Part shown: positions 1 to 64,000 of the stretch, piece by piece | Position numbering within the stretch: position 1 is the stretch's first letter | How the letters are laid out: the number at the start of each line of letters is the position of its first letter | Source: Cepaea nemoralis | Lineage: Eukaryota > Mollusca > Gastropoda > Stylommatophora > Helicidae | Length of the DNA stretch: 64,000 nt | NCBI GenBank assembly: GCA_014155875.1 | Contig: JACEFZ010014453.1 | Coordinates: 209,001-273,000 of the forward strand | Direction of reading: 5' to 3' | Program-made: the position numbers and the translations under genes | The notes under the pieces: model-generated | Databases searched by the model: none | Seen by the model: the letters and a program-made list of their open reading frames with translations, nothing else | What the model was told of the DNA's origin: nothing

Positions 1-312
1 AGCAACAAGAGACTTTCTCTGACCAGTGAAGCAACAAGAGACTTTCTCTGGCCAGTCACCAGTTATATAAGTTGACAGTTGGTCCTTGGGAAGTTAGCAG
101 ACGTCATGTCAGCCTGTTTGTTACAGGTCCCTAAATTAGGTCAGCATTTTCTTATCTGATTAAAATGCTGAATAATTATTTGTTTGAAAGAATGCTCTCG
201 CAGCGAACAGACACGAATCTACTGGATAATTGTTACTGTAGAAGTGAAAACATGATTTGCTAGTACAATCATTGTTACTGTAGAAGTGAAAACATGAATT
301 TCTAGTGCAAGA
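1..312. repeat. Two short direct duplications in otherwise unannotated sequence
   Basis: A 29-bp unit beginning AGCAACAAGAGACTTTCTCT is present twice back to back at 1-58. A second unit of about 42 bp, beginning ATTGTTACTGTAGAAGTG, is present twice between about 229 and 312. The sequence between them shows no gene or repeat that I recognise. Confidence 0.75.
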
Positions 313-430
313 GATCTGTTATCATTTCGGGGGAGAGAGGGCAGGGGAGACTCCACATAAACAACATAAGCACATTGACATCAGTCCGTGTACTGAGATA
401 TCCACATGCGGGAGTGAATGTCATATGTGT

Positions 431-960
431 GTGCTACAACGGCCTGTCAATCCTGTTGTAAACCAGCGAATCAAGGACAGATTGTAGGCACGCGAGGAAT
501 GATGTTTGTGCTACAAAGCCTGTCAATCCTGTTGTAAGTCAGCGAATCAAGGACAGATTGTAGGTATGCGGATGATGTTTGTGCTACAACGGCCTGTCAA
601 TCCTATTGTATAGCGAATCAAGACAGATTGTAGGCATGCGAGGAATGATGTTTGTGCTACAACGGCCTGTCAATCCTATTGTAAGTCAGCGAATCAGGAC
701 AGATGTAGCATGCGAGGAATGATGTTTGTGCTACAACGGCCTGTCAATCCTATTGTAAGTCAGCGAATCAAGGACAGATTGTAGGCATGCGAGGAATGAT
801 GTTTGTGCTACAACGGCCTGTCAATCCTATTGTAAGTCAGCGAATCAAGGACAGATTGTAGGCATGCGAGGAATGATGTTTGTGCTACAACGGCCTGTCA
901 ATCCTATTGTAAGTCAGCGAATCAAGGACAGATTGTAGGCATGCGAGAATGATGTTTGTG
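431..960. repeat. 77-bp minisatellite, about 7 copies
   Basis: The unit starts GTGCTACAACGGCCTGTCAA and repeats about every 77 bp, with copies starting near 431, 508, 580, 653, 728, 805 and 881. Copies differ by small deletions and a few substitutions. The short ORF at 305-487 runs into the first unit and has no recognisable product. Confidence 0.9.
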
Positions 961-1129
961 CTGTATCAGTAGGCACGATAGCCCGTGTCTCAAATAACAG
1001 AATCTTTCATGTGGCCCAAGTATTCCTGTTCTGTCCACTTCTACATTGATGATCTGTCATCCTATTCATTCATGTTCTATCTTCTTCATTAATGTTCTAT
1101 CATCCTTTACATGCATGTTCTGTCGTGAA

Positions 1130-1239
1130 CTTCGACAGCCAGCGAAGAGCCCTATCAATTACAGTCTGATCGTCTGTCCCTCTGACCTGTCCTATGAGTA
1201 CTAATCTTAGCCCTCTTAGAACTCACGGCTCCATACTTT
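1130..1239 (+). mobile_element. Decayed 3' end of a LINE coding region (zinc-finger tail)
   Basis: This stretch aligns with the end of the LINE fragment at 34752-35234 read on its minus strand. Both carry a segment like CTTAGAACTCAC followed by GCT and ACTTTCAACCCCAC. In the 34-kb copy the segment encodes the end of a C2H2-like finger (residues resembling CPHCQRIF and IGLISHLRTH) near the end of the LINE protein. Here the finger survives only as a degenerate reading with LRTH still visible at about 1217-1228. It lies directly against the first unit of the 34-bp array and appears to be the body of the LINE copy whose terminus was expanded. Confidence 0.6.
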
Positions 1240-4200
1240 CAACCCCACATGGATGACTTGGATAGTGGACAAACAACCCCACATGGATGACATGGATAGT
1301 GGACAAACAACCCCACATGGATGACATGGATAGTGGACAAACAACCCCACATGGATGACATGGATAGTGGACAAACAACCCCACATGGATGACATGGATA
1401 GTGGACAAACAACCCCACATGGATGACATGGATAGTGGACAAACAACCCCACATGGATGACATGGATAGTGGACAAACAACCCCACATGGATAGTGGACA
1501 AACAACCCCACATGGATGACATGGATAGTGGACAAACAACCCCACATGGATGACATGGATAGTGGACAAACGAACCCCACATGGATGACAATGATAGTGG
1601 ACCAACAACCCACATGGATGACTTGGATGAGTGGACAAACAACCCCACATGGATAGTGGACAAACAACCCCACATGGATGACATGGATAGTGGACAAACA
1701 ACCCCACATGGATAGTGGACAAACAACCCCACATGGATGACTTGGATAGTGGACAAACAACCCCACATGGATAGTGGACAAACAACCCCACATGGATAGT
1801 GGACAAACAACCCCACATGGATGACATGGATAGTGGACAAACAACCCCACATGGATGACATGGATAGTGAACAAACAACCCCACATGGACATAGTGGACA
1901 AACAACCCCACATGGATGACTTGGATAGTGGACAAACAACCCCACATGGATAGTGGACAAACAACCCCACATGGATGACATGGATAGTGGACAAACAACC
2001 CCACATGGATGACATGGATAGTGGACAAACAACCCCACATGGATGACATGGATAGTGGACAAACAACCCCACATGGATGACATGGATAGTGGACAAACAA
2101 CCCCACATGGATGACATGGATAGTGGACAAACAACCCCACATGGATGACATGGATAGTGGACAAACAACCCCACATGGATGACATGGATGACATGGATAG
2201 TGGACAAACAACCCCACATGGATGACATGGATAGTGGACAACCCCACGGAATGGACAACCCACATGGATGACATGGATAGTGGACAAACAACCCCACATG
2301 GATGACATGGATAGTGGACAAACAACCCCACATGGATGACATGGATAGTGGACAAACAACCCCACATGGATGACATGGATAGTGGACAAACAACCCCACA
2401 TGGATGACATGGATAGTGGACAAACAACCCCACATGGATGACATGGATAGTGGACAAACAACCCCACATGGATGACATGGATAGTGGACAAACAACCCAC
2501 ATGGATGACATGGATAGTGGACAAACAACCCCACATGGATGACATGGATAGTGGACAAACAACCCCACATGGATGACATGGATAGTGGACAAACAACCCC
2601 ACATGGATGACATGGATAGTGGACAAACAACCCCACATGGATGACATGGATAGTGGACAAACAACCCCACATGGATGACATGGATAGTGGACAAACAACC
2701 CCACATGGATGACATGGATAGTGGACAAACAACCCCACATGGATGACATGGATAGTGGACAAACAACCCCACATGGATGACATGGATAGTGGACAAACAA
2801 CCCCACATGGATGACATGGATAGTGGACAAACAACCCACATGGATAGTGGACAAACCCCACATGGATGACATGGATAGTGGACAAACAACCCCACATGGA
2901 TGACATGGATAGTGGACAAACAACCCCACATGGATGACATGGATAGTGGACAAACAACCCCACATGGATGACATGGATAGTGGACAAACAACCCCACATG
3001 GATGACATGGATAGTGGACAACACCCCACATGGATGAACATGGATAGTGACAAACAACCCACATGGATTGACATGGATGTGGACAAACAACCCCACATGG
3101 ATGACATGGATAGTGGACAAACAACCCCACATGGATGAAATGGATAGTGGACAAACAACCCCACATGGATGACATGGATAGTGGACAAACAACCCCACAT
3201 GGATGACATGGATAGTGGACAAACAACCCCACATGGATGACATGGATAGTGGACAAACAACCCCACATGGATACATGGTAGTGGACAACAACCCCACATG
3301 GATGACATGGATAGTGGACAACAACCCCACATGGATGACATGGATAGTGGACAAACAACCCCCATGGATGACATGGATAGTGGACAAAACAACCCCCACA
3401 TGGATGACATGGATGTGGACAAACAACCCCACATGGATGACATGGAGAGTAGGACAAACAACCCCACATGATGACATGGATAGTGGACAAACAACCCCAC
3501 ATGGATGACATGGATAGTGGACAAACAACCCCACATGGATGACATGGATAGTGGACAAACAACCCCACATGGATGACATGGATAGTGGACAAACAACCCC
3601 ACATGGATGACATGGATAGTGGACAAACAACCCCACATGGATGACATGGATAGTGGACAAACAACCCCACATGGATGACATGGATAGTGGACAAACAACC
3701 CCACATGGATGACATGGATAGTGGACAAACAACCCCACATGGATGACATGGATAGTGGACAAACAACCCCACATGGATGACATGGATAGTGGACAAACAA
3801 CCCCACATGGATGACATGGATAGTGGACAAACAACCCCACATGGATGACATGGATAGTGGACAAACAACCCCACATGGATGACATGGATAGTGGACAAAC
3901 AACCCCACATGGATGACATGGATAGTGGACAAACAACCCCACATGGATGACATGGATAGTGGACAAACAACCCCACATGGATGACATGGATAGTGGACAA
4001 ACAACCCCACATGGATGACATGGATAGTGGACAAACAACCCCACATGGATGACATGGATAGTGGACAAACAACCCCACATGGATGACATGGATAGTGGAC
4101 AAACACCCCACATGGATGACATGGATAGTGGACAAACAACCCCACATGGATGACATGGATAGTGGACAAACAACCCCACATGGATGACATGGATAGTGGA

Positions 4201-5188
4201 CAAACAACCCCACATGGATGACATGGATAGTGGACAAACAACCCCACATGGATGACATGGATAGTGGACAAACAACCCCACATGGATGACATGGATAGTG
4301 GACAAACAACACCCACATGGATGACATGGATAGTGGACAAACAACCCCACATGGATGACATGGATAGTGGACAAACAACCCCACATGGATGACATGGATA
4401 GTGGACAAACAACCCCACATGGATAGTGGACAAACAACCCCACATGGATGACATGGATAGTGGACAAACAACCCCACATGGATGACATGGATAGTGGACA
4501 AACAACCCCACATGGATGACATGGATAGTGGACAAACAACCCCACATGGATGACATGGATAGTGGACAAACAACCCCACATGGATGACATGGATAGTGGA
4601 CAAACAACCCCACATGGATGACATGGATAGTGGACAAACAACCCCACATGGATGACATGGATAGATGGACCAAACAACCCACATGGAGTGACATGGATAG
4701 TGGACAAACAACCCCACATGGATGACATGGATAGTGGACAAACAACCCCACATGGATGACATGGATAGTGGACAAACAACCCACATGGATGACATGGATA
4801 GTGGACAAACAACCCCACATGGATGACATGGATAGTGGACAAACAACCCCACATGGATGACATGGATAGTGGGACAAACAACCCACATGGATGACATGGA
4901 TAGTGGACAAACAACCCCACATGGATGACATGGATAGTGGACAAACAACCCCACATGGATGACATGGATAGTGGACAAACACCCCACATGGATGACATGG
5001 ATAGTGGACAAACAACCCCACATGGATGACATGGATAGTGGACAAACAACCCCACATGGATGACAGGATAGTGGACAACAACCCCACATGGATGACATGG
5101 ATAGTGGACAAACAACCCCACATGGATGACATGGATAGTGGACAAACAACCCCACATGGATGACATGGATAGTGGACAAACAACCCCA
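1240..5188. repeat. 34-bp minisatellite, roughly 115 copies
   Basis: The unit reads CCCCACATGGATGACATGGA followed by TAGTGGACAAACAA and repeats every 34 bp with very high identity. Several units are 25 bp because a 9-bp ATGACATGG segment between short direct repeats is lost (for example near 1491, 1651 and 4427). A more divergent patch lies at about 3000-3480. On the minus strand all three frames are open for over 1300 codons because 34 leaves remainder 1 on division by 3 and the unit has no minus-strand stop. The three frames encode the same cyclic peptide, so these are not genes. Confidence 0.95.
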
Positions 5189-8100
5189 CTGGATGACATG
5201 GATGTTCATCATCATTCTTGGTGGACAAACAACCCCACTGGATGACATGGATAGTGGACAAACAACCCCACTGGATGACATGGATGTTCATCATCATTCT
5301 TGGTGGACAAACAACCCCACTGGATGACATGAATGTTCATCATCATTCTTGGTGGACAAACAACCCCACATGGATGACATGAATGTTCATCATCATTCTT
5401 GGTGGACAAACAACCCCACATGGATGACATGGATAGTGGACAAACAACCCCACATGGATGACATGGATAGTGGACAAACAACCCCACATGGATGACATGG
5501 ATAGTGGACAAACAACCCCACATGGATGACATGGATAGTGGACAAACAACCCCACATGGATGACATGGATAGTGGACAAACAACCCCACATGGATGACAT
5601 GGATAGTGGACAAACAACCCCACATGGATGACATGGATAGTGGACAAACAACCCCACTGGATGACATGAATGTTCATCATCATTCTTGGTGGACAAACAA
5701 CCCCACTGGATGACATGAATGTTCATCATCATTCTTGGTGGACAAACAACCCACTGGATGACATGGATGTTCATCATCATTCTTGGTGGACAAACAACCC
5801 CACTGGATGACATGAATGTTCATCATCATTCTTGGTGGACAAACAACCCCACTGGATGACATGAATGTTCATCATCATTCTTGTGGACAAACAACCCCAC
5901 TGGATGACATGACTGTTCATCATCATTCTTGGTGGACAAACAACCCCACTGGATGACATGGATGTTCATCATCATACTTGGTGGACAAACAACCCCACTG
6001 GATGACATGGATGTTCATACATCATTCTTGGTGGACAAACAACCCCACTGGATGACATGGATGTTCATCATCATTCTTGGTGGACAAACAACCCCACTGG
6101 ATGACATGGATGTTCATCATCATTCTTGGTGGACAAACAACCCCACTGGATGACATGGATGTTCATCATCATTCTTGGTGGACAAACAACCCCACTGGAT
6201 GACATGGATGTTCATCATCATTCTTGGTGGACAAACAACCCCACTGGATGACATGGATGTTCATCATCATTCTTGGTGGACAAACAACCCCACTGGATGA
6301 CATGAATGTTCATCATCATTCTTGGTGGACAAACAACCCCACTGGATGACATGGATGTTCATCATCATTCTTGGTGGACAACAACCCCACTGGATGACAT
6401 GAATGTTCATCATCATTCTTGGTGGACAAACAACCCCACTGGATGACATGGATGTTCATCATCATTCTTGGTGGACAAACAACCCCACTGGATGACATGG
6501 ATGTTCATCATCATTCTTGGTGGACAAACAACCCCACTGGATGACATGGATGTTCATCATCATTCTTGGTGGACAAACAACCCCACTGGATGACATGAAT
6601 GTTCATCATCATTCTTGGTGGACAAACAACCCCACTGGATGACATGGATGTTCATCATCATTCTTGGTGGACAAACAACCCCACTGGATGACATGGATGT
6701 TCATCATCATTCTTGGTGGACAAACAACCCCACTGGATGACATGAATGTTCATCATCATTCTTGGTGGACAAACAACCCCACTGGATGACATGATGTTCA
6801 TCATCATTCTTGGTGGACAAACAACCCCACTGGATGACATGAATGTTCATCATCATTCTTGGTGGACAAACAACCCCACTGGATGACATGGATGTTCATC
6901 ATCATTCTTGGTGGACAAACAACCCCACTGGATGACATGGATGTTCATCATCATTCTTGGTGGACAAACAACCCCACTGGATGACATGGATGTTCATCAT
7001 CATTCTTGGTGGACAAACAACCCCACTGGATGACATGGATGTTCATCATCATTCTTGGTGGACAAACAACCCCACTGGATGACATGGATGTTCATCATCA
7101 TTCTTGGTGGACAAACAACCCCACTGGATGACATGGATGTTCATCATCATTCTTGGTGGACAAACAACCCCACTGGATGACATGAATGTTCATCATCATT
7201 CTTGGTGGACAAACAACCCCACTGGATGACATGGAATGTTCATCATCATTCTTGGTGGACAAACAACCCCACTGGATGACATGAATGTTCATCATCATTC
7301 TTGGTGGACAAACAACCCCACTGGATGACATGAATGTTCATCATCATTCTTGGTGGACAAACAACCCCACTGGATGACATGGATGTTCATCATCATTCTT
7401 GGTGGACAAACAACCCACTGGATGACATGGATGTTCATCATCATTCTTGGTGGACAAACAACCCCACTGGATGACATGGATGTTCATCATCATTCTTGGT
7501 GGACAAACAACCCCACTGGATGACATGGATGTTCATCATCATTCTTGGTGGACAAACAACCCCACTGGATGACATGGATGTTCATCATCATTCTTGGTGG
7601 ACAAACAACCCCACTGGATGACATGGATGTTCATCATCATTCTTGGTGGACAAACAACCCCACTGGATGACATGGATGTTCATCATCATTCTTGGTGGAC
7701 AAACAACCCCACTGGATGACATGGATGTTCATCATCATTCTTGGTGGACAAACAACCCCACTGGATGACATGGATGTTCATCATCATTCTTGGTGGACAA
7801 ACAACCCCACTGGATGACATGAATGTTCATCATCATTCCTGGTGGACAAACAACCCCAGTGGATGACATGGATGTTCATCATCATTCCTGGTGGACAAAC
7901 AACCCCACTGGATGACATGGATGTTCATCATCATTCTTGGTGGACAAACAACCCCACTGGATGACATGAATGTTCATCATCATTCTTGGTGGACAAACAA
8001 CCCCACTGGATGACATGAATGTTCATCATCATTCTTGGTGGACAAACAACCCCACTGGATGACATGAAATGTTCATCATCATTCTTGGTGGACAAACAAC

Positions 8101-8249
8101 CCCACTGGATGACATGAATGTTCATCATCATTCTTGGTGGACAAACAACCCCACTGGATGACATGAATGTTCATCATCATTCTTGGTGGACAAACAACCC
8201 CACTGGATGACATGAATGTTCATCATCATTCTTGATGGACAAACAACAT
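5189..8249. repeat. 49-bp minisatellite with an island of 34-bp units
   Basis: The unit starts CCCCACTGGATGACATGGAT and continues GTTCATCATCATTCTTGGTG GACAAACAA, 49 bp in all. It differs from the 34-bp unit by about 16 extra bp and one missing A. At about 5414-5655 a run of roughly seven 34-bp units sits inside the 49-bp array, and at 5189-5410 the two types alternate. The last unit, ending near 8249, carries TTGATGG instead of TTGGTGG. That variant is shared with the single-copy LINE terminus at 34753-34801. Confidence 0.95.
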
Positions 8250-8278
8250 GAATCAAATTGTCAGCCAGATTATGTGAT

Positions 8279-9284
8279 CACTCTGTCTGTGAAACTAGTA
8301 ACACAGGCTGGCAGGGTTGTCTGTGAAACTGGTAACAGGCTGAAAGAGATGTCTGTGAAACTGGTAACAGGCTGAAAGAGATGTCTGTGAAACTGGTAAC
8401 ATGGGCTGAAAGAGATGTCTGTGAAACTGGTAACATGGGCTGAAAGAAATGTCTGTGAAACTGGTAACAGGCTGAAAGAGATGTCTGTGAAACTGGTAAC
8501 AGGCTGAAAGAGATGTCTGTGAAACTGGTAACAGGCTGAAAGAGATGTCTGTGAAACTGATAACATGGGCTGAAAGAAATGTCTGTGAAACTGGTAACAG
8601 GCTGAAAGAGATGTCTGTGAAACTGGTAACAGGCTGAAAGAGATGTCTGTGAAACTGGTAACAGGCTGAAAGAGATGTCTGTGAAACTGGTAACAGGCTG
8701 AAAGAGATGTCTGTGAAACTGGTAACAGGCTTGAAAGACAGCTGAAGATGTCTGTGAAACTGGTAACAGGCTGAAAGAGATGTCTGTGAAACTGGTAACA
8801 GGCTGAAAGAGATGTCTGTGAAACTGGTAACAGGCTGAAAGAGATGTCTGTGAAACTGGTAACAGGCTGAAAGAGATGTCTGTGAAACTGGTAACAGGCT
8901 GAAAGAGATGTCTGTGAAACTGATAACATGGCTGAAAGAATGTCTGTGAAACTGGTAACAGGCTGAAAGAGATGTCTGTGAAACTGATAACATGGGCTGA
9001 AAGAGAATGTCTGTGAAACTGGTAACAGGCTGAAAGAGATGTCTGTGAAACTGGTAACAGGCTGAAAGAGATGTCTGTGAAACTGGTAACAGGCTGAAAG
9101 AGATGTCTGTGAAACTGGTAACAGGCTGAAAGAGATGTCTGTGAAACTGGTAACAGGCTGAAAGAGATGTCTGTGAAACTGGTAACAGGCTGAAAGAGAT
9201 GTCTGTGAAACTGGTAACAGGCTGAAAGAGATGTCTGTGAAACTGGTAACACAGGCTGAAAGAGATGTCTGTGAAACTGGTAAC
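8279..9284. repeat. 32-bp minisatellite, left part (about 31 copies)
   Basis: The unit reads AGGCTGAAAGAGATGTCTGT followed by GAAACTGGTAAC. A 34-bp variant has ACATGGGCTG in place of ACAGGCTG. The array stops at 9284 exactly where a long terminal repeat begins, and resumes at 17312. The minus strand is open in three frames, which explains ORFs of 219-332 codons. These are not genes. Confidence 0.95.
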
Positions 9285-9863
9285 TGTCAACAACTCAACT
9301 GACAGGCATCATCGGGTACTTCTGGCACACCATACAAGAAAACTTGCAAGTCGTGTGCGAGGAAATTAAATGGTACATTTATTGCCGTTGGCTCGCTACA
9401 AGCAGTGAACAGTCGCTATTGAAACACACAACATACAGCCACAGTATTATCTATCACGAGCTGCTACCCCTATGCTAACTTTCTACACAAATAAACACAA
9501 ATACCCCTATCGCTACTCTAACGAGGTGAAGTCCGTCCGGCCGTCTGCCAATCTTTCATTCCTTCGTCACACACCACGGGGATTGACCTTCACCTTGGTG
9601 CGTGTTGCCTCACATGGCACGCTGATGGCAGACGTGGTACGTTGAGTGTATACTCAACTTCTCTGTGGCTACCACGAGGCGTGATGTTATCGTGATTAGA
9701 GTGCTAACTCTCTGAACACCGCCTGCGTGTCTCATGAGGGAATGGTCACCCAACTCTTATTACCTCATCTCCCATTCCCTTCCCTCGGGCACCGTATCCC
9801 CTCCTGGTCTCTTCACGATTGACTGCTCTTCCTGGCGAAGGGGATGCGGTCGAGTCTTTGACA
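9285..9863 (-). repeat. 3' LTR of the gypsy element
   Basis: This is 579 bp with TG...CA ends (read on either strand) and short terminal inversions TGTCAA/TTGACA. On the element's minus strand an AATAAA is visible as TTTATT at about 9378-9383, a plausible polyadenylation signal. It lacks the 8-bp CACTACAA present in the other LTR near 16971. Confidence 0.93.
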
Positions 9864-9879
9864 CACACCCACCCCTCCT
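9864..9879 (-). other. Polypurine tract of the gypsy element
   Basis: Read on the minus strand, the bases just before the 3' LTR are AGGAGGGGTGGGTG, a pure purine/T-poor run. This is where plus-strand DNA priming is expected. Confidence 0.75.
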
Positions 9880-12792
9880 GTGTTGCGTCATCAACTTTCA
9901 CTCATTGGTTGTGACGCAAGAGGTTCTAAAAAATTAGTGTCTCTAATTTTTGTCAAAGACTCTAGGTAACCTGGTTTTGGGTAAAGTAATAGACTTCTAC
10001 TGACTATTGTCACAATGTAGCAAAACTGTACGTGGCTACTGGCAATCGCCACAAACTTGACTGGGTGGCGTGAGCCCTCTTCTCACATGCCATATTATAT
10101 TATTAGAGGTATGTCTGAACCGGACCGTTGTCTTATAAGACCTGCCCTCACATAGTAAATTAACTTACTACCCATACAAAGTTGACTTTCTTAGGGTCAA
10201 CACATGAATTGCTTCATGTCCCCCATATAATATTTAACAACCATTATACAAGAGTGTGTGCGACAGGCTTTACCTACATCGCTTCCGCGTGTAAAGTTCT
10301 ATTACACTGTTAAGATAGTTCTTCGTTGTCTATTATGTCCCCTGACCCGAAGTTATCTCCCTTTTATGTACAAAAAGTGTATGTAATTTATATGTTTGTT
10401 TTTCTGGTTGTTTGCGTGTTTGGATGTAACTAACTTACTAATTTAACTTCTAAACTATGTTTCTAAGTCCTATGTGTAGGTATGTTAGTTTTTTAAGTGT
10501 CACAATTTGGTTAAATGCGGCCACAAACAGGTATAACACTAATTCGTGCCTACATTCCCTTGTTATGACACTCAAAATACTGTAATCTAAGTTCTAAACT
10601 ATTACCGACATACATTCACACTTCGACATTTTTACTAACGAAAACCAACAGTAACACAGACAAATATTAAATTTCGAACCCGGCAGCAGAAGAATTCGCT
10701 GACCAATCTCACTCTCTTCCATCTATTTTCCATTCGCTCTCACTTTCACACTTCTGTCACACTGCTTTCACCCTTAATTCTGTCACACATCTATTATCCT
10801 TCCACACTAATTCTGCTGATTATTTAAAAACCTTGGAGTGACACTGTACAGGTTTAGCTCAGTTTGAGATGGTTGAGCCTCATGACGGCGCGAAAGTTGT
10901 TGCACGAGTCATGTATTTACAATATATTTACATGGATGAGAAAGGGTTGATGGTTTGTCCCCTTGGTCTCATCATCCACTATATTACACTACCATAGCAC
11001 TCTACATTCTAACCTACTAATCCTACTTCTATAAATAACTATATAATGTGTTAACTAAATTTTTGTCATGTTAATTATATGATATGTTTATGTTAATCGT
11101 TATGTTTATCTAATCTAAGGGAAGTAATTTAACTATTTAAATGTAATGGATGTGATGTGAGTTATGTACCTTAATTACATGGATGATGTGTACACAAATT
11201 ATGTAATTTTCTAAATACTATGCTAAATAATGTTTTTGCATGTATGAGTGATGTTCTTAATCTAAATGGTGTAAATGATGTATGTTCACTTATCTACTCT
11301 TTTTAACCTACTCTGATGTAAAATGATGATACTAATAAATGGTAATGTTTAATAGATGGTATGGTTTCACGAAGATGGAATAAACTAAACTAAACTGAAG
11401 GTAAATGAAATGTAATAATCTAAATGGTACTATTCTTATCATAATTTTATTTTAGCTTGTAATTAACTATTGTCATATCTAAACTAATATTTTAAGTTAC
11501 AATTACTGTAATAACTATTCTATTAAAATAAATGAGAACTATTATATTTCCCTAACCTACATTTATTTTGTCATTATATTAAAATATTATATTACATATC
11601 ACATTAAGTTTATATACATGTTATTCAGTTTCCACAGGTTAGTAGTTGCCTTCATGTTTGTACATTGCTTGTATAGGCATAATATATGTACACACTTTGC
11701 CTGGGTATCTGAAATACTTTGCACAGTCATCATAATGTTCTATCGGTAGTGCACGTGTAGAGTTCGCTGGTGTCGTAGCTCAGCCTTTTCGTGTCTGTAA
11801 TTAAGCACTGTTCTGACACTGTTTTCTGCGTTTCACACCAATGGTACACCGGAATGGAGCTTAGTTGGTAATTATCTGTCCTTGTTCACACGGTGATATT
11901 TACGTTCTGCAGCACAGTTCTTGACTTAATGTCTACGGACACATGATAGTTCACTGTTCTTGGTACATGATTCAGCATATACTGTCGATCTATATGTACC
12001 CTATTTTACATAGAATATTATAATGTATTCATGTACTAACTATCACTCTACATTTATATGTGGGATTTCAGGTATTTCTACCCCAGATGGTAAAATTAGT
12101 GACCACCTGTATATCCGGTCATTTTGATGCACACCACTATGTATGACCGTGATTGGGGAGTTGTCGGTCTGGACAATTCAGTGAACATCTGTCAGAACTC
12201 GATGGAGCTTTCTCACCGTATAGATGACGCTTAGGGTTGCAACTGTGATATGGAATCTCTGGACTCAGCAGGTGTGATCTTACGGCTCACGTAGCAACTC
12301 GGGTGGAAGATGCCCTCAAAAAATTGGCCTAGTACTGCTGGCATCTGTCCTAGAATAATAAACGAGCCTAGGATTAGGCAAGCGGAGGATTGGAATATTT
12401 ATAAAAAAGAATTTTCAATTTTGACAATGCAGACATTAATAATGCATCTTTCACATTTCATTTCCAGAAGATTTTAAGACATTGGAAAATATAATTGTAA
12501 TTTCTGAGTAATTTACTAATCGTAAAAGGCTTCTGACCTGCTTCTATGTGGTAGGCATGGTCAGATTCATAAATTTTTTTTTTTTTTTTTTAATGATTGT
12601 CAGTTTTAACTTGACATGGCCTTGTCAGATGACACCAAGAGATGTAAGATGACATGATCGAAAAAATTAAATTTTTTTGAGGCCTATTTCCACTTTGCTT
12701 GGTTTGACAGTGAGACCGAAGAGTCGCACTCTGTCAAAGGCATGTCTCAGTTTTAGTAAGTGTATTGTCCAGTCATCAATATTCTGATATAT
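9880..12792 (-). other. 2.9-kb non-coding internal region of the gypsy element
   Basis: This stretch between the end of pol and the polypurine tract is AT-rich and has no credible ORF on either strand. An 18-T run lies at about 12574-12591. I see no envelope-like reading and no tandem array. It may be decayed 3' coding sequence or captured foreign DNA. Confidence 0.6.
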
Positions 12793-13150
12793 TCATGTGT
12801 ATTCTGTCAGTTCACTAAATGTATGCCCCTCGTCGGATTTGCCAGTCTCGCTAACTAGTGTAGTTGCGCTCTGTATGTCTGTCGTCTGATCACTAGGTGT
12901 TGGTGCACTCTGTTCGTCTGTCACTACTTCTGTCTCTTGTCTTGAAAAGTGAGGTTTTCGCATGTTGACATGGAATATCTCTAAGTGTCTGTTTATCGAC
13001 ATTCCATCGTCAACATGTACCATGGTTATGTACCACCTTGAATGGTCCTTGCCATTTCGTTTGTATGGAAGTAGCCTAAATCTGTCTTGATCAAGTTCAA
13101 GATCACTTGTTTTCGCACCTTTGTTTGTGTGCTTGTGGTAGAACTGACCC
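12793..13150 (-). pseudogene. Integrase C-terminal (GPY/F) segment, frameshifted
   Basis: At 13032-13054 the minus strand encodes WQGPFKVV, the hallmark GPY/F motif of Ty3/gypsy integrases. It is preceded in another frame by an LLPYK segment. A third frame then gives VDDGMSINRHLEIFHVNMRK, matching the usual end of such integrases, where an H(I/V)NML-like motif precedes the stop. The continuous ORF at 12793-13023 ends in a low-complexity Thr/Ser/Glu tail. At least two frameshifts separate the pieces, so no functional C-terminal domain is encoded. Some of these could be assembly indels. Confidence 0.75.
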
Positions 13151-14429
13151 TTCCTCTATCAAATGGCTTGGGTGCCAGTGTAGAGGGTTGTACTTCAGCT
13201 GTAGGATGTCCACCCTTAAACTTTCGTACTAATTGTTGACAGACATTACAAGCAAATACATTATGACAAAATAATTTTATATTATTGAAAAAACCTGGCC
13301 TGTTATTGTTGTATGCCAGATGACCAGCACACGGTGTTTTATGTGCATTCTTTAGCACAGTTAAACGGTGTTGTTCAGGTAACACCTGTTCATGGTTACC
13401 TGTAGTATGACATCTAGTTGAAATGCCATTCTTCAATCTAGAGAACACTGATGTATGTTTGGTGATTTTGGCTCTTTGTTTCATTAAGTTTAAATATGGA
13501 GACACATTAAGATCAGATTTCTGCTGGTGTATCAATTTCTGTGTGTTTGTGTCATCTGTGCTGGTTGGAAAAAGCATCAGTAGTGTCTCATCTTGTAATG
13601 GGTCATGATGTTTTGAAGTGTCAACTCTGGTTGTTGCCTTAGCTGCATTTAATTTCTCCCATGCAACTATTTCATCACTAGTACATTGTTTCAGTTGGGG
13701 TAAGCACCCCAAAATTAAATCAGTACAAGGGTTGTCAAGTATTGCACAAGTAAAGGTACCTGAAAGAAAAGGAGTATTAATGTGGGCTTTAGCCAAAGGG
13801 TAGATCTCAACGTTACCCGAAAAGGTTCGGCATTTCACAGTGTCACCTGTGTAATCACCCGGACTCACTAGTTCTTTTCGAAGACCAATAAGGGTGCTGC
13901 CACTATCCAGCAAACATTGGCATGGTATATTATTGACCATTGCATTGTGGAACACCAAATTGCCTCTGGAGGCTAGTGCTGCATTTACACTCTCGGATGA
14001 GCATGGTACTGTATGTCCACACTCCAGCTTTCCGTCTGCATGGAACTGATGACATCGTTCACAGCTGTCAAAGCTTAACATATCGTTTGCACCACACACA
14101 TCCTCAGCTTGGTTGAAAGGCAAGTCAACCTCATCTTCATTTTCAACCTCACACTCATCCTCACTACCACTATCTGAAGAGGTGTCAATCAAAATAGCAT
14201 TGTTAGCTTTCATACGTTGGCGGCCAAGGCACTTATTAGAATAATGGCCATAGCAGGAACAAAAAAAAACATTTGATTGCCCGCCTGTATGCCGATCTTT
14301 TATTTTGCTGCTTCTTGATAACATTTTCAAGATGCGCCGGATAGTTCGGCGATTTGTCGCACATAGAATAAGTGTCATGCATCTGTTGACAATAAATACA
14401 TTTTGACACTTTTCTGTCTTTCTTGTCAT
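13026..14429 (-). pseudogene. Gag zinc knuckle - protease - integrase H2C2 fusion frame
   Basis: This is an open frame of 467 codons. Near residues 57-67 lies CSCYGHYSNKC, the second half of a CCHC zinc knuckle whose first cysteine sits in the neighbouring frame across a T-run at about 14261-14269. Residues 173-179 (LLDSGST) are the aspartic protease active site, and the domain ends near DLILG at 237-241. About 100 residues later comes an integrase zinc-binding domain (His363, His370, Cys394, Cys397). The roughly 700 residues of reverse transcriptase and RNase H normally found between are absent. After LAPKPF (residues 418-423) the integrase catalytic core is also absent. The two deletions leave one open frame, so a truncated protein could be made. 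The first 50 residues are probably out-of-frame sequence over the real gag. Confidence 0.8.
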
Positions 14430-14960
14430 ATTTCTGAAAAGGTTTTCTGTTGCTCTGATAATTTTTGGGTTGGTCTTTCACAAAGGAAACTATTTCAGAG
14501 TCACTTGATGTCTTAAAAATCTCTCTGTTAGAAGAAAAATATGCTGAGCCTTTTTTTTCGAACTGCTCGATGTTCTCAATGTCTGACTGCTGCAAAAACT
14601 TAGCAAAAGGAGAAGGTATAGTAGATATAACCTTGTCCATAGCTATTAGGTTTTTTAATCTATCAAAGTCTTTACCTATGTTAGCTGCTTTAAGCCACCT
14701 GTTTAGTACACTCTGCACATTTGAAAAATAATCTATAAAAGTTTCACTAGGCTTAGGTCTTAAATTTGAGAACTGAACCATACCCAGGGGCATCAAGTAA
14801 AAAGTGCTGCATAATCCTATCATGGATGTATTGATAGCTAGATCTAAGTTCAATAGGAATAGACTCTATTACTTTAAGGGGCTCACCACTTAGATTCTTC
14901 ATGTAAATAGGAGCCCACATATCTAAAGGAACTTGGTGATATTTAAATTGATACTCTACA
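14236..14960 (-). pseudogene. Gag capsid region and first zinc finger, frameshifted
   Basis: The frame ending at 14236 contains a capsid-like segment (SETFIDYF followed by about 60 helical residues), a basic linker and a first zinc finger CIYCQQMHDTYSMC. The N-terminal capsid portion (residues like QVPLDMWAPIYMKNLSGEPL) is readable in a second frame at about 14775-14975. Gag is therefore broken by shifts near 14965 and 14765, and again at the T-run near 14265. The two tandem fingers CX2CX3HX5C and CX2CX4HX4C would bind genomic RNA in an intact Gag. Confidence 0.75.
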
Positions 14961-15513
14961 TTCTCTGTCCAGGCTGATATGGAATCTTCTTTGCAAATGG
15001 TTTGATAATATTTTTGTATTTGTTGAACTTATTTTCCTCTTGTTGACTTTTTAGTTTAGTGGCAGAGATCTCTGCGTGTGAGTCTACATCCATGCCTTTC
15101 ATCTTCAATTGTGTCTCTGATTCTACTTGAATTTGTTTTTCCTTAATATCTATTTCTTTTTGCTTTAGTTCTCTTTCTTGCTCTAGTTGCCTTTGCTTCA
15201 GTTCTAATTCCTTTTGTTTTATTTCTTTCTCTTGATCTAATTGCTTTTGTTTCATCTCCTTATCATGTTCTAACTGTTGTTGTTTAACTGTCTTATCATG
15301 TTCTAACTGTTGTTGTTTAACCTCTAGTTCTTTTTGCTTATTTATTTCAGCTAGTTCTTTCTGATGTTGTCTTTCTTGTTCCCTTTCTCGTGCGCGTTCG
15401 TCCCTCTCTGCATCCTTTGCTTCTTTAAATTTCCTATCAGCATATTCCTCTAAGTCCTTTCCTGTATATTGTAAATCTTTACCTGCTTTTATAAAGTCAG
15501 ATAAGGTCGCCAT
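14956..15513 (-). CDS. Gag N-terminal coiled-coil segment
   Basis: This is a 185-codon frame starting MATLSDFIKAGKDLQYTGKD. It is followed by a long charged segment rich in Glu, Lys and Gln (residues about 40-140), with heptad-like repeats such as KQQQLEHDK. It is the start of the gypsy Gag polyprotein. The ATG at 15513 is the first in frame after a 1.2-kb leader from the primer-binding site. The stop at 14956 is caused by a frameshift, since capsid-like sequence continues directly in another frame. The coiled-coil probably contributes to Gag multimerisation (inference). Confidence 0.75.
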   Translation of the reverse strand: MATLSDFIKAGKDLQYTGKDLEEYADRKFKEAKDAERDERAREREQERQHQKELAEINKQKELEVKQQQLEHDKTVKQQQLEHDKEMKQKQLDQEKEIKQKELELKQRQLEQERELKQKEIDIKEKQIQVESETQLKMKGMDVDSHAEISATKLKSQQEENKFNKYKNIIKPFAKKIPYQPGQRM

Positions 15514-16696
15514 GCTGTTAAGTAATTAGCTACTGTTGACTTACCCTGCTTTGTTTATTTACCTATTTATCTACAATGTTATCTATTTGTTCCTCGTTAA
15601 GGAATATTAATTTTATTTCCAGTTTATGTGTTGCACAAAATTCTATGTTGGAATATCAGAGCACAAAAAATATGATACTGTATCACAAGCTGAAAAAGAG
15701 ATGCACTATTAATCACAATGCATGCCAAAAATATAGGTATACTCAACTTAATGTTCCCGAGAATCAGGGAACGTAAGCTCCGTTGACACCGGTCACCTTA
15801 TTTGGTACCTTCGGGAGGAGACACGTTTCGTAAGTAGGACACTATATTTGGCACACCGGCGTATGTACTCAGTTGTTGCTCGCCCTCTGATATGCAGGGC
15901 AGTAGTAAACACATCTACTGCACGATATGATTTACTCGACAACTAAGGACAATGACTTAGACAATGACAGACTCACGAACAACTAGAATATGTATTAATT
16001 AAATTTAATGTCAATGTCCTGTCTTTGTTCTAACAGTAATTGCCTTTCATTACTAACCTAGTTAATTTCTGTTAGCGTTGTGCAGCCAAGCCTCATCTGC
16101 TCGGCAACAAAAATAGTTCCATCGTGACGGTAAACAAAGAGAAAGTAGAACCAAAAATATGAATAACTGCTTTTAAATGAATACAAATAACATAATAATG
16201 TTTAAATAAATAAATATATTCATTTAGTAATTGAAATCAATAAATAATAAACGATATAAAGCACAGATTCAGGCGGGCAGCCGTTAAACGATCTTGTACA
16301 CACTCGATTGCTTTATGCTAATGACGCAGACCAACTGTTTGTCAATCACTCCACGTCACAGCGTTATTTACAGCACAGTGCTATTTTTAGTTTCCAAAAA
16401 TCGATATTGTCGGCTGGCGGTGTATCGCTCCGCCCTGAATCATGTTTGGTGCTTATTCAAGAATAAATTGGTAAATACATAAATAAATATAAGAAAACAA
16501 GAATATTAATACTTACAGCTTTGCAGAATACATGATTTCACTAAATACACACAATTAAACACTATATTTCGTCACGATAGGCATATTTCTAGCCCGCAAA
16601 TTGCACTCGTTTGCACAAATTACCGTCACTACAAAAATTAAACCCTAGTCCAGAGCCCGTGGATGAGTGGATTAGCTTGAACTTACGTTCAAGCTT

Positions 16697-16710
16697 CACT
16701 TCTGACACCA
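16697..16710 (-). other. Primer-binding site for tRNA-Leu
   Basis: On the plus strand the bases are CACTTCTGACACCA, identical to the 3' end of animal tRNA-Leu including CCA. Read on the element strand this is TGGTGTCAGAAGTG, lying 14 nt inside the 5' LTR. It fixes the element's orientation as minus. Confidence 0.88.
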
Positions 16711-16724
16711 CAATTACCCTTGCC

Positions 16725-17311
16725 TGTCAACAACTCAACTGACAGGCATCATCGGGTACTTCTGGCACACCATACAAGAAAACTTGCAAGTCGTGTGCGA
16801 GGAAATTAAATGGTACATTTATTGCCGTTGGCTCGCTACAAGCAGTGAACAGTCGCTATTGAAACACACAACATACAGCCACAGTATTATCTATCACGAG
16901 CTGCTACCCCTATGCTAACTTTCTACACAAATAAACACAAATACCCCTATCGCTACTCTAACGAGGTGAACACTACAAGTCCGTCCGGCCGTCTGCCAAT
17001 CTTTCATTCCTTCGTCACACACCACGGGGATTGACCTTCACCTTGGTGCGTGTTGCCTCACATGGCACGCTGATGGCAGACGTGGTACGTTGAGTGTATA
17101 CTCAACTTCTCTGTGGCTACCACGAGGCGTGATGTTATCGTGATTAGAGTGCTAACTCTCTGAACACCGCCTGCGTGTCTCATGAGGGAATGGTCACCCA
17201 ACTCTTATTACCTCATCTCCCATTCCCTTCCCTCGGGCACCGTATCCCCTCCTGGTCTCTTCACGATTGACTGCTCTTCCTGGCGAAGGGGATGCGGTCG
17301 AGTCTTTGACA
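16725..17311 (-). repeat. 5' LTR of the gypsy element
   Basis: This is 587 bp, matching the 9285 copy along its full length apart from the 8-bp insertion at about 16971-16978. The 3' flank GTAAC at 17312-17316 completes the target duplication. Confidence 0.93.
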
Positions 17312-17838
17312 GTAACACAGGCTGAAAGAGATGTCTGTGAAACTGGTAACAGGCTGAAAGAGATGTCTGTGAAACTGGTAACAGGCTGAAAGAGATGTCT
17401 GTGAAACTGGTAACAGACTGAAAGAGATGTCTGTGAAACTGGTAACAGGCTGAAAGAGATGTCTGTGAAACTGGTAACAGGCTGAAAGAGATGTCTGTGA
17501 AACGTAACACAGGCTGAAAGAGATGTCTGTGAAACTGGTAACAGGCTGAAAGAGATGTCTGTGAAACTGATAACATGGGCTGAAAGAGATGTCTGTGAAA
17601 CTGGTAACAGGCTGAAAGAGATGTCTGTGAAACTGGTAACAGGCTGAAAGAGATGTCTGTGAAACTGGTAACAGGCTGAAAGAGATGTCTGTGAAACGTA
17701 ACACAGACTGAAAGAGATATTTGTGAAACTGGTAACACAGACTGAAAGAGATGTCTGTGAAACTGGTAACAGGCTGAAAGAGATGTCTGTGAAACTGGTA
17801 ACAGGCTGAAAGAGATGTCTGTGAAACTGGTAACATCG
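17312..17838. repeat. 32-bp minisatellite, right part (about 16 copies)
   Basis: This is the same unit as at 8279-9284. The first unit continues the one cut at 9284 once a single GTAAC is removed, giving GGTAACACAGGCTG. That variant also occurs at 9246-9259. The array was therefore continuous before the LTR element inserted. Confidence 0.95.
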
Positions 17839-17844
17839 TTAAGA

Positions 17845-18325
17845 TTGTTCAGTCTCCATTTTCTTTCTTAGCCTTTTGGCTTCTTTCCAGTAATATTTCT
17901 TTGCTTGTTTGATGAATGGAGTCCCTTAATATTTCCCATTGTTCATTTATACTCTGTATTTTAGCTATTGCTGGCTCTGTGTTTGAAATACAGCTGCGTG
18001 TGATTTGGCAGCAGACCAAACTGTGCTGGGTTTTTTTATGAAATAGTATGAGTGCCGGTCGTTCAGAAAGCAATGGCAAACTACTGAACATAAACTTGCC
18101 AAGAGATCACAACAAAAAATGCTGGGGTTGACTGCAACCTCAGGTAAAGAATAAGCAACTAACTAAAATTGTAGCTATTGCACTGTACCTATTTCTCACA
18201 GTCACTCTGTATCGTTCTTGAATTTCTTTATCTGCTTTCAGAACATCTTTAAGTCATGTTTTTAACCACATTTTTTCCTCTTCAATCTTACTTTTATTTA
18301 TCCACATAGTTTTAAAGAAGGAACA
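17845..18325 (-). mobile_element. LINE fragment (endonuclease-RT linker), interrupted by a SINE
   Basis: On the minus strand, residues like DVLKADKEIQERYRVTVRNR are readable before the SINE and IQSINEQWEILRDSIHQ after it. These match the linker between endonuclease and RT in the LINE at 39870-42600 (there QNRFEIL...VDDQWETLKNSI). The fragment has no catalytic motif. It is cut at 17845 by the 32-bp array and ends near 18325 against the 31-bp array. Confidence 0.7.
17972..18171 (+). mobile_element. 5'-truncated SINE, copy 1, with target duplication
   Basis: This is 200 bp bounded by the direct repeat TAGCTATTGC at 17962-17971 and 18172-18181. Removing it restores the LINE reading frame across the site. 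The conserved core includes GTCGTTCAGAAAGCAATGGC and a CTTGCCAAGA segment, shared with copies at about 45361 and 58200. The tRNA-like head is cut off within the B-box region (GTGTTTGAAAT). Confidence 0.85.
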
Positions 18326-19447
18326 TATGTAAATAACTTAAATAATAACATATGTCAGTAACTGAAACAATAACAAAAACATGTGTCAGTAACTGAAACA
18401 ATAACAAAAACATTTGTCAGTAAATGAAACAATAACAAAAACATATGTCAGTAACTGAAACAATAACAAAAACATATGTCAGTAACTGAAACAATAACAA
18501 AAACATATGTCAGTAACTGAAACAATAACAAAAACATATGTCAGTAACTGAAACAATAACAAAAACATATGTCAGTAACTGAAACAATAACAAAAACATA
18601 TGTCAGTAACTGAAACAATAACAAAAACATATGTCAGTAACTGAAACAATAACAAAAACATATGTCAGTAACTGAAACAATAACAAAAACATATGTCAGT
18701 AACTGAAACAATAACAAAAACATATGTCAGTAACTGAAACAATAACAAAAACATATGTCAGTAACTGAAACAATAACAAAAACATATGTCAGTAACTGAA
18801 ACAATAACAAAAACATATGTCAGTAACTGAAACAATAACAAAAACATATGTCAGTAACTGAAACAATAACAAAAACATATGTCAGTAACTGAAACAATAA
18901 CAAAAACATATGTCAGTAACTGAAACAATAACAAAAACATATGTCAGTAACTGAAACAATAACAAAAACATATGTCAGTAACTGAAACAATAACAAAAAC
19001 ATATGTCAGTAACTGAAACAATAACAAAAACATATGTCAGTAACTGAAACAATAACAAAAACATATGTCAGTAACTGAAACAATAACAAAAACATATGTC
19101 AGTAACTGAAACAATAACAAAAACATATGTCAGTAACTGAAACAATAACAAAAACATATGTCAGTAACTGAAACAATAACAAAAACATATGTCAGTAACT
19201 GAAACAATAACAAAAACATATGTCAGTAACTGAACAATAACAAAACATATGTCAGTACTGAAACAATAACAAAAAACATATGTCAGTAACTGAAACAATA
19301 ACAAAAACATATGTCAGTAACTGAAACAATAACAAAAACATATGTCAGTAACTGAAACAATAACAAAAACATATGTCAGTAACTGAAACAATAACAAAAA
19401 CATATGTCAGTAACTGAAACAATAACAAAAACATATGTCAGTAATAT
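18326..19447. repeat. 31-bp minisatellite, about 36 copies
   Basis: The unit reads ACATATGTCAGTAACTGAAA followed by CAATAACAAAA, with nearly perfect identity through the middle and mild decay at both ends. A few unit copies also occur beyond the inserted LINE tail at 20257-20338. Confidence 0.95.
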
Positions 19448-20256
19448 TTTTTTCCGCGTGCTCACTTTGAACCCAAGCGTAGTCCAAACACACTACTTCT
19501 AGTAGTGCTGGACTGAATTTTGCGTGTGGATTAGCTTTCCCTATTAACAGTGTCCCTCACCATCAGGCGAACCCACTCTGATTTCAGAGGTACTTGTAAT
19601 TTACGTCCCCAAGTCAAGGACGACAGGTCAACATTTTAGTCCAACTGTCCGGTGTAGGAGTTGAACCTTTTACCTCGGCATCAGCACACCGGTTGTTTAA
19701 GAACACGCATTCTTATCCATTTGGCCATGCTGACATCCAACCATCCATCATGTGCCATGCGGGTAAGCGTGAGCGGTCATGTTTTGCCATCTCACTCGAT
19801 CACCAGAGTCGTGGATCAGCTCCGTGTTCCTGTCTACTTCTCGGCCTTCCCCTTGGTCTCTTCCCTTCGATCTTGCCAGTTGTCACCAAGTTTTCCAATT
19901 CATTTCTTCTCATAACATGCCCAAAAATTTTGACTATCTATGTCTAATGTCTCTAATCAGTTTACGATCTTCATTTGTCTCTTGAAGGACTTGTTCATTA
20001 GTTTTTCTGTCTGTCCATGGTATTCTTTGCATTTTCCTCAGACACCACATTTCCACAGCCATCAGATGTGTTTCAGCTTGACTGCTTATTGTCCACGCTT
20101 CACATCCATACAAAAGTACAGGTTCTATGTAGCACTCCAACACTCTTTTTCTCGTTTCAATTGATATCTTTTTATTGGTCAGTATGTTTTTCATCTTGAA
20201 AAAGGCTACCTTCGCAATGGCAATTCTTGTTCTAATCTCTTCAAGGCATAACCTAC
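19448..20256 (-). mobile_element. 5'-truncated LINE 3' end inserted in the 31-bp array
   Basis: The minus strand encodes the C-terminal part of an RTE-like RT protein (RCLEEIRTRIAIAKVAF, then PVLLYGCEAWTISSQAE and LRKMQRIPWTDRKTNEQV). It is nearly identical to the end of the LINE at 39870-42600 and shows a frameshift near 19934. The 3' end is an A-rich run near 19448. The array resumes at about 20257. The flanks GTCAGTAA and GTCACTAA may be an 8-bp target duplication with one mismatch, or simply array units. Confidence 0.8.
19645..19734 (-). repeat. tRNA-like sequence (SINE head) in the LINE tail
   Basis: The minus strand starts GTCAGCATGGCCAAATGG, which resembles the A-box of class II (Ser/Leu-type) tRNAs. 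Positions 19657-19667 read GGTTCAACTCC, a good B-box. The length (about 90 bp) and a long variable arm suit a Ser/Leu-type tRNA origin, but pairing is imperfect. It follows directly on the LINE stop codon and GATGGATGG. It is probably a tRNA-derived SINE or a composite LINE/SINE tail, not a functional tRNA. Confidence 0.6.
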
Positions 20257-20338
20257 ACGTCACTAACTGAAACAATAACAAAAACATGTCAGTAAATGAA
20301 ACAATAACAAAAACATATAGCAATAACTGAAACAATAC
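20257..20338. repeat. Residual 31-bp minisatellite units
   Basis: Two to three diverged units of ACTGAAACAATAACAAAAAC type lie on the far side of the LINE tail insertion. Confidence 0.85.
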
Positions 20339-20598
20339 TTTGAGTACAGTGGGTTGACCAAGGCCTGCAGGACTGTCCTGTGTACAGTGAGCTGACCAAG
20401 GTCTACAGGACTGTCCTGTGTACAGTGACCTGACCATATCTTGCAGGACTGTCTTGTGTACAGTGAGCTGACCAAGGCCTGCAGGACTGTCCTGTGTACA
20501 GTGAGCTGACCAAGGCCTGCAGGACTGTCCTGTGTACAGTGAGCTGACCAAGGCCTGCAGGACTGTCCTGTGTACAGTGAGCTGACCAAGGCCTGCAG
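20339..20598. repeat. 38-bp minisatellite, about 7 copies
   Basis: The unit reads CCTGTGTACAGTGAGCTGAC followed by CAAGGCCTGCAGGACTGT. The minus-strand ORFs of 108 and 205 codons run through it and are artefacts. Confidence 0.93.
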
Positions 20599-20667
20599 CT
20601 AATATATTAGTAGTTGTGTGTGGGCGAGCTGTCCTTACAGCCAGTGGAATCTGTGTGAATGTTTACT

Positions 20668-20780
20668 AGGGAGACCTATGTGATTGTCATTAGGGAGATC
20701 TATGTAGATGTAATAAGGGAGATCTATGTAGATGTAATAAGGGAGATCTATGTAAATGTATCAAGGGATATCTATGTAGG
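20668..20780. repeat. 24-bp minisatellite, 4-5 copies
   Basis: The unit is GGGAGATCTATGTAGATGTA followed by ATAA, with diverged first and last copies. Confidence 0.85.
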
Positions 20781-20857
20781 AAGACTGGCATATGTAAGGG
20801 GGCATATTTCTGTATGGTTGGTTCAGTGTGACTGTCACTGCACACAGGTGTCTCCAA

Positions 20858-21850
20858 AAGTGCCCCAGTCTCCTCTCACATACCACACCAGGAGAATCTC
20901 CACCCAGTGCCCCAGTCTCCTCCCACATACCACACCAGGAGAATCTCCACCCAGTGCCCCAGTCTCCTCCCACATACCACACCAGGAGAATCTCCACCCA
21001 GTGCCCCAGTCTCCTCCCACAGACCACAGCAGGAGAATCTCCACCCAGTGCCCCAGTCTCCTCCCACAGACCACACCAGAAGAATCTCCACCCAGTGCCC
21101 CATTTTCCTCCCACAGACCACACCAGAAGAATCTTCACCCAGTGCCCCAGTCTCCTCCCACAGACCACACCAGAAGAATCTCCACCCAGTGCCCCATTTT
21201 CCTCCCACAGACCACACCAGAAGAATCTTCACCCAGTGCCCCAGTCTCCTCCCACAGACCACACCAGAAGAATCTCCACCCAGTGCCCCATTTTCCTCCC
21301 ACAGACCACACCAGAAGAATCTTCACCCAGTGCCCCAGTCTCCTCCCACAGACCACACCAGAAGAATCTCCACCCAGTGCCCCATTTTCCTCCCACAGAC
21401 CACACCAGAAGAATCTTCACCCAGTGCCCCAGTCTCCTCTCACAGACCACACCAGAAGAATCTTCACCCAGTGCCCCAGTCTCCTCCCACAGACCACACC
21501 AGAAGAATCTCCACCCAGTGCCCCATTTTCCTCCCACAGACCACACCAGAAGAATCTTCACCCAGTGCCCCAGTCTCCTCTCACAGACCACACCAGAAGA
21601 ATCTTCACCCAGTGCCCCAGTCTCCTCCCACAGACCACACCAGGAGAATCTCCACCCAGTGCCCCAGTCTCCTCCCACAGACCACACCAGAAGAATCTTC
21701 ACCCAGTGCCCCAGTCTCCTCCCACAGACCACACCAGAAGAATCTCCACCCAGTGCCCCATTTTCCTCCCACAGACCACACCAGAAGAATCTTCACCCAG
21801 TGCCCTAGTCTCCTCCCACAGACCACACCAGGAGAATCTCCGCCCACTGC
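20858..21850. repeat. 47-bp minisatellite, about 21 copies
   Basis: The unit reads CCCCAGTCTCCTCCCACAGA followed by CCACACCAGAAGAATCTCCA and CCCAGTG. Two sub-variants (CAGTCTCC/CATTTTCC and TCTCCAC/TCTTCAC) alternate for much of the array, suggesting a two-unit higher-order repeat. Open frames on both strands are by-products. Confidence 0.95.
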
Positions 21851-22204
21851 ACACACTTCCCAGTATTAGTGAGGATCAGTGTGTGTGTTCCAGGCTCATA
21901 CATGCCACAAATATCGTGTTGTGGGTAGGTCTGCCAACTGTTGACACTGCCCCGTCAGCAGCCTAAAAATCTGGCTTGTATCCTTGTCCGGCATGCACAA
22001 CATGCACATGGCTCCATCCAAAGGTGTGCTCTTATCTGAGAAGGCTAGATGTGCCCAACACTACCCCAGGGATAGCTGGCTAGACAGAAAACTGGGCTCA
22101 GCTGAGAAAACCAGATCACAAGTTTCAGATGTGAACAAGACATGCTAGAATCATCAGGCCTCTAAACCGCACAAAACCCCATCATGCACCTGGCAGACAC
22201 TGTC
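21851..22204. other. Unique spacer between arrays
   Basis: About 350 bp with no gene, transposon or repeat that I recognise. Confidence 0.6.
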
Positions 22205-24845
22205 TAATCTATCTCAATCGTAGTCATGTATGGGGAGACCTGGCAGATACTGTCTAATTTATCTCACTCGTAGTCATGTATGGGGAGACCTGGCAGATAC
22301 TGTCTAATTTATCTCACTCGTAGTCATGTATGGGGAGACCTGGCAGATACTGTCTAATTTATCTCACTCGTAGTCATGTATGGGGAGGCCTGGCAAATAC
22401 TGTCTCATTTATCTCACTTGTAGTCATGTATGGGGAGACCTGGCAGATACTGTCTCATCTATCTCACTCGTAGTCATGTATGGGGAGACCTGGCAGATAC
22501 TGTCTCATCTATCTCACTCGTAGTCATGTATGGGGAGACCTGGCAGATACTGTCTCATCTATCTCACTCGTAGTCATGTATGGGGAGACCTGGCAGATAC
22601 TGTCTCATTTATCTCACTCGTAGTCATGTATGGGGAGACCTGGCAAATACTGTCTCATTTATCTCACTCGTAGTCATGTATGGGGAGACCTGGCAGATAC
22701 TGTCTCATTTATCTCACTCGTAGTCATGTATGGGGAGACCTGGCAAATACTGTCTCATTTATCTCACTCGTAGTCATGTATGGAGAGACCTGGCAAATAC
22801 TGTCTCATTTATCTCACTCGTAGTCATGTATGGGGAGACCTGGCAAATACTGTCTCATTTATCTCACTCGTAGTCATGTATGGGGAGACCTGGCAAATAC
22901 TGTCTCATTTATCTCACTCGTAGTCATGTATGGGGAGACCTGGCAAATACTGTCTCATTTATCTCACTCGTAGTCATGTATGGGGAGACCTGGCAGATAC
23001 TGTCTAATTTATCTCACTCGTAGTCATGTATGGGGAGACCTGGCAAATACTGTCTCATTTATCTCACTCGTAGTCATGTATGGGGAGACCTGGCAAATAC
23101 TGTCTCATTTATCTCACTCGTAGTCATGTATGGGGAGACCTGGCAAATACTGTCTCATTTATCTCACTCGTAGTCATGTATGGGGAGACCTGGCAAATAC
23201 TGTCTCATTTATCTCACTCGTAGTCATGTATGGGGAGACCTGGCAAATACTGTCTCATTTATCTCACTCGAAGTCATGTATGGGGAGACCTGGCAAATAC
23301 TGTCTCATTTATCTCACTCGTAGTCATGTATGGGGAGACCTGGCAAATACTGTCTCATTATCTCACTCGTAGTCATGTATGGGGAGACCTGGCAGATACT
23401 GTCTCATTTATCTCACTCGTAGTCATGTATGGGGAGACCTGGCAAATACTGTCTCATTTATTTGTCTAGTCATGTATGGGGAGACCTGGCAAATACTGTC
23501 TCATTTATCTCACTCGTAGTCATGTATGGGGAGACCTGGCAGATACTGTCTCATTTATCTCACTCGTAGTCATGTATGGGGAGACCTGGCAAATACTGTC
23601 TCATTTATTTGTCTAGTCATGTATGGGGATACCTGGCAAATACTGTTTCATTTATCTGTCTAGTCATGTATGGGGAGACCTGGCAGACTGTCTCATTTAT
23701 TTGTCTAGTCATGTATTGGGAGACCTGGCAGATACTGTCTCATTTATCTGTCTAATCATGTATGGGGAGACCTGGCATACTGTCTCATTTATCTGTCTAG
23801 TCATGTATGGGGAGACCTGGCAGATACTGTCTCATTTATCTGTCTAATCATGTATGGGGAGACCTGGCATACTGTCTCATTTATCTGTCTAGTCATGTAT
23901 GGGGAGACCTGGCAGATACTGTCTCATTTATTTGTCTAGTCATGTGTGGGGAGACCTGGCAAATACTGTCTCATTTATCTCACTCGTAGTCATGTATGGG
24001 GAGACCTGGCAGATACTGTCTCATTTATCTCACTCGTAGTCATGTATGGGGAGACCTGGCAGATACTGTCTCATTTATCTCACTCGTAGTCATGTATGGG
24101 GAGACCTGGCAGATACTGTCTCATTTATCTCACTCGTAGTCATGTATGGGGAGACCTGGCAAATACTGTCTCATTTATCTCACTCGTAGTCATGTATGGG
24201 GAGACCTGGCAAATACTGTCTCATTTATCTCACTCATAGTCATGTATGGGGAGACCTGGCAAATACTGTCTCATTTATCTCACTCGTAGTCATGTATGGG
24301 GAGACCTGGCAAATACTGTCTCATTTATCTCACTCGTAGTCATGTATGGGGAGACCTGGCAGATACTGTCTCATTTATCTCACTCGTAGTCATGTATGGG
24401 GAGACCTGGCAAATACTGTCTCATTTATTTGTCTAGTCATGTATGGGGAGACCTGGCAAATACTGTCTCATTTATCTCACTCGTAGTCATGTATGGGGAG
24501 ACCTGGCAGATACTGTCTAATTTATCTCACTCGTAGTCATGTATGGGGAGACCTGGCAAATACTGTCTCATTTATTTGTCTAGTCATGTATGGGGATACC
24601 TGGCAAATACTGTCTCATTTATCTGTCTAGTCATGTATGGGGAGACCTGGCAGACTGTCTCATTTATTTGTCTAGTCATGTATTGGGAGACCTGGCAGAT
24701 ACTGTCTCATTTATCTGTCTAATCATGTATGGGGAGACCTGGCATACTGTCTCATTTATCTGTCTAGTCATGTATGGGGAGACCTGGCAGATACTGTCTC
24801 ATTTATTTGTCTAGTCATGTGTGGGGAGACCTGGCAAATACTGTC
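22205..24845. repeat. 50-bp minisatellite, about 53 copies, with a duplicated higher-order block
   Basis: The unit reads TAGTCATGTATGGGGAGACC followed by TGGCAAATACTGTCTCATTT and ATCTCACTCG. A 47-bp variant has ATTTGTC or ATCTGTC instead of ATCTCACTCG. A distinctive run of variants (GGGGATACC, then GGCAGACTG, then GTATTGGG, then GGCATACTG) occurs at about 23605-23790 and again at about 24563-24760. This shows a block duplication of roughly 0.95 kb. Confidence 0.95.
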
Positions 24846-24964
24846 TTATTGATCTCAGTCCTGACTTGAGAGATGCTTTCACACCTCAGAGAGCCCACAA
24901 CCACCTCAAAGACATTCTTATATTAATAGCAAACAGCCATGCTACTTATATCAACAGACAATTC

Positions 24965-25265
24965 TAGTCTCATCAACTACAAATAACCTAGGTCTCATCA
25001 ACTACAGATAACCCAGGTCTCATCAACTACGGACAACCTAAGTCTCATTAACTACAAATAATTCTAGTCTCATCACCTACAGATAACCCAGGTCTCATCA
25101 ACTGCAGATAACCCAGGTCTCATCAACTACAGAAAATTCTGGTCTCATCAACTACAGACAATTCTGGTCTCATCAACTACAGACAACCTAAGTCTCATCA
25201 ACTATACACAATCCTGGTCTCATCAACTACAGACGACTTAAGTCTCATCAACTATACAAAATCCA
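24965..25265. repeat. 25-bp minisatellite, about 12 copies
   Basis: The unit is GGTCTCATCAACTACAGACA followed by ATTCT. Alternating endings include AACCT, ACCCA and ATCCT. It lies just downstream of the HAUS8 stop codon, in its presumed 3' untranslated or flanking region. Confidence 0.9.
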
Positions 25266-25331
25266 GGCATCGTCAAAGAAATAATTTCAACAGTGATGGC
25301 AACATCAAAAAGAAACTACGGCTGAGATAAA

Positions 25332-27553
25332 TCATAACTGCATCTCCTGAATAGACAATGATGTCAAGCGAGTGGACAGTGCCTTGAGGGCAGCCACGTC
25401 CAGCTGAGAGTCCTGCAGTTCACTGAACGTGGACGACACATGTTTCTGTATGGTTTCAATGCAATCCAGGTACTGACCAAGAGGCAACACTTTGTCGGCA
25501 GTCAATTCATTCAGTTCTGTCAACAGCTGCTCGGACTCTGCCAGGGCAGCCTCAAGATTGTCCTCGTATTCATCCTGTTGTTGAGCGCTGGCCTGGGGGC
25601 TGTGGATGTTTCTGGTGGGCAGCTGGTGCCTGGTGGTGTCGAGCGCTGAGCTGAGGCTGCAGTAATATTCCTCCAGCTGTGGAAGCAAGGATACCGCAGT
25701 GTCCAGGTCTGGATCAATTTTGTCCAGAACGCTGTCCAGTAAGTTGATCCGCTCAAGCCTGGCCACTTCCGTCCTCAGTCGGGCGTTGGCTTCTCTGCTA
25801 GACTCCACTGTCTTCCACAGAGCGTGGACATGGGCGGCCGAATGCTTCTCTTGCTCCTGCAACATGTGACTGACCTTGCTGTTCAAGAAAGCCCACTGAA
25901 GATACCTGGTGTATTCTAGATCAAGCTGGAGTTGTGATGTGTCAGACGTGGAGCTCAAGAGGTCTGAATTAGGTCTGTTGGCATTTCTTTTGTTTGTTTG
26001 CGTCATCAAGTTTTTAGCACAAGCATCTGTGCCGGTCCTGTGTGCTGGAGCTGATGGATCTGTGCCGGTCCTGTGTGCCAGAGTTGATGGAATGGTACCA
26101 GGCATGCTGGTGTTGATGGATATCGCAGACATTGAGTGGATGGCGGAGGCGTCAATGTCCTGTGACGACAAGTGGCAGGTCTGATCATGCGTAGGCGTAG
26201 ATGTTTTTTGTTCTGCGTTGGGGAACTGGCGGGATGACCTCGTGGCCTCCTGGGGGCTATCATTTTGGCCAGCAGCCTGTGAAGATATCCCCACAACCGA
26301 CTGCTGTGTTTGTGAGTTTGCAGGTTTTGTCAGCAGGTTACCATTAGCTCTGGTGGACTTCCCGGAGGCAGTCTTCCTTGACCGTAGCTCTGCTCTCATG
26401 TCCACGTGCTGTTTCTCCCGGGTCTGTCTGCCCGCAGCTGAGGCAGCTGCCGGTGGCCTGTTATTTGATTTCAGCACAGATGCATCCATGCTTGAGCTTC
26501 TTGAAGCTAGCTGATTCTGCGGTGCTGTTTTGCTGACTGAACTCTGGAGGTAGCGAGATGTGACTTTTCTCAGTTTTCTTTTCTTGGTGGATGCTGAAGC
26601 AAGAGTTTGCTCTCCGTATGGCAGAGGCTGGCCAGGTGAGTTGAAGCCAACTGGCTTGTTGTGTGGCTGGCTGGCTGTAACATATTCGTAGAGTGAGCAA
26701 GTCTCAGAGCCAGAATGGTCATCATGCAGCTTGGCCTGTTGGTTTTGGATGCTATCTTTGACAGGTACCTGGTCAACTGAAGTGTCTGAATCATCAAACC
26801 TTGGCTGAGGGAAAGACGAGGTTTTACAGCTGACATTCATTTGATGCTTCTTCTGCTTCACATGAGACGACCTTGGACAAACAAAACTTTCTAGAGATGA
26901 ATCTCCTTTCTGGGAATCCTTCCCTGAGAGAAACGCAAGGCCTTCCCTGTTGTCCAGCTGCTGCTGGGACTTTGCTGACAGGGCTCCAGCTGATAGCGGT
27001 TGGCCTGACAATGGACTCATCTCGCTGTGAAGAGAAATGGCTTCCACATTGCTATTGCCCAGCTCTTGTATAAGAATCTCCTCAATGATGCCTCTGTTGT
27101 GGCGGGAACTGTAATGCCCTGCTGTTTCATCAGATTTATTTGTAGTGGCTTCCAACCTGTTTAGATGATCATCTGTGGGCATGTAGCTGGCCACATTCTG
27201 CACCTTGTCCACTCTGACAGATATGCCAGGACCATCGCCACCACACAAGGCAGAGATGCCAGCGGTTCTCTCACGACAAAGAGACCGCTGGAGTTTGCCA
27301 GGGGTGTGACATATAATCCTGGCTGGCGACTGTTCGTACGCCATGACTACATCAACTTCAGCACCAACAGACGAGTCTCCCATGGCAGACGCATCAAACA
27401 GCATCACCGAGTGTGGCCTGTCAGCATACGACACATCCGCATCAGTATCTGAGAGATCCAGGCACTGAAGAGGTTCTGGGCGGGATGAGACATTCTCTGT
27501 CAACACAGGCAGTGACTTGGCTGGTTGCATAGTAGGGTCATCGTGAAGGTCAC
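25332..27553 (-). CDS. HAUS8: HAUS augmin-like complex subunit 8, large 3' exon
   Basis: This exon encodes 739 residues. It contains ALDTTRHQLPTRNIH (residues 629-643 counted from the internal Met at 27530), very close to the human HAUS8 segment ALDTTRHELPVRSIH. It also contains KVTSRYLQ (about 323-329), matching the VIESRYLQ motif of HAUS8. HAUS8 is the subunit that anchors augmin to spindle microtubules for gamma-tubulin-dependent branching. Basic residues STKKRKLRK precede the SRYLQ motif. The C-terminal 200 residues are helical and probably form the coiled-coil that binds the complex. Residues 1-310 are a Ser/Gln-rich, probably disordered extension not seen in the 410-residue human protein. 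An acceptor AG at 27554-27555 fits the frame, and TGA lies upstream in frame, so a 5' exon is needed or translation starts at 27530. Confidence 0.88.
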
Positions 27554-27620
27554 CTGGCGATCAAACAATACATGTATACTCATGACACAACCACAATCAT
27601 GCATGTTGACCAATCACACA
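27554..27620 (-). other. Splice acceptor region of the HAUS8 3' exon
   Basis: On the minus strand the sequence before the exon is TTGTTTGATCGCCAG. An in-frame TGA lies a few codons upstream of the AG, so coding sequence must begin at or after this acceptor. The exon begins in phase 1 (GT then GAC). Confidence 0.6.
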
Positions 27621-28785
27621 GCAATAATGATACAGGCAACAAACAGCAACACTCATACAGGCAACACTCATACATGCCACAAACAGCAACACTTATACAG
27701 GCAACACTCATACATGCCACAAACAGCAACACTCATACAGCAACAAACAGCAACACTCATATAGGCAACACTCATACAAGCAACAAACAGCAATAATGAT
27801 ACAGGCAACACTCATACATGCCACAAACAGCAACACTCATACAGGCAACACTCATACATGCCACAAACAGCACCACTCATACAGGCAACACTCATACATG
27901 CCACAAACAGCAACACTCATACAGGCAACACTCATACATGCCACAAACAGCAACACTCATACAGGCAACACTCATACAGGCCACAAACAGCAACACTCAT
28001 ACAGGCAACAAACAGCAACACTCATATAGGCAACAAACAGCGACACTCATACAGGCAACACTCATACAGGCCACAAACAGCAACACTCATATAGGCAACA
28101 AACAGCAACACTCATACAGGCAACAAACAGCAACACTCATACAGGCCACAAACAGCAACACTCATACAGGCCACAAACAGCAACACTCATACAGGCCACA
28201 AACAGCAACACTCATATAGGCAACAAACAGCAACACTCATACAGGCCACAAACAGCAACACTCATACAGGCCACAAACAGCAACACTCATACAGGCCACA
28301 AACAGCAACACTCATACAGGCCACAAACAGCAACACTCATACAGGCCACAAACAGCAACAATCATAGAGGCCATAAACAGCAACACTCATACAGGCCACA
28401 AACAGCAACACTCATACAGGCCACAAACAGCAACAATCATACAGGCCATAAACAGCAACACTCATATAGGCAACAAACAGCAACACTCATACAGGCCACA
28501 AACAGCAACACTCATACAGGCCACAAACAGCAACACTCATACAGGCCACAAACAGCAACAATCATACAGGCCATAAACAGCAACACTCATACAGGCCACA
28601 AACATCAACACTCATACAGGCCACAAACAGCAACACTCATAGAGGCCACAAACAGCAACTCATAGAGGCCACAAACAGCAACACTCATACAGGCAACAAA
28701 CAGCAACACTCATACAGGCCACAAACAGCAACACTCATAGAGGCCACAAACAGCAACACTCATAAAGGCAACAAACAGCAACACT
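27620..28785. repeat. 25-bp minisatellite, about 46 copies
   Basis: The unit is ACAGGCCACAAACAGCAACA followed by CTCAT. Early copies alternate two types, ACAGGCAACACTCATACATG and the standard unit. It lies in the presumed HAUS8 intron. Confidence 0.95.
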
Positions 28786-28842
28786 GGACCAATGTATGTG
28801 TCAGTCAACCATGTTGCACCCATATGTTACTGAGGCCTAAAG

Positions 28843-29063
28843 GGGAAGCCAACAATAGGAACCTCCTGTCTGTGTTATCACAGGGAAGCGAACAATAGGA
28901 ACCTCCTGTCTGTGTTATCACAGGGAAGCCAACAATAGGAACCTCCTGTCTGTGTTATCACAGGGAAGCCAACAATAGGAACCTCCTGTCTGTGTTATCA
29001 CAGGGAAGCCAACAATACCAACACTATAAACATCCTGTCTGTGTTATCACAGGGAAGCCAACA
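28843..29063. repeat. 40-bp minisatellite, 5-6 copies
   Basis: The unit is GGGAAGCCAACAATAGGAAC followed by CTCCTGTCTGTGTTATCACA. The fifth copy is partly diverged near 29015-29030. Confidence 0.93.
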
Positions 29064-29285
29064 ATAGAAATACTTAACATGGTGCCGCTCTCTAGGAAGC
29101 TGGCTCTTCCTCTGGGTTCCTCTACACCTCTCTTGGTCTTTGCTGCGGAGTGCGGTTCTCACAAGACGATTACCACCATGCGTGGACGTTGGACTTGGGC
29201 CAACATTTACCTGACATGGCGACTGATACAGCATGGTGATTTGCCCTCACTCAGTCCTGTTCTAAGAGCACTGCCCTTGCTTGGA
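29064..29285. other. Unique spacer
   Basis: About 220 bp with no recognisable feature, ending at the tetranucleotide tail of the next LINE. Confidence 0.55.
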
Positions 29286-29304
29286 GATTGATTGATTGAT
29301 TGAT

Positions 29305-30000
29305 TTAGGAACCGACATCACAGCAATCGGGGCATTCCCATAAGCGCTCCATCCCCATCCTCAGCAACCAGCGAAGAGTTCCAACACCAATAGTACCAGT
29401 AGCAATCTGATTATATGTCCGTCTCGCCTTTCCTCTGAGCGTCGAGCGTCGGCCAGATCCCCTCGTCACTCCTCGCTGTCTCATTCTTGCCAGACCATGG
29501 TGATCCATTTGCTCCTCCGAGGTGTACACGTGCTCCCACAAGGCCGCAACCACGTCTGCCTTGTCATGCATCAATACTCCACCAAGTTTTGCAGAGCCAG
29601 CCAATCTGTCCGCCTGTTCATTCCCCAGCACACCAGCATGCCCCGGAGAAAAGATCCAGGCGATGCTTGCCACCCGTGACCTCCGAAGCGAAGCAAGCCA
29701 CTCTGCCCGAAGCTTGCCTGTCCTCACCTTCCTCAGCATGCTTTCTGAGTCAGTTACAATCACGATGTGTGTGTGTATCGTATTCTCCATCCAGCGGAAA
29801 GCTGCACTGACCGCCTCCACCTCCATTCTTAAGCTAGATGTTGTGGTATCATATGCCAGGCTCTCCTGCACCAAACGTCGACCATTAGCTTTTGCTATGA
29901 ACCCCCTGGCACTTCTCCTACCTCTCAACACCGACCCATCTGTGTAGATAATCACATCACCCGAGCGAGCATTATCCTGAATTAGTTGCTGGATTTCCAC
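29305..30000 (-). pseudogene. LINE A RNase H domain
   Basis: This 231-codon frame carries the RNase H catalytic set: YTDGS near residue 20, Glu in MEVEAV, Asp in VTDSE, and PGHAGVLGNEQADRLAG. The tail ends with a cysteine motif ECPDCC. The enzyme would degrade the RNA strand during target-primed reverse transcription. It joins the RT frame through a frameshift just before residue 1, so the true N-terminus is upstream. Confidence 0.85.
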
Positions 30001-31905
30001 TTCCTGTGGCCCCTGCTGGCCACTCCCTGCACTCCCGGCTCAATGTGATTATAACTCTGCACAAGTCTGACTGCTCCGCTGGCACTCTGACCCACTCCTC
30101 TCCTCGCCTAATGTTCTCCAAGATGCACACCTGTCTGATCGTATCCTCCGCCTGAGCCATCCATGATTTCCCTCTTATCAGTCGCTGACCCTTAACTGCG
30201 TCCAGCGCCTCATGCAACGGGTGATCTGTGTCTGCAGCTACTCTGAGGTATGCCTTCGCCTGCATCACCTTGAGCCTACCAGCAACAGTCGGCAGACCAA
30301 GGATGTAACGCATACACACTACTGGGGTGTCTCTGGTGCATCCCAGAATGACCCGCATAGCTTCGTTCTGTATGCGCTCTAATTTCACCAGCTGACTCTT
30401 TGAGACAGTGAGCAGTCCTAGTCCATAATCAATCACTGAAAGGATCAAGTACTGGTATAGTGTGAAAAGCATTCTCTGCTCTATGTCCATTGCAGCCATA
30501 GTTTTAAGTGCATTGAGTCCCTTTTGAGATCTTGTCACAACCGTCTCCACATGGTCCTTGAAGGACAGGCTCCTGTCAAATGTGATTCCCAGATACTTCA
30601 GTTTGTTCTCTCTGTTGACGCTTCTACCATCTATCGTGAGGCTTGGGACATCAGCTCTCACAATCCTGTTGTCCAGAGAGCACCACAAAACAGCCACCTT
30701 TTCCGGGTGGATGACAGCACTCATTTCCGTGCACCAGTCAATCACTTTGTCTACTGTCACCTGTAGCTCCTGGGCTGTTTGCTCCCTATCTCTCCCCTGC
30801 CTATATGCAAGAATATCATCTGCAAATGTCAGTATCCTTCCAACCCCTGGTGCTTCTAGGTTTGCAATCTTGCTCGTATACACGTTAAAGATCACCGGTG
30901 AGATTGCGGATCCCTGTGGCAGTCCCAGGGTTAAAATATGTGGTTCTGAGGTCCATGCACCCAGATGAGAATGCAGGACGGCTGCTATCCAGTTCACCAA
31001 CTAGGGATTGACCCCCTTCTCCATCAGTGCGGTCATCAAAATATCATATTGAACTCTATTGTATGCATCCTCGAGTTCAAGCGCTGCCGCCATCGTTTCC
31101 TGTCTACTCTGGAACCCCTCATAAACATCAAAGGCAAAAGTGGCTGCATTTGACCAGGTATCTTTTCCTGGCCTGTAGCTCCCCAGGCCTCTTGGAACAA
31201 GCTTCCCCCTTTCCAAGAACTCTTGCAGCTTGACAGCGACTATCTTCTCTAGAACCTTCCCAAATGTATTTTGAAGGGTGATGATCCTAAAGCCGCTAAG
31301 CTTTGAATGATCCTTGAACGGCTTTGGGAGAGGGATGAGATAGCTGTGCACCCAATCCTGCAGTACTGATGCTGTCCTAATGCTCTGGTTAAAGCAGTCG
31401 ATCATCTCCTCCAGGTCTGCATCGCTCAAGCCCTTCATGTGGCCATACCTGACCCCATCAGGCCCTGGTGCCGTGTCTTTTGCCTTTTTCAAAATATGTT
31501 TAACATCTTCCACCCATATGATGTCTTCATAATGCTTATTCTTCATGGTGCGAGATAATTCCTCTCTAACTGCATCCCTGGTGTTTGCATCATTATGATT
31601 GGTCTGCTCTAAACATCTCTGGAGAAACGCCTCCCCTTTTTCTTTGTCTAGTGTCACGCGCACACCATCATCTCTATAAATTGTTCCCACTGTCATAGGC
31701 CGATCTTTTTTTTTGCATTTGTCTGTGCAGTTCCCAGAATTTTCGCAGTGTTTTATCACCTCCAATCTCCTTCATGAAACATTCCCATTTTGCGTTTTTG
31801 GCCTCTGCAGCACAGCGCTTGACGACCTCCACTTTGTCTTTCTTGACATTTTCCGCTTTGTCCACTTCCTCTTGTGAGCTTCGGGGTGTCTGTCGCACTT
31901 GGAAG
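29972..31905 (-). pseudogene. LINE A reverse transcriptase domain
   Basis: Two frames in the same phase (31001-31765 and 29972-31000) are separated only by a TAG at about 31001. Visible RT motifs are PGPDGVRYGHMK, PLPKPFKDHSKLSGFRIITL, LPQGSAISPVIFN and the catalytic FADD, followed by thumb-like sequence (LERIQNEAMRVILGCTRDTP). The linker helix before the RT is readable to about 31905, where the G-rich insertion begins. About ten residues are missing after the stop relative to LINE B. Confidence 0.85.
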
Positions 31906-33135
31906 GGTGTGGGTGATGGATGTGGGGATGTGTGTGTGGGAGGGGGATGTGTCTGGGTAGGTGGGGGTGTGTGTGGCTGGATGGAGGATGTATGTGTGGG
32001 TAGTGAGGGTGATTGTAGATGGGGGATGTGTGGGTGGGTAGGAGATTGTGGGAGATGTGTGTGTGGGTGAGGGATGTGTCTTGGGGATGTGTGTGGGTGT
32101 GGTGTTGTGTGAGAGGGAAGATGGGTGTGGATAAAGGATGTGTGTGTGGGTGGGTGGGGTGCGGTTGCGGGTGGGTGTGGATGTGTTGAGGGTGGGGGAT
32201 TTTTGTTTGGATGGGTGGTTGGGTGTGTGAGTGTGGGTGGGTAGATGGGAGATGTGTTGATGAGTGGGTGTGTGATGTGTGGGTGTTAGTGGTTGAGGGA
32301 TAAGTACGTGTGTGGAGGGATGTGTGAGGGGGATCAGTGTATGGGTGTGGGATGTGTGTGTGGGTTGGGTGTGCATGGACGGGAGGTGTGTGTTTGTGAA
32401 TGGGGGATGTGTTGGTGGGTGGGCATGTGTATGGGTGGGGAGATGTGTGTGTATATGGGTAGGGGTGTGTGGTTAAGGGATGTGTAGCTGGGGGTGGGTG
32501 GGTGGGTAGAGGATGGGTGGATGGGTGATTGTATATGGGTAAGGGTGTGTGGTTAAGGGACATTTCATTGCAGGATGGGTGGGTGGAGGATGTGTGGATG
32601 AGTAGAGGATATGTGGGTGGGTGAGTGTGTGTAGGTTAGGAGATGGTAGGGGATGTTTGTATGGGTGGGCTCGGGATCTGTGAGTGGGCTGGGGAAGATG
32701 GGAGATTATGTGGGTGGGTGCGGAATTTGTGTGTGGGTAGGTGCGGGATATGTGAGATGGCGGGGAGATGTGTGTGTGCATGGGGGATGTGTGGTTGAGG
32801 GATGTGTGTTTGGCTGGGTGGTTGGAGGTGTGTGGGTGGAGGAGGATATGTGGGTGGGTGATTGTTGGTGGGTAATGGGATGGGTGGAGGATATGTGAGT
32901 GGGTGGGGAGATGTGTGTGGGTGGAGGATGTGTGGGTTGGGGAATGTATGTGTGCTTGGGGTGTGGGTGGATGGGATGTGTGGTTGGTGGGAGTGTGTGT
33001 GGGTGGGGAGATGTGTAGGTGTGGGGATGTGGTGGATGGGTGGGGGAATGTATGTGTGCCTGGGGTGTGTGTGTGTGTGGTTGGGTGGGGGATGTGTGGG
33101 TGAATGGGGGATGTGTGGGTGGGTGGTGGATGTGT
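31906..33135. repeat. G-rich imperfect minisatellite inserted in LINE A
   Basis: The plus strand is almost entirely G, T and A with few C, made of blocks such as GTGTGGGTGGGTAGGGGATG. No single period fits, so the array is an irregular mixture of GGGTG- and GATGTG-type units. Proline/threonine/histidine-rich minus-strand ORFs and glycine/tryptophan-rich plus-strand ORFs here are composition artefacts. Confidence 0.85.
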
Positions 33136-33319
33136 CTCATAACATGGTAATACACATTGTTTATGTTTACAAAATTCATTTGACAATGTTTTTCCTATGC
33201 ACTATTGATGAACGAAAGATGAGTGATTGGAAGGGCTGAATGTAAGACGGGCCTACGTACCAATTTGTTACCCTTTGAAAATAAAGTCAGTCTGTTCCAT
33301 TCGTTCGTTCGTTCCTTAG
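33136..33319. other. Unique part of the insertion in LINE A
   Basis: About 180 bp between the G-rich repeat and the LINE endonuclease part, ending in a (TTCG)n run at about 33298-33315. No family recognised. Confidence 0.5.
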
Positions 33320-34351
33320 CTGCTTCACTGCAGCTCTCTTTGCTTTCCAAGCATGGTCTACTTCTGGGGTCCACCATGGGGGATGCAAAAAAGGCGTTTT
33401 AACAGTCCTGTTTCAAGCCCACTGTCTGAGGCATCCAAGAAGGCTATCGGTCCACTCATACCGGAAGATCTTGCGTGCTCTCCCAGCCTTAACTTTCCTG
33501 GATTTAGAGCTCAGGACTGAGCATGGCATGTGATCACTCCCAAGGTCATTCAAAACAGTCCACTTTACATCAAGGACTGATGACTGGGAGACAAGTGCCA
33601 AGTCAATAGCAGTGTCTGCATCGCCAGGCCTCATTGCCATTCTAGTCGGCCTACCATCATTTATGCTGACCACATCGGAGTCCACCATGGCATCTGCAAG
33701 GGCAATTCCCTGTCGATTTTCTTCACTACTGTCCCAATCTCTGTTCCTCGCATTGAAGTCTCCACATATGAGTAGCCTATCACCTGGTAATTCCTCCAAT
33801 TCCTTAAGTCAGTCCAATTGTTCCTTTCTGACAAAACAGTCCACTGTGGCATATGCATTTATGATGTTCCAACTTAAGCCACCAATCTCCATTTATATAC
33901 CCTGGACCTCTCTTGCACTGTGATTCCACTGGCTCAAGTCAAGTACCACATGCTTCACTCCTTCCTTCACCAGCAGACCTTGCCCATGTCTCTTCTGCCC
34001 AGTAGGGTTTATATAACTGGCGTACCCACAGCAATAGTATTTGTCTGTATTTAGCTCCTGAAGCATGAGGACATCAAAATCATATATTAGCCTCTCCAAT
34101 ACAGGACCTCTCTGCCTGGCACTATGACAATTCCAGTATCCCACTCTTACATGGTTGAAACCTAGTTTCTCCACTTTTCGTCTTGTTCTACTGGCGCCTG
34201 CCCTCCTATTTCTATGCCTTCTTCTCACACCATTTCCTCGTCTCCTCCTCCTCACTCTCTCTTCGCTAGCCTCTGAAAGATGTGTCAAGCACAGAGCACG
34301 TGCTCCGTAGCTCCAGCGACAATTCCCGTGTTGAATTAATTCCATAAGCAA
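33320..34351 (-). pseudogene. LINE A endonuclease domain
   Basis: One reading phase covers VRVGYWNCHSARQRG, LMLQELNTDK, LLICGDFNARNRDWDS, ADTAIDLALVS and LGSDHMPCSVL, all hallmarks of the exonuclease-endonuclease-phosphatase fold of LINEs. It continues to LHPPWWTPEVDHAWKAKR. Stops at 33893, near 33810 and at 33413 break the phase. The N-terminus is very Arg-rich (RRRRRGNGVRRRHRNRR), as in LINE B. This domain would nick target DNA. Confidence 0.85.
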
Positions 34352-34599
34352 AGTTTAGATATTGCAGGAAATAACCGGTCGCCCTAGCATTGCCTGTTTG
34401 CTAGGGAAAAGGCAAGGGATGTCCCGCAGGAGTCCATAAGCCTGGTGCCGCCCCGCACGCCTGCCAGACGTCCAACGTTCATGACCAGCTTACCCGTGGC
34501 CATCCAGTTCCTCAGTATGCTGGTCCACGCTTGGAGATAAGGCTATAGAGTTGACACGAGACAGTACAAGTTCTAGCTCTTAGTTGAGAAATTGGTTCT

Positions 34600-34744
34600 G
34601 ATGATAGTTGCCCTGCAGTTACGGACAGAAACGTTAACAATATTACTGTCTACATTCTATGTTCTGGTTGTTCCACAGCCAGCATGAGGCCTTTTCGGCT
34701 GCCTCACCGAGTTGTTTTTGTGCCCGAGTTCTTGCTTGTCCTTC
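34600..34744 (-). pseudogene. PD-(D/E)XK-like ORF, C-terminal part
   Basis: The minus strand gives GIEGQARTRAQKQLGEAAEK then ASCWLWNNQN. It continues the reading broken at 35242 by the LINE insertion. I recognise this ending (LGI, then a basic helix, then EAAEKAS.WLW) from a repeat-associated family common in animal genomes. The family's parent element is not known to me with certainty. The sequence beyond about 34600 is not readable. Confidence 0.6.
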
Positions 34745-34751
34745 GATGCCT

Positions 34752-35234
34752 GTTGTTTGTCCATCAAGAATAATGATGACCATTCATTTCATCCAGTGGG
34801 GTTGAAAGTGTGCAGCTGTGAGTTCTAAGATGGCTGATAAGGCCTATTTTGGCTTAAAATATTCTTTGACAATGTGGACAAAGAATGCTTGTGTTTCAAG
34901 GAGGAGGATCTCCTGCAGTGGTTTTTCTGTCCAGCCTCTTCTTTACAGCTCTTGCAGTCCTGGTTGCTTCACAAGTGACTGCACCCTTGTGTAATGATGT
35001 ACGCCACGAATTTCAGTCATTGGCAGCAGACTTCCAGATGTCAAGATGAATTCCAAAAGCTTTCAGTGAGATTTTCAGAGTGTCTTTAAAGCGTTTCCTC
35101 TGGCTGCCTTGAGAGCATTTACCACAACGCAGCTCACCATAAAAAATTTGTTTAGGGAGCCTGAGATCTGGCATGCGAGTTAAGTGACCTGCCCAGCGAA
35201 TCTGATTTTTCATTAGTAGTGTGTGGATACTTTT
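34752..35234 (-). mobile_element. LINE E: 483-bp 5'-truncated insertion with zinc-finger tail and target duplication
   Basis: The insertion is flanked by AGGCATC (GATGCCT on the plus strand) at 34745-34751 and 35235-35241. The minus strand encodes a LINE C-terminus (NQIRWAGHLTRMPDLRLPKQ then GSQRKRFKDTLKISLKAFGI). A C2H2-like finger with a stop inside follows (CPHCQRIF, stop, AKIGLISHLRTH). The last 49 bp (34753-34801) align without a gap to the 49-bp satellite unit at 5189-8249, with about four differences. This defines that unit as the 3' terminus of this LINE family. Confidence 0.88.
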
Positions 35235-35241
35235 GATGCCT

Positions 35242-35660
35242 AACTGTTGTAGCACATCATACACAGAGTGGCAGATTAGACCTCTTGCATCTATCTCTAT
35301 GGCGAATAGTTTCTGATAGCGTACCCTTCCTGTCTCAAACTTGCAACTATCTCTATGCCAAATAGTTACTGATAGCGTACCCTTCCAGTCTCAAGCTTGC
35401 AACTGTGTCACTGTACTTCTCTATCTTGTACGTGTGCTGCTCCTCGATTCTATACTCATATGGAACAGTCAGCTTAAACAGCGTTAGCTGCTTAGCCAAT
35501 GAAGAGTGAAGTACAATGTCAGGTCGCACTCGAAACTGTTAGAACACTGTCTGGTAAGAACCAAGGCCCTTCACGTCAACAGTCAGTTCCCAGTCATCCA
35601 CGTCATTGAAAATGAATGGTAAGTCAGCAGCGCAATCTTCCTTGTCTCTACGTTGCTACC
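35242..35660 (-). pseudogene. PD-(D/E)XK-like ORF, N-terminal part
   Basis: On the minus strand one frame reads QFRVRPDIVLHSS, then QLTLFKLTVPYEYRIEEQ and KIEKYSDTV. Another segment, IEIDARGLICHSVYDVLQQL, ends at the LINE insertion. PD and the usual ELTVPWE motif (here KLTVPYE) resemble a PD-(D/E)XK nuclease core. Upstream FNDVDDWELTVDV is also readable. A 60-bp tandem duplication at about 35287-35405 and several stops show the copy is dead. Confidence 0.6.
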
Positions 35661-35783
35661 CGGCTCTGGCGAAGTAAATCCACATCAGCCTCGCTCTGGC
35701 CCCTCTGTTTGCTCGCATTATGGCTTTATCCACTATGGCTGCCAGCGCTTTGTTCATATTAAATTATATAAATGACACAATCA

Positions 35784-36445
35784 TTAACCCTTCACAGGGC
35801 AGAAATTTGACCGTTTTCTAGTCCTGAACGGGCAAGATATTTGAGCTTCGGTAAAATTTCGGTTATGTTAGTAAAAACATCATGTATAAGGTGTTAACCA
35901 ACAGATTTTAGTAAAATAAAAAACAAAATGAAGGAAAAAGCAAGCAGATTATTTTACTCACGTGAATGTTGCCGGTAATCCACACATGAACACAAATATT
36001 TACAAAATACAACATATTGTTTGTGATTGTCAGTCATTTATACAGCAATTTAGAAACACATTTTCATAATCATAATCACTTTCTTTAAAGTCTGACTCAC
36101 GATTGCTAACACTGATATCTAGCTCTGATTAATAGTCAACTTCGTGCCCTTCAATGTCACTTAAATTGAACCCAGCGAAATCTCTGCTATCACTTGAAGA
36201 ATCATCAAATTCCATTTTAAAGTACAAAGTGTAAAACCCCCAAAAACTAAAAAAAAAATCCGTTCAAATTCAAAGTTAACGCTTGCAAATGGCGGCCACG
36301 TTGTCAAGCTATCAGCGAAACAGAAAGTAGACAATCGGAAGCTTCGAACGCGTTTTTACAATGCTTAGTATTCACAGGCATTTTCGGACGTTTAGTCCAT
36401 TAACGGTAAAGCCGCGTTCGGATGCTACGCTCGGTAAAGGGTTAA
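35784..36445 (-). mobile_element. piggyBac-type MITE, copy 1 (654 bp plus TTAA duplication)
   Basis: TTAA at 35784-35787 and 36442-36445 flanks termini reading CCCTTCACAGGGCA (left) and CCCTTTACCGAGCG (right, inverted). The minus strand from about 36216 encodes an acidic start MEFDDSSSDSRDFAGFNLSD, typical of the N-terminus of piggyBac transposases, followed by stops. No DDD catalytic domain is present. It is homologous over its length to the element at 38815. Confidence 0.85.
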
Positions 36446-36505
36446 TATATCGGCTTAGAATTGACCTACAGACTTGAATAAGGTACCGCTGGATTTGGTT
36501 TTTCA
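36446..36505 (+). repeat. Dispersed repeat shared with 43374-43425
   Basis: CGCTTAGAATTGAC followed by TACAG and AGGTACCG, then ATTTGGTTTT, is common to both places. Family unknown. The MITE at 35784 may have inserted into a copy of it. Confidence 0.6.
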
Positions 36506-36735
36506 TCATGTATCCTACTATGTCATGTTATGAGAAGACAAAAACTGGACCATGTTGTTAAAACCGGAAAAATTTGTGGACAAAGAGATAGAGGAAGACA
36601 ATGTGAGAAGATTCTTGACAGTCACGTGTTGTGTCATGGCACTGAAGGGAATCAACACACATGACGTCAGAGATCGCAATTTGTGGAGAGGCATGATCGC
36701 TCATGCCAACCGTCAAGGCACTGGATGATGATGAT
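36506..36735 (+). mobile_element. LINE 3'-end fragment F
   Basis: The plus strand reads HVMRRQKLDHVVKTGKICGQ then RDRGRQCEKILDS, matching HVMRRNGLENLVTTGKIKGK in LINE D. It ends in a (GAT)n tail at about 36725-36735, as expected of a LINE 3' end. Confidence 0.75.
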
Positions 36736-36817
36736 CCTAATGTGCAGGTTGCATAAATTAAACCAATTCATAAAATGTAAACAAAAAATGTATAAATGAC
36801 TTAAGTAAATGAAGTAC

Positions 36818-37330
36818 AGGGAGGCCCCGGTTAACGTCAGGGATACGTTCTTGGAAAACGCGGCTTTAAGTGAAACGACGTATAGCGAAACTATTTCCCA
36901 TAGAATTAAATGAAATACAGTATTTTGTAATGTTTATTTTGATGGTTGTTGATATTTATTGGCTAAATAGAGGTGCGTTAGAAGGTGAGTGGTAGAGTTA
37001 TTGGGACGTAGAAGCATTAAATTCTGCTTCTGAGGATGAAAGTGTAACCACTTCACCTCTTCCTGCCTCTTCACTGTTTGAACAAGAGAAGGGGGGGGGG
37101 GGGGGAACATGGTGCTCCTCTTCCTGCTGAGCTCTCTGTGCATCAAGTTGCATTAGATCCTCATTAGACAAATCTTCTCCATGTGATGCAAGCAACTCAT
37201 CAATGTAGCTTCCTCCATCCCTTCAAAGCCAGCTTTAGTGGCTAAGTTAGTGATCTGTAGTCGAATAGCATGAACGTCGTCAAATTCACAAAAATTGCTT
37301 ACATGCATATTCCGTTGGTTCTGGTCTTCA
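36818..37330 (-). mobile_element. Tigger/pogo-like DNA transposon, 3' remnant
   Basis: The end reads CAGGGAGGCCCCGGTTAACG, preceded by TA as in Tc1/mariner-type insertions. The minus strand encodes LLASHGEDLSNEDLMQLDAQ and, upstream in another frame, HAIRLQITNLATKAGFEGME. These match the C-terminal tail of Tigger-type transposases. A 14-G run at about 37091-37104 interrupts the tail. The DDE catalytic core is absent. The remnant stops at the (TTAG)n tail of LINE C. Confidence 0.78.
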
Positions 37331-37334
37331 ATCC

Positions 37335-37408
<74 letters not shown>

Positions 37409-38281
37409 CTAGCCGACAGATCATCCTCATTGCACATTGAACCATTCAGTCCATAAGTGCTCGGATCCTCTCCTCAGCAAATCCCGCAGCATGTAGTAGC
37501 TCACGAACCAGTTCTTGTTGATTTATTAATCTTCTTTGGCTTCCTGCGTAGTGTTCTTGTTTGGCCACACCTCTTGTAACTTGCTGTTCTTGCAGTCTGA
37601 CCATGGTTGTAGACTCACAGTCATCGCTTGGTTCACGTAAACGACTTACTTCTCGTAGAGCATTCAGAATGTCTGCCTGGTCCATGGCTCGTCCGCCTTC
37701 CACAGTAGCCTGCTCATTTCCTTGTACACCCGCATGCCCTGGCACGAAAATGAAACTAATCTTTGCCAACCAAGACCGTTCCAGAGATAGCAACCACTCT
37801 CTTCAGATCCACCCCATCTCGATCCTCCTGAGCATACTCATTAAGTCACTAAGGACACATGCACGATTGAATGTCTGTGTCTCGAGCCATGTTATTGCTT
37901 TACTTACTGCCATGACTTCTATAGTCAGGTTACTTGTGGTCAACGTAAAAGCACCAGACTCCTCCTTCACAATTTTCCTTCCGGCCTGAGCCGTAAAGGC
38001 CCAGGAACTTCTCACTCCTCGAACGACCAACCCATCCATGTAAATGATAGCATCATCCTCTAAAGAATTCTCAAAGATCAGAACCTGTACTTCTGCCTCC
38101 ACAGCAGCTGGATTTTCTTGTCTGCATTTCCTGTCTAGTTGGATGCACACTGAAAAGGATGTACAGAAATCTGTTGGCATTTGTACCCACTCCTCACCAT
38201 GTTCTAAGTCCTCCAGTGAACACATCTGTTGAAGAATGTCTTCGGCTTCACCCATCCACGACCTTCCTCTTTTTAACCTGC
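37331..38281 (-). mobile_element. LINE C: 5'-truncated RNase H end, same family as LINE B
   Basis: A (TTAG)n run at 37331-37408 is the 3' tail. The minus strand (37446-38280) encodes SWMGEAEDILQQMCSLEDL, an RNase H-like stretch with AIIYMDGLVV in place of the usual YTDGS, and FVPGHAGVQGNEQA. It is very close to LINE B but has a frameshift near 37800 and the T-to-M change at the catalytic site. The 5' break is at 38281. It adjoins the Tigger-like remnant. Confidence 0.85.
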
Positions 38282-38814
38282 TATATTATTATTAGAGGGT
38301 TCATTATCTAATGCAACCCAATCCATAACCAGAAATAATATTCCGCGCCTGAGCAAAAGGATCCATTGGGTCCCCAAAAATGGCTATGAAATTACTAGGC
38401 ATGCTTCCGACATCATTCATTCATTCAAACATCATGTGACAATAACAAACGCCATCTTAGTTTCTGCAGAATAGGTCAGTCTAACATTTTGTGCATAGTA
38501 ATTGGTTGAAATTATTGTGACTATGAAATAAATTCAATTATTTGGCATACAGTAAGTAAATTTTTTTAGTGCTGTTCGTAGAAATCGTAGATTAATGTTA
38601 GATCCTGCATACAATTTTACATATATTTGGAGTTTCATCGTGGACCGTCATCGACCGGTGGTAGAGAAAAATATTTCTGCGGATATGTTGTTTCATCTTT
38701 GTGAATGGAAATGAAAATGGAGGCAATGCGCACATCGATCTGACTACATGGCATGTATACTTTTTACACTCAAAACGTGCAATTTGAACTACTAAAGTTA
38801 AAGAGAATACAAGT
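38282..38814. other. Unannotated spacer
   Basis: About 530 bp of mixed composition, with no ORF, array or transposon signature that I can support. Confidence 0.5.
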
Positions 38815-39511
38815 TTAACCCTTTACAGGGCAGACACTTGTCCGTTTTTTAGCCCTGAACGGGCAAGATTTTTTCAGGTTCGGTAAAATTTCGGGTCGCG
38901 TTAGTAAAAACATCACAAATAAGGTGTTAGTCAACCGATTTTAGTTAAATAAACAACACAATGAAGGGAAAAGCATGCAAAATATATTACTCATGTGATT
39001 GTTGTCGGTAATCCATATATGAACACAAATATTTACGAAATACAGCATATTGTTTGTGATTTTCCGTCATCTATACGGCAATTTACAAACACATTTTCAG
39101 AATTATAATCACTTTCTTTAAAGTCCGACTCAGACTGCTAATGCAAAGTAACGCTTTGCACTGATATCTAGCTCCAATTAATAGTCAACTTCGTGCCCTT
39201 TAATGTCATTTAAATTGAACCTAGCGAAATCTCGGCTATCACTTGAAGAATCGCCGAAATCCATTTTGAAAAACTAAGCGTAAAAATCCCGAAAACTATC
39301 AAAAAAAAGTCCGTAAAAGTCAGTTCAAATTCGTAGTAGGAGCTTACAAATGGCGGCCACGTTGTCAAGCTATCGGCGAAAGCAGCCGTCGGAAATGTCG
39401 GAAAGGATAGAGATCGCGTTTTTACAATGCATAATAGTATCGGGCGCGTTCGGCCGATCTGCTCGTTAAGTGATCGGCCGCAAATTGACGTTTTGCCCTG
39501 TAAAGGGTTAA
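38815..39511 (-). mobile_element. piggyBac-type MITE, copy 2 (689 bp plus TTAA duplication)
   Basis: TTAA at 38815-38818 and 39508-39511 flanks perfect 14-bp inverted ends CCCTTTACAGGGCA. An acidic start MDFGDSSSDSRDFARFNLND is readable on the minus strand from about 39264 and soon hits stops. The 101-codon ORF at 39210-39515 is in another frame and is not the transposase. It shares most of its length with copy 1. Confidence 0.9.
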
Positions 39512-39869
39512 ACAATATTAATAATTTATCTGTATACTTTTACTTTTTTTTATCATTCAGTTTTCATATCCGTTTATGACCCATCTAAGACATTCTTGCA
39601 TGGACTGGCAGTACATTTTACATTTTTTAAAGATTTAACTGTAAATGAGAAAATACTCTTAGATGAGTATTTTTTAAAAATCTGCAGCATTTGTCTTGCA
39701 TTTTTGCATCTCTCATTATTGTTCATCAATGCTAGTGTCCGTTGGAGACATTTTCTACATGGACTCCATCATACTCAGAAAATGAATTTTCATGCCGCAT
39801 CATGACTGATAATTTTTGAAGACTAAATTTGTTAATGTTCATGTTGCATTACTTTGATCATGTTTTTCA

Positions 39870-42600
39870 AATTGGGTTTTACTAATGATGAAGATTTCAA
39901 GATTATTTATTCTGGAGGTGAAGATCGTCATAGGCGAGTGGCAATTATTTTGGACCGGAAAACATAAAAATCTGTTCAAGGATATTGGGCCGTGTCGGAC
40001 AGAGTTCTACTAGTTAAATTAAGTGGCAGACCTTTTAGCATAAATATTATTCAAGTATATGCCCCAACAGGAGAATCCAGTGAAGATAATGTAGAAGAAT
40101 TTTATAATGACATAGAGTCTGCCTTAAAGAAATGTAAAAATTCAGAAATAAACATCATAATAGGGGACTTCAATGCAAAAGTAGGAAATCAAGGGGATAG
40201 ATACACAGTAGGAAACTATGGTTTAGGAGAGACAAACGAAAGAGGATACAGACTCGTAGAGTGGGCAAAAGAACAGGAAATGATTGTAGGAAACACCTGG
40301 TTTAAACAACACCCTAGAAGATTATGGACATGGAGGAGTCCTGATAGCAGGATTAGAAACCAGATTGACTAAATTCTCATTAGCAGAAGATTTAGAAACG
40401 CGCTAACAGTAGCAAAAACAGTTCCCAGTGCTGAAAGTTATAGTGACCACAGACTACTCACAGGAACATTGAGGATAAAGTTGAAGAAAGTCAAGTATAT
40501 AACAGGAAACACTAAATATGACTTGTGTACATTGAGTAATGACTATGAAATACAAAACAAATTCAACATAGAAGTACAGAACAGATTTGAAATATTGTCT
40601 GATCTAGAGATATTATTCCAGGATGTGGATGATCAATGGGAAACGTTGAAGAATTCAATCAATGTGGTTGCAGAAACAACTATTCCAAAATTAAAGAAGG
40701 TGGGTCGTAAGAAATGGATGACTGAAGAAATTTTACACCTCATGGAAACAAGAAGACTCAACAAAAATAATTCTGTCAAATATGAAGAAATTCACAGACA
40801 AGTCAGAATATTATGTAAGGAGGCAAAAGAAGCATGGCTTGAGGAAAAGTGCTTAGAAATTGAAAACCAACACAACAATCAAAATACCAAATTAGTGCAC
40901 AAAAGAATTCAGGAACTTACTAATAAAAGAACAAGTACATCAACAGGGTGTCTAAAAACTAAAGATGGCAAAATCATAATAGAAAAAGACCAGATTCTAC
41001 ATGTATGGACAGATTATGTGAAAGACCTGTATAATGATAACAGAGAGGAACAGTATGCTATTAGATTTAATAATGAAGGACCAGCAATTTTAAAGATGGA
41101 GGTTCAAAATATTCTTAAGCATATGAAAGCTGGCAAGGCCCCCGGTGTAGATAACATCACAACAGAAATTATTAAAGCTTTAGAAGAATTTGGACTAGAG
41201 CAAGTCACCAGACTGCTGAACACATTATATGATACTGGAGATATACCTCCTGAATTATGTAACTCTGTATTTATTGCAATCCCAAAGAAATCAGGAACCT
41301 TGGAATGTGATCAACATAGAACAATTAGTATAATGAGTCACATCACAAAGATTTTGCTAAGAATTATCATGCAAAGAGTGAGGAAGAAGATACAACCTGA
41401 AATAGGGGAAGAACAATGTGGGTTTGTAGAAGGAAAGGGTACAGTAAATGCTGTGTATATGCTGCGAACAGTTATTATTGAACGTTCTATAGAAGTAAAC
41501 AAGGATATACATCTTTGCTTTATTGACTATACAAAGGCTTTTGATAGAGTTAGACATGTCAACATGGTGGATATGCTTGCAGATCTACAAATTGATGGGA
41601 AAGACATTAGACTTATAAAAAACATATATTGGAAACAACAAGCTGCAATAAGGATTGATAATGAAGTGGGACAGTATCAGCCAATTAAGAGAGGTGTTAG
41701 GCAGGGATGTGTGATGTCTCCAGATCTTTTTTCCCTATACAGTGAAAATATTTTCAGAAATGTAGAGGATATAAATGGAATCAGAATTGGAGGACGAAAC
41801 ATCAATAACATTAGACATGCAGATGATACAGTATTAATTGCAGACAATGCGCACGACCTGCAACAATTAGTAGATGCGGTTGTTGTACACAGTGAGCAAC
41901 TGGGGTTAGAATTAAATTGTAAAAAGACTCTGGTTATGGTCGTCACTAGGAAGAAAGAAGTGCCACAATGTAATATACAAGTAAATGGAAATATTCTTCA
42001 ACAAGTGAATCGGTACAATTATCTTGGAACAGTCATAACATCTGATGGGAGATGCCTTGAAGAGATTAGAACAAGAATCGCCATGGCGAAAGTAGCCTTT
42101 AGCAAGATGAAAAACATTCTGACCAATAAAAAGATGTCAATTGAAATGAGAAAAAGAGTGTTGAGGGGATACATAGAGCCTGTTCTTTTGTATGGATGTG
42201 AAACTTGGACAATGAGCAGTCAAGCTGAAAAACATCTGATGGCTGCAGAAATGTGGTTTCTGAGGAAAATGCAAAGAATACCATGGACAGACAGAAAAAC
42301 CAATGACCAAGTACTACAGGAGACAAATGAACATCGTAAACTGATTAGAGAAATTGGACGTAGACAGTCAAAATTTTTTGGACATGTTATGAGAAGAAAT
42401 GGATTGGAGAATTTGGTGACAACTGGCAAGATCAAAGGGAAGAGACCAAGGGGAAGACCGAGAAGTAAATACCTGGATGGCTTGGCCACATGGCATGGAC
42501 GAGACAGGAACACTGAGCTGATCCACGACATTGGTGATCGAGTGAAATGGCGAGTCATGACCACCCACGCTTTCAGGTATGGCACATGATGGATGGACTA
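39870..42600 (+). mobile_element. LINE D: RTE-like retrotransposon with long RT frame
   Basis: One phase runs from about 39890 to the stop at 42589. The endonuclease part shows INIIQVYAPTGESSED, IIIGDFNAKVG and an NQID ending, with stops at 39965 and 40370 where family members have Tyr. The 706-codon frame at 40469-42589 has RT motifs KAPGVDNITTEI, FIDYTKAFDRVRH, GVRQGCVMSPDLFSLY and IRHADDTVLIA. The catalytic box normally reads Y/F-A-D-D but here has His. The C-terminus reads LLYGCETWTMSSQAEK then GHVMRRNGLENLV. The 5' end is truncated or decayed. The remnants at 17845, 19448, 36506 and 42720 belong to the same or a close family. Confidence 0.88.
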
Positions 42601-42690
42601 ATTATAGATGACATGAACAGTTAAGTCTCTATACCATGATCGCAATGATGCATGGCTGCTAAGATGTTGGTTTAAAAACAAAAAAGCTTA
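42600..42690 (+). repeat. Dispersed repeat shared with 43130-43210
   Basis: ATAGATGACATG, then ACCATGATC(G/A)CAATGATG and TGCTAAGATGTT, occur in the same order at both places. It may be a LINE D 3' tail or a separate short repeat. Confidence 0.55.
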
Positions 42691-42719
42691 GTGGATTCCT
42701 GAGTATTTGTTCAAGAGCA

Positions 42720-42872
42720 TTTTCATCTTGCAAAAGGCTACCTTCGCAATGGTAATTCTTGTTCTAATCTCTTCAAGACATCTCCCATCACATGTTATGA
42801 CTGTTCCGAGATAACTGTATTGATTCACTTGCTTAAGAATATGACCATTCACTCGTAATGTATATGACATTG
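42720..42872 (-). mobile_element. LINE fragment of the LINE D family, inverted
   Basis: The minus strand encodes LRVNGHILKQVNQYSYLGTV then RCLEEIRTRITIAKVAFCKM, equivalent to an internal part of the RT C-terminal region of LINE D. It is truncated at both ends and lies head-to-tail-inverted beside LINE D. Confidence 0.8.
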
Positions 42873-43540
42873 TGGTATTTCCTTCTTCCTTATAATTAGT
42901 AATTAATGAATAATTAATTGGTGGACATTTTTAATTGCTAATTAGGTCACTTCACATCCTATCGAAAAAGGAAAGTAACCACTGGGTCTGTAGCATCATT
43001 CCGATTAATAAAATATACATCTTTCCCGGTTTCTAAGCTAACATTGATAATGGGCAGAGAAATTAATGAATTAGTAATGAATTAGCAACTATTTTAATAG
43101 CTAATTAGGTTGCGATGCATCATATCTAAAAATAGATGACATGTGAGCAGTTAGTTAGGCTTCGCTACCATGATCACAATGATGTGTAGTTGCTAAGATG
43201 TTCGTTTAGAAAGAAACAAATGATAGTAGTAAGAAGTCAAATTATGAACATTTCAGCTCTCACTGTGGCTGGGACATAAAGCAAAGGTGCTCAGAGAACG
43301 GAGTTTTTATTTTTAATTTTATAATGTTTTTGTTCAAGATCCCCACATTCAAATGTGAATTAATATAATTATATATCCGCTTAGAATTGACATACAGGCA
43401 TCATTTAGGTACCGTTGAATTTGGTTTTTGAAGGCCTGTCTATCTGTGGTGCTCTCATTAGTAAATACCTAATTTGATATTAAACATGCTCAATATTAAA
43501 TAGATATCTAACTAACTAAGAGCAAATTGAACGAACTCAA
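42873..43540. repeat. AT-rich region with internal and dispersed repeats
   Basis: A segment with AATTAATGAAT and GCTAATTAGGT occurs twice (about 42895-42955 and 43060-43110). Copies of the repeats seen at 42600 and 36446 follow at 43130-43210 and 43374-43425. No coding potential seen. Confidence 0.5.
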
Positions 43541-43613
43541 CAGGCCAACCAACACTTAATCATTGTAAATGAAAATGTAAACAAATGGTCAAGACGGACT
43601 GGATCACACCCAC

Positions 43614-43767
43614 CTGGTACTGACGACTGTCCGTGAACCAGGAGCGGGTCGTGTGTGAGGGTTGTGTCTGTGACCAACCTGCCCTGGACTAGAGGTTTCC
43701 TCGTCCTCTTGTCTGCCGCCAGGATGGATGTTGGCGCCGGCTGGTACAGCCTCCTCTTGGTGGCCAT
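43614..43767 (-). CDS. HAUS8: Candidate first coding exon of HAUS8
   Basis: The ATG at 43767 sits in a good context (AAGATGGCC). It opens a basic N-terminus MATKRRLYQPAPTSILAADK followed by RTRKPLVQGR. A strong donor CAG|GTGGGT ends the exon at 43614 in phase 1. The HAUS8 3' exon begins in phase 1 at 27553, so joining the two is in frame and gives a 791-residue protein. A basic N-terminus is expected of HAUS8, whose N-terminal region binds microtubules. No other host gene on this strand lies between the exons. The link is inference: an intermediate exon, or an unrelated gene, cannot be excluded. Confidence 0.5.
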
Positions 43768-43855
43768 CTTGGAGCGGGGCGGTTCTGTACCCAGCAAGTG
43801 TGTGCCGAGCCGTGATCACATGGAGCTTGCAGCACACAAACTACAGGCAGAAGTC

Positions 43856-44930
43856 AGCAGTGTCCTTGCCTCGTGTTGCCTTTGATTGCTCACAGCTGTC
43901 AGCAGTGTCCTTGTCTCGTGTTGCCTTTGATTGCTCACAGCTGTCAGCAGTGTCCTTGTCTCGTGTTGCCTTTGATTGCTCACAGCTGTCAGCAGTGTCC
44001 TTGTCCCATGTTGCCCTCGATTGTCCGCATCTCTCAGCAGTGCCTGTGTCCTATGTTGCCTTCGATGGCCCTGTCAGCAGTGTCCTTGTCCCATGGGGCA
44101 CTCGGTGGCCCGCATCTGTCAGCAGTGTCCTAGTCCCATGTGGCTCCTGATGGCCCGCACCTGTCAGCAGTGTCCTTGTCCCATGTGGCCCTCCATAGCC
44201 CGCACCTGTCAGCAGTGTCCATGTCCCATGTAGCCCTCCATGGCCCGCATCTGTCAGCAGTGTCCATGTCCCATGTGGCACTCCATGGCCCGCATCTGTC
44301 AGCAGTGTCCATGTCCCATGTGGCTCCTGATGGCCCGCACCTGTCAGCAGTGTCCATGTCCCATGTAGCCCTCCATGGCCCTCATCTGTCAGCAGTGTCC
44401 TAGTCCCATGTGACCCTCCATGGCCCGCATCTGTCAGCAGTGTCCTTGTCCCATGTGACTCCTGATGGCCCGCATCTGTCAGCAGTGTTCTTGTCCCATG
44501 TGGCCCTCGATGGCCCGCACCTGTCAGCAGTGTCCTTGTCCCATGTGGCCCTCTATGGTCTGCAGCTCTGAGCAGTGTCCTTGTCCCATGTGGCCCTCGA
44601 TGGCCCGCACCTGTCAGCAGTGTCCTTGTCCCATGTGGCCCTCTATGGTCTGCAGCTCTGAGCAGTGTCCTTGTCCCATGTGGCCCTCGATGGCCCGCAT
44701 CTGTCAGCAGTGTCCTAGTCCCATGTGGCTCCTGATGGCCCGCACCTGTCAGCAGTGTCCATGTTCCATGGCCCGCACCTGTCAGCAGTGTCCTTGTCCC
44801 ATGTGGCCCTCGATGGCCCGCACCTGTCAGCAGTGTCCTTGTCCCATGTAACTTTCAATTGCCCGCAGCTCTCAGCAGTGTCCTTGTCCCATGTGGCACT
44901 CGGTAGCCCACAGCTCTCATCAGTGTCCGG
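43856..44930. repeat. 45-bp minisatellite, about 24 copies
   Basis: The unit is TGTCAGCAGTGTCCTTGTCC followed by CATGTGGCCCTCGATGGCCC and GCACC. Because 45 is a multiple of 3, each frame reads a 15-residue repeat (for example CQQCPCPMWPSMART on the plus strand). Indels change the frame several times, there is no supporting gene context, and both strands are open. I take it as non-coding. Confidence 0.92.
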
Positions 44931-44944
44931 GAGCATACATCTGC

Positions 44945-45290
44945 GACATAGATTTGACATCCATTTTTTATCCCCCTCCCCAGCAGTTTGCCATATACAT
45001 TCTGCAGTGTGTTGATTCTGTAACGCCTCACTTGTGAAGGATGTGTTTCAGACTTTGGCAGTGGCTTCATGTATCTATGTGACCGGCCCTCTGGTACCAT
45101 GAGGTTCTGTATAATGACACTGCCATCCCCCACAACACATTGCATTTATGAAACACGCAGCTGCTCGATGGAGCCATGCTGTAGTCCATCAGGTCCTGGG
45201 GCATTGATCTTGTTGCCTTTGAAAGCATGCGTCTTTCAGATACATGGCCTTCATAGCTTTGGACTTCCTTTCAAATGATATCTTAACTCT
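44945..45290 (-). mobile_element. Decayed LINE RT fragment
   Basis: The minus strand shows remnants of the RT finger region: APGPDGLQHGSIEQLR, then MKPLPKSETHPSQVRRYRIN and VYGKLLGRGI. These align with APGPDGIRYDDIN and LIPLPKPDKDHKKIQGYRII in LINE B. Stops and frameshifts are frequent. It is cut by the 45-bp array. Confidence 0.7.
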
Positions 45291-45357
45291 GCAGCGTGCA
45301 GCTGACTAGATAAAGGGAAACAGACAAAGCAGCATATTTATGCAGCCCATAGTATAA

Positions 45358-45605
45358 GTGTCGGCAGCTGTAGCGCAGGGGTTAGTGAACGCAGTAACAC
45401 TACTCTCTGACATATCGGGTCCAGTGTTCGAAATCATCCTGAGGCATTTAATATTTCGCTTTGCGTTGATTTATGAGCGTCGGTCGCTGAGAATACAATG
45501 ACAAACTACTGGAAGTAAAATTGCCTAGTAAATAAAAAATAACGAATAAAGGCTGGTGTTTGACTGCACCGTCCCATGTATAGACAAACAAGAAGAAGTA
45601 ACTTT
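45358..45605 (+). mobile_element. SINE, copy 2, with tRNA-like head
   Basis: The head reads GGCAGCTGTAGCGCAGGGGT (A-box region) and GGTCCAGTGTTCGAAATC (B-box region). Then comes the shared core GTCGGTCGCTGAGA and ATGACAAACTACTGGAAG, and a TTGACTGCACCG block. The 3' tail is A-rich with GAAGAAG repeats. It is the most complete of three copies. I see no clear target duplication. Confidence 0.75.
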
Positions 45606-45703
45606 ACTGATTGTTTGCTGAACGACAGACAGCGGCAGGTTCCCATAGACGGAGCCACGCTGTCATGGCGGCTGGGAGGTAGATAGATTGTGGACATTCT
45701 CAG

Positions 45704-46069
45704 AGTTCTGAGACCGACGGTTACAACCACAAGTCTGTTCTACAGGATCTTTCTCTGGTAGCAGGTAAACAATCAGTTCAAGATGGCAAGCGGGTCGTCT
45801 TGGAGACCCACAGAAGCGGAAATCTTCTCGAACCCTCCAAGACCCTGACAGTGGAACTGAAGAAGCAATCCCATCTCGCCATCGTCACAACGGACACAAC
45901 CCGCAGAGCACTCCGTACACAACACAAGAACTTGAACAGCACGACCGTTGGAAGGACCTGGGCACCCCCCACAGCCACAAGCCTGCAGTCATTCACAGCA
46001 AGGCCCCAACTGCACAGAAGGACCAGGTCCTACTTTTGTTAATTACACATACTGTACTTGAGAAATAAA
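45704..46069 (+). CDS. Unidentified terminal exon with polyadenylation signal
   Basis: A 112-residue frame runs from an acceptor ACATTCTCAG at 45694-45703 to TAA at 46040-46042. AATAAA follows at 46064-46069. The frame has no early ATG, which suits an internal or last exon. It includes VELKKQSHLAIVTTDTTRRA and LRTQHKNLNSTTVGRTW, and ends in a basic segment. I do not recognise the family. Composition is GC-richer than the flanks. Upstream exons would lie to the left on the plus strand and are not obvious. It could instead be a fragment of a processed gene. Confidence 0.4.
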
Positions 46070-46500
46070 AACAGATAATAATAAATAATTAATATCTGAG
46101 ATATGAGATAAACAATCAATTTATTTAAAGTAGACATGAATAGTCACAGTTTATGTGAATGATGTTAATAATAATATTTTAAAAGTAAACCTATCAAATT
46201 TTCTACATGTTATGAATACATTACTTCTCTGGACTCCCTCTCGTCACTATGATTGCTCAAGAACTGAAGGAAACTAAGAAAACAGAAACAAACCAAAGCA
46301 GGGCAGAGCTGAGAACATGACATCACAGAGATCTGATTCAAGTCTCACAGTGAATTATAAGAGAAGATGTTTGTTCACATGAAATAATCAAATCCTGCAA
46401 TTTCAACACAGAAGTGACATTTAGCCAGTTAGAAGATCAGACAGCTGTTGTTGTCATGACAACGTACTTTAGTCTCATCTCATCTTGTTCCTCTTGTACC
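46070..46500. other. AT-rich intergenic stretch
   Basis: About 430 bp with no ORF, repeat or transposon signature recognised. Confidence 0.5.
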
Positions 46501-46504
46501 TTGC

Positions 46505-47090
46505 GGTGTCGAGGTGAAGTATAAACAGCGGGAAAGTGCCATTTATGGGCTTCATGTATCGATATTCCCATGGACCCTGTTATTCCCTCTGTCCATCGTT
46601 TTCGTGGTCGGCCTCTTCATCTGCTTCCCTCTGGTCTGTACATCATTACTCGTTGTGGTATGCTGTTGACTGGTAACCTACTTGCATGGCCAAACCATTT
46701 GACTTGCTGCTTTCTAATAAAATCTAGCGCTGCTATAACCCTCACTTTCTTCATTTCTGATCTTATCTCTTCTTGATACAATGAATATTCTTCTCAGAAA
46801 TCGCATTTCTGTTGTGATTTTCTTTTCTCTGTTTCTGTCATTGTCCAGGTTTGGCATTGGTAGCATAGAGTTGGTAGGAAGATTGTTTTGTAAAGTGCTT
46901 TCATAGTAGTTATTGATACATGTTTGTTCTTTAGAATTGGTGCCATTTGTCCAATAAGTTGGTTTGCCTTATTGCATCTGTTTTTGATCTCGTCGTCTGA
47001 TTTGGGGTGGGGGGGATGGTGGTCAGATTTTTGTCCTAAACCAGTGACTGGCCTAATAAGTCGGCAGGGGATTTTCATACTGCTCATAGA
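46505..47090 (-). mobile_element. LINE C-terminal fragment
   Basis: The minus strand encodes PTLCYQCQTWTMTETEKRK, then RKQQVKWFGHASRLP and GRPRKRWTEGI. These are typical of the region after the RT domain in LINEs (YGCETWT; WxGHxxRMP; RGRPRxRW). An in-frame stop near 46800 separates the parts. It is distinct from LINE D and LINE E by sequence. Confidence 0.75.
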
Positions 47091-47204
47091 AAAACTAAGA
47101 AGTATAATCGGACTGACCCAAATGGATACAGATGTACTTTAGTACAATGCAAATATTATTTATACAATTCTGAAACCTATAGATAGAGCTGGATAGCTCT
47201 AGGA

Positions 47205-48355
47205 AAATGCAGTCCAACAACACCTCACTCTGCACTCTACCAAGCCTCTACCTCACTCAGGTCTGCACTCTACCAAGCCTCTACGTCACTCAGGTCTGCA
47301 CACTACCAAGCCTCCACATCACTCAGGTCTGCACTCCACCAAGCCCCTAGCTCACTCAGTACTCCACCTAGCCCCTACCTTACTCAGGTCTGCACTCTAC
47401 CAAGCCCCTACCTCAGCACTCCACCAAGCCCCTACCTCACTCAGCACTCCACCAAGCCCCTACCTCACTCAGCACTCCACCAAGCCCCTACCTCACTCAG
47501 CACTCCACCAAGCCCCCCACCTCACCCAGCACTCCACCAAGCCCCTTCCTCACTCAGCACTCCACCAAGCCCCTACCTCACTTAGCACTCCACCAAGCCC
47601 CTACCTCACTCAGCACTCCACCAAGCCTCTACCTCACTCGGCACTCCACCAAGCCCCTAGCTCACTCAGCACTCCACCAAGCCCCTAGCTCACTCGACAC
47701 TCTACCAAGCCCCTAGCTCACTCAGGTCAGCACTCCACCAAGCCCCTAGCTCATTCAGGTCAGCACTCCACCAAGCCCCTAGCTCACACAGCACTCCACC
47801 AAGCCCCTAGTTCACTCAGCACTCCACCAAGCCCTTAACTCAATCAGGTCTGCACTCCACCAAGCCCCTAGCTCACTCAGCACTCCTCCAAGCCTCTACC
47901 TCACTCAGCACTCTACCAAGCCCCTAGCTCACTCAGCACTCCAACAAGCCCCTACCTCACTCAGCACTCCACCTAGCCCCTACCTCACTCAGCACTCCAC
48001 TAAGCCCCTAGCTCACTCAGGTCTGCACTCTACCAAGCCCCTACCTCACTCAGCACTCCACCAAGCCTCTACCTCACTCAGCACTCCACCAAGCCCCTAT
48101 CTCACTCAGCACTCCACTAAGCCCCTACCTCACTCAGGTCTGCACTCTACCAAGCCCCTACCTCACTCAGCACTCCACCAAGCCTCTACCTCACTCAGCA
48201 CTCCACCAAGTCCCTACCTCACTCAGCACTCAACCGTGCCCCTAGCTCACTCAGCACTCCACCAAGGCTCTACCTATCTCAGCACTCCACCAAGCCCCTA
48301 CCTCACTCAGCACTCCACCAAGCCCCTACCTCACTCAGCACTCTACCAAGCCCTA
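47205..48355. repeat. 28-bp minisatellite, about 38 copies
   Basis: The unit is CCAAGCCCCTACCTCACTCA followed by GCACTCCA. About a dozen copies carry an extra GGTCTG or GGTCA after CTCA. TAC/TAG variants (ACCTCACT versus AGCTCACT) are clustered. No open frame of note. Confidence 0.95.
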
Positions 48356-48465
48356 CCTTGTGCTGACTGTGTGTAACATGTTGCGTCTGATATTGTAACA
48401 ATTAGAAGTGACTGTATGTCACAGGTTCTTTCTGTTATGGTTGTTTTTTTTAAATTTGTTCACAG

Positions 48466-48563
48466 TTCAAGAAAGGAGACATTGTTATTTCCAGTGAAGA
48501 AATTATGAGAAGATGGCACATCATCAAGAAGCAGGATCAGTCAAACAGGAGCCAGACTATGAG
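48466..48563 (+). CDS. Candidate 5' coding exon of a plus-strand gene
   Basis: A pyrimidine-rich tract and CACAG at 48461-48465 precede a 98-bp exon ending at GAG|GTATGTG (donor at 48564). The ATG at 48513 gives MAHHQEAGSVKQEPDYE. VKQE fits the sumoylation consensus, a pattern common at the N-terminus of animal zinc-finger regulators (inference). A second frame through the exon is also open, so the reading is not certain. The 38-bp array begins about 40 bp downstream. Confidence 0.45.
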
Positions 48564-48599
48564 GTATGTGAGTTCACAAAAACTAGATACCAGATTGTT

Positions 48600-51500
48600 A
48601 CTGGTGGTTTCTACATATAATTTATAATATTTTTGTTACTGGTGGTTTCTACATATAGTTTATATTGTTGTTACTGGTGGTTACTACATACAGTTTATAT
48701 CGTTGTTGTTACTGGTGGTTTCTACATACAGTTTATATTGTTGTTACTGGTGGTTTCTACATATAATTTATATTGTTGTTGTTACTGGTGGTTTCTACAT
48801 ACAGTTTATATTGTTGTTGTTACTGGTGGTTTCTACATACAGTTTATATTGTTATTGTTACTGGTGGTTTCTACATACAGTTTATATTGTTGTCACTGGT
48901 GGTTTCTACATATAGTTTATATTGTTGTTGTTACTGGTGGTTTCTACATATAGTTTATATTGTTGTTGTTACTGGTGGTTTCTACATATAGTTTATATTG
49001 TTGTTGTTACTGGTGGTTTCTATTCTATATACAGTTTATATTATTGTTACTGGTGGTTTCTACATACAGTTTATATTGTTGTTGTTACTGGTGGTTTCTA
49101 CATACAGTTTATATTGTTGTCACTGGTGGTTTCTATATATAGTTTATATTGTTGTTGTTACTGGTGGTTTCTACATATAGTTTATATTGTTGTTGTTACT
49201 GGTGGTTTCTACATACAGTTTATATTGTTGTTACTGGTGGTTTCTACATACAGTTTATATTGTTGTTGTTACTGGTGGTTTCTACATATAGTTTATATTG
49301 TTGTTGTTACTGGTGGTTTCTATTCTATATACAGTTTATATTATTGTTACTGGTGGTTTCTACATACAGTTTATATTGTTGTTGTTACTGGTGGTTTCTA
49401 CATACAGTTTATATTGTTGTCACTGGTGGTTTCTACATATAGTTTATATTGTTGTTGTTACTGGTGGTTTCTACATATAGTTTATATTGTTGTCACTGGT
49501 GGTTTCTACATATAGTTTATATTGTTGTTGTTACTGGTGGTTTCTACATACAGTTTATATTGTTGTTACTGGTGGTTTCTACATATAGTTTATATTGTTG
49601 TTGTTACTGGTGGTTTCTACATACAGTTTATATTGTTGTTGTTACTGGTGGTTTCTACATATAGTTTATATTGTTGTTGTTACTGGTGGTTTCTACATAT
49701 AGTTTATATTGTTGTTGTTACTGGTGGTTTCTATTCTATATACAGTTTATATTATTGTTACTGGTGGTTTCTACATACAGTTTATATTGTTGTTGTTACT
49801 GGTGGTTTCTACATACAGTTTATATTGTTGTCACTGGTGGTTTCTACATATAGTTTATATTGTTGTTGTTACTGGTGGTTTCTACATATAGTTTATATTG
49901 TTGTCACTGGTGGTTTCTACATATAGTTTATATTTTTGTTGTTACTGGTGGTTTCTACATACAGTTTATATTGTTGTTACTGGTGGTTTCTACATATAGT
50001 TTATATTGTTGTTGTTACTGGTGGTTTCTACATACAGTTTATATTGTTGTTGTTACTGGTGGTTTCTACATATAGTTTATATTGTTGTTACTGGTGGTTT
50101 CTACATATAGTTTATATTGTTGTTACTGGTGGTTTCTACATACAGTTTATATTGTTGTTGTTACTGGTGGTTTCTACATACAGTTTATATTGTTTTTGTT
50201 ACTGGTGGTTTCTACATACAGTTTATATTGTTGTTGTTACTGGTGGTTTCTACATATAGTTTATATTGTTGTTACTGGTGGTTTCTACATACAGTTTATA
50301 TTGTTTTTGTTACTGGTGGTTTCTACATACAGTTTATATTGTTGTTGTTACTGGTGGTTTCTATATATAGTTTATATTGTTGTTACTGGTGGTTTCTACA
50401 TACAGTTTATATTGTTGTTGTTACTGGTGGTTTCTACATACAGTTTATATTGTTGTTGTTACTGGTGGTTTCTACATACAGTTTATATTGTTGTTGTTAC
50501 TGGTGGTTTCTACATACAGTTTATATTGTTGTTGTTACTGGTGGTTTCTACATACAGTTTATATTGTTGTTGTTACTGGTGGTTTCTACATACAGTTTAT
50601 ATTGTTGTTACTGGTGGTTTCTATATATAGTTTATATTGTTGTTGTTACTGGTGGTTTCTACATACAGTTTATATTGTTGTTGTTACTGGTGGTTTCTAC
50701 ATACAGTTTATATTGTTGTTGTTACTGGTGGTTTCTACATACAGTTTATATTGTTGTTGTTACTGGTGGTTTCTACATACAGTTTATATTGTTGTTACTG
50801 GTGGTTTCTACATATAGTTTATATTGTTGTTGTTACTGGTGGTTTCTACATACAGTTTATATTGTTGTTGTTACTGGTGGTTTCTACATACAGTTTATAT
50901 TGTTGTTGTTACTGGTGGTTTCTACCTACAGTTTATATTATTGTTGTTACTGATGGTTTCTACATATAGTTTATATTGTTGTTGTTACTGGTGGTTTCTA
51001 CATACAGTTTATATTGTTGTTACTGTGGTTTCTACATATAGTTATATTGTTGTTACTGGTGGTTTCTACATACAGTTTATATTGTTGTTGTTACTGGTGG
51101 TTTCTACATACAGTTTATATTGTTGTTGTTACTGGTGGTTTCTACCTACAGTTTATATTATTGTTGTTACTGATGGTTTCTACATATAGTTTATATTGTT
51201 GTTGTTACTGATGGTTTCTACATATAGTTTATATTGTTGTTACTGGTGGTTTCTACATATAGTTTATATTGTTGTTACTGGTGGTTTCTACATACAGTTT
51301 ATATTGTTGTTGTTACTGGTGGTTTCTACATACAGTTTATATTGTTTTTGTTACTGGTGGTTTCTACATATAGTTTATATTGTTGTTGTTACTGGTGGTT
51401 TCTACATATAGTTTATATTGTTGTTACTGGTGGTTTCTACATACAGTTTATATTGTTGTTGTTACTGGTGGTTTCTACATACAGTTTATATTGTTTTTGT

Positions 51501-54500
51501 TACTGGTGGTTTCTACATACAGTTTATATTGTTGTTGTTACTGGTGGTTTCTACATACAGTTTATATTGTTGTTACTGGTGGTTTCTACATATAGTTTAT
51601 ATTGTTGTTGTTACTGGTGGTTTCTACATACAGTTTATTTGTTGTTGTTACTGGTGGTTTCTACATACAGTTTATATTGTTGTTGTTACTGGTGGTTTCT
51701 ACATACAGTTTATATTGTTGTTACTGGTGGTTTCTACATACAGTTTATATTGTTGTTACTGGTGGTTTCTACATACAGTTTATATTGTTGTTGTTACTGG
51801 TGGTTTCTACATACAGTTTATATTGTTGTTGTTACTGGTGGTTTCTACATATAGTTTATATTGTTGTTGTTACTGGTGGTTTCTACATACAGTTTATATT
51901 GTTGTTGTTACTTTTGGTTTCTACATACAGTTTATATTGTTGTTACTGGTGGTTTCTACATACAGTTTATATTGTTGTTGTTACTGGTGGTTTCTACATA
52001 CAGTTTATATTGTTGTTACTGGTGGTTTCTACATACAGTTTATATTGTTGTTACTGGTGGTATCTACATATAGTTTATATTGTTGTTGTTACTGGTGGTT
52101 TCTACATACAGTTATATTGTTGTTGTTACTGGTGGTTTCTACATACAGTTTATATTGTTGTTGTTACTGATGGTTTTCTACATACAGTTTATATTGTTGT
52201 TGTTACTGGTGGTTTCTACATACAGTTTATATTGTTGTTGTTACTGGTGGTTTCTACATACAGTTTATATTGTTGTTGTTACTGGTGGTTTCTACATACA
52301 GTTTATATTGTTGTTGTTACTGATGGTTTCTACATACAGTTTATATTGTTGTTGTTACTGGTGGTTTCTACATACAGTTTATATTGTTGTTACTGGTGGT
52401 TTCTACATACAGTTTATATTGTTGTTGTTACTGGTGGTTTCTACATATAGTTTATATTGTTGTTGTTACTGGTGGTTTCTACATACAGTTTATATTGTTG
52501 TTGTTACTGGTGGTTTCTACATACAGTTTATATTGTTGTTGTTACTGGTGGTTTCTACATACAGTTTATATTGTTGTTACTGGTGGTTTCTACATACAGT
52601 TTATATTGTTGTTGTTACTGGTGGTTTCTACATACAGTTTATATTGTTGTTGTTACTGGTGGTTTCTATTCTATATACAGTTTATATTATTGTTACTGGT
52701 GGTTTCTACATACAGTTTATATTGTTGTTGTTACTGGTGGTTTCTACATACAGTTTATATTGTTGTCACTGGTGGTTTTCTACATATAGTTTATATTGTT
52801 GTTGTTACTGGTGGTTTCTACATATAGTTTATATTGTTGTCACTGGTGGTTTCTACATATAGTTTATATTGTTGTTGTTACTGGTGGTTTCTACATACAG
52901 TTTATATTGTTGTTACTGGTGGTTTCTACATATAGTTTATATTGTTGTTGTTACTGGTGGTTTCTACATACAGTTTATATTGTTGTTGTTACTGGTGGTT
53001 TCTACATATAGTTTATATTGTTGTTGTTACTGGTGGTTTCTACATATAGTTTATATTGTTGTTGTTACTGGTGGTTTCTATTCTATATACAGTTTATATT
53101 ATTGTTTACTGGTGGTTTCTACATACAGTTTATATTGTTGTTGTTACTGGTGGTTTCTACATACAGTTTATATTGTTGTCACTGGTGGTTTCTACATATA
53201 GTTTATATTGTTGTTGTTACTGGTGGTTTCTACATATAGTTTATATTGTTGTCACTGGTGGTTTCTACATATAGTTTATATTTTTGTTGTTACTGGTGGT
53301 TTCTACATACAGTTTATATTGTTGTTACTGGTGGTTTCTACATATAGTTTATATTGTTGTTGTTACTGGTGGTTTCTACATACAGTTTATATTGTTGTTG
53401 TTACTGGTGGTTTCTACATATAGTTTATATTGTTGTTACTGGTGGTTTCTACATATAGTTTATATTGTTGTTACTGGTGGTTTCTACATACAGTTTATAT
53501 TGTTGTTGTTACTGGTGGTTTCTACATACAGTTTATATTGTTTTTGTTACTGGTGGTTTCTACATACAGTTTATATTGTTGTTGTTACTGGTGGTTTCTA
53601 CATAAGTTTATATTGTTGTTACTGGTGGTTTCTACATACAGTTTATATTGTTTTGTTACTGGTGGTTTCTACATACAGTTTATATTGTTGTTGTTACTGG
53701 TGGTTTCTATATATAGTTTATATTGTTGTTACTGGGGTTTCTACATACAGTTTATATTGTTGTTGTTACTGGTGGTTTCTACATACAGTTATATTGTTGT
53801 TGTTACTGGTGGTTTCTACATACAGTTTATATTGTTGTTGTTACTGGTGGTTTCTACATACAGTTTATATTGTTGGTGTTACTGGTGGTTTCTAACATAC
53901 AGTTTATATTGTTGTTGTTACTGGTGGTTTCTACATACAGTTTATATTGTTGTTACTGGTGGTTTCTATATATAGTTTATATTGTTGTTGTTACTGGTGG
54001 TTTCTACATACAGTTTATATTGTTGTTGTTACTTGTGGTTTCTACATACAGTTTATATTGTTGTTATTACTGGTGGTTTCTACATACAGTTTATATTGTT
54101 GTTGTTACTGGTGGTTTCTACATACAGTTTATATTGTTGTTACTGGTGGTTTCTATATATAGTTTATATTGTTGTTGTTACTGGTGTTTCTACATACAGT
54201 TTATATTGTTGTGTTACTGGTGGTTTCTACATAGTTTATATTGTTGTTGTTACTGGTGGTTTCTACCTACAGTTTATATTATTGTTGTTACTGATGGTTT
54301 CTACATATAGTTTATATTGTTGTTGTTACTGGTGGTTTCTACATACAGTTTATATTGTTGTTACTGGTGGTTTCTACATATAGTTTATATGTTGTTACTG
54401 GTGGTTTCTACATACAGTTTATATTGTTGTTGTTACTGGTGGTTTCTACATACAGTTTATATTGTTGTTGTTACTGGTGGTTTCTACCTACAGTTTATAT

Positions 54501-57500
54501 TATTGTGTTACTGATGGTTTCTACATATAGTTTATATTGTTGTTGTTACTGATGTTTCTACATATAGTTTATATTGTTGTTACTGGTGGTTTCTACATAT
54601 AGTTTATATTGTTGTTACTGGTGGTTTCTACATACAGTTTATATGTTGTTGTTACTGGTGGTTTCTACATACATTTTATATTGTTTTTGTTACTGGTGGT
54701 TTTTACATACAGTTTTTATTGTTGGTTACTGGTGGTTTCTACATATAGTTTATATTGTTGTTACTGGTGGTTTCTACATACAGTTTATATTGTTGTTGTT
54801 ACTGGGGTTTCTACATACAGTTTTTATTTTTTTTGTTACTGGTGGTTTTTACATACAGTTTTTATTTTTGTTGTTTCTGGTGGTTTCTACATACAGTTTA
54901 TATTTTGTTACTGGGGTTTCTACATATAGTTTATATTTTGTTGTTACTGGTGGTTTCTACATACAGTTTATTTGTTGTTGTTTCTGGGGGTTTCTACATA
55001 AGTTTTATTGTTTTTTTTTTGGTTTTTCTGGTGGTTTTTACATACGTTTATATGTTGTTACTGGTGGTTCTACATACAGTTTATATTGTTGTTACTGGTG
55101 GTTTTTTACATACAGTTTATATTGTTGTTGTTACTGGTGGTTTCTACATACAGTTTATATGTTGTTGTTACTGGTGGTTTCTACATATAGTTTATATTGT
55201 TGTTGTTACTGGTGGTTTTCTACATACAGTTTATATTGTTGTTGTTACTTGTGGTTTCTACATACAGTTTATATTGTTGTTACTGGTGGTTTCTACATAC
55301 AGTTTATATTGTTGTTGTTACTGGTGGTTTCTACATACAGTTTATATTGTTGTTACTGTGGTTTCTACATACAGTTTATATTGTTGTTGTTACTGGTGGT
55401 TTCTACATATAGTTTATATTGTTGTTGTTACTGGTGGTTTCTACATACAGTTTATATTGTTGTTGTTACTGGTGGTTTCTACATACAGTTTATATTGTTT
55501 TGTTTTCTGAGGTTTTACATACAGTTTATATTGTTGTTGTTTAAATGGTGGTTTCTACATACAGTTTTTATTGTTTTTGTTACGGTGGTTTCTACATACA
55601 GTTTATATTGTTGTTGTTACTGGGGGTTTCTACATACCTTTAATTGTTTTTGTTTCTGAGGGTTTTACATACAGTTTTTATTTTTTGTTGTTACTGGGGG
55701 TTTTTACATACAGTTTATTTGTTTTTACTTGGGGGTTTCTACATACAGTTTTATTGTTGTTGTTATGGTGGTTTCTACATATAGTTTATATTGTTGTTGT
55801 TACTGGTGGTTTTTACATACCGTTTATATTTTTTTGTTACTGGTGGTTTCCAACAGTTTATATTGTTGTTGTTACTGGTGGTTTCTACATACAGTTTTTA
55901 TTGTTGTTACTGGTGGTTTTACATACAGTTTATATTGTTGTTGTTCCCGGTTTTCTACATACAGTTTTTATTTTTTGTTATGGTGGTTTTTACAACAGTT
56001 TATATGTTGTTGTTACGGTGGTTTCTACATACGTTTAATTGTTTTTACTGGTTGGGTTTTTACATACAGGGTTTTTATTGTTGTTTTACTGGTGGTTTCT
56101 ACATACAGTTTATATTTTTGGGTTTCTGGTGGTTTCTACATACAGTTTTATTTTGTTACTGGTGGTTTCTACATACAGTTTATATTGTTGTTGTTTTGGT
56201 TTGGGTTTTTACATATAGTTTATATTTGTTTTTACTGGTGGGTTTTTACATACAGTTTATATTGTTTTTACTGGTGGTTTTTACAACGTTTTTATTGTTG
56301 TTGTTACTGGTGGGTTTTTACATACAGTTTATATTTTTTTACTGGGGGTTTCTACATACAGTTTATATTGTTGTTACTGGTGGTTTCTACATAAGTTTAA
56401 TTGTTGTTGTTACTGGGGGGTTTTTACATACAGTTTATTTGTTTTTACTGGTGGTTTCTAATATAGTTTATATGTTTTTGTTACTGGTGGTTTTACATAC
56501 AGTTTATATTGTTGTTGTTTCTGGGGGTTTCTACATATAGTTTATATTGTTGTTGTTACTTGGGGGTTTCTACATATAGTTTTTATTGTTTTTGTTACTG
56601 GTTGGTTTTTACATATAGTTTATATTGTTGTGTTTCGGTTTTCTACAACATTTAATTTTTGTTGTTACTGGTTGGGTTTTTACATATAGTTTATATTGTT
56701 GTTTTTACTGGTTTTTCTACATATAGTTTATATTGTTGTTACTGGTGGTTTCTACTATAGTTTAATTTTGTTTTACTGGTGGTTTTAAAATACAGTTTAT
56801 ATTTTTGTTTTTACTGGTGGTTTTTACATAAGTTTTTATTGTTGTTGTTACTGGTGGGTTTTTACATTAGTTTTTATTGTTGTTACTGGGGTTTCTACAA
56901 TTTTATATTGTTTGTTACTTTTGGGGGTTTTTTACATACAGTTTATATGTTGTTACTGGTGGTTTCTAATATAGTTTTTATTGTGTAATGGGGTGGTTTC
57001 ACCCTATAGTTTAATTGTTGTTACGGGGGTTTCTACATATAGTTTATATTGTTGTTTTACTGGGGGTTTCTACATACATTTTTATGTTTTTACTGGTGGT
57101 TTCTATATAAGTTTATATTGTTGTTACTGGTGGTTTTTTAATATTTGTTTATATTGTTTTTACTGGTGGTTTCTACATATATTTATTGTTGTTGTTACTG
57201 GTGGTTTCTACAACAGTTTTATTGTTGTTGTTACTGGGGGTTTCTACATACAGTTTATATTGTTTTGTTACTGGTGGGTTTTTACATACAGTTTATATTG
57301 TTGTTACTGGTGGTTTCTACAACAGTTTATATTGTTGTTACTGGTGGTTTCTACATTTCAGTTATATTTTTGTTTTCTGGTGGTTTTTACATACATTTAT
57401 ATTGTTGTTGTTACTGGTGGTTTCTACATACAGTTTATATTGTTGTTGTTACTGGGGGTTTTTACATACAGTTTTTATTTTTGTTTCGGGGGTTTCTCAT

Positions 57501-57600
57501 ACAGTTTATATTGTTTTTACTGGTGGTTTTTTGCTACAGTTTATATTGTTGTTATTACTGGTGGTTTCTACCTACAGTTTATATTGTTTTTGTTACTGAC
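48600..57600. repeat. 38-bp minisatellite, about 9 kb (roughly 240 copies), with higher-order structure
   Basis: The unit is TTACTGGTGGTTTCTACATA followed by CAGTTTATATTGTTGTTG. Common variants are 35 bp (one TTG fewer), ATATAG for ATACAG, and TTGTCACTGG. A 41-bp variant with CTATTCTATATACAG recurs at about 49018, 49318, 49730, 52670 and 53078 within a repeated context, showing higher-order blocks. From about 54700 to 57600 units become ragged, with many one-base losses and T/G runs. Plus-strand ORFs up to 361 codons, rich in Leu, Val, Tyr and Cys, are artefacts. Confidence 0.95.
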
Positions 57601-57647
57601 GCTGTTAAATGTAACAGCAAAGAGACAGCTGTGTGAGCTAATTCCAT

Positions 57648-57778
57648 GATTCTGGTCTGTTCTGGAAATTATTCTGGTTGTTCTATAAATGGTTCTGGTC
57701 TGTTCTAGAAATGGTTCTGGTCTGTTCTTGAAATGATTCTGGTATGTTCTAGAAATGATTCTGGTCTGTTCTAGAAGG
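57648..57778. repeat. 22-bp minisatellite, about 6 copies
   Basis: The unit is TTCTGGTCTGTTCTAGAAAT followed by GG or GA. Confidence 0.9.
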
Positions 57779-57899
57779 GAGTTGTGGGGGTTTTGAAGTG
57801 AAATTTTACAATGAGATCACAATTCCAGGGGTTTTATCCAAGTTTCTAGAAACTAGCGGGGGTTTATTTTTGGCGTAAGATGTAAGAAAATAACATGGC

Positions 57900-58440
57900 A
57901 CTAGGAAATTTGTGAAAGTATATGACATCACCAAGGAGTTAAATTTGTGAAAGTATATGACATCACCAAGGAGTTAAATTTGTGAAAGTATATGACATCA
58001 CTAAGGAGTTAAATTTGTGAAAGTAATGGGCATCACCAGAAGTTTTAAATTTTTGAAAGTTTTAGACATCCCTTTTCCCCCCCGGCCTAGGTGTTTTAAA
58101 AGACTTTCTCCGTAATCCCGTTTATCCACGTAGGGAAACACAGTGCACAAGAATTGGAAGCGGTTCTCGCCGCGTTGGTAACTTACGGGATAAATGAGCT
58201 GGCTGTTCAGAAAGCAACGGCAAACTAATCTTGCCAAGAAATCAACAACAGCGGTAAAATGTTGGTGTTGACAGCGATGTCCTGTAAAGGATATGAAAAA
58301 AAAAATATGACATCACTAAGGAGTTAAATTTATGAAAGTATATGACATCATCAAGGTGAAAGTATGTGCCCATCCCCAAAGGTTTTAAATTTTTGTGAAA
58401 GTATTAGGACATCACAAAGGGATTAAATTTGTGAAAGTAT
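57900..58440. repeat. 35-bp minisatellite, left part, interrupted by a SINE
   Basis: The unit is AAATTTGTGAAAGTATATGA followed by CATCACCAAGGAGTT. Copies are clean at 57905-58020 and degrade near 58040-58075 and 58350-58440. A SINE occupies about 58080-58290. The array resumes at about 62365 beyond LINE B. Confidence 0.9.
58080..58290 (+). mobile_element. SINE, copy 3
   Basis: The core TGTTCAGAAAGCAACGGCAA then CTTGCCAAGAAATCA and GGTGTTGACAG is shared with copies at 17972 and 45358. It ends in an A-run (about 58298-58307). The head is diverged and no clear A-box is visible. It lies in the 35-bp array. Confidence 0.75.
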
Positions 58441-58469
58441 TTTAGTTAGTTAGTTAGTTAGTCGACAGA

Positions 58470-60218
58470 TCATCCTCGTTGCACATCGAACCATTCAGTC
58501 CATAAGTGCTCGGATCCCCTCCTCAGCAAATCCTGCAGCGTGTAGCGGCTAACGACGCCAGTTCTGTGTTGGTTTATCAATCTTCTTTGGCTTCCTGCGT
58601 AGTGTTCTTGTTTGGCCACCCCTCTTTTAATTTGCTGCTCCCGCAGTCTGGCCATTGTTGTAGATTCACAGTCATCACTTGGTTCTCGCAAAAGTCTCAC
58701 TTCTCGTAGAGCATTCAGAATGTCAGCCTGGTCCATGGCGCGTCCGCCCTCCACAGTAGCCTCACCTGCGAGCTTGTCAGCCCGCTCATTTCCTTGTACT
58801 CCCGCATGACCTGGCACGAAGATGAAACTAATCTTTGCCAGCCGAGACCGCTTCAGAGGCAGCAACCATTCTCTTCGGATCGACCCCTCCTCTATCCTCT
58901 TGATCATGTTCATTGAGTCGCTAAGGAAACAAGCCCTAGTGAATGTCTGTGTCTCGAGCCATGTTATTGCTTTACTTACTGCCATGACTTCCATGGTCAG
59001 GCTACTTGTGGTTTCAGTGAAAGCACCAGAGTCCTCCTTCACAATTCTCCCTCCGGCCCGAGCTGTAAAGGCCCATGAGCTTCTCACATGTCGGACGACC
59101 GACCCATCTGTGTAGATGACCGCGTCACCGTCTAGCGAATTCTCGAAAATCAACGCTTGTACTTCAGCCTCAACAGCAGCCGGATTTTCTTGTCTGCATT
59201 TTCTATCTAGTTGGATGCAAACTGAAAAGGATGTGCAGAAGTCTGTTGGCACTTGCACCCACTCCTCGCCAGGTTCTAAGTCCTCAAGTGAACACACCTG
59301 TTAAAGAATGTCTTCGGCTTGACCCATCCACGACCGTCCTCTTTTTAACCTGCTGCCCTTCACCTTCCTAATTTCACTATGCAGTAGATGTTGTGTGTTT
59401 GCGTTAATTCTGAGGTAGGCGCGTGCCCTGCAAACTTGTATTCTCTCTTCAATGGTTGGAAAATCAAGAAGGTAGCGCATCGCCCTGCATGCTGTATCTC
59501 TTGTACATCCAAGAATAATGCGCATAGCTTCATTCTGTATCCTTTCCATCCTTTCTATCTGCTTATGGCTGAGAGTCAGGATTGCCATTGCATACTCCAA
59601 AACAGACATGACCAGCCCCTCGTACAGAAGACATAGATGGCGCTGCTCACAGTTTGCTGCCGCCATCACCCGCATCGCTGCCAAACCCCGCTTGGCCTTT
59701 GTTATCACCTGGTCTATGTGCACATTATAAGCAAGGCTTCGATCAAACCGTATCCCCAGGTAATTCATTGCCTGCGTTCTTTCCACCGTCTCTGAACACA
59801 GCATTACAGTTGGTGTTGGATTGTTGACAATATGATTATTCAACGAGAACCAAGTCACTGTTGCCTTTGTTGGGTTGACCATTGCCCCAGCTTCATCACA
59901 CCAAGTACTTATGCGATTGAGTTCGGTTTGTAGTTCCACAGCAACCTCCTCTCTATCCTTACCCTGACGATACACTAAAACATCATCGGCATACGACAAT
60001 GTCCTGCCAGGTCCAGTGATCTGCTCACTGGTGATTCTCACTGTGTAGGCGTTGAACAGTACCGGAGATAATGGTGATCCCTGTGGTAGGCCAGGATATA
60101 TTGTTGTTGGTTCCGAAGTCCAACTGCCACATCTAAAAACTACTTTCCGTTGGTAGAGGGCTGCAGCGATCCAACTAAGGAGGAATGGACTTACGTTTAG
60201 TTCAAGAAGCTGAAACAT
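58470..60218 (-). pseudogene. LINE B RT C-terminal half and RNase H
   Basis: The frame 59301-60218 has LPQGSPLSPVLFNAYTV and the catalytic box YADD (LSYADDVLVYRQGK), followed by the thumb region ERIQNEAMRIILGCTRDTA. After a single in-frame TAA at 59301 the same phase continues to 58470. That part contains the RNase H set VIYTDGSVV, MEVMAVSKA, LSDSMNM and GHAGVQGNERADKLAG. The end (HLWTEWFDV) has lost the cysteine pair seen at the end of LINE A. Confidence 0.87.
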
Positions 60219-61645
60219 TAAAAAATCCAGTGGTACTCTGTTGTATGCGTCCTCAAGATCAATCGCTGCAGCAACGGTTTCAGTGCCTGAGTGGAAACCT
60301 TCATAGACATCATGGGCAAAGACTGCTGCATTGGTCCAGGTTTCTCTTTTGGACGGTACCCACCCAGGGTAGGTGGGAAAACACCTTGCCTCTCTAGTTG
60401 GCTTGATATTTTCCTGGCAATTACCTTCTCCAGCAGCTTGCCTATTGTATTCTGCATGGTTATAATTCGATATCCCTGAATTTTTTTGTGGTCTTTGTCA
60501 GGCTTCGGCAAGGGAATCAGATAGCTGTGTAACCATTCCTCCTTGATGCTAGCACTCCCTATACTGTTGTTGTACATGTCTGCTAGTTTCTCTAGCTCAT
60601 TGTCGGTACACCTATTTATGTCGTCGTATCTTATGCCATCAGGACCTGGAGCACTGTTTTTTGATCGTCGAAGCACAGCCTTGATTTCTTTCACTGTCAC
60701 TGTGTCTTCCTCCGAAGTGTTCTGGGCCTTGCATCTGTCTGAGGTGACCTCCTTGGCCAGATTTCGGCCTCCCATGTCTGTCTGGTTGCTCTGCTCAAGG
60801 TAGCGTTCAAAGAGGGCTTTGCCCTTGTCCTCGTCAGTCCTCTGCCAGGTGAGGTCAGCACCTTGGAAGTCTGAAATGCTCTTATTCTTGACTACACCAC
60901 TCATGCTTTTATGTAGTCGCCAGAACAATTTCAGTGACTTGTCTGTGCTTACTCTTTGACACACCTCTGCCCATTTTTCGCTTTTAACCACCTTGACCAG
61001 TTTTTTGAAATAGCTTACTTTTGTGTGCATCTCTCTTTCTAAGTGCAAGCAGGGACTAGGATGACCAGCTCTGTTCTTCTTGGCATTTTGCCATCTCCTT
61101 ACAGCACTACGCTTATCCACCCAAGCCTTCTCCACCTCGAAACTCCACCACGGTGGCTGCTCCCAGCTTTTTTTCCTGCCCTGAAACGTTCTGCGCTTGT
61201 CACGTCTTATTTTACTCACCACATCTTGCCCTGTACTGTCATACTGGAACGTCTTTACCTTTAGCTTGTGCTGCCTGGTTCTGCCTTTCTCCACCAATAT
61301 GCTGCACGGGTGGTGGTCGCTGCCATGGTGTCCTAGGACACCCCATCTACACACTGTAGTGAGTGAAGGTGAAACTAGCGCCAGATCAATAGCACTGTCC
61401 TCATCGCCTGGACGGCTTGCTGTCCTGGTGACACAGCCACTGTAAATACAAACCAGGTCAATGGTTTCCAGTGCAGTCTCGAGCTCCTCCCCTTGTGTAT
61501 TGGAGGAAGTGTTTCCCCATGCTCTGCCTTTAGCGTTGAAGTCACCACAGAAAATAACATTTCTCTCGTGGCCTAATATGCCACTTAAGCACTGCCACTT
61601 CTGGGCGTCCATACTCGCATTGCGGGCATAAACATTAACCAACAC
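60218..61645 (-). pseudogene. LINE B endonuclease C-terminal part and RT N-terminal half
   Basis: This 475-codon frame starts in the endonuclease (LVNVYARNASMDAQKW, VIFCGDFNAKGRAWGN, DSAIDLALVSPS, HHGSDHHPCSILV). It passes PWWSFEVEKAWVDKRSAVRR and reaches the RT fingers (APGPDGIRYDDIN, LIPLPKPDKDHKKIQGYRII). It ends out of frame after a one-base shift in an A-run at about 60347-60352. The correct phase (AAIDLEDAYNRVPLDF) continues in the next frame. Confidence 0.87.
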
Positions 61646-62147
61646 GAATGGTATACTGGAAATGAACTCTCAACGCCTGTATTTGTATATCGTCACTGTC
61701 CCAACTGGACAGTCTAGCTCTGACGCCACCATGCTGTCGCGAACGAGAAATCGCCGTTCCCAGATGTCGTCTGTTGTAGAAACATTTGAAGCCGGCAATT
61801 CGGAGTAGCTGATCGCCCAGTCTCGTCTCCTGGAGTGCTACAATGTCGTTCCTGTAAACTAGGGTTTCTAAAATAGAGCCCCGTTGTTTTACACTGGCAC
61901 AGTTCCAATATAGAATACGGATATTCCTGAGTCCTAGACGGTGACACTTGAGTCTAAAACGCCTCAAACCACCGCGCTTACCTTGCTTCTTTGTCCCTGC
62001 GCGGCTACCACGCCGCTTCGTTATGTTGACTGCTGACCGCTCGGAAAAAACACGTTCTTCCGCCATGTTGAAAAAACGTAAACACAAGACTGCGAAAACC
62101 ACACACGCTGCTGAAAATTCACTCAAGGATGGCTTCGCTAGATGCAC
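61635..62147 (-). pseudogene. LINE B N-terminus and start of endonuclease
   Basis: Basic segment TKRRGSRAGTKKQGKRGGLR, then the endonuclease start LRNIRILYWNCASVKQRGS and IVALQETRLGD. A one-base shift near 61660 disconnects it from the rest. The likely start is MAEERVF at 62066. The longer in-frame extension to 62147 has no support. Confidence 0.82.
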
Positions 62148-62364
62148 GAACTCCGTAGCACACGCGCAGATCTTGAGTAGAAACTCCTGGTTTTACATCC
62201 TGGCACACCAATTACACGCAAGAGATGAATAAATCCATCCCCTACGCGAAAAAGTTAACGAACACAAAACAACACGACCGTCCGTCGCCATCTTTTAAAA
62301 CCGGGGAAACCCGTTTAAAAGTCGTGAAAAAAATATTGAAATGTTAAACATTGAATGTTTGTGA

Positions 62365-62450
62365 AAATATAGACATCCAAATAAGGAGTTAAATTTTTGA
62401 AAGTAAAAAGACATAACCAAGGAAAATTTAAAATTTTTGAAATTATGACT
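62365..62450. repeat. 35-bp minisatellite, right part
   Basis: Two to three ragged units (TTTGTGAAAATATAGACATC, AAGGAGTTAAATTT) resume beyond the 5' end of LINE B. Confidence 0.7.
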
Positions 62451-63440
62451 CACAAAAACAGGGAACCCCCAATTTCTATTTCTGGCTGAAACTGAAACGG
62501 GGCTGGAGCTTAAAAATGAATGTAGTGTTGGTTTTTGTATACCAAATCACCCCACTGTGGTACAGTAGCATGAATGATTGGTTTTAAAAACTGTCAGACA
62601 CAGATTTTGCCCTTCCCAATTTTTTCTTTTTTTAAAACCTTTGCCCGGTGGGAAATTAATGATTTCCAGTCCGTCTTGAAGGGGCCCATTGTGGGTAATA
62701 GGTTTTATAGACCCGGGTTTTGCATTCTTTGCCCATTTTGGTTTTTCTTTTAACCCCGGTTAATTTAACGCAACCCCTCTTGCCTCGGACCCCCCAAAAG
62801 TGCTCGGACCCCCCCCAAAATCCCCGCTGGGGGAACGACCCCCGGGGGACAATCTTTTTTGGGTTCCTCGATGTTTTTTTTTTGGCCCCCCCTTTTTTTT
62901 TAAGCCCCGCAGTTCCTTGGTAGACCCGTTACTTTTTTTGAAAAACCATTCCGAGAGTTTAAATTTCACCTTCCAGGGGTCCCCCCCAACCCAGCCTCCC
63001 TGCCTTGAGGCCATTTTTGTCTGTTTGGGGGGAAAGTGAAACTAATTTAGGAGCCCCTTTAAGGGGCCCAAAATTTTTAATGACCCCCCCCATTTTGTAT
63101 TTATTGATCCAAGGAAACACCCCTGTGAATGCTGGCTGACCTTTTATTGCTTTATTTGCCTGATTCCATTCACATTTGTTTTTTCAGAAAACCCCAGATT
63201 TTAAAATTCCCCCTCCCCCATTTAAAAAGGCCCATACTTCTTTCCGGGAAATTTTGATGCCGGTCACTGTCAGGAAAAAATAAAGTTGTACTTCACCCTA
63301 AAGCCCGGTTTTTTCCCCCAGTTTTACACCCATGTGTTGTGTGTCACTTATTTGTTACACCCTTTTGTGTGTTTCTTGTGCCCCTTTTGTTTTTTTTTTA
63401 AAAAGTGTTTGGGGGTTTTTTTTCCAAAAACATTTGGTTC
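62451..63440. other. Stretch of suspicious sequence quality, presumed intron
   Basis: Runs of C, G, T and A (CCCCCCC, TTTTTTTTTT, GGGGGTTTTTTTT) are packed at a density not seen in the neighbouring unique DNA. No array, gene or transposon is readable. The three short ORFs here look like products of base-run errors. Confidence 0.6.
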
Positions 63441-63447
63441 CTCTCAG

Positions 63448-63564
63448 ACTAATGCAGTGACATCTACACTGAAGGTCACAATGCGAGTGTTCAGACGGCT
63501 GACATCATGGAGACCACAATGTGTGAGGATCTGATAGAGCCTGGTTTGTGTATCAAACATGAAG
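63448..63564 (+). CDS. Candidate coding exon of a plus-strand gene
   Basis: An acceptor CTCTCAG at 63441-63447 and a donor GAAG|GTATGA (63565) bound 117 bp. One frame reads SDIYTEGHNASVQTADIMET then TMCEDLIEPGLCIKHEG. It carries IKHE, again a sumoylation-type motif as in the exon at 48466. An in-frame TAA near the acceptor, and a phase conflict with the first exon, mean that the ATG at 63507 may be the start. Alternatively another acceptor (AATGCAG at 63457), an intervening exon or a base error upstream could apply. It is probably the N-terminal region of a zinc-finger-type regulator (inference). Confidence 0.42.
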
Positions 63565-63599
63565 GTATGACATTCATTGCTCGTGTGTGTTATTGTTGT

Positions 63600-64000
63600 A
63601 GTTTACAGAAATAGAAATCTAATGTTGGGTGAGGAATAACCTCCAAGATGTGGACATATTGTGTTCATGTTTTACAGAATTAGAAATCTAATGTTGGGTG
63701 GGGATAACCTCCAAGATGTGGACATATTGTGTTCATGTTGTAGTTTTTACAGAATTAGAAATCTAATGTTGGGTGAGGAATACCTCCAAGATGTGGACAT
63801 ATTGTGTTCATGTTTTACAGAATTAGAAATCTAATGTTGGGTGAGGAATAACTTCCAAGATGTGGACATATTGTGTTTCATGTTATAGTTTACAGATTAG
63901 AAATCTAATGTTGGGTGAGGAATAACCTCCAAGATAGTGGACATATTGTGTTCATAGTTTATCAGAATTAGAAATATAATGTTGGGTGAAGGATAACCTC
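63600..64000. repeat. 69-bp minisatellite, about 6 copies, running off the window
   Basis: The unit starts ACAGAATTAGAAATCTAATG and continues TTGGGTGAGGAATAACCTCC, AAGATGTGGACATATTGTGT and TCATGTTTT. Units vary by small indels. The array continues past the right edge. Confidence 0.92.

Follow-up and report, generated by a model that had tools for sequence, protein, structure and literature searches.

The window, a 64,000-nucleotide stretch of Cepaea nemoralis DNA, contains a minisatellite block (1209–8248) that is the 3′-terminal part of a LINE copy, whose last 49 bp are now represented by 184 units when the array is segmented from 1238. The first-pass annotation had described a terminus amplified more than 100-fold in 49-bp units; the amplification holds, but the array is not built of 49-bp units alone. 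Segmentation yields 57 long units of ~49 bp and 127 short units, the latter comprising 117 of ~34 bp and 10 of <30 bp. Three blocks are distinguished on the forward strand: a left block (1238–5178; units 0–118, from TRF and segmentation) of ~34-bp short units, some of 25 bp, that are deletion derivatives of the 49-bp unit; a transition block (5179–5646; units 119–130, from segmentation) in which long and short units are mixed; and a right block (5647–8248, from TRF and segmentation) of 53 long units in a row, the last of which lies at the LINE 3′ terminus. TRF reports 34-bp units over 1240–5203 and again over 5402–5668, and 49-bp units over 5254–5431 and 5640–8247. A 33-bp CACTGG unit at 5228, within the transition block, appears to link the 49-mer with the CACATGG 34-mer as an intermediate. 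Single-base indels are numerous in the short units. Among the long units, 53 of 57 carry CTTGG, and the ancestral TTGATGG is kept in one, the last (8193–8248), as had been claimed; the alignment of this unit to the LINE consensus stops at GGACAAACAACA. A comparison of the junctions of the other minisatellites in the window against the window itself and a subset of the loci revealed no further case of a LINE terminus.

The left edge of the array adjoins what is left of the 5′ side of this truncated LINE copy (1209–1239, forward strand, from matches to LINE copies), which amounts to only ~30 bp. The left flank, AGCCCTCTTAGAACTCACGGCTCCATACTTTCAACCCCAC, is the LINE sequence that immediately precedes its last 49 bp and matches a nearby copy, LINE E, at 43 of 48 positions, in agreement with the earlier claim; the start at 1130 that had been proposed with it was rejected, as LINE homology is detectable only from ~1201–1209. 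Positions 1209–1244 give a 36-bp match of 97% to several other LINE copies. The upstream DNA at 963–1215 has a full-length match once, together with ten weak partial matches (70–84%) that end by ~1202. No target duplication of more than 4 bp was found around the block. The best explanation of the window array is that it is the 3′ tail of one severely 5′-truncated LINE insertion, amplified in place.

LINE E (34752–35234, reverse strand) is a single-unit, 5′-truncated copy of the same family. In comparison with 39 other scored genomic copies, it shows 91–93% identity, the copies starting at query position 11 or 13 and ending at 483–495 of 497. Its terminal 49-bp block (34752–34800, reverse strand), identified by alignment and by the LINE frame, is the homologue of the array unit and holds the end of the LINE reading frame (..LDEMNGHHYS stop) plus 12 bp beyond. 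The proposed identity of this block with the array unit is borne out: LINE E aligns with the last array unit without a gap at 57 of 63 positions (E 2e-20 in a small subject set), and over 40 core positions the majority 49-bp unit has 4 differences from the genomic LINE consensus. The 7-bp target duplication ascribed to LINE E is also real, because joining the flanks without the insert, AGGCATC being present at 35235–35241 (5′ copy) and 34745–34751 (3′ copy), both on the reverse strand, restores a continuous frame, ..VYDVLQQLGIEGQARTRAQKQLGEAAEKASCWLW, of another element. The terminus of LINE E is thus confirmed as a true LINE 3′ end.

The family as a whole ends in the same way, as the first-pass annotation had anticipated. 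In a set of 40 copies from 39 fetched loci, chosen as most similar to LINE E and 95.9–98.9% identical to the consensus, all 40 end at GGACAAACAACA or ≤8 nt before it, and none is followed by a tandem junction within 600 bp. Across the genome, the LINE terminus is matched by 17,587 tails with ≤3 mismatches, compared with none for the reversed control; exact tail patterns were absent from viral contigs and prokaryote genome contigs. The family frame ends 12–13 bp before the 3′ terminus, ..TTGATGGACAAACAACA, and the ACA/CAACA repeats of the tail vary among copies. An RVT_1 domain is present in the family (E 1.7e-35 in copy L051), and 3,967 of 7,963 scored candidate proteins contain RVT_1 with E ≤0.001; Pfam gave no hit for the LINE E fragment. 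Folding provides no support for a strong hairpin at the RNA 3′ end, with z scores of 0.05 for the terminal 57 nt and −0.87 for 94 nt relative to shuffles.

The reading of the window array as a single accident was rejected. Tail arrays are present on at least 30 other contigs, corresponding to at least 24 other distinct insertions when C26532 and C10374 are merged as one on the basis of a stretch that is mostly LINE body. The 49-mer was not observed as a satellite far from any LINE, the finding that would have spoken against the earlier reading: the array is immediately preceded on its 5′ side by LINE body in 28 of 30 contigs (16 of 17 and 12 of 13) and in 22 of 24 distinct insertions. C20149 is not counted among these, because its 87-bp unit itself reaches upstream. 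At C12228, 26 tail units are preceded by only 3 nt of LINE sequence, and a 9-bp target duplication encloses the array. The extent of 5′ truncation varies, the body beginning at many positions across the array loci. Of 16 array loci tried for a target duplication around body and array, 6 were untestable and 5 of the 10 testable gave one (C1616, 10/10; C12228, 9/9; C24725, 9/10; C24668, 10/11; C15781, 11/12), a clear duplication not being found at the other 5; mismatched flank pairs scored as well in 2 of 90 cases. Those arrays that were read contain 3 to 184 units, the longest being ~7–8 kb, and short arrays of 3–8 units are bounded by other DNA on both sides on many contigs. A 49-bp body junction is found at 33 loci, versus ~17,600 tails. 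As the same tail forms arrays at dozens of places, the LINE tail seeds minisatellites repeatedly, and the first-pass reading of the array as an amplified LINE terminus is supported.

The last 49 bp of the LINE are bracketed by CAAC tetramers (CTTT-CAAC-CCCACTGG..GGACAAA-CAAC-A), and a tail-to-head fusion at CAAC reproduces the unit–unit junction exactly. In 19 of 25 distinct insertions, the window included, the predominant junction is CAAC or a point variant; from a reading of the junctions, the bracketing repeat is the 4-bp CAAC in the main register and 2–3 bp in the others. Registers of 41, 45, 49, 50–54, 78, and 87 bp were located with a BLAST-based unit finder. In the units read, the 5′ edge shifts over this range of 41–87 bp, whereas the 3′ edge is constant and coincides with the LINE terminus, without host flank; for 13 contigs the left edge alone was read, and with the terminus being part of the search query, some of the 3′ anchoring may reflect ascertainment. 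Searched as a trimer, the terminal 49-mer has matches spanning 140–147 of 147 bases on at least 31 contigs, the window included. Trimers of two internal LINE 49-mers revealed no comparable arrays (2 of 40 two-unit matches at 82%; 0 of 40 beyond 56 bp). The LINE consensus contains 104 pairs of identical 4-mers spaced 41–87 bp apart, of which one reaches into the final 14 nt; with the pairs nearly all internal, chance slippage would mostly hit the LINE interior.

That the arrays grow, shrink, and are homogenized in DNA after insertion is well supported. The unit number of one insertion, recognized by both flanks in common, varies as in a variable-number tandem repeat: C24725 has 3 units, and on C12060 the units extend over ~8 kb. 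The two are alleles or duplicated loci. A reading of C12060 as one 14-kb array was rejected: three 141-bp stretches sampled in the middle part (48.5, 50.0, and 52.0 kb) are not array, and the units therefore form two blocks. In 15 of 17 loci, units resemble one another more closely than they resemble those of other loci, and the pooled within-locus value was reached by none of 200 label shuffles. Variants that are absent from the LINE consensus are fixed in all units at C24668 (three), in the window (two), and at C8621, C24725, and C26532 (one each). Unit divergence is lower than body divergence in 14 of 15 loci, the exception being C2193. The fixed variants and the low unit divergence fit late duplication or homogenization as well as they fit seeding at insertion. 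In the window it is likewise well supported that the left part of the array came to be dominated by a 34-bp deletion derivative and that the outermost 3′ unit kept the ancestral bases.

Several explanations of the arrays were weighed. That the array, or its length, is an assembly artifact is very improbable: the many single-base indels of the short units resemble those of noisy reads, and lengths of 7–8 kb are uncertain in any assembly, but the window array is ordered into distinct left, mixed, and right blocks, and the 3–8-unit arrays flanked by other DNA recur on many contigs. LINEs are able to acquire new 3′ ends, and the 49-mer could on that account have been an independent satellite that supplied the 3′ end of the LINE. 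This reading was rejected as scarcely credible, given that the unit carries the end of the LINE reading frame with its stop codon, that single tails outnumber body-junction loci by hundreds to one, and that the arrays are located inside LINE insertions. Spread of ready-made arrays by retrotransposition of a few master copies with multimeric tails would account for the ~54-bp register common to C2193 and C23932 and the 78-bp register common to C19489 and C13359; it is nevertheless unlikely, since registers and unit variants are mostly locus-specific and the 40 copies most similar to LINE E have no second unit.

The arrays were probably seeded by re-copying of the tail during target-primed reverse transcription, with later growth, shrinkage, and homogenization in DNA. 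The first ~40–90 nt would be copied from the 3′ end of the RNA, the new cDNA end would re-pair through 2–4 bp with the CA-rich tail of the same or another RNA molecule, and the terminal block would then be copied anew, giving a dimer or short array. Less probable, but a possibility to be taken seriously, is that seeding and growth both occurred in DNA, by slippage or unequal exchange between the CAAC..CAAC repeats of the inserted copy followed by expansion. This corresponds to the Haber–Louis scheme for minisatellite birth, which the available text of a review (PMC6947457) describes for segments flanked by short direct repeats of 5–10 bp. The unit length equals the CAAC–CAAC distance, some loci have variants fixed in every unit, and the lack of a second unit in the 40 copies as well as the prevalence of CAAC junctions are in keeping with such an origin. 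Generic slippage, however, does not predict registers of 41, 54, 78, and 87 bp that shift the 5′ edge while the 3′ edge stays fixed; the 4-mer pairs are almost all internal, yet the two internal segments have no comparable arrays; and the C12228 array lies inside a target duplication with almost no LINE upstream of it. A stronger form of the re-copying model can be put forward tentatively, namely that the LINE reverse transcriptase may reiterate the RNA 3′ end, copying 40–90 nt, slipping back to the CA-rich tail by 2–4 bp pairing, and repeating this, sometimes many times, before insertion is completed. As the 40 copies have no second unit, reiteration at insertion is rare, if it occurs at all.

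As far as the available text of the cited sources describes them, related conversions are known. In human transposon-derived minisatellites (Ahmed and Liang 2012, PMC3389668), as here, the unit originates from a transposon segment and local duplication drives growth; short flanking direct repeats are proposed as the initiation for a few percent of them. The human repeats derive from many elements and mostly have two units where the mechanism is unknown, whereas here a single family has amplified its 3′ terminus time and again, in as many as 184 units and with an invariant 3′ edge. In the Ogre LTR retrotransposons of Lathyrus (PMC7004042), short 3′-end arrays likewise seed satellites that expand after insertion, but these elements own the tandem repeats of their 3′UTR, whereas the element here is a LINE, normally found with one unit per copy. 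The common cetacean satellite (L1 3′UTR) and the chicken HinfI/CR1 satellite, covered in a review (PMC9659126), similarly originate from LINE 3′ terminal sequence; compared by description rather than by sequence, they are named lineage satellites, in contrast to the tens of separate seedings that a single genome shows here, in several registers. Rex3-type LINE tails (PMC6274825) likewise have a tandemly repeated 3′ terminus, where the repeats are of a few base pairs and part of the element tail, unlike the 41–87-bp units found here in a small minority of copies. No description of a LINE family with tail arrays anchored at the terminus and in several registers was found in the available open-access literature. 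The conversion of transposons to tandem repeats is thus already known, and what is new is that a single LINE family seeds such repeats recurrently, anchored at its terminus.

The origins of minisatellites are poorly resolved; in the available text of PMC3389668, established mechanisms may explain the initiation of just 6% of transposon-derived minisatellites. The ~17,600 recognizable tails and tens of arrays of this LINE family constitute a repeated natural experiment with the same start sequence, known boundaries, a known ancestral state, and several registers, and make seeding at insertion versus seeding later directly testable with population long reads. If reiteration by the reverse transcriptase does take place, it would have produced C12228 directly, with its 26 units, almost no body, and 9-bp target duplication, and LINE integration would itself make minisatellites.

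LINE E, a 5′-truncated, single-unit copy of the family, lies on the minus strand at 34752-35234 inside another coding element (34500-35750, minus strand; ..VPYEYRIEEQHTYKIEKYSD.. / ..AAEKASCWLW). The 7-bp duplications AGGCATC that flank it on each side fall within the reading frame of this other element, and since the frame closes once the insert is omitted, the terminus of LINE E is real. The sequence just upstream of LINE E on the minus strand (35783-36000) recurs at 38815-39033. In the assembly searched (3.47 Gb, 26,579 contigs), scoring of the best 40 of 7,222 first-look candidates gave 39 other places that match LINE E at 91-93%, ending at query position 483-495 of 497. These loci, all of which were fetched, hold 40 copies, including a second, very short copy in locus L032, and represent the copies nearest to LINE E rather than a random sample. 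All 40 have their 3′ end at GGACAAACAACA or no more than 8 nt short of it, and no tandem junction turns up in the 600 bp that follow; by fuzzy count, 39 contain one unit and one, L038, contains none, although its end still aligns. Several copies end in additional ACA or CAACA repeats beyond ..ACAAACAACA (L010, L012, L014, L015, L024, L027, and L042), similar to the tail slippage of other LINEs. A 58-bp pattern of the LINE end gives 17,587 matches at ≤3 mismatches, duplicated contigs included, and none for the reversed control. The LINE reading frame stops inside the 49-bp terminal block (..LDEMNGHHYS stop). An RVT_1 domain is clear in one longer copy, and relatives are present in metazoan records, e.g. 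Branchiostoma and Nucella.

The window array comprises 184 tandem units at 1238-8248, as determined by segmentation and in agreement with TRF: 57 long units of ~49 bp and 127 shorter units of mostly 34 bp. Short units occupy the left and long units the right, with both kinds present in a mixed zone at 5179-5646. Relative to the 49-mer, the 34-mer is missing the TTCATCATCATTCTTG part and has one additional A (CACATGG); the unit at 5228, 33 bp long, in which the deletion is present and the additional A absent, looks like an intermediate between the two. On its left side, the array adjoins sequence that aligns with the LINE consensus as far as the beginning of the terminal 49 bp; on its right side, the last unit aligns with the consensus through the final base. 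As the first-pass annotation had proposed, the array is a LINE tail. Homology to the LINE begins at about 1201-1209. The DNA upstream of the array (963-1215) has one full-length occurrence and ten weak partial matches (70-84%) that end by about 1202. The stretch just left of the LINE start, 1097-1202, to which these ten dispersed matches belong, is probably an old repeat, and the LINE piece would lie within or next to it. No target duplication >4 bp was found around the array, which leaves the 5′ boundary of the insertion putative.

Approximately 18 minisatellite arrays make up roughly 28 of the 64 kb of the window (hand sum of TRF output), the largest of which has a 38-bp unit (48595-57598). 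A 32-bp minisatellite (8284-9284 and 17317-17835) is split by a segment, 9285-17316, that appears to be an LTR retrotransposon; its inner edges carry 100% identical direct repeats (9284-9404 = 16724-16844; 17197-17311 = 9749-9863), between which minus-strand frames, judged by eye, are putatively gag/pol-like. Part of a different LINE, with a reverse-strand frame at about 19937-20250, breaks up a 31-bp minisatellite (18347-19444 and 20255-20337), and elements therefore also insert within arrays in the window.

When the final units of the window array served as query (264 matches from 39 scored of 1,189 candidates), matches were found in the window and, among the matches listed, on at least 30 other contigs. 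LINE body lies directly 5′ of the array on 28 of the 30 contigs examined, 17 with flanks and 13 by left edge only; contig C12228 has no body, and the 87-bp unit of the remaining contig, C20149, itself reaches upstream. Merging of shared flanks reduces the 30 contigs to 24 distinct insertions, the merge of C26532 and C10374 resting mostly on LINE body. A body-plus-junction pattern is present at 115 places at ≤3 mismatches (control, 0). Among the matches listed, 33 loci read, two sister pairs included, show clear body junctions in the 49-bp register, and 16 of these are on contigs outside the last-unit list; the other listed places comprise inner units, solitary tails carrying ACA repeats, and doubtful cases. 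Compared with 17,587 tails, the 33 loci correspond to about 0.2%, a lower bound over all registers. Target duplications were sought at 16 array loci, 10 of which were left after five with LINE beyond the 559-bp model and one cut by a contig end were dropped. Body plus array is flanked by 9-12 bp duplications with ≤1 mismatch in five of the 10, a score that 2 of 90 mismatched 5′/3′ flank pairs reach. In C12060, sister of C24725, ATTGTACCCA flanks both sides.

The main junction, GGACAAA-CAAC-CCCAC or a point variant, in which CAAC is common to both unit ends, is observed in 19 of 25 distinct insertions, the window included. Other registers are 41 bp (C9347), 53-54 bp (C2193, C23932), 78 bp (C19489, C13359), and 87 bp (C20149), and several of these loci also contain 49-bp units. 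C1616 mixes 49-bp units with units of 50 and 52 bp, and the first junction of C3945, a sister copy, is at 45 bp. The 54-bp register corresponds to an ACA/CAACA-extended tail joined at its next CAAC. Intact LINE tails at G000 C453:26318-26629 and C507:180478-180778 repeat at spacings of 84, 170, and 243 bp, a hint at additional registers whose units are longer. All units read have their 3′ edge at the CA-rich LINE terminus, and none includes host flank; end overlaps at unit junctions, read by eye, are 2-4 bp.

A trimer of the terminal 49-mer yields 240 matches from the best 39 of 177 candidates, and the listed ones span 140-147 of 147 bases on 31 contigs, the window's included. The best 40 first-look candidates were also scored for each of two trimers built from internal LINE 49-mers: with one (167 candidates), 2 of 40 are two-unit matches at 82%, and with the other (225 candidates), 0 of 40 extend beyond 56 bp. 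Because the search passes over very common words and scores the best candidates only, this result denotes a strong bias of arrays to the LINE terminus and is not proof that internal arrays are absent. The consensus contains 104 identical 4-mer pairs spaced 41-87 bp, one of which involves the last 14 nt, so short direct repeats by themselves fail to explain why the terminus is favored.

C24725 and C12060, which bear on array growth in DNA, are copies of one insertion: agreement of their flanks is 95.2% over 333 bp on the 5′ side and, on the 3′ side, 96.7% over a 307-bp stretch that includes about 69 bp of array. The array of C24725 has three units; unit matches in C12060 extend over 46,464-47,394 and from 53,437 to about 60,368, roughly 8 kb. 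A single continuous array in C12060 is ruled out by three samples from between the blocks (about 47.4-53.4 kb), all of them other DNA, and the array is thus split by about 6 kb. In 15 of the 17 loci, all but C2193 and C4012, units are more similar within the locus than between loci, and none of 200 label shuffles reaches the pooled within-locus value. Divergence of the units stays under that of the body, 5-13%, at 14 of 15 loci (exception, C2193); it is lowered by the choice of arrays for similarity to the query, and no ages are therefore read from it. In five arrays, some variants are fixed throughout the units.

Seeding of the arrays would probably have occurred while reverse transcriptase was working near the RNA 3′ end, with array growth afterwards in DNA. 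Seeding at that stage is favored by unit edges that are anchored at the terminus and variable at the 5′ side, by the fact that internal arrays are scarce although the interior holds many 4-mer pairs, and by the nearly body-free C12228. The same features argue against seeding in DNA at CAAC repeats, a possible though less probable alternative to which the variants fixed in all units of some arrays and the single unit of LINE E-like copies lend support.

Published kinds include transposon-derived minisatellites, 3′UTR-derived satellites of LTR elements, and LINE 3′-end satellites (PMC6947457, PMC3389668, PMC7004042, PMC9659126). No description of tens of separate terminus-anchored seedings in one LINE family was found in the open-access literature searched. 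In Cepaea nemoralis, tail arrays of this LINE recur in many insertions.
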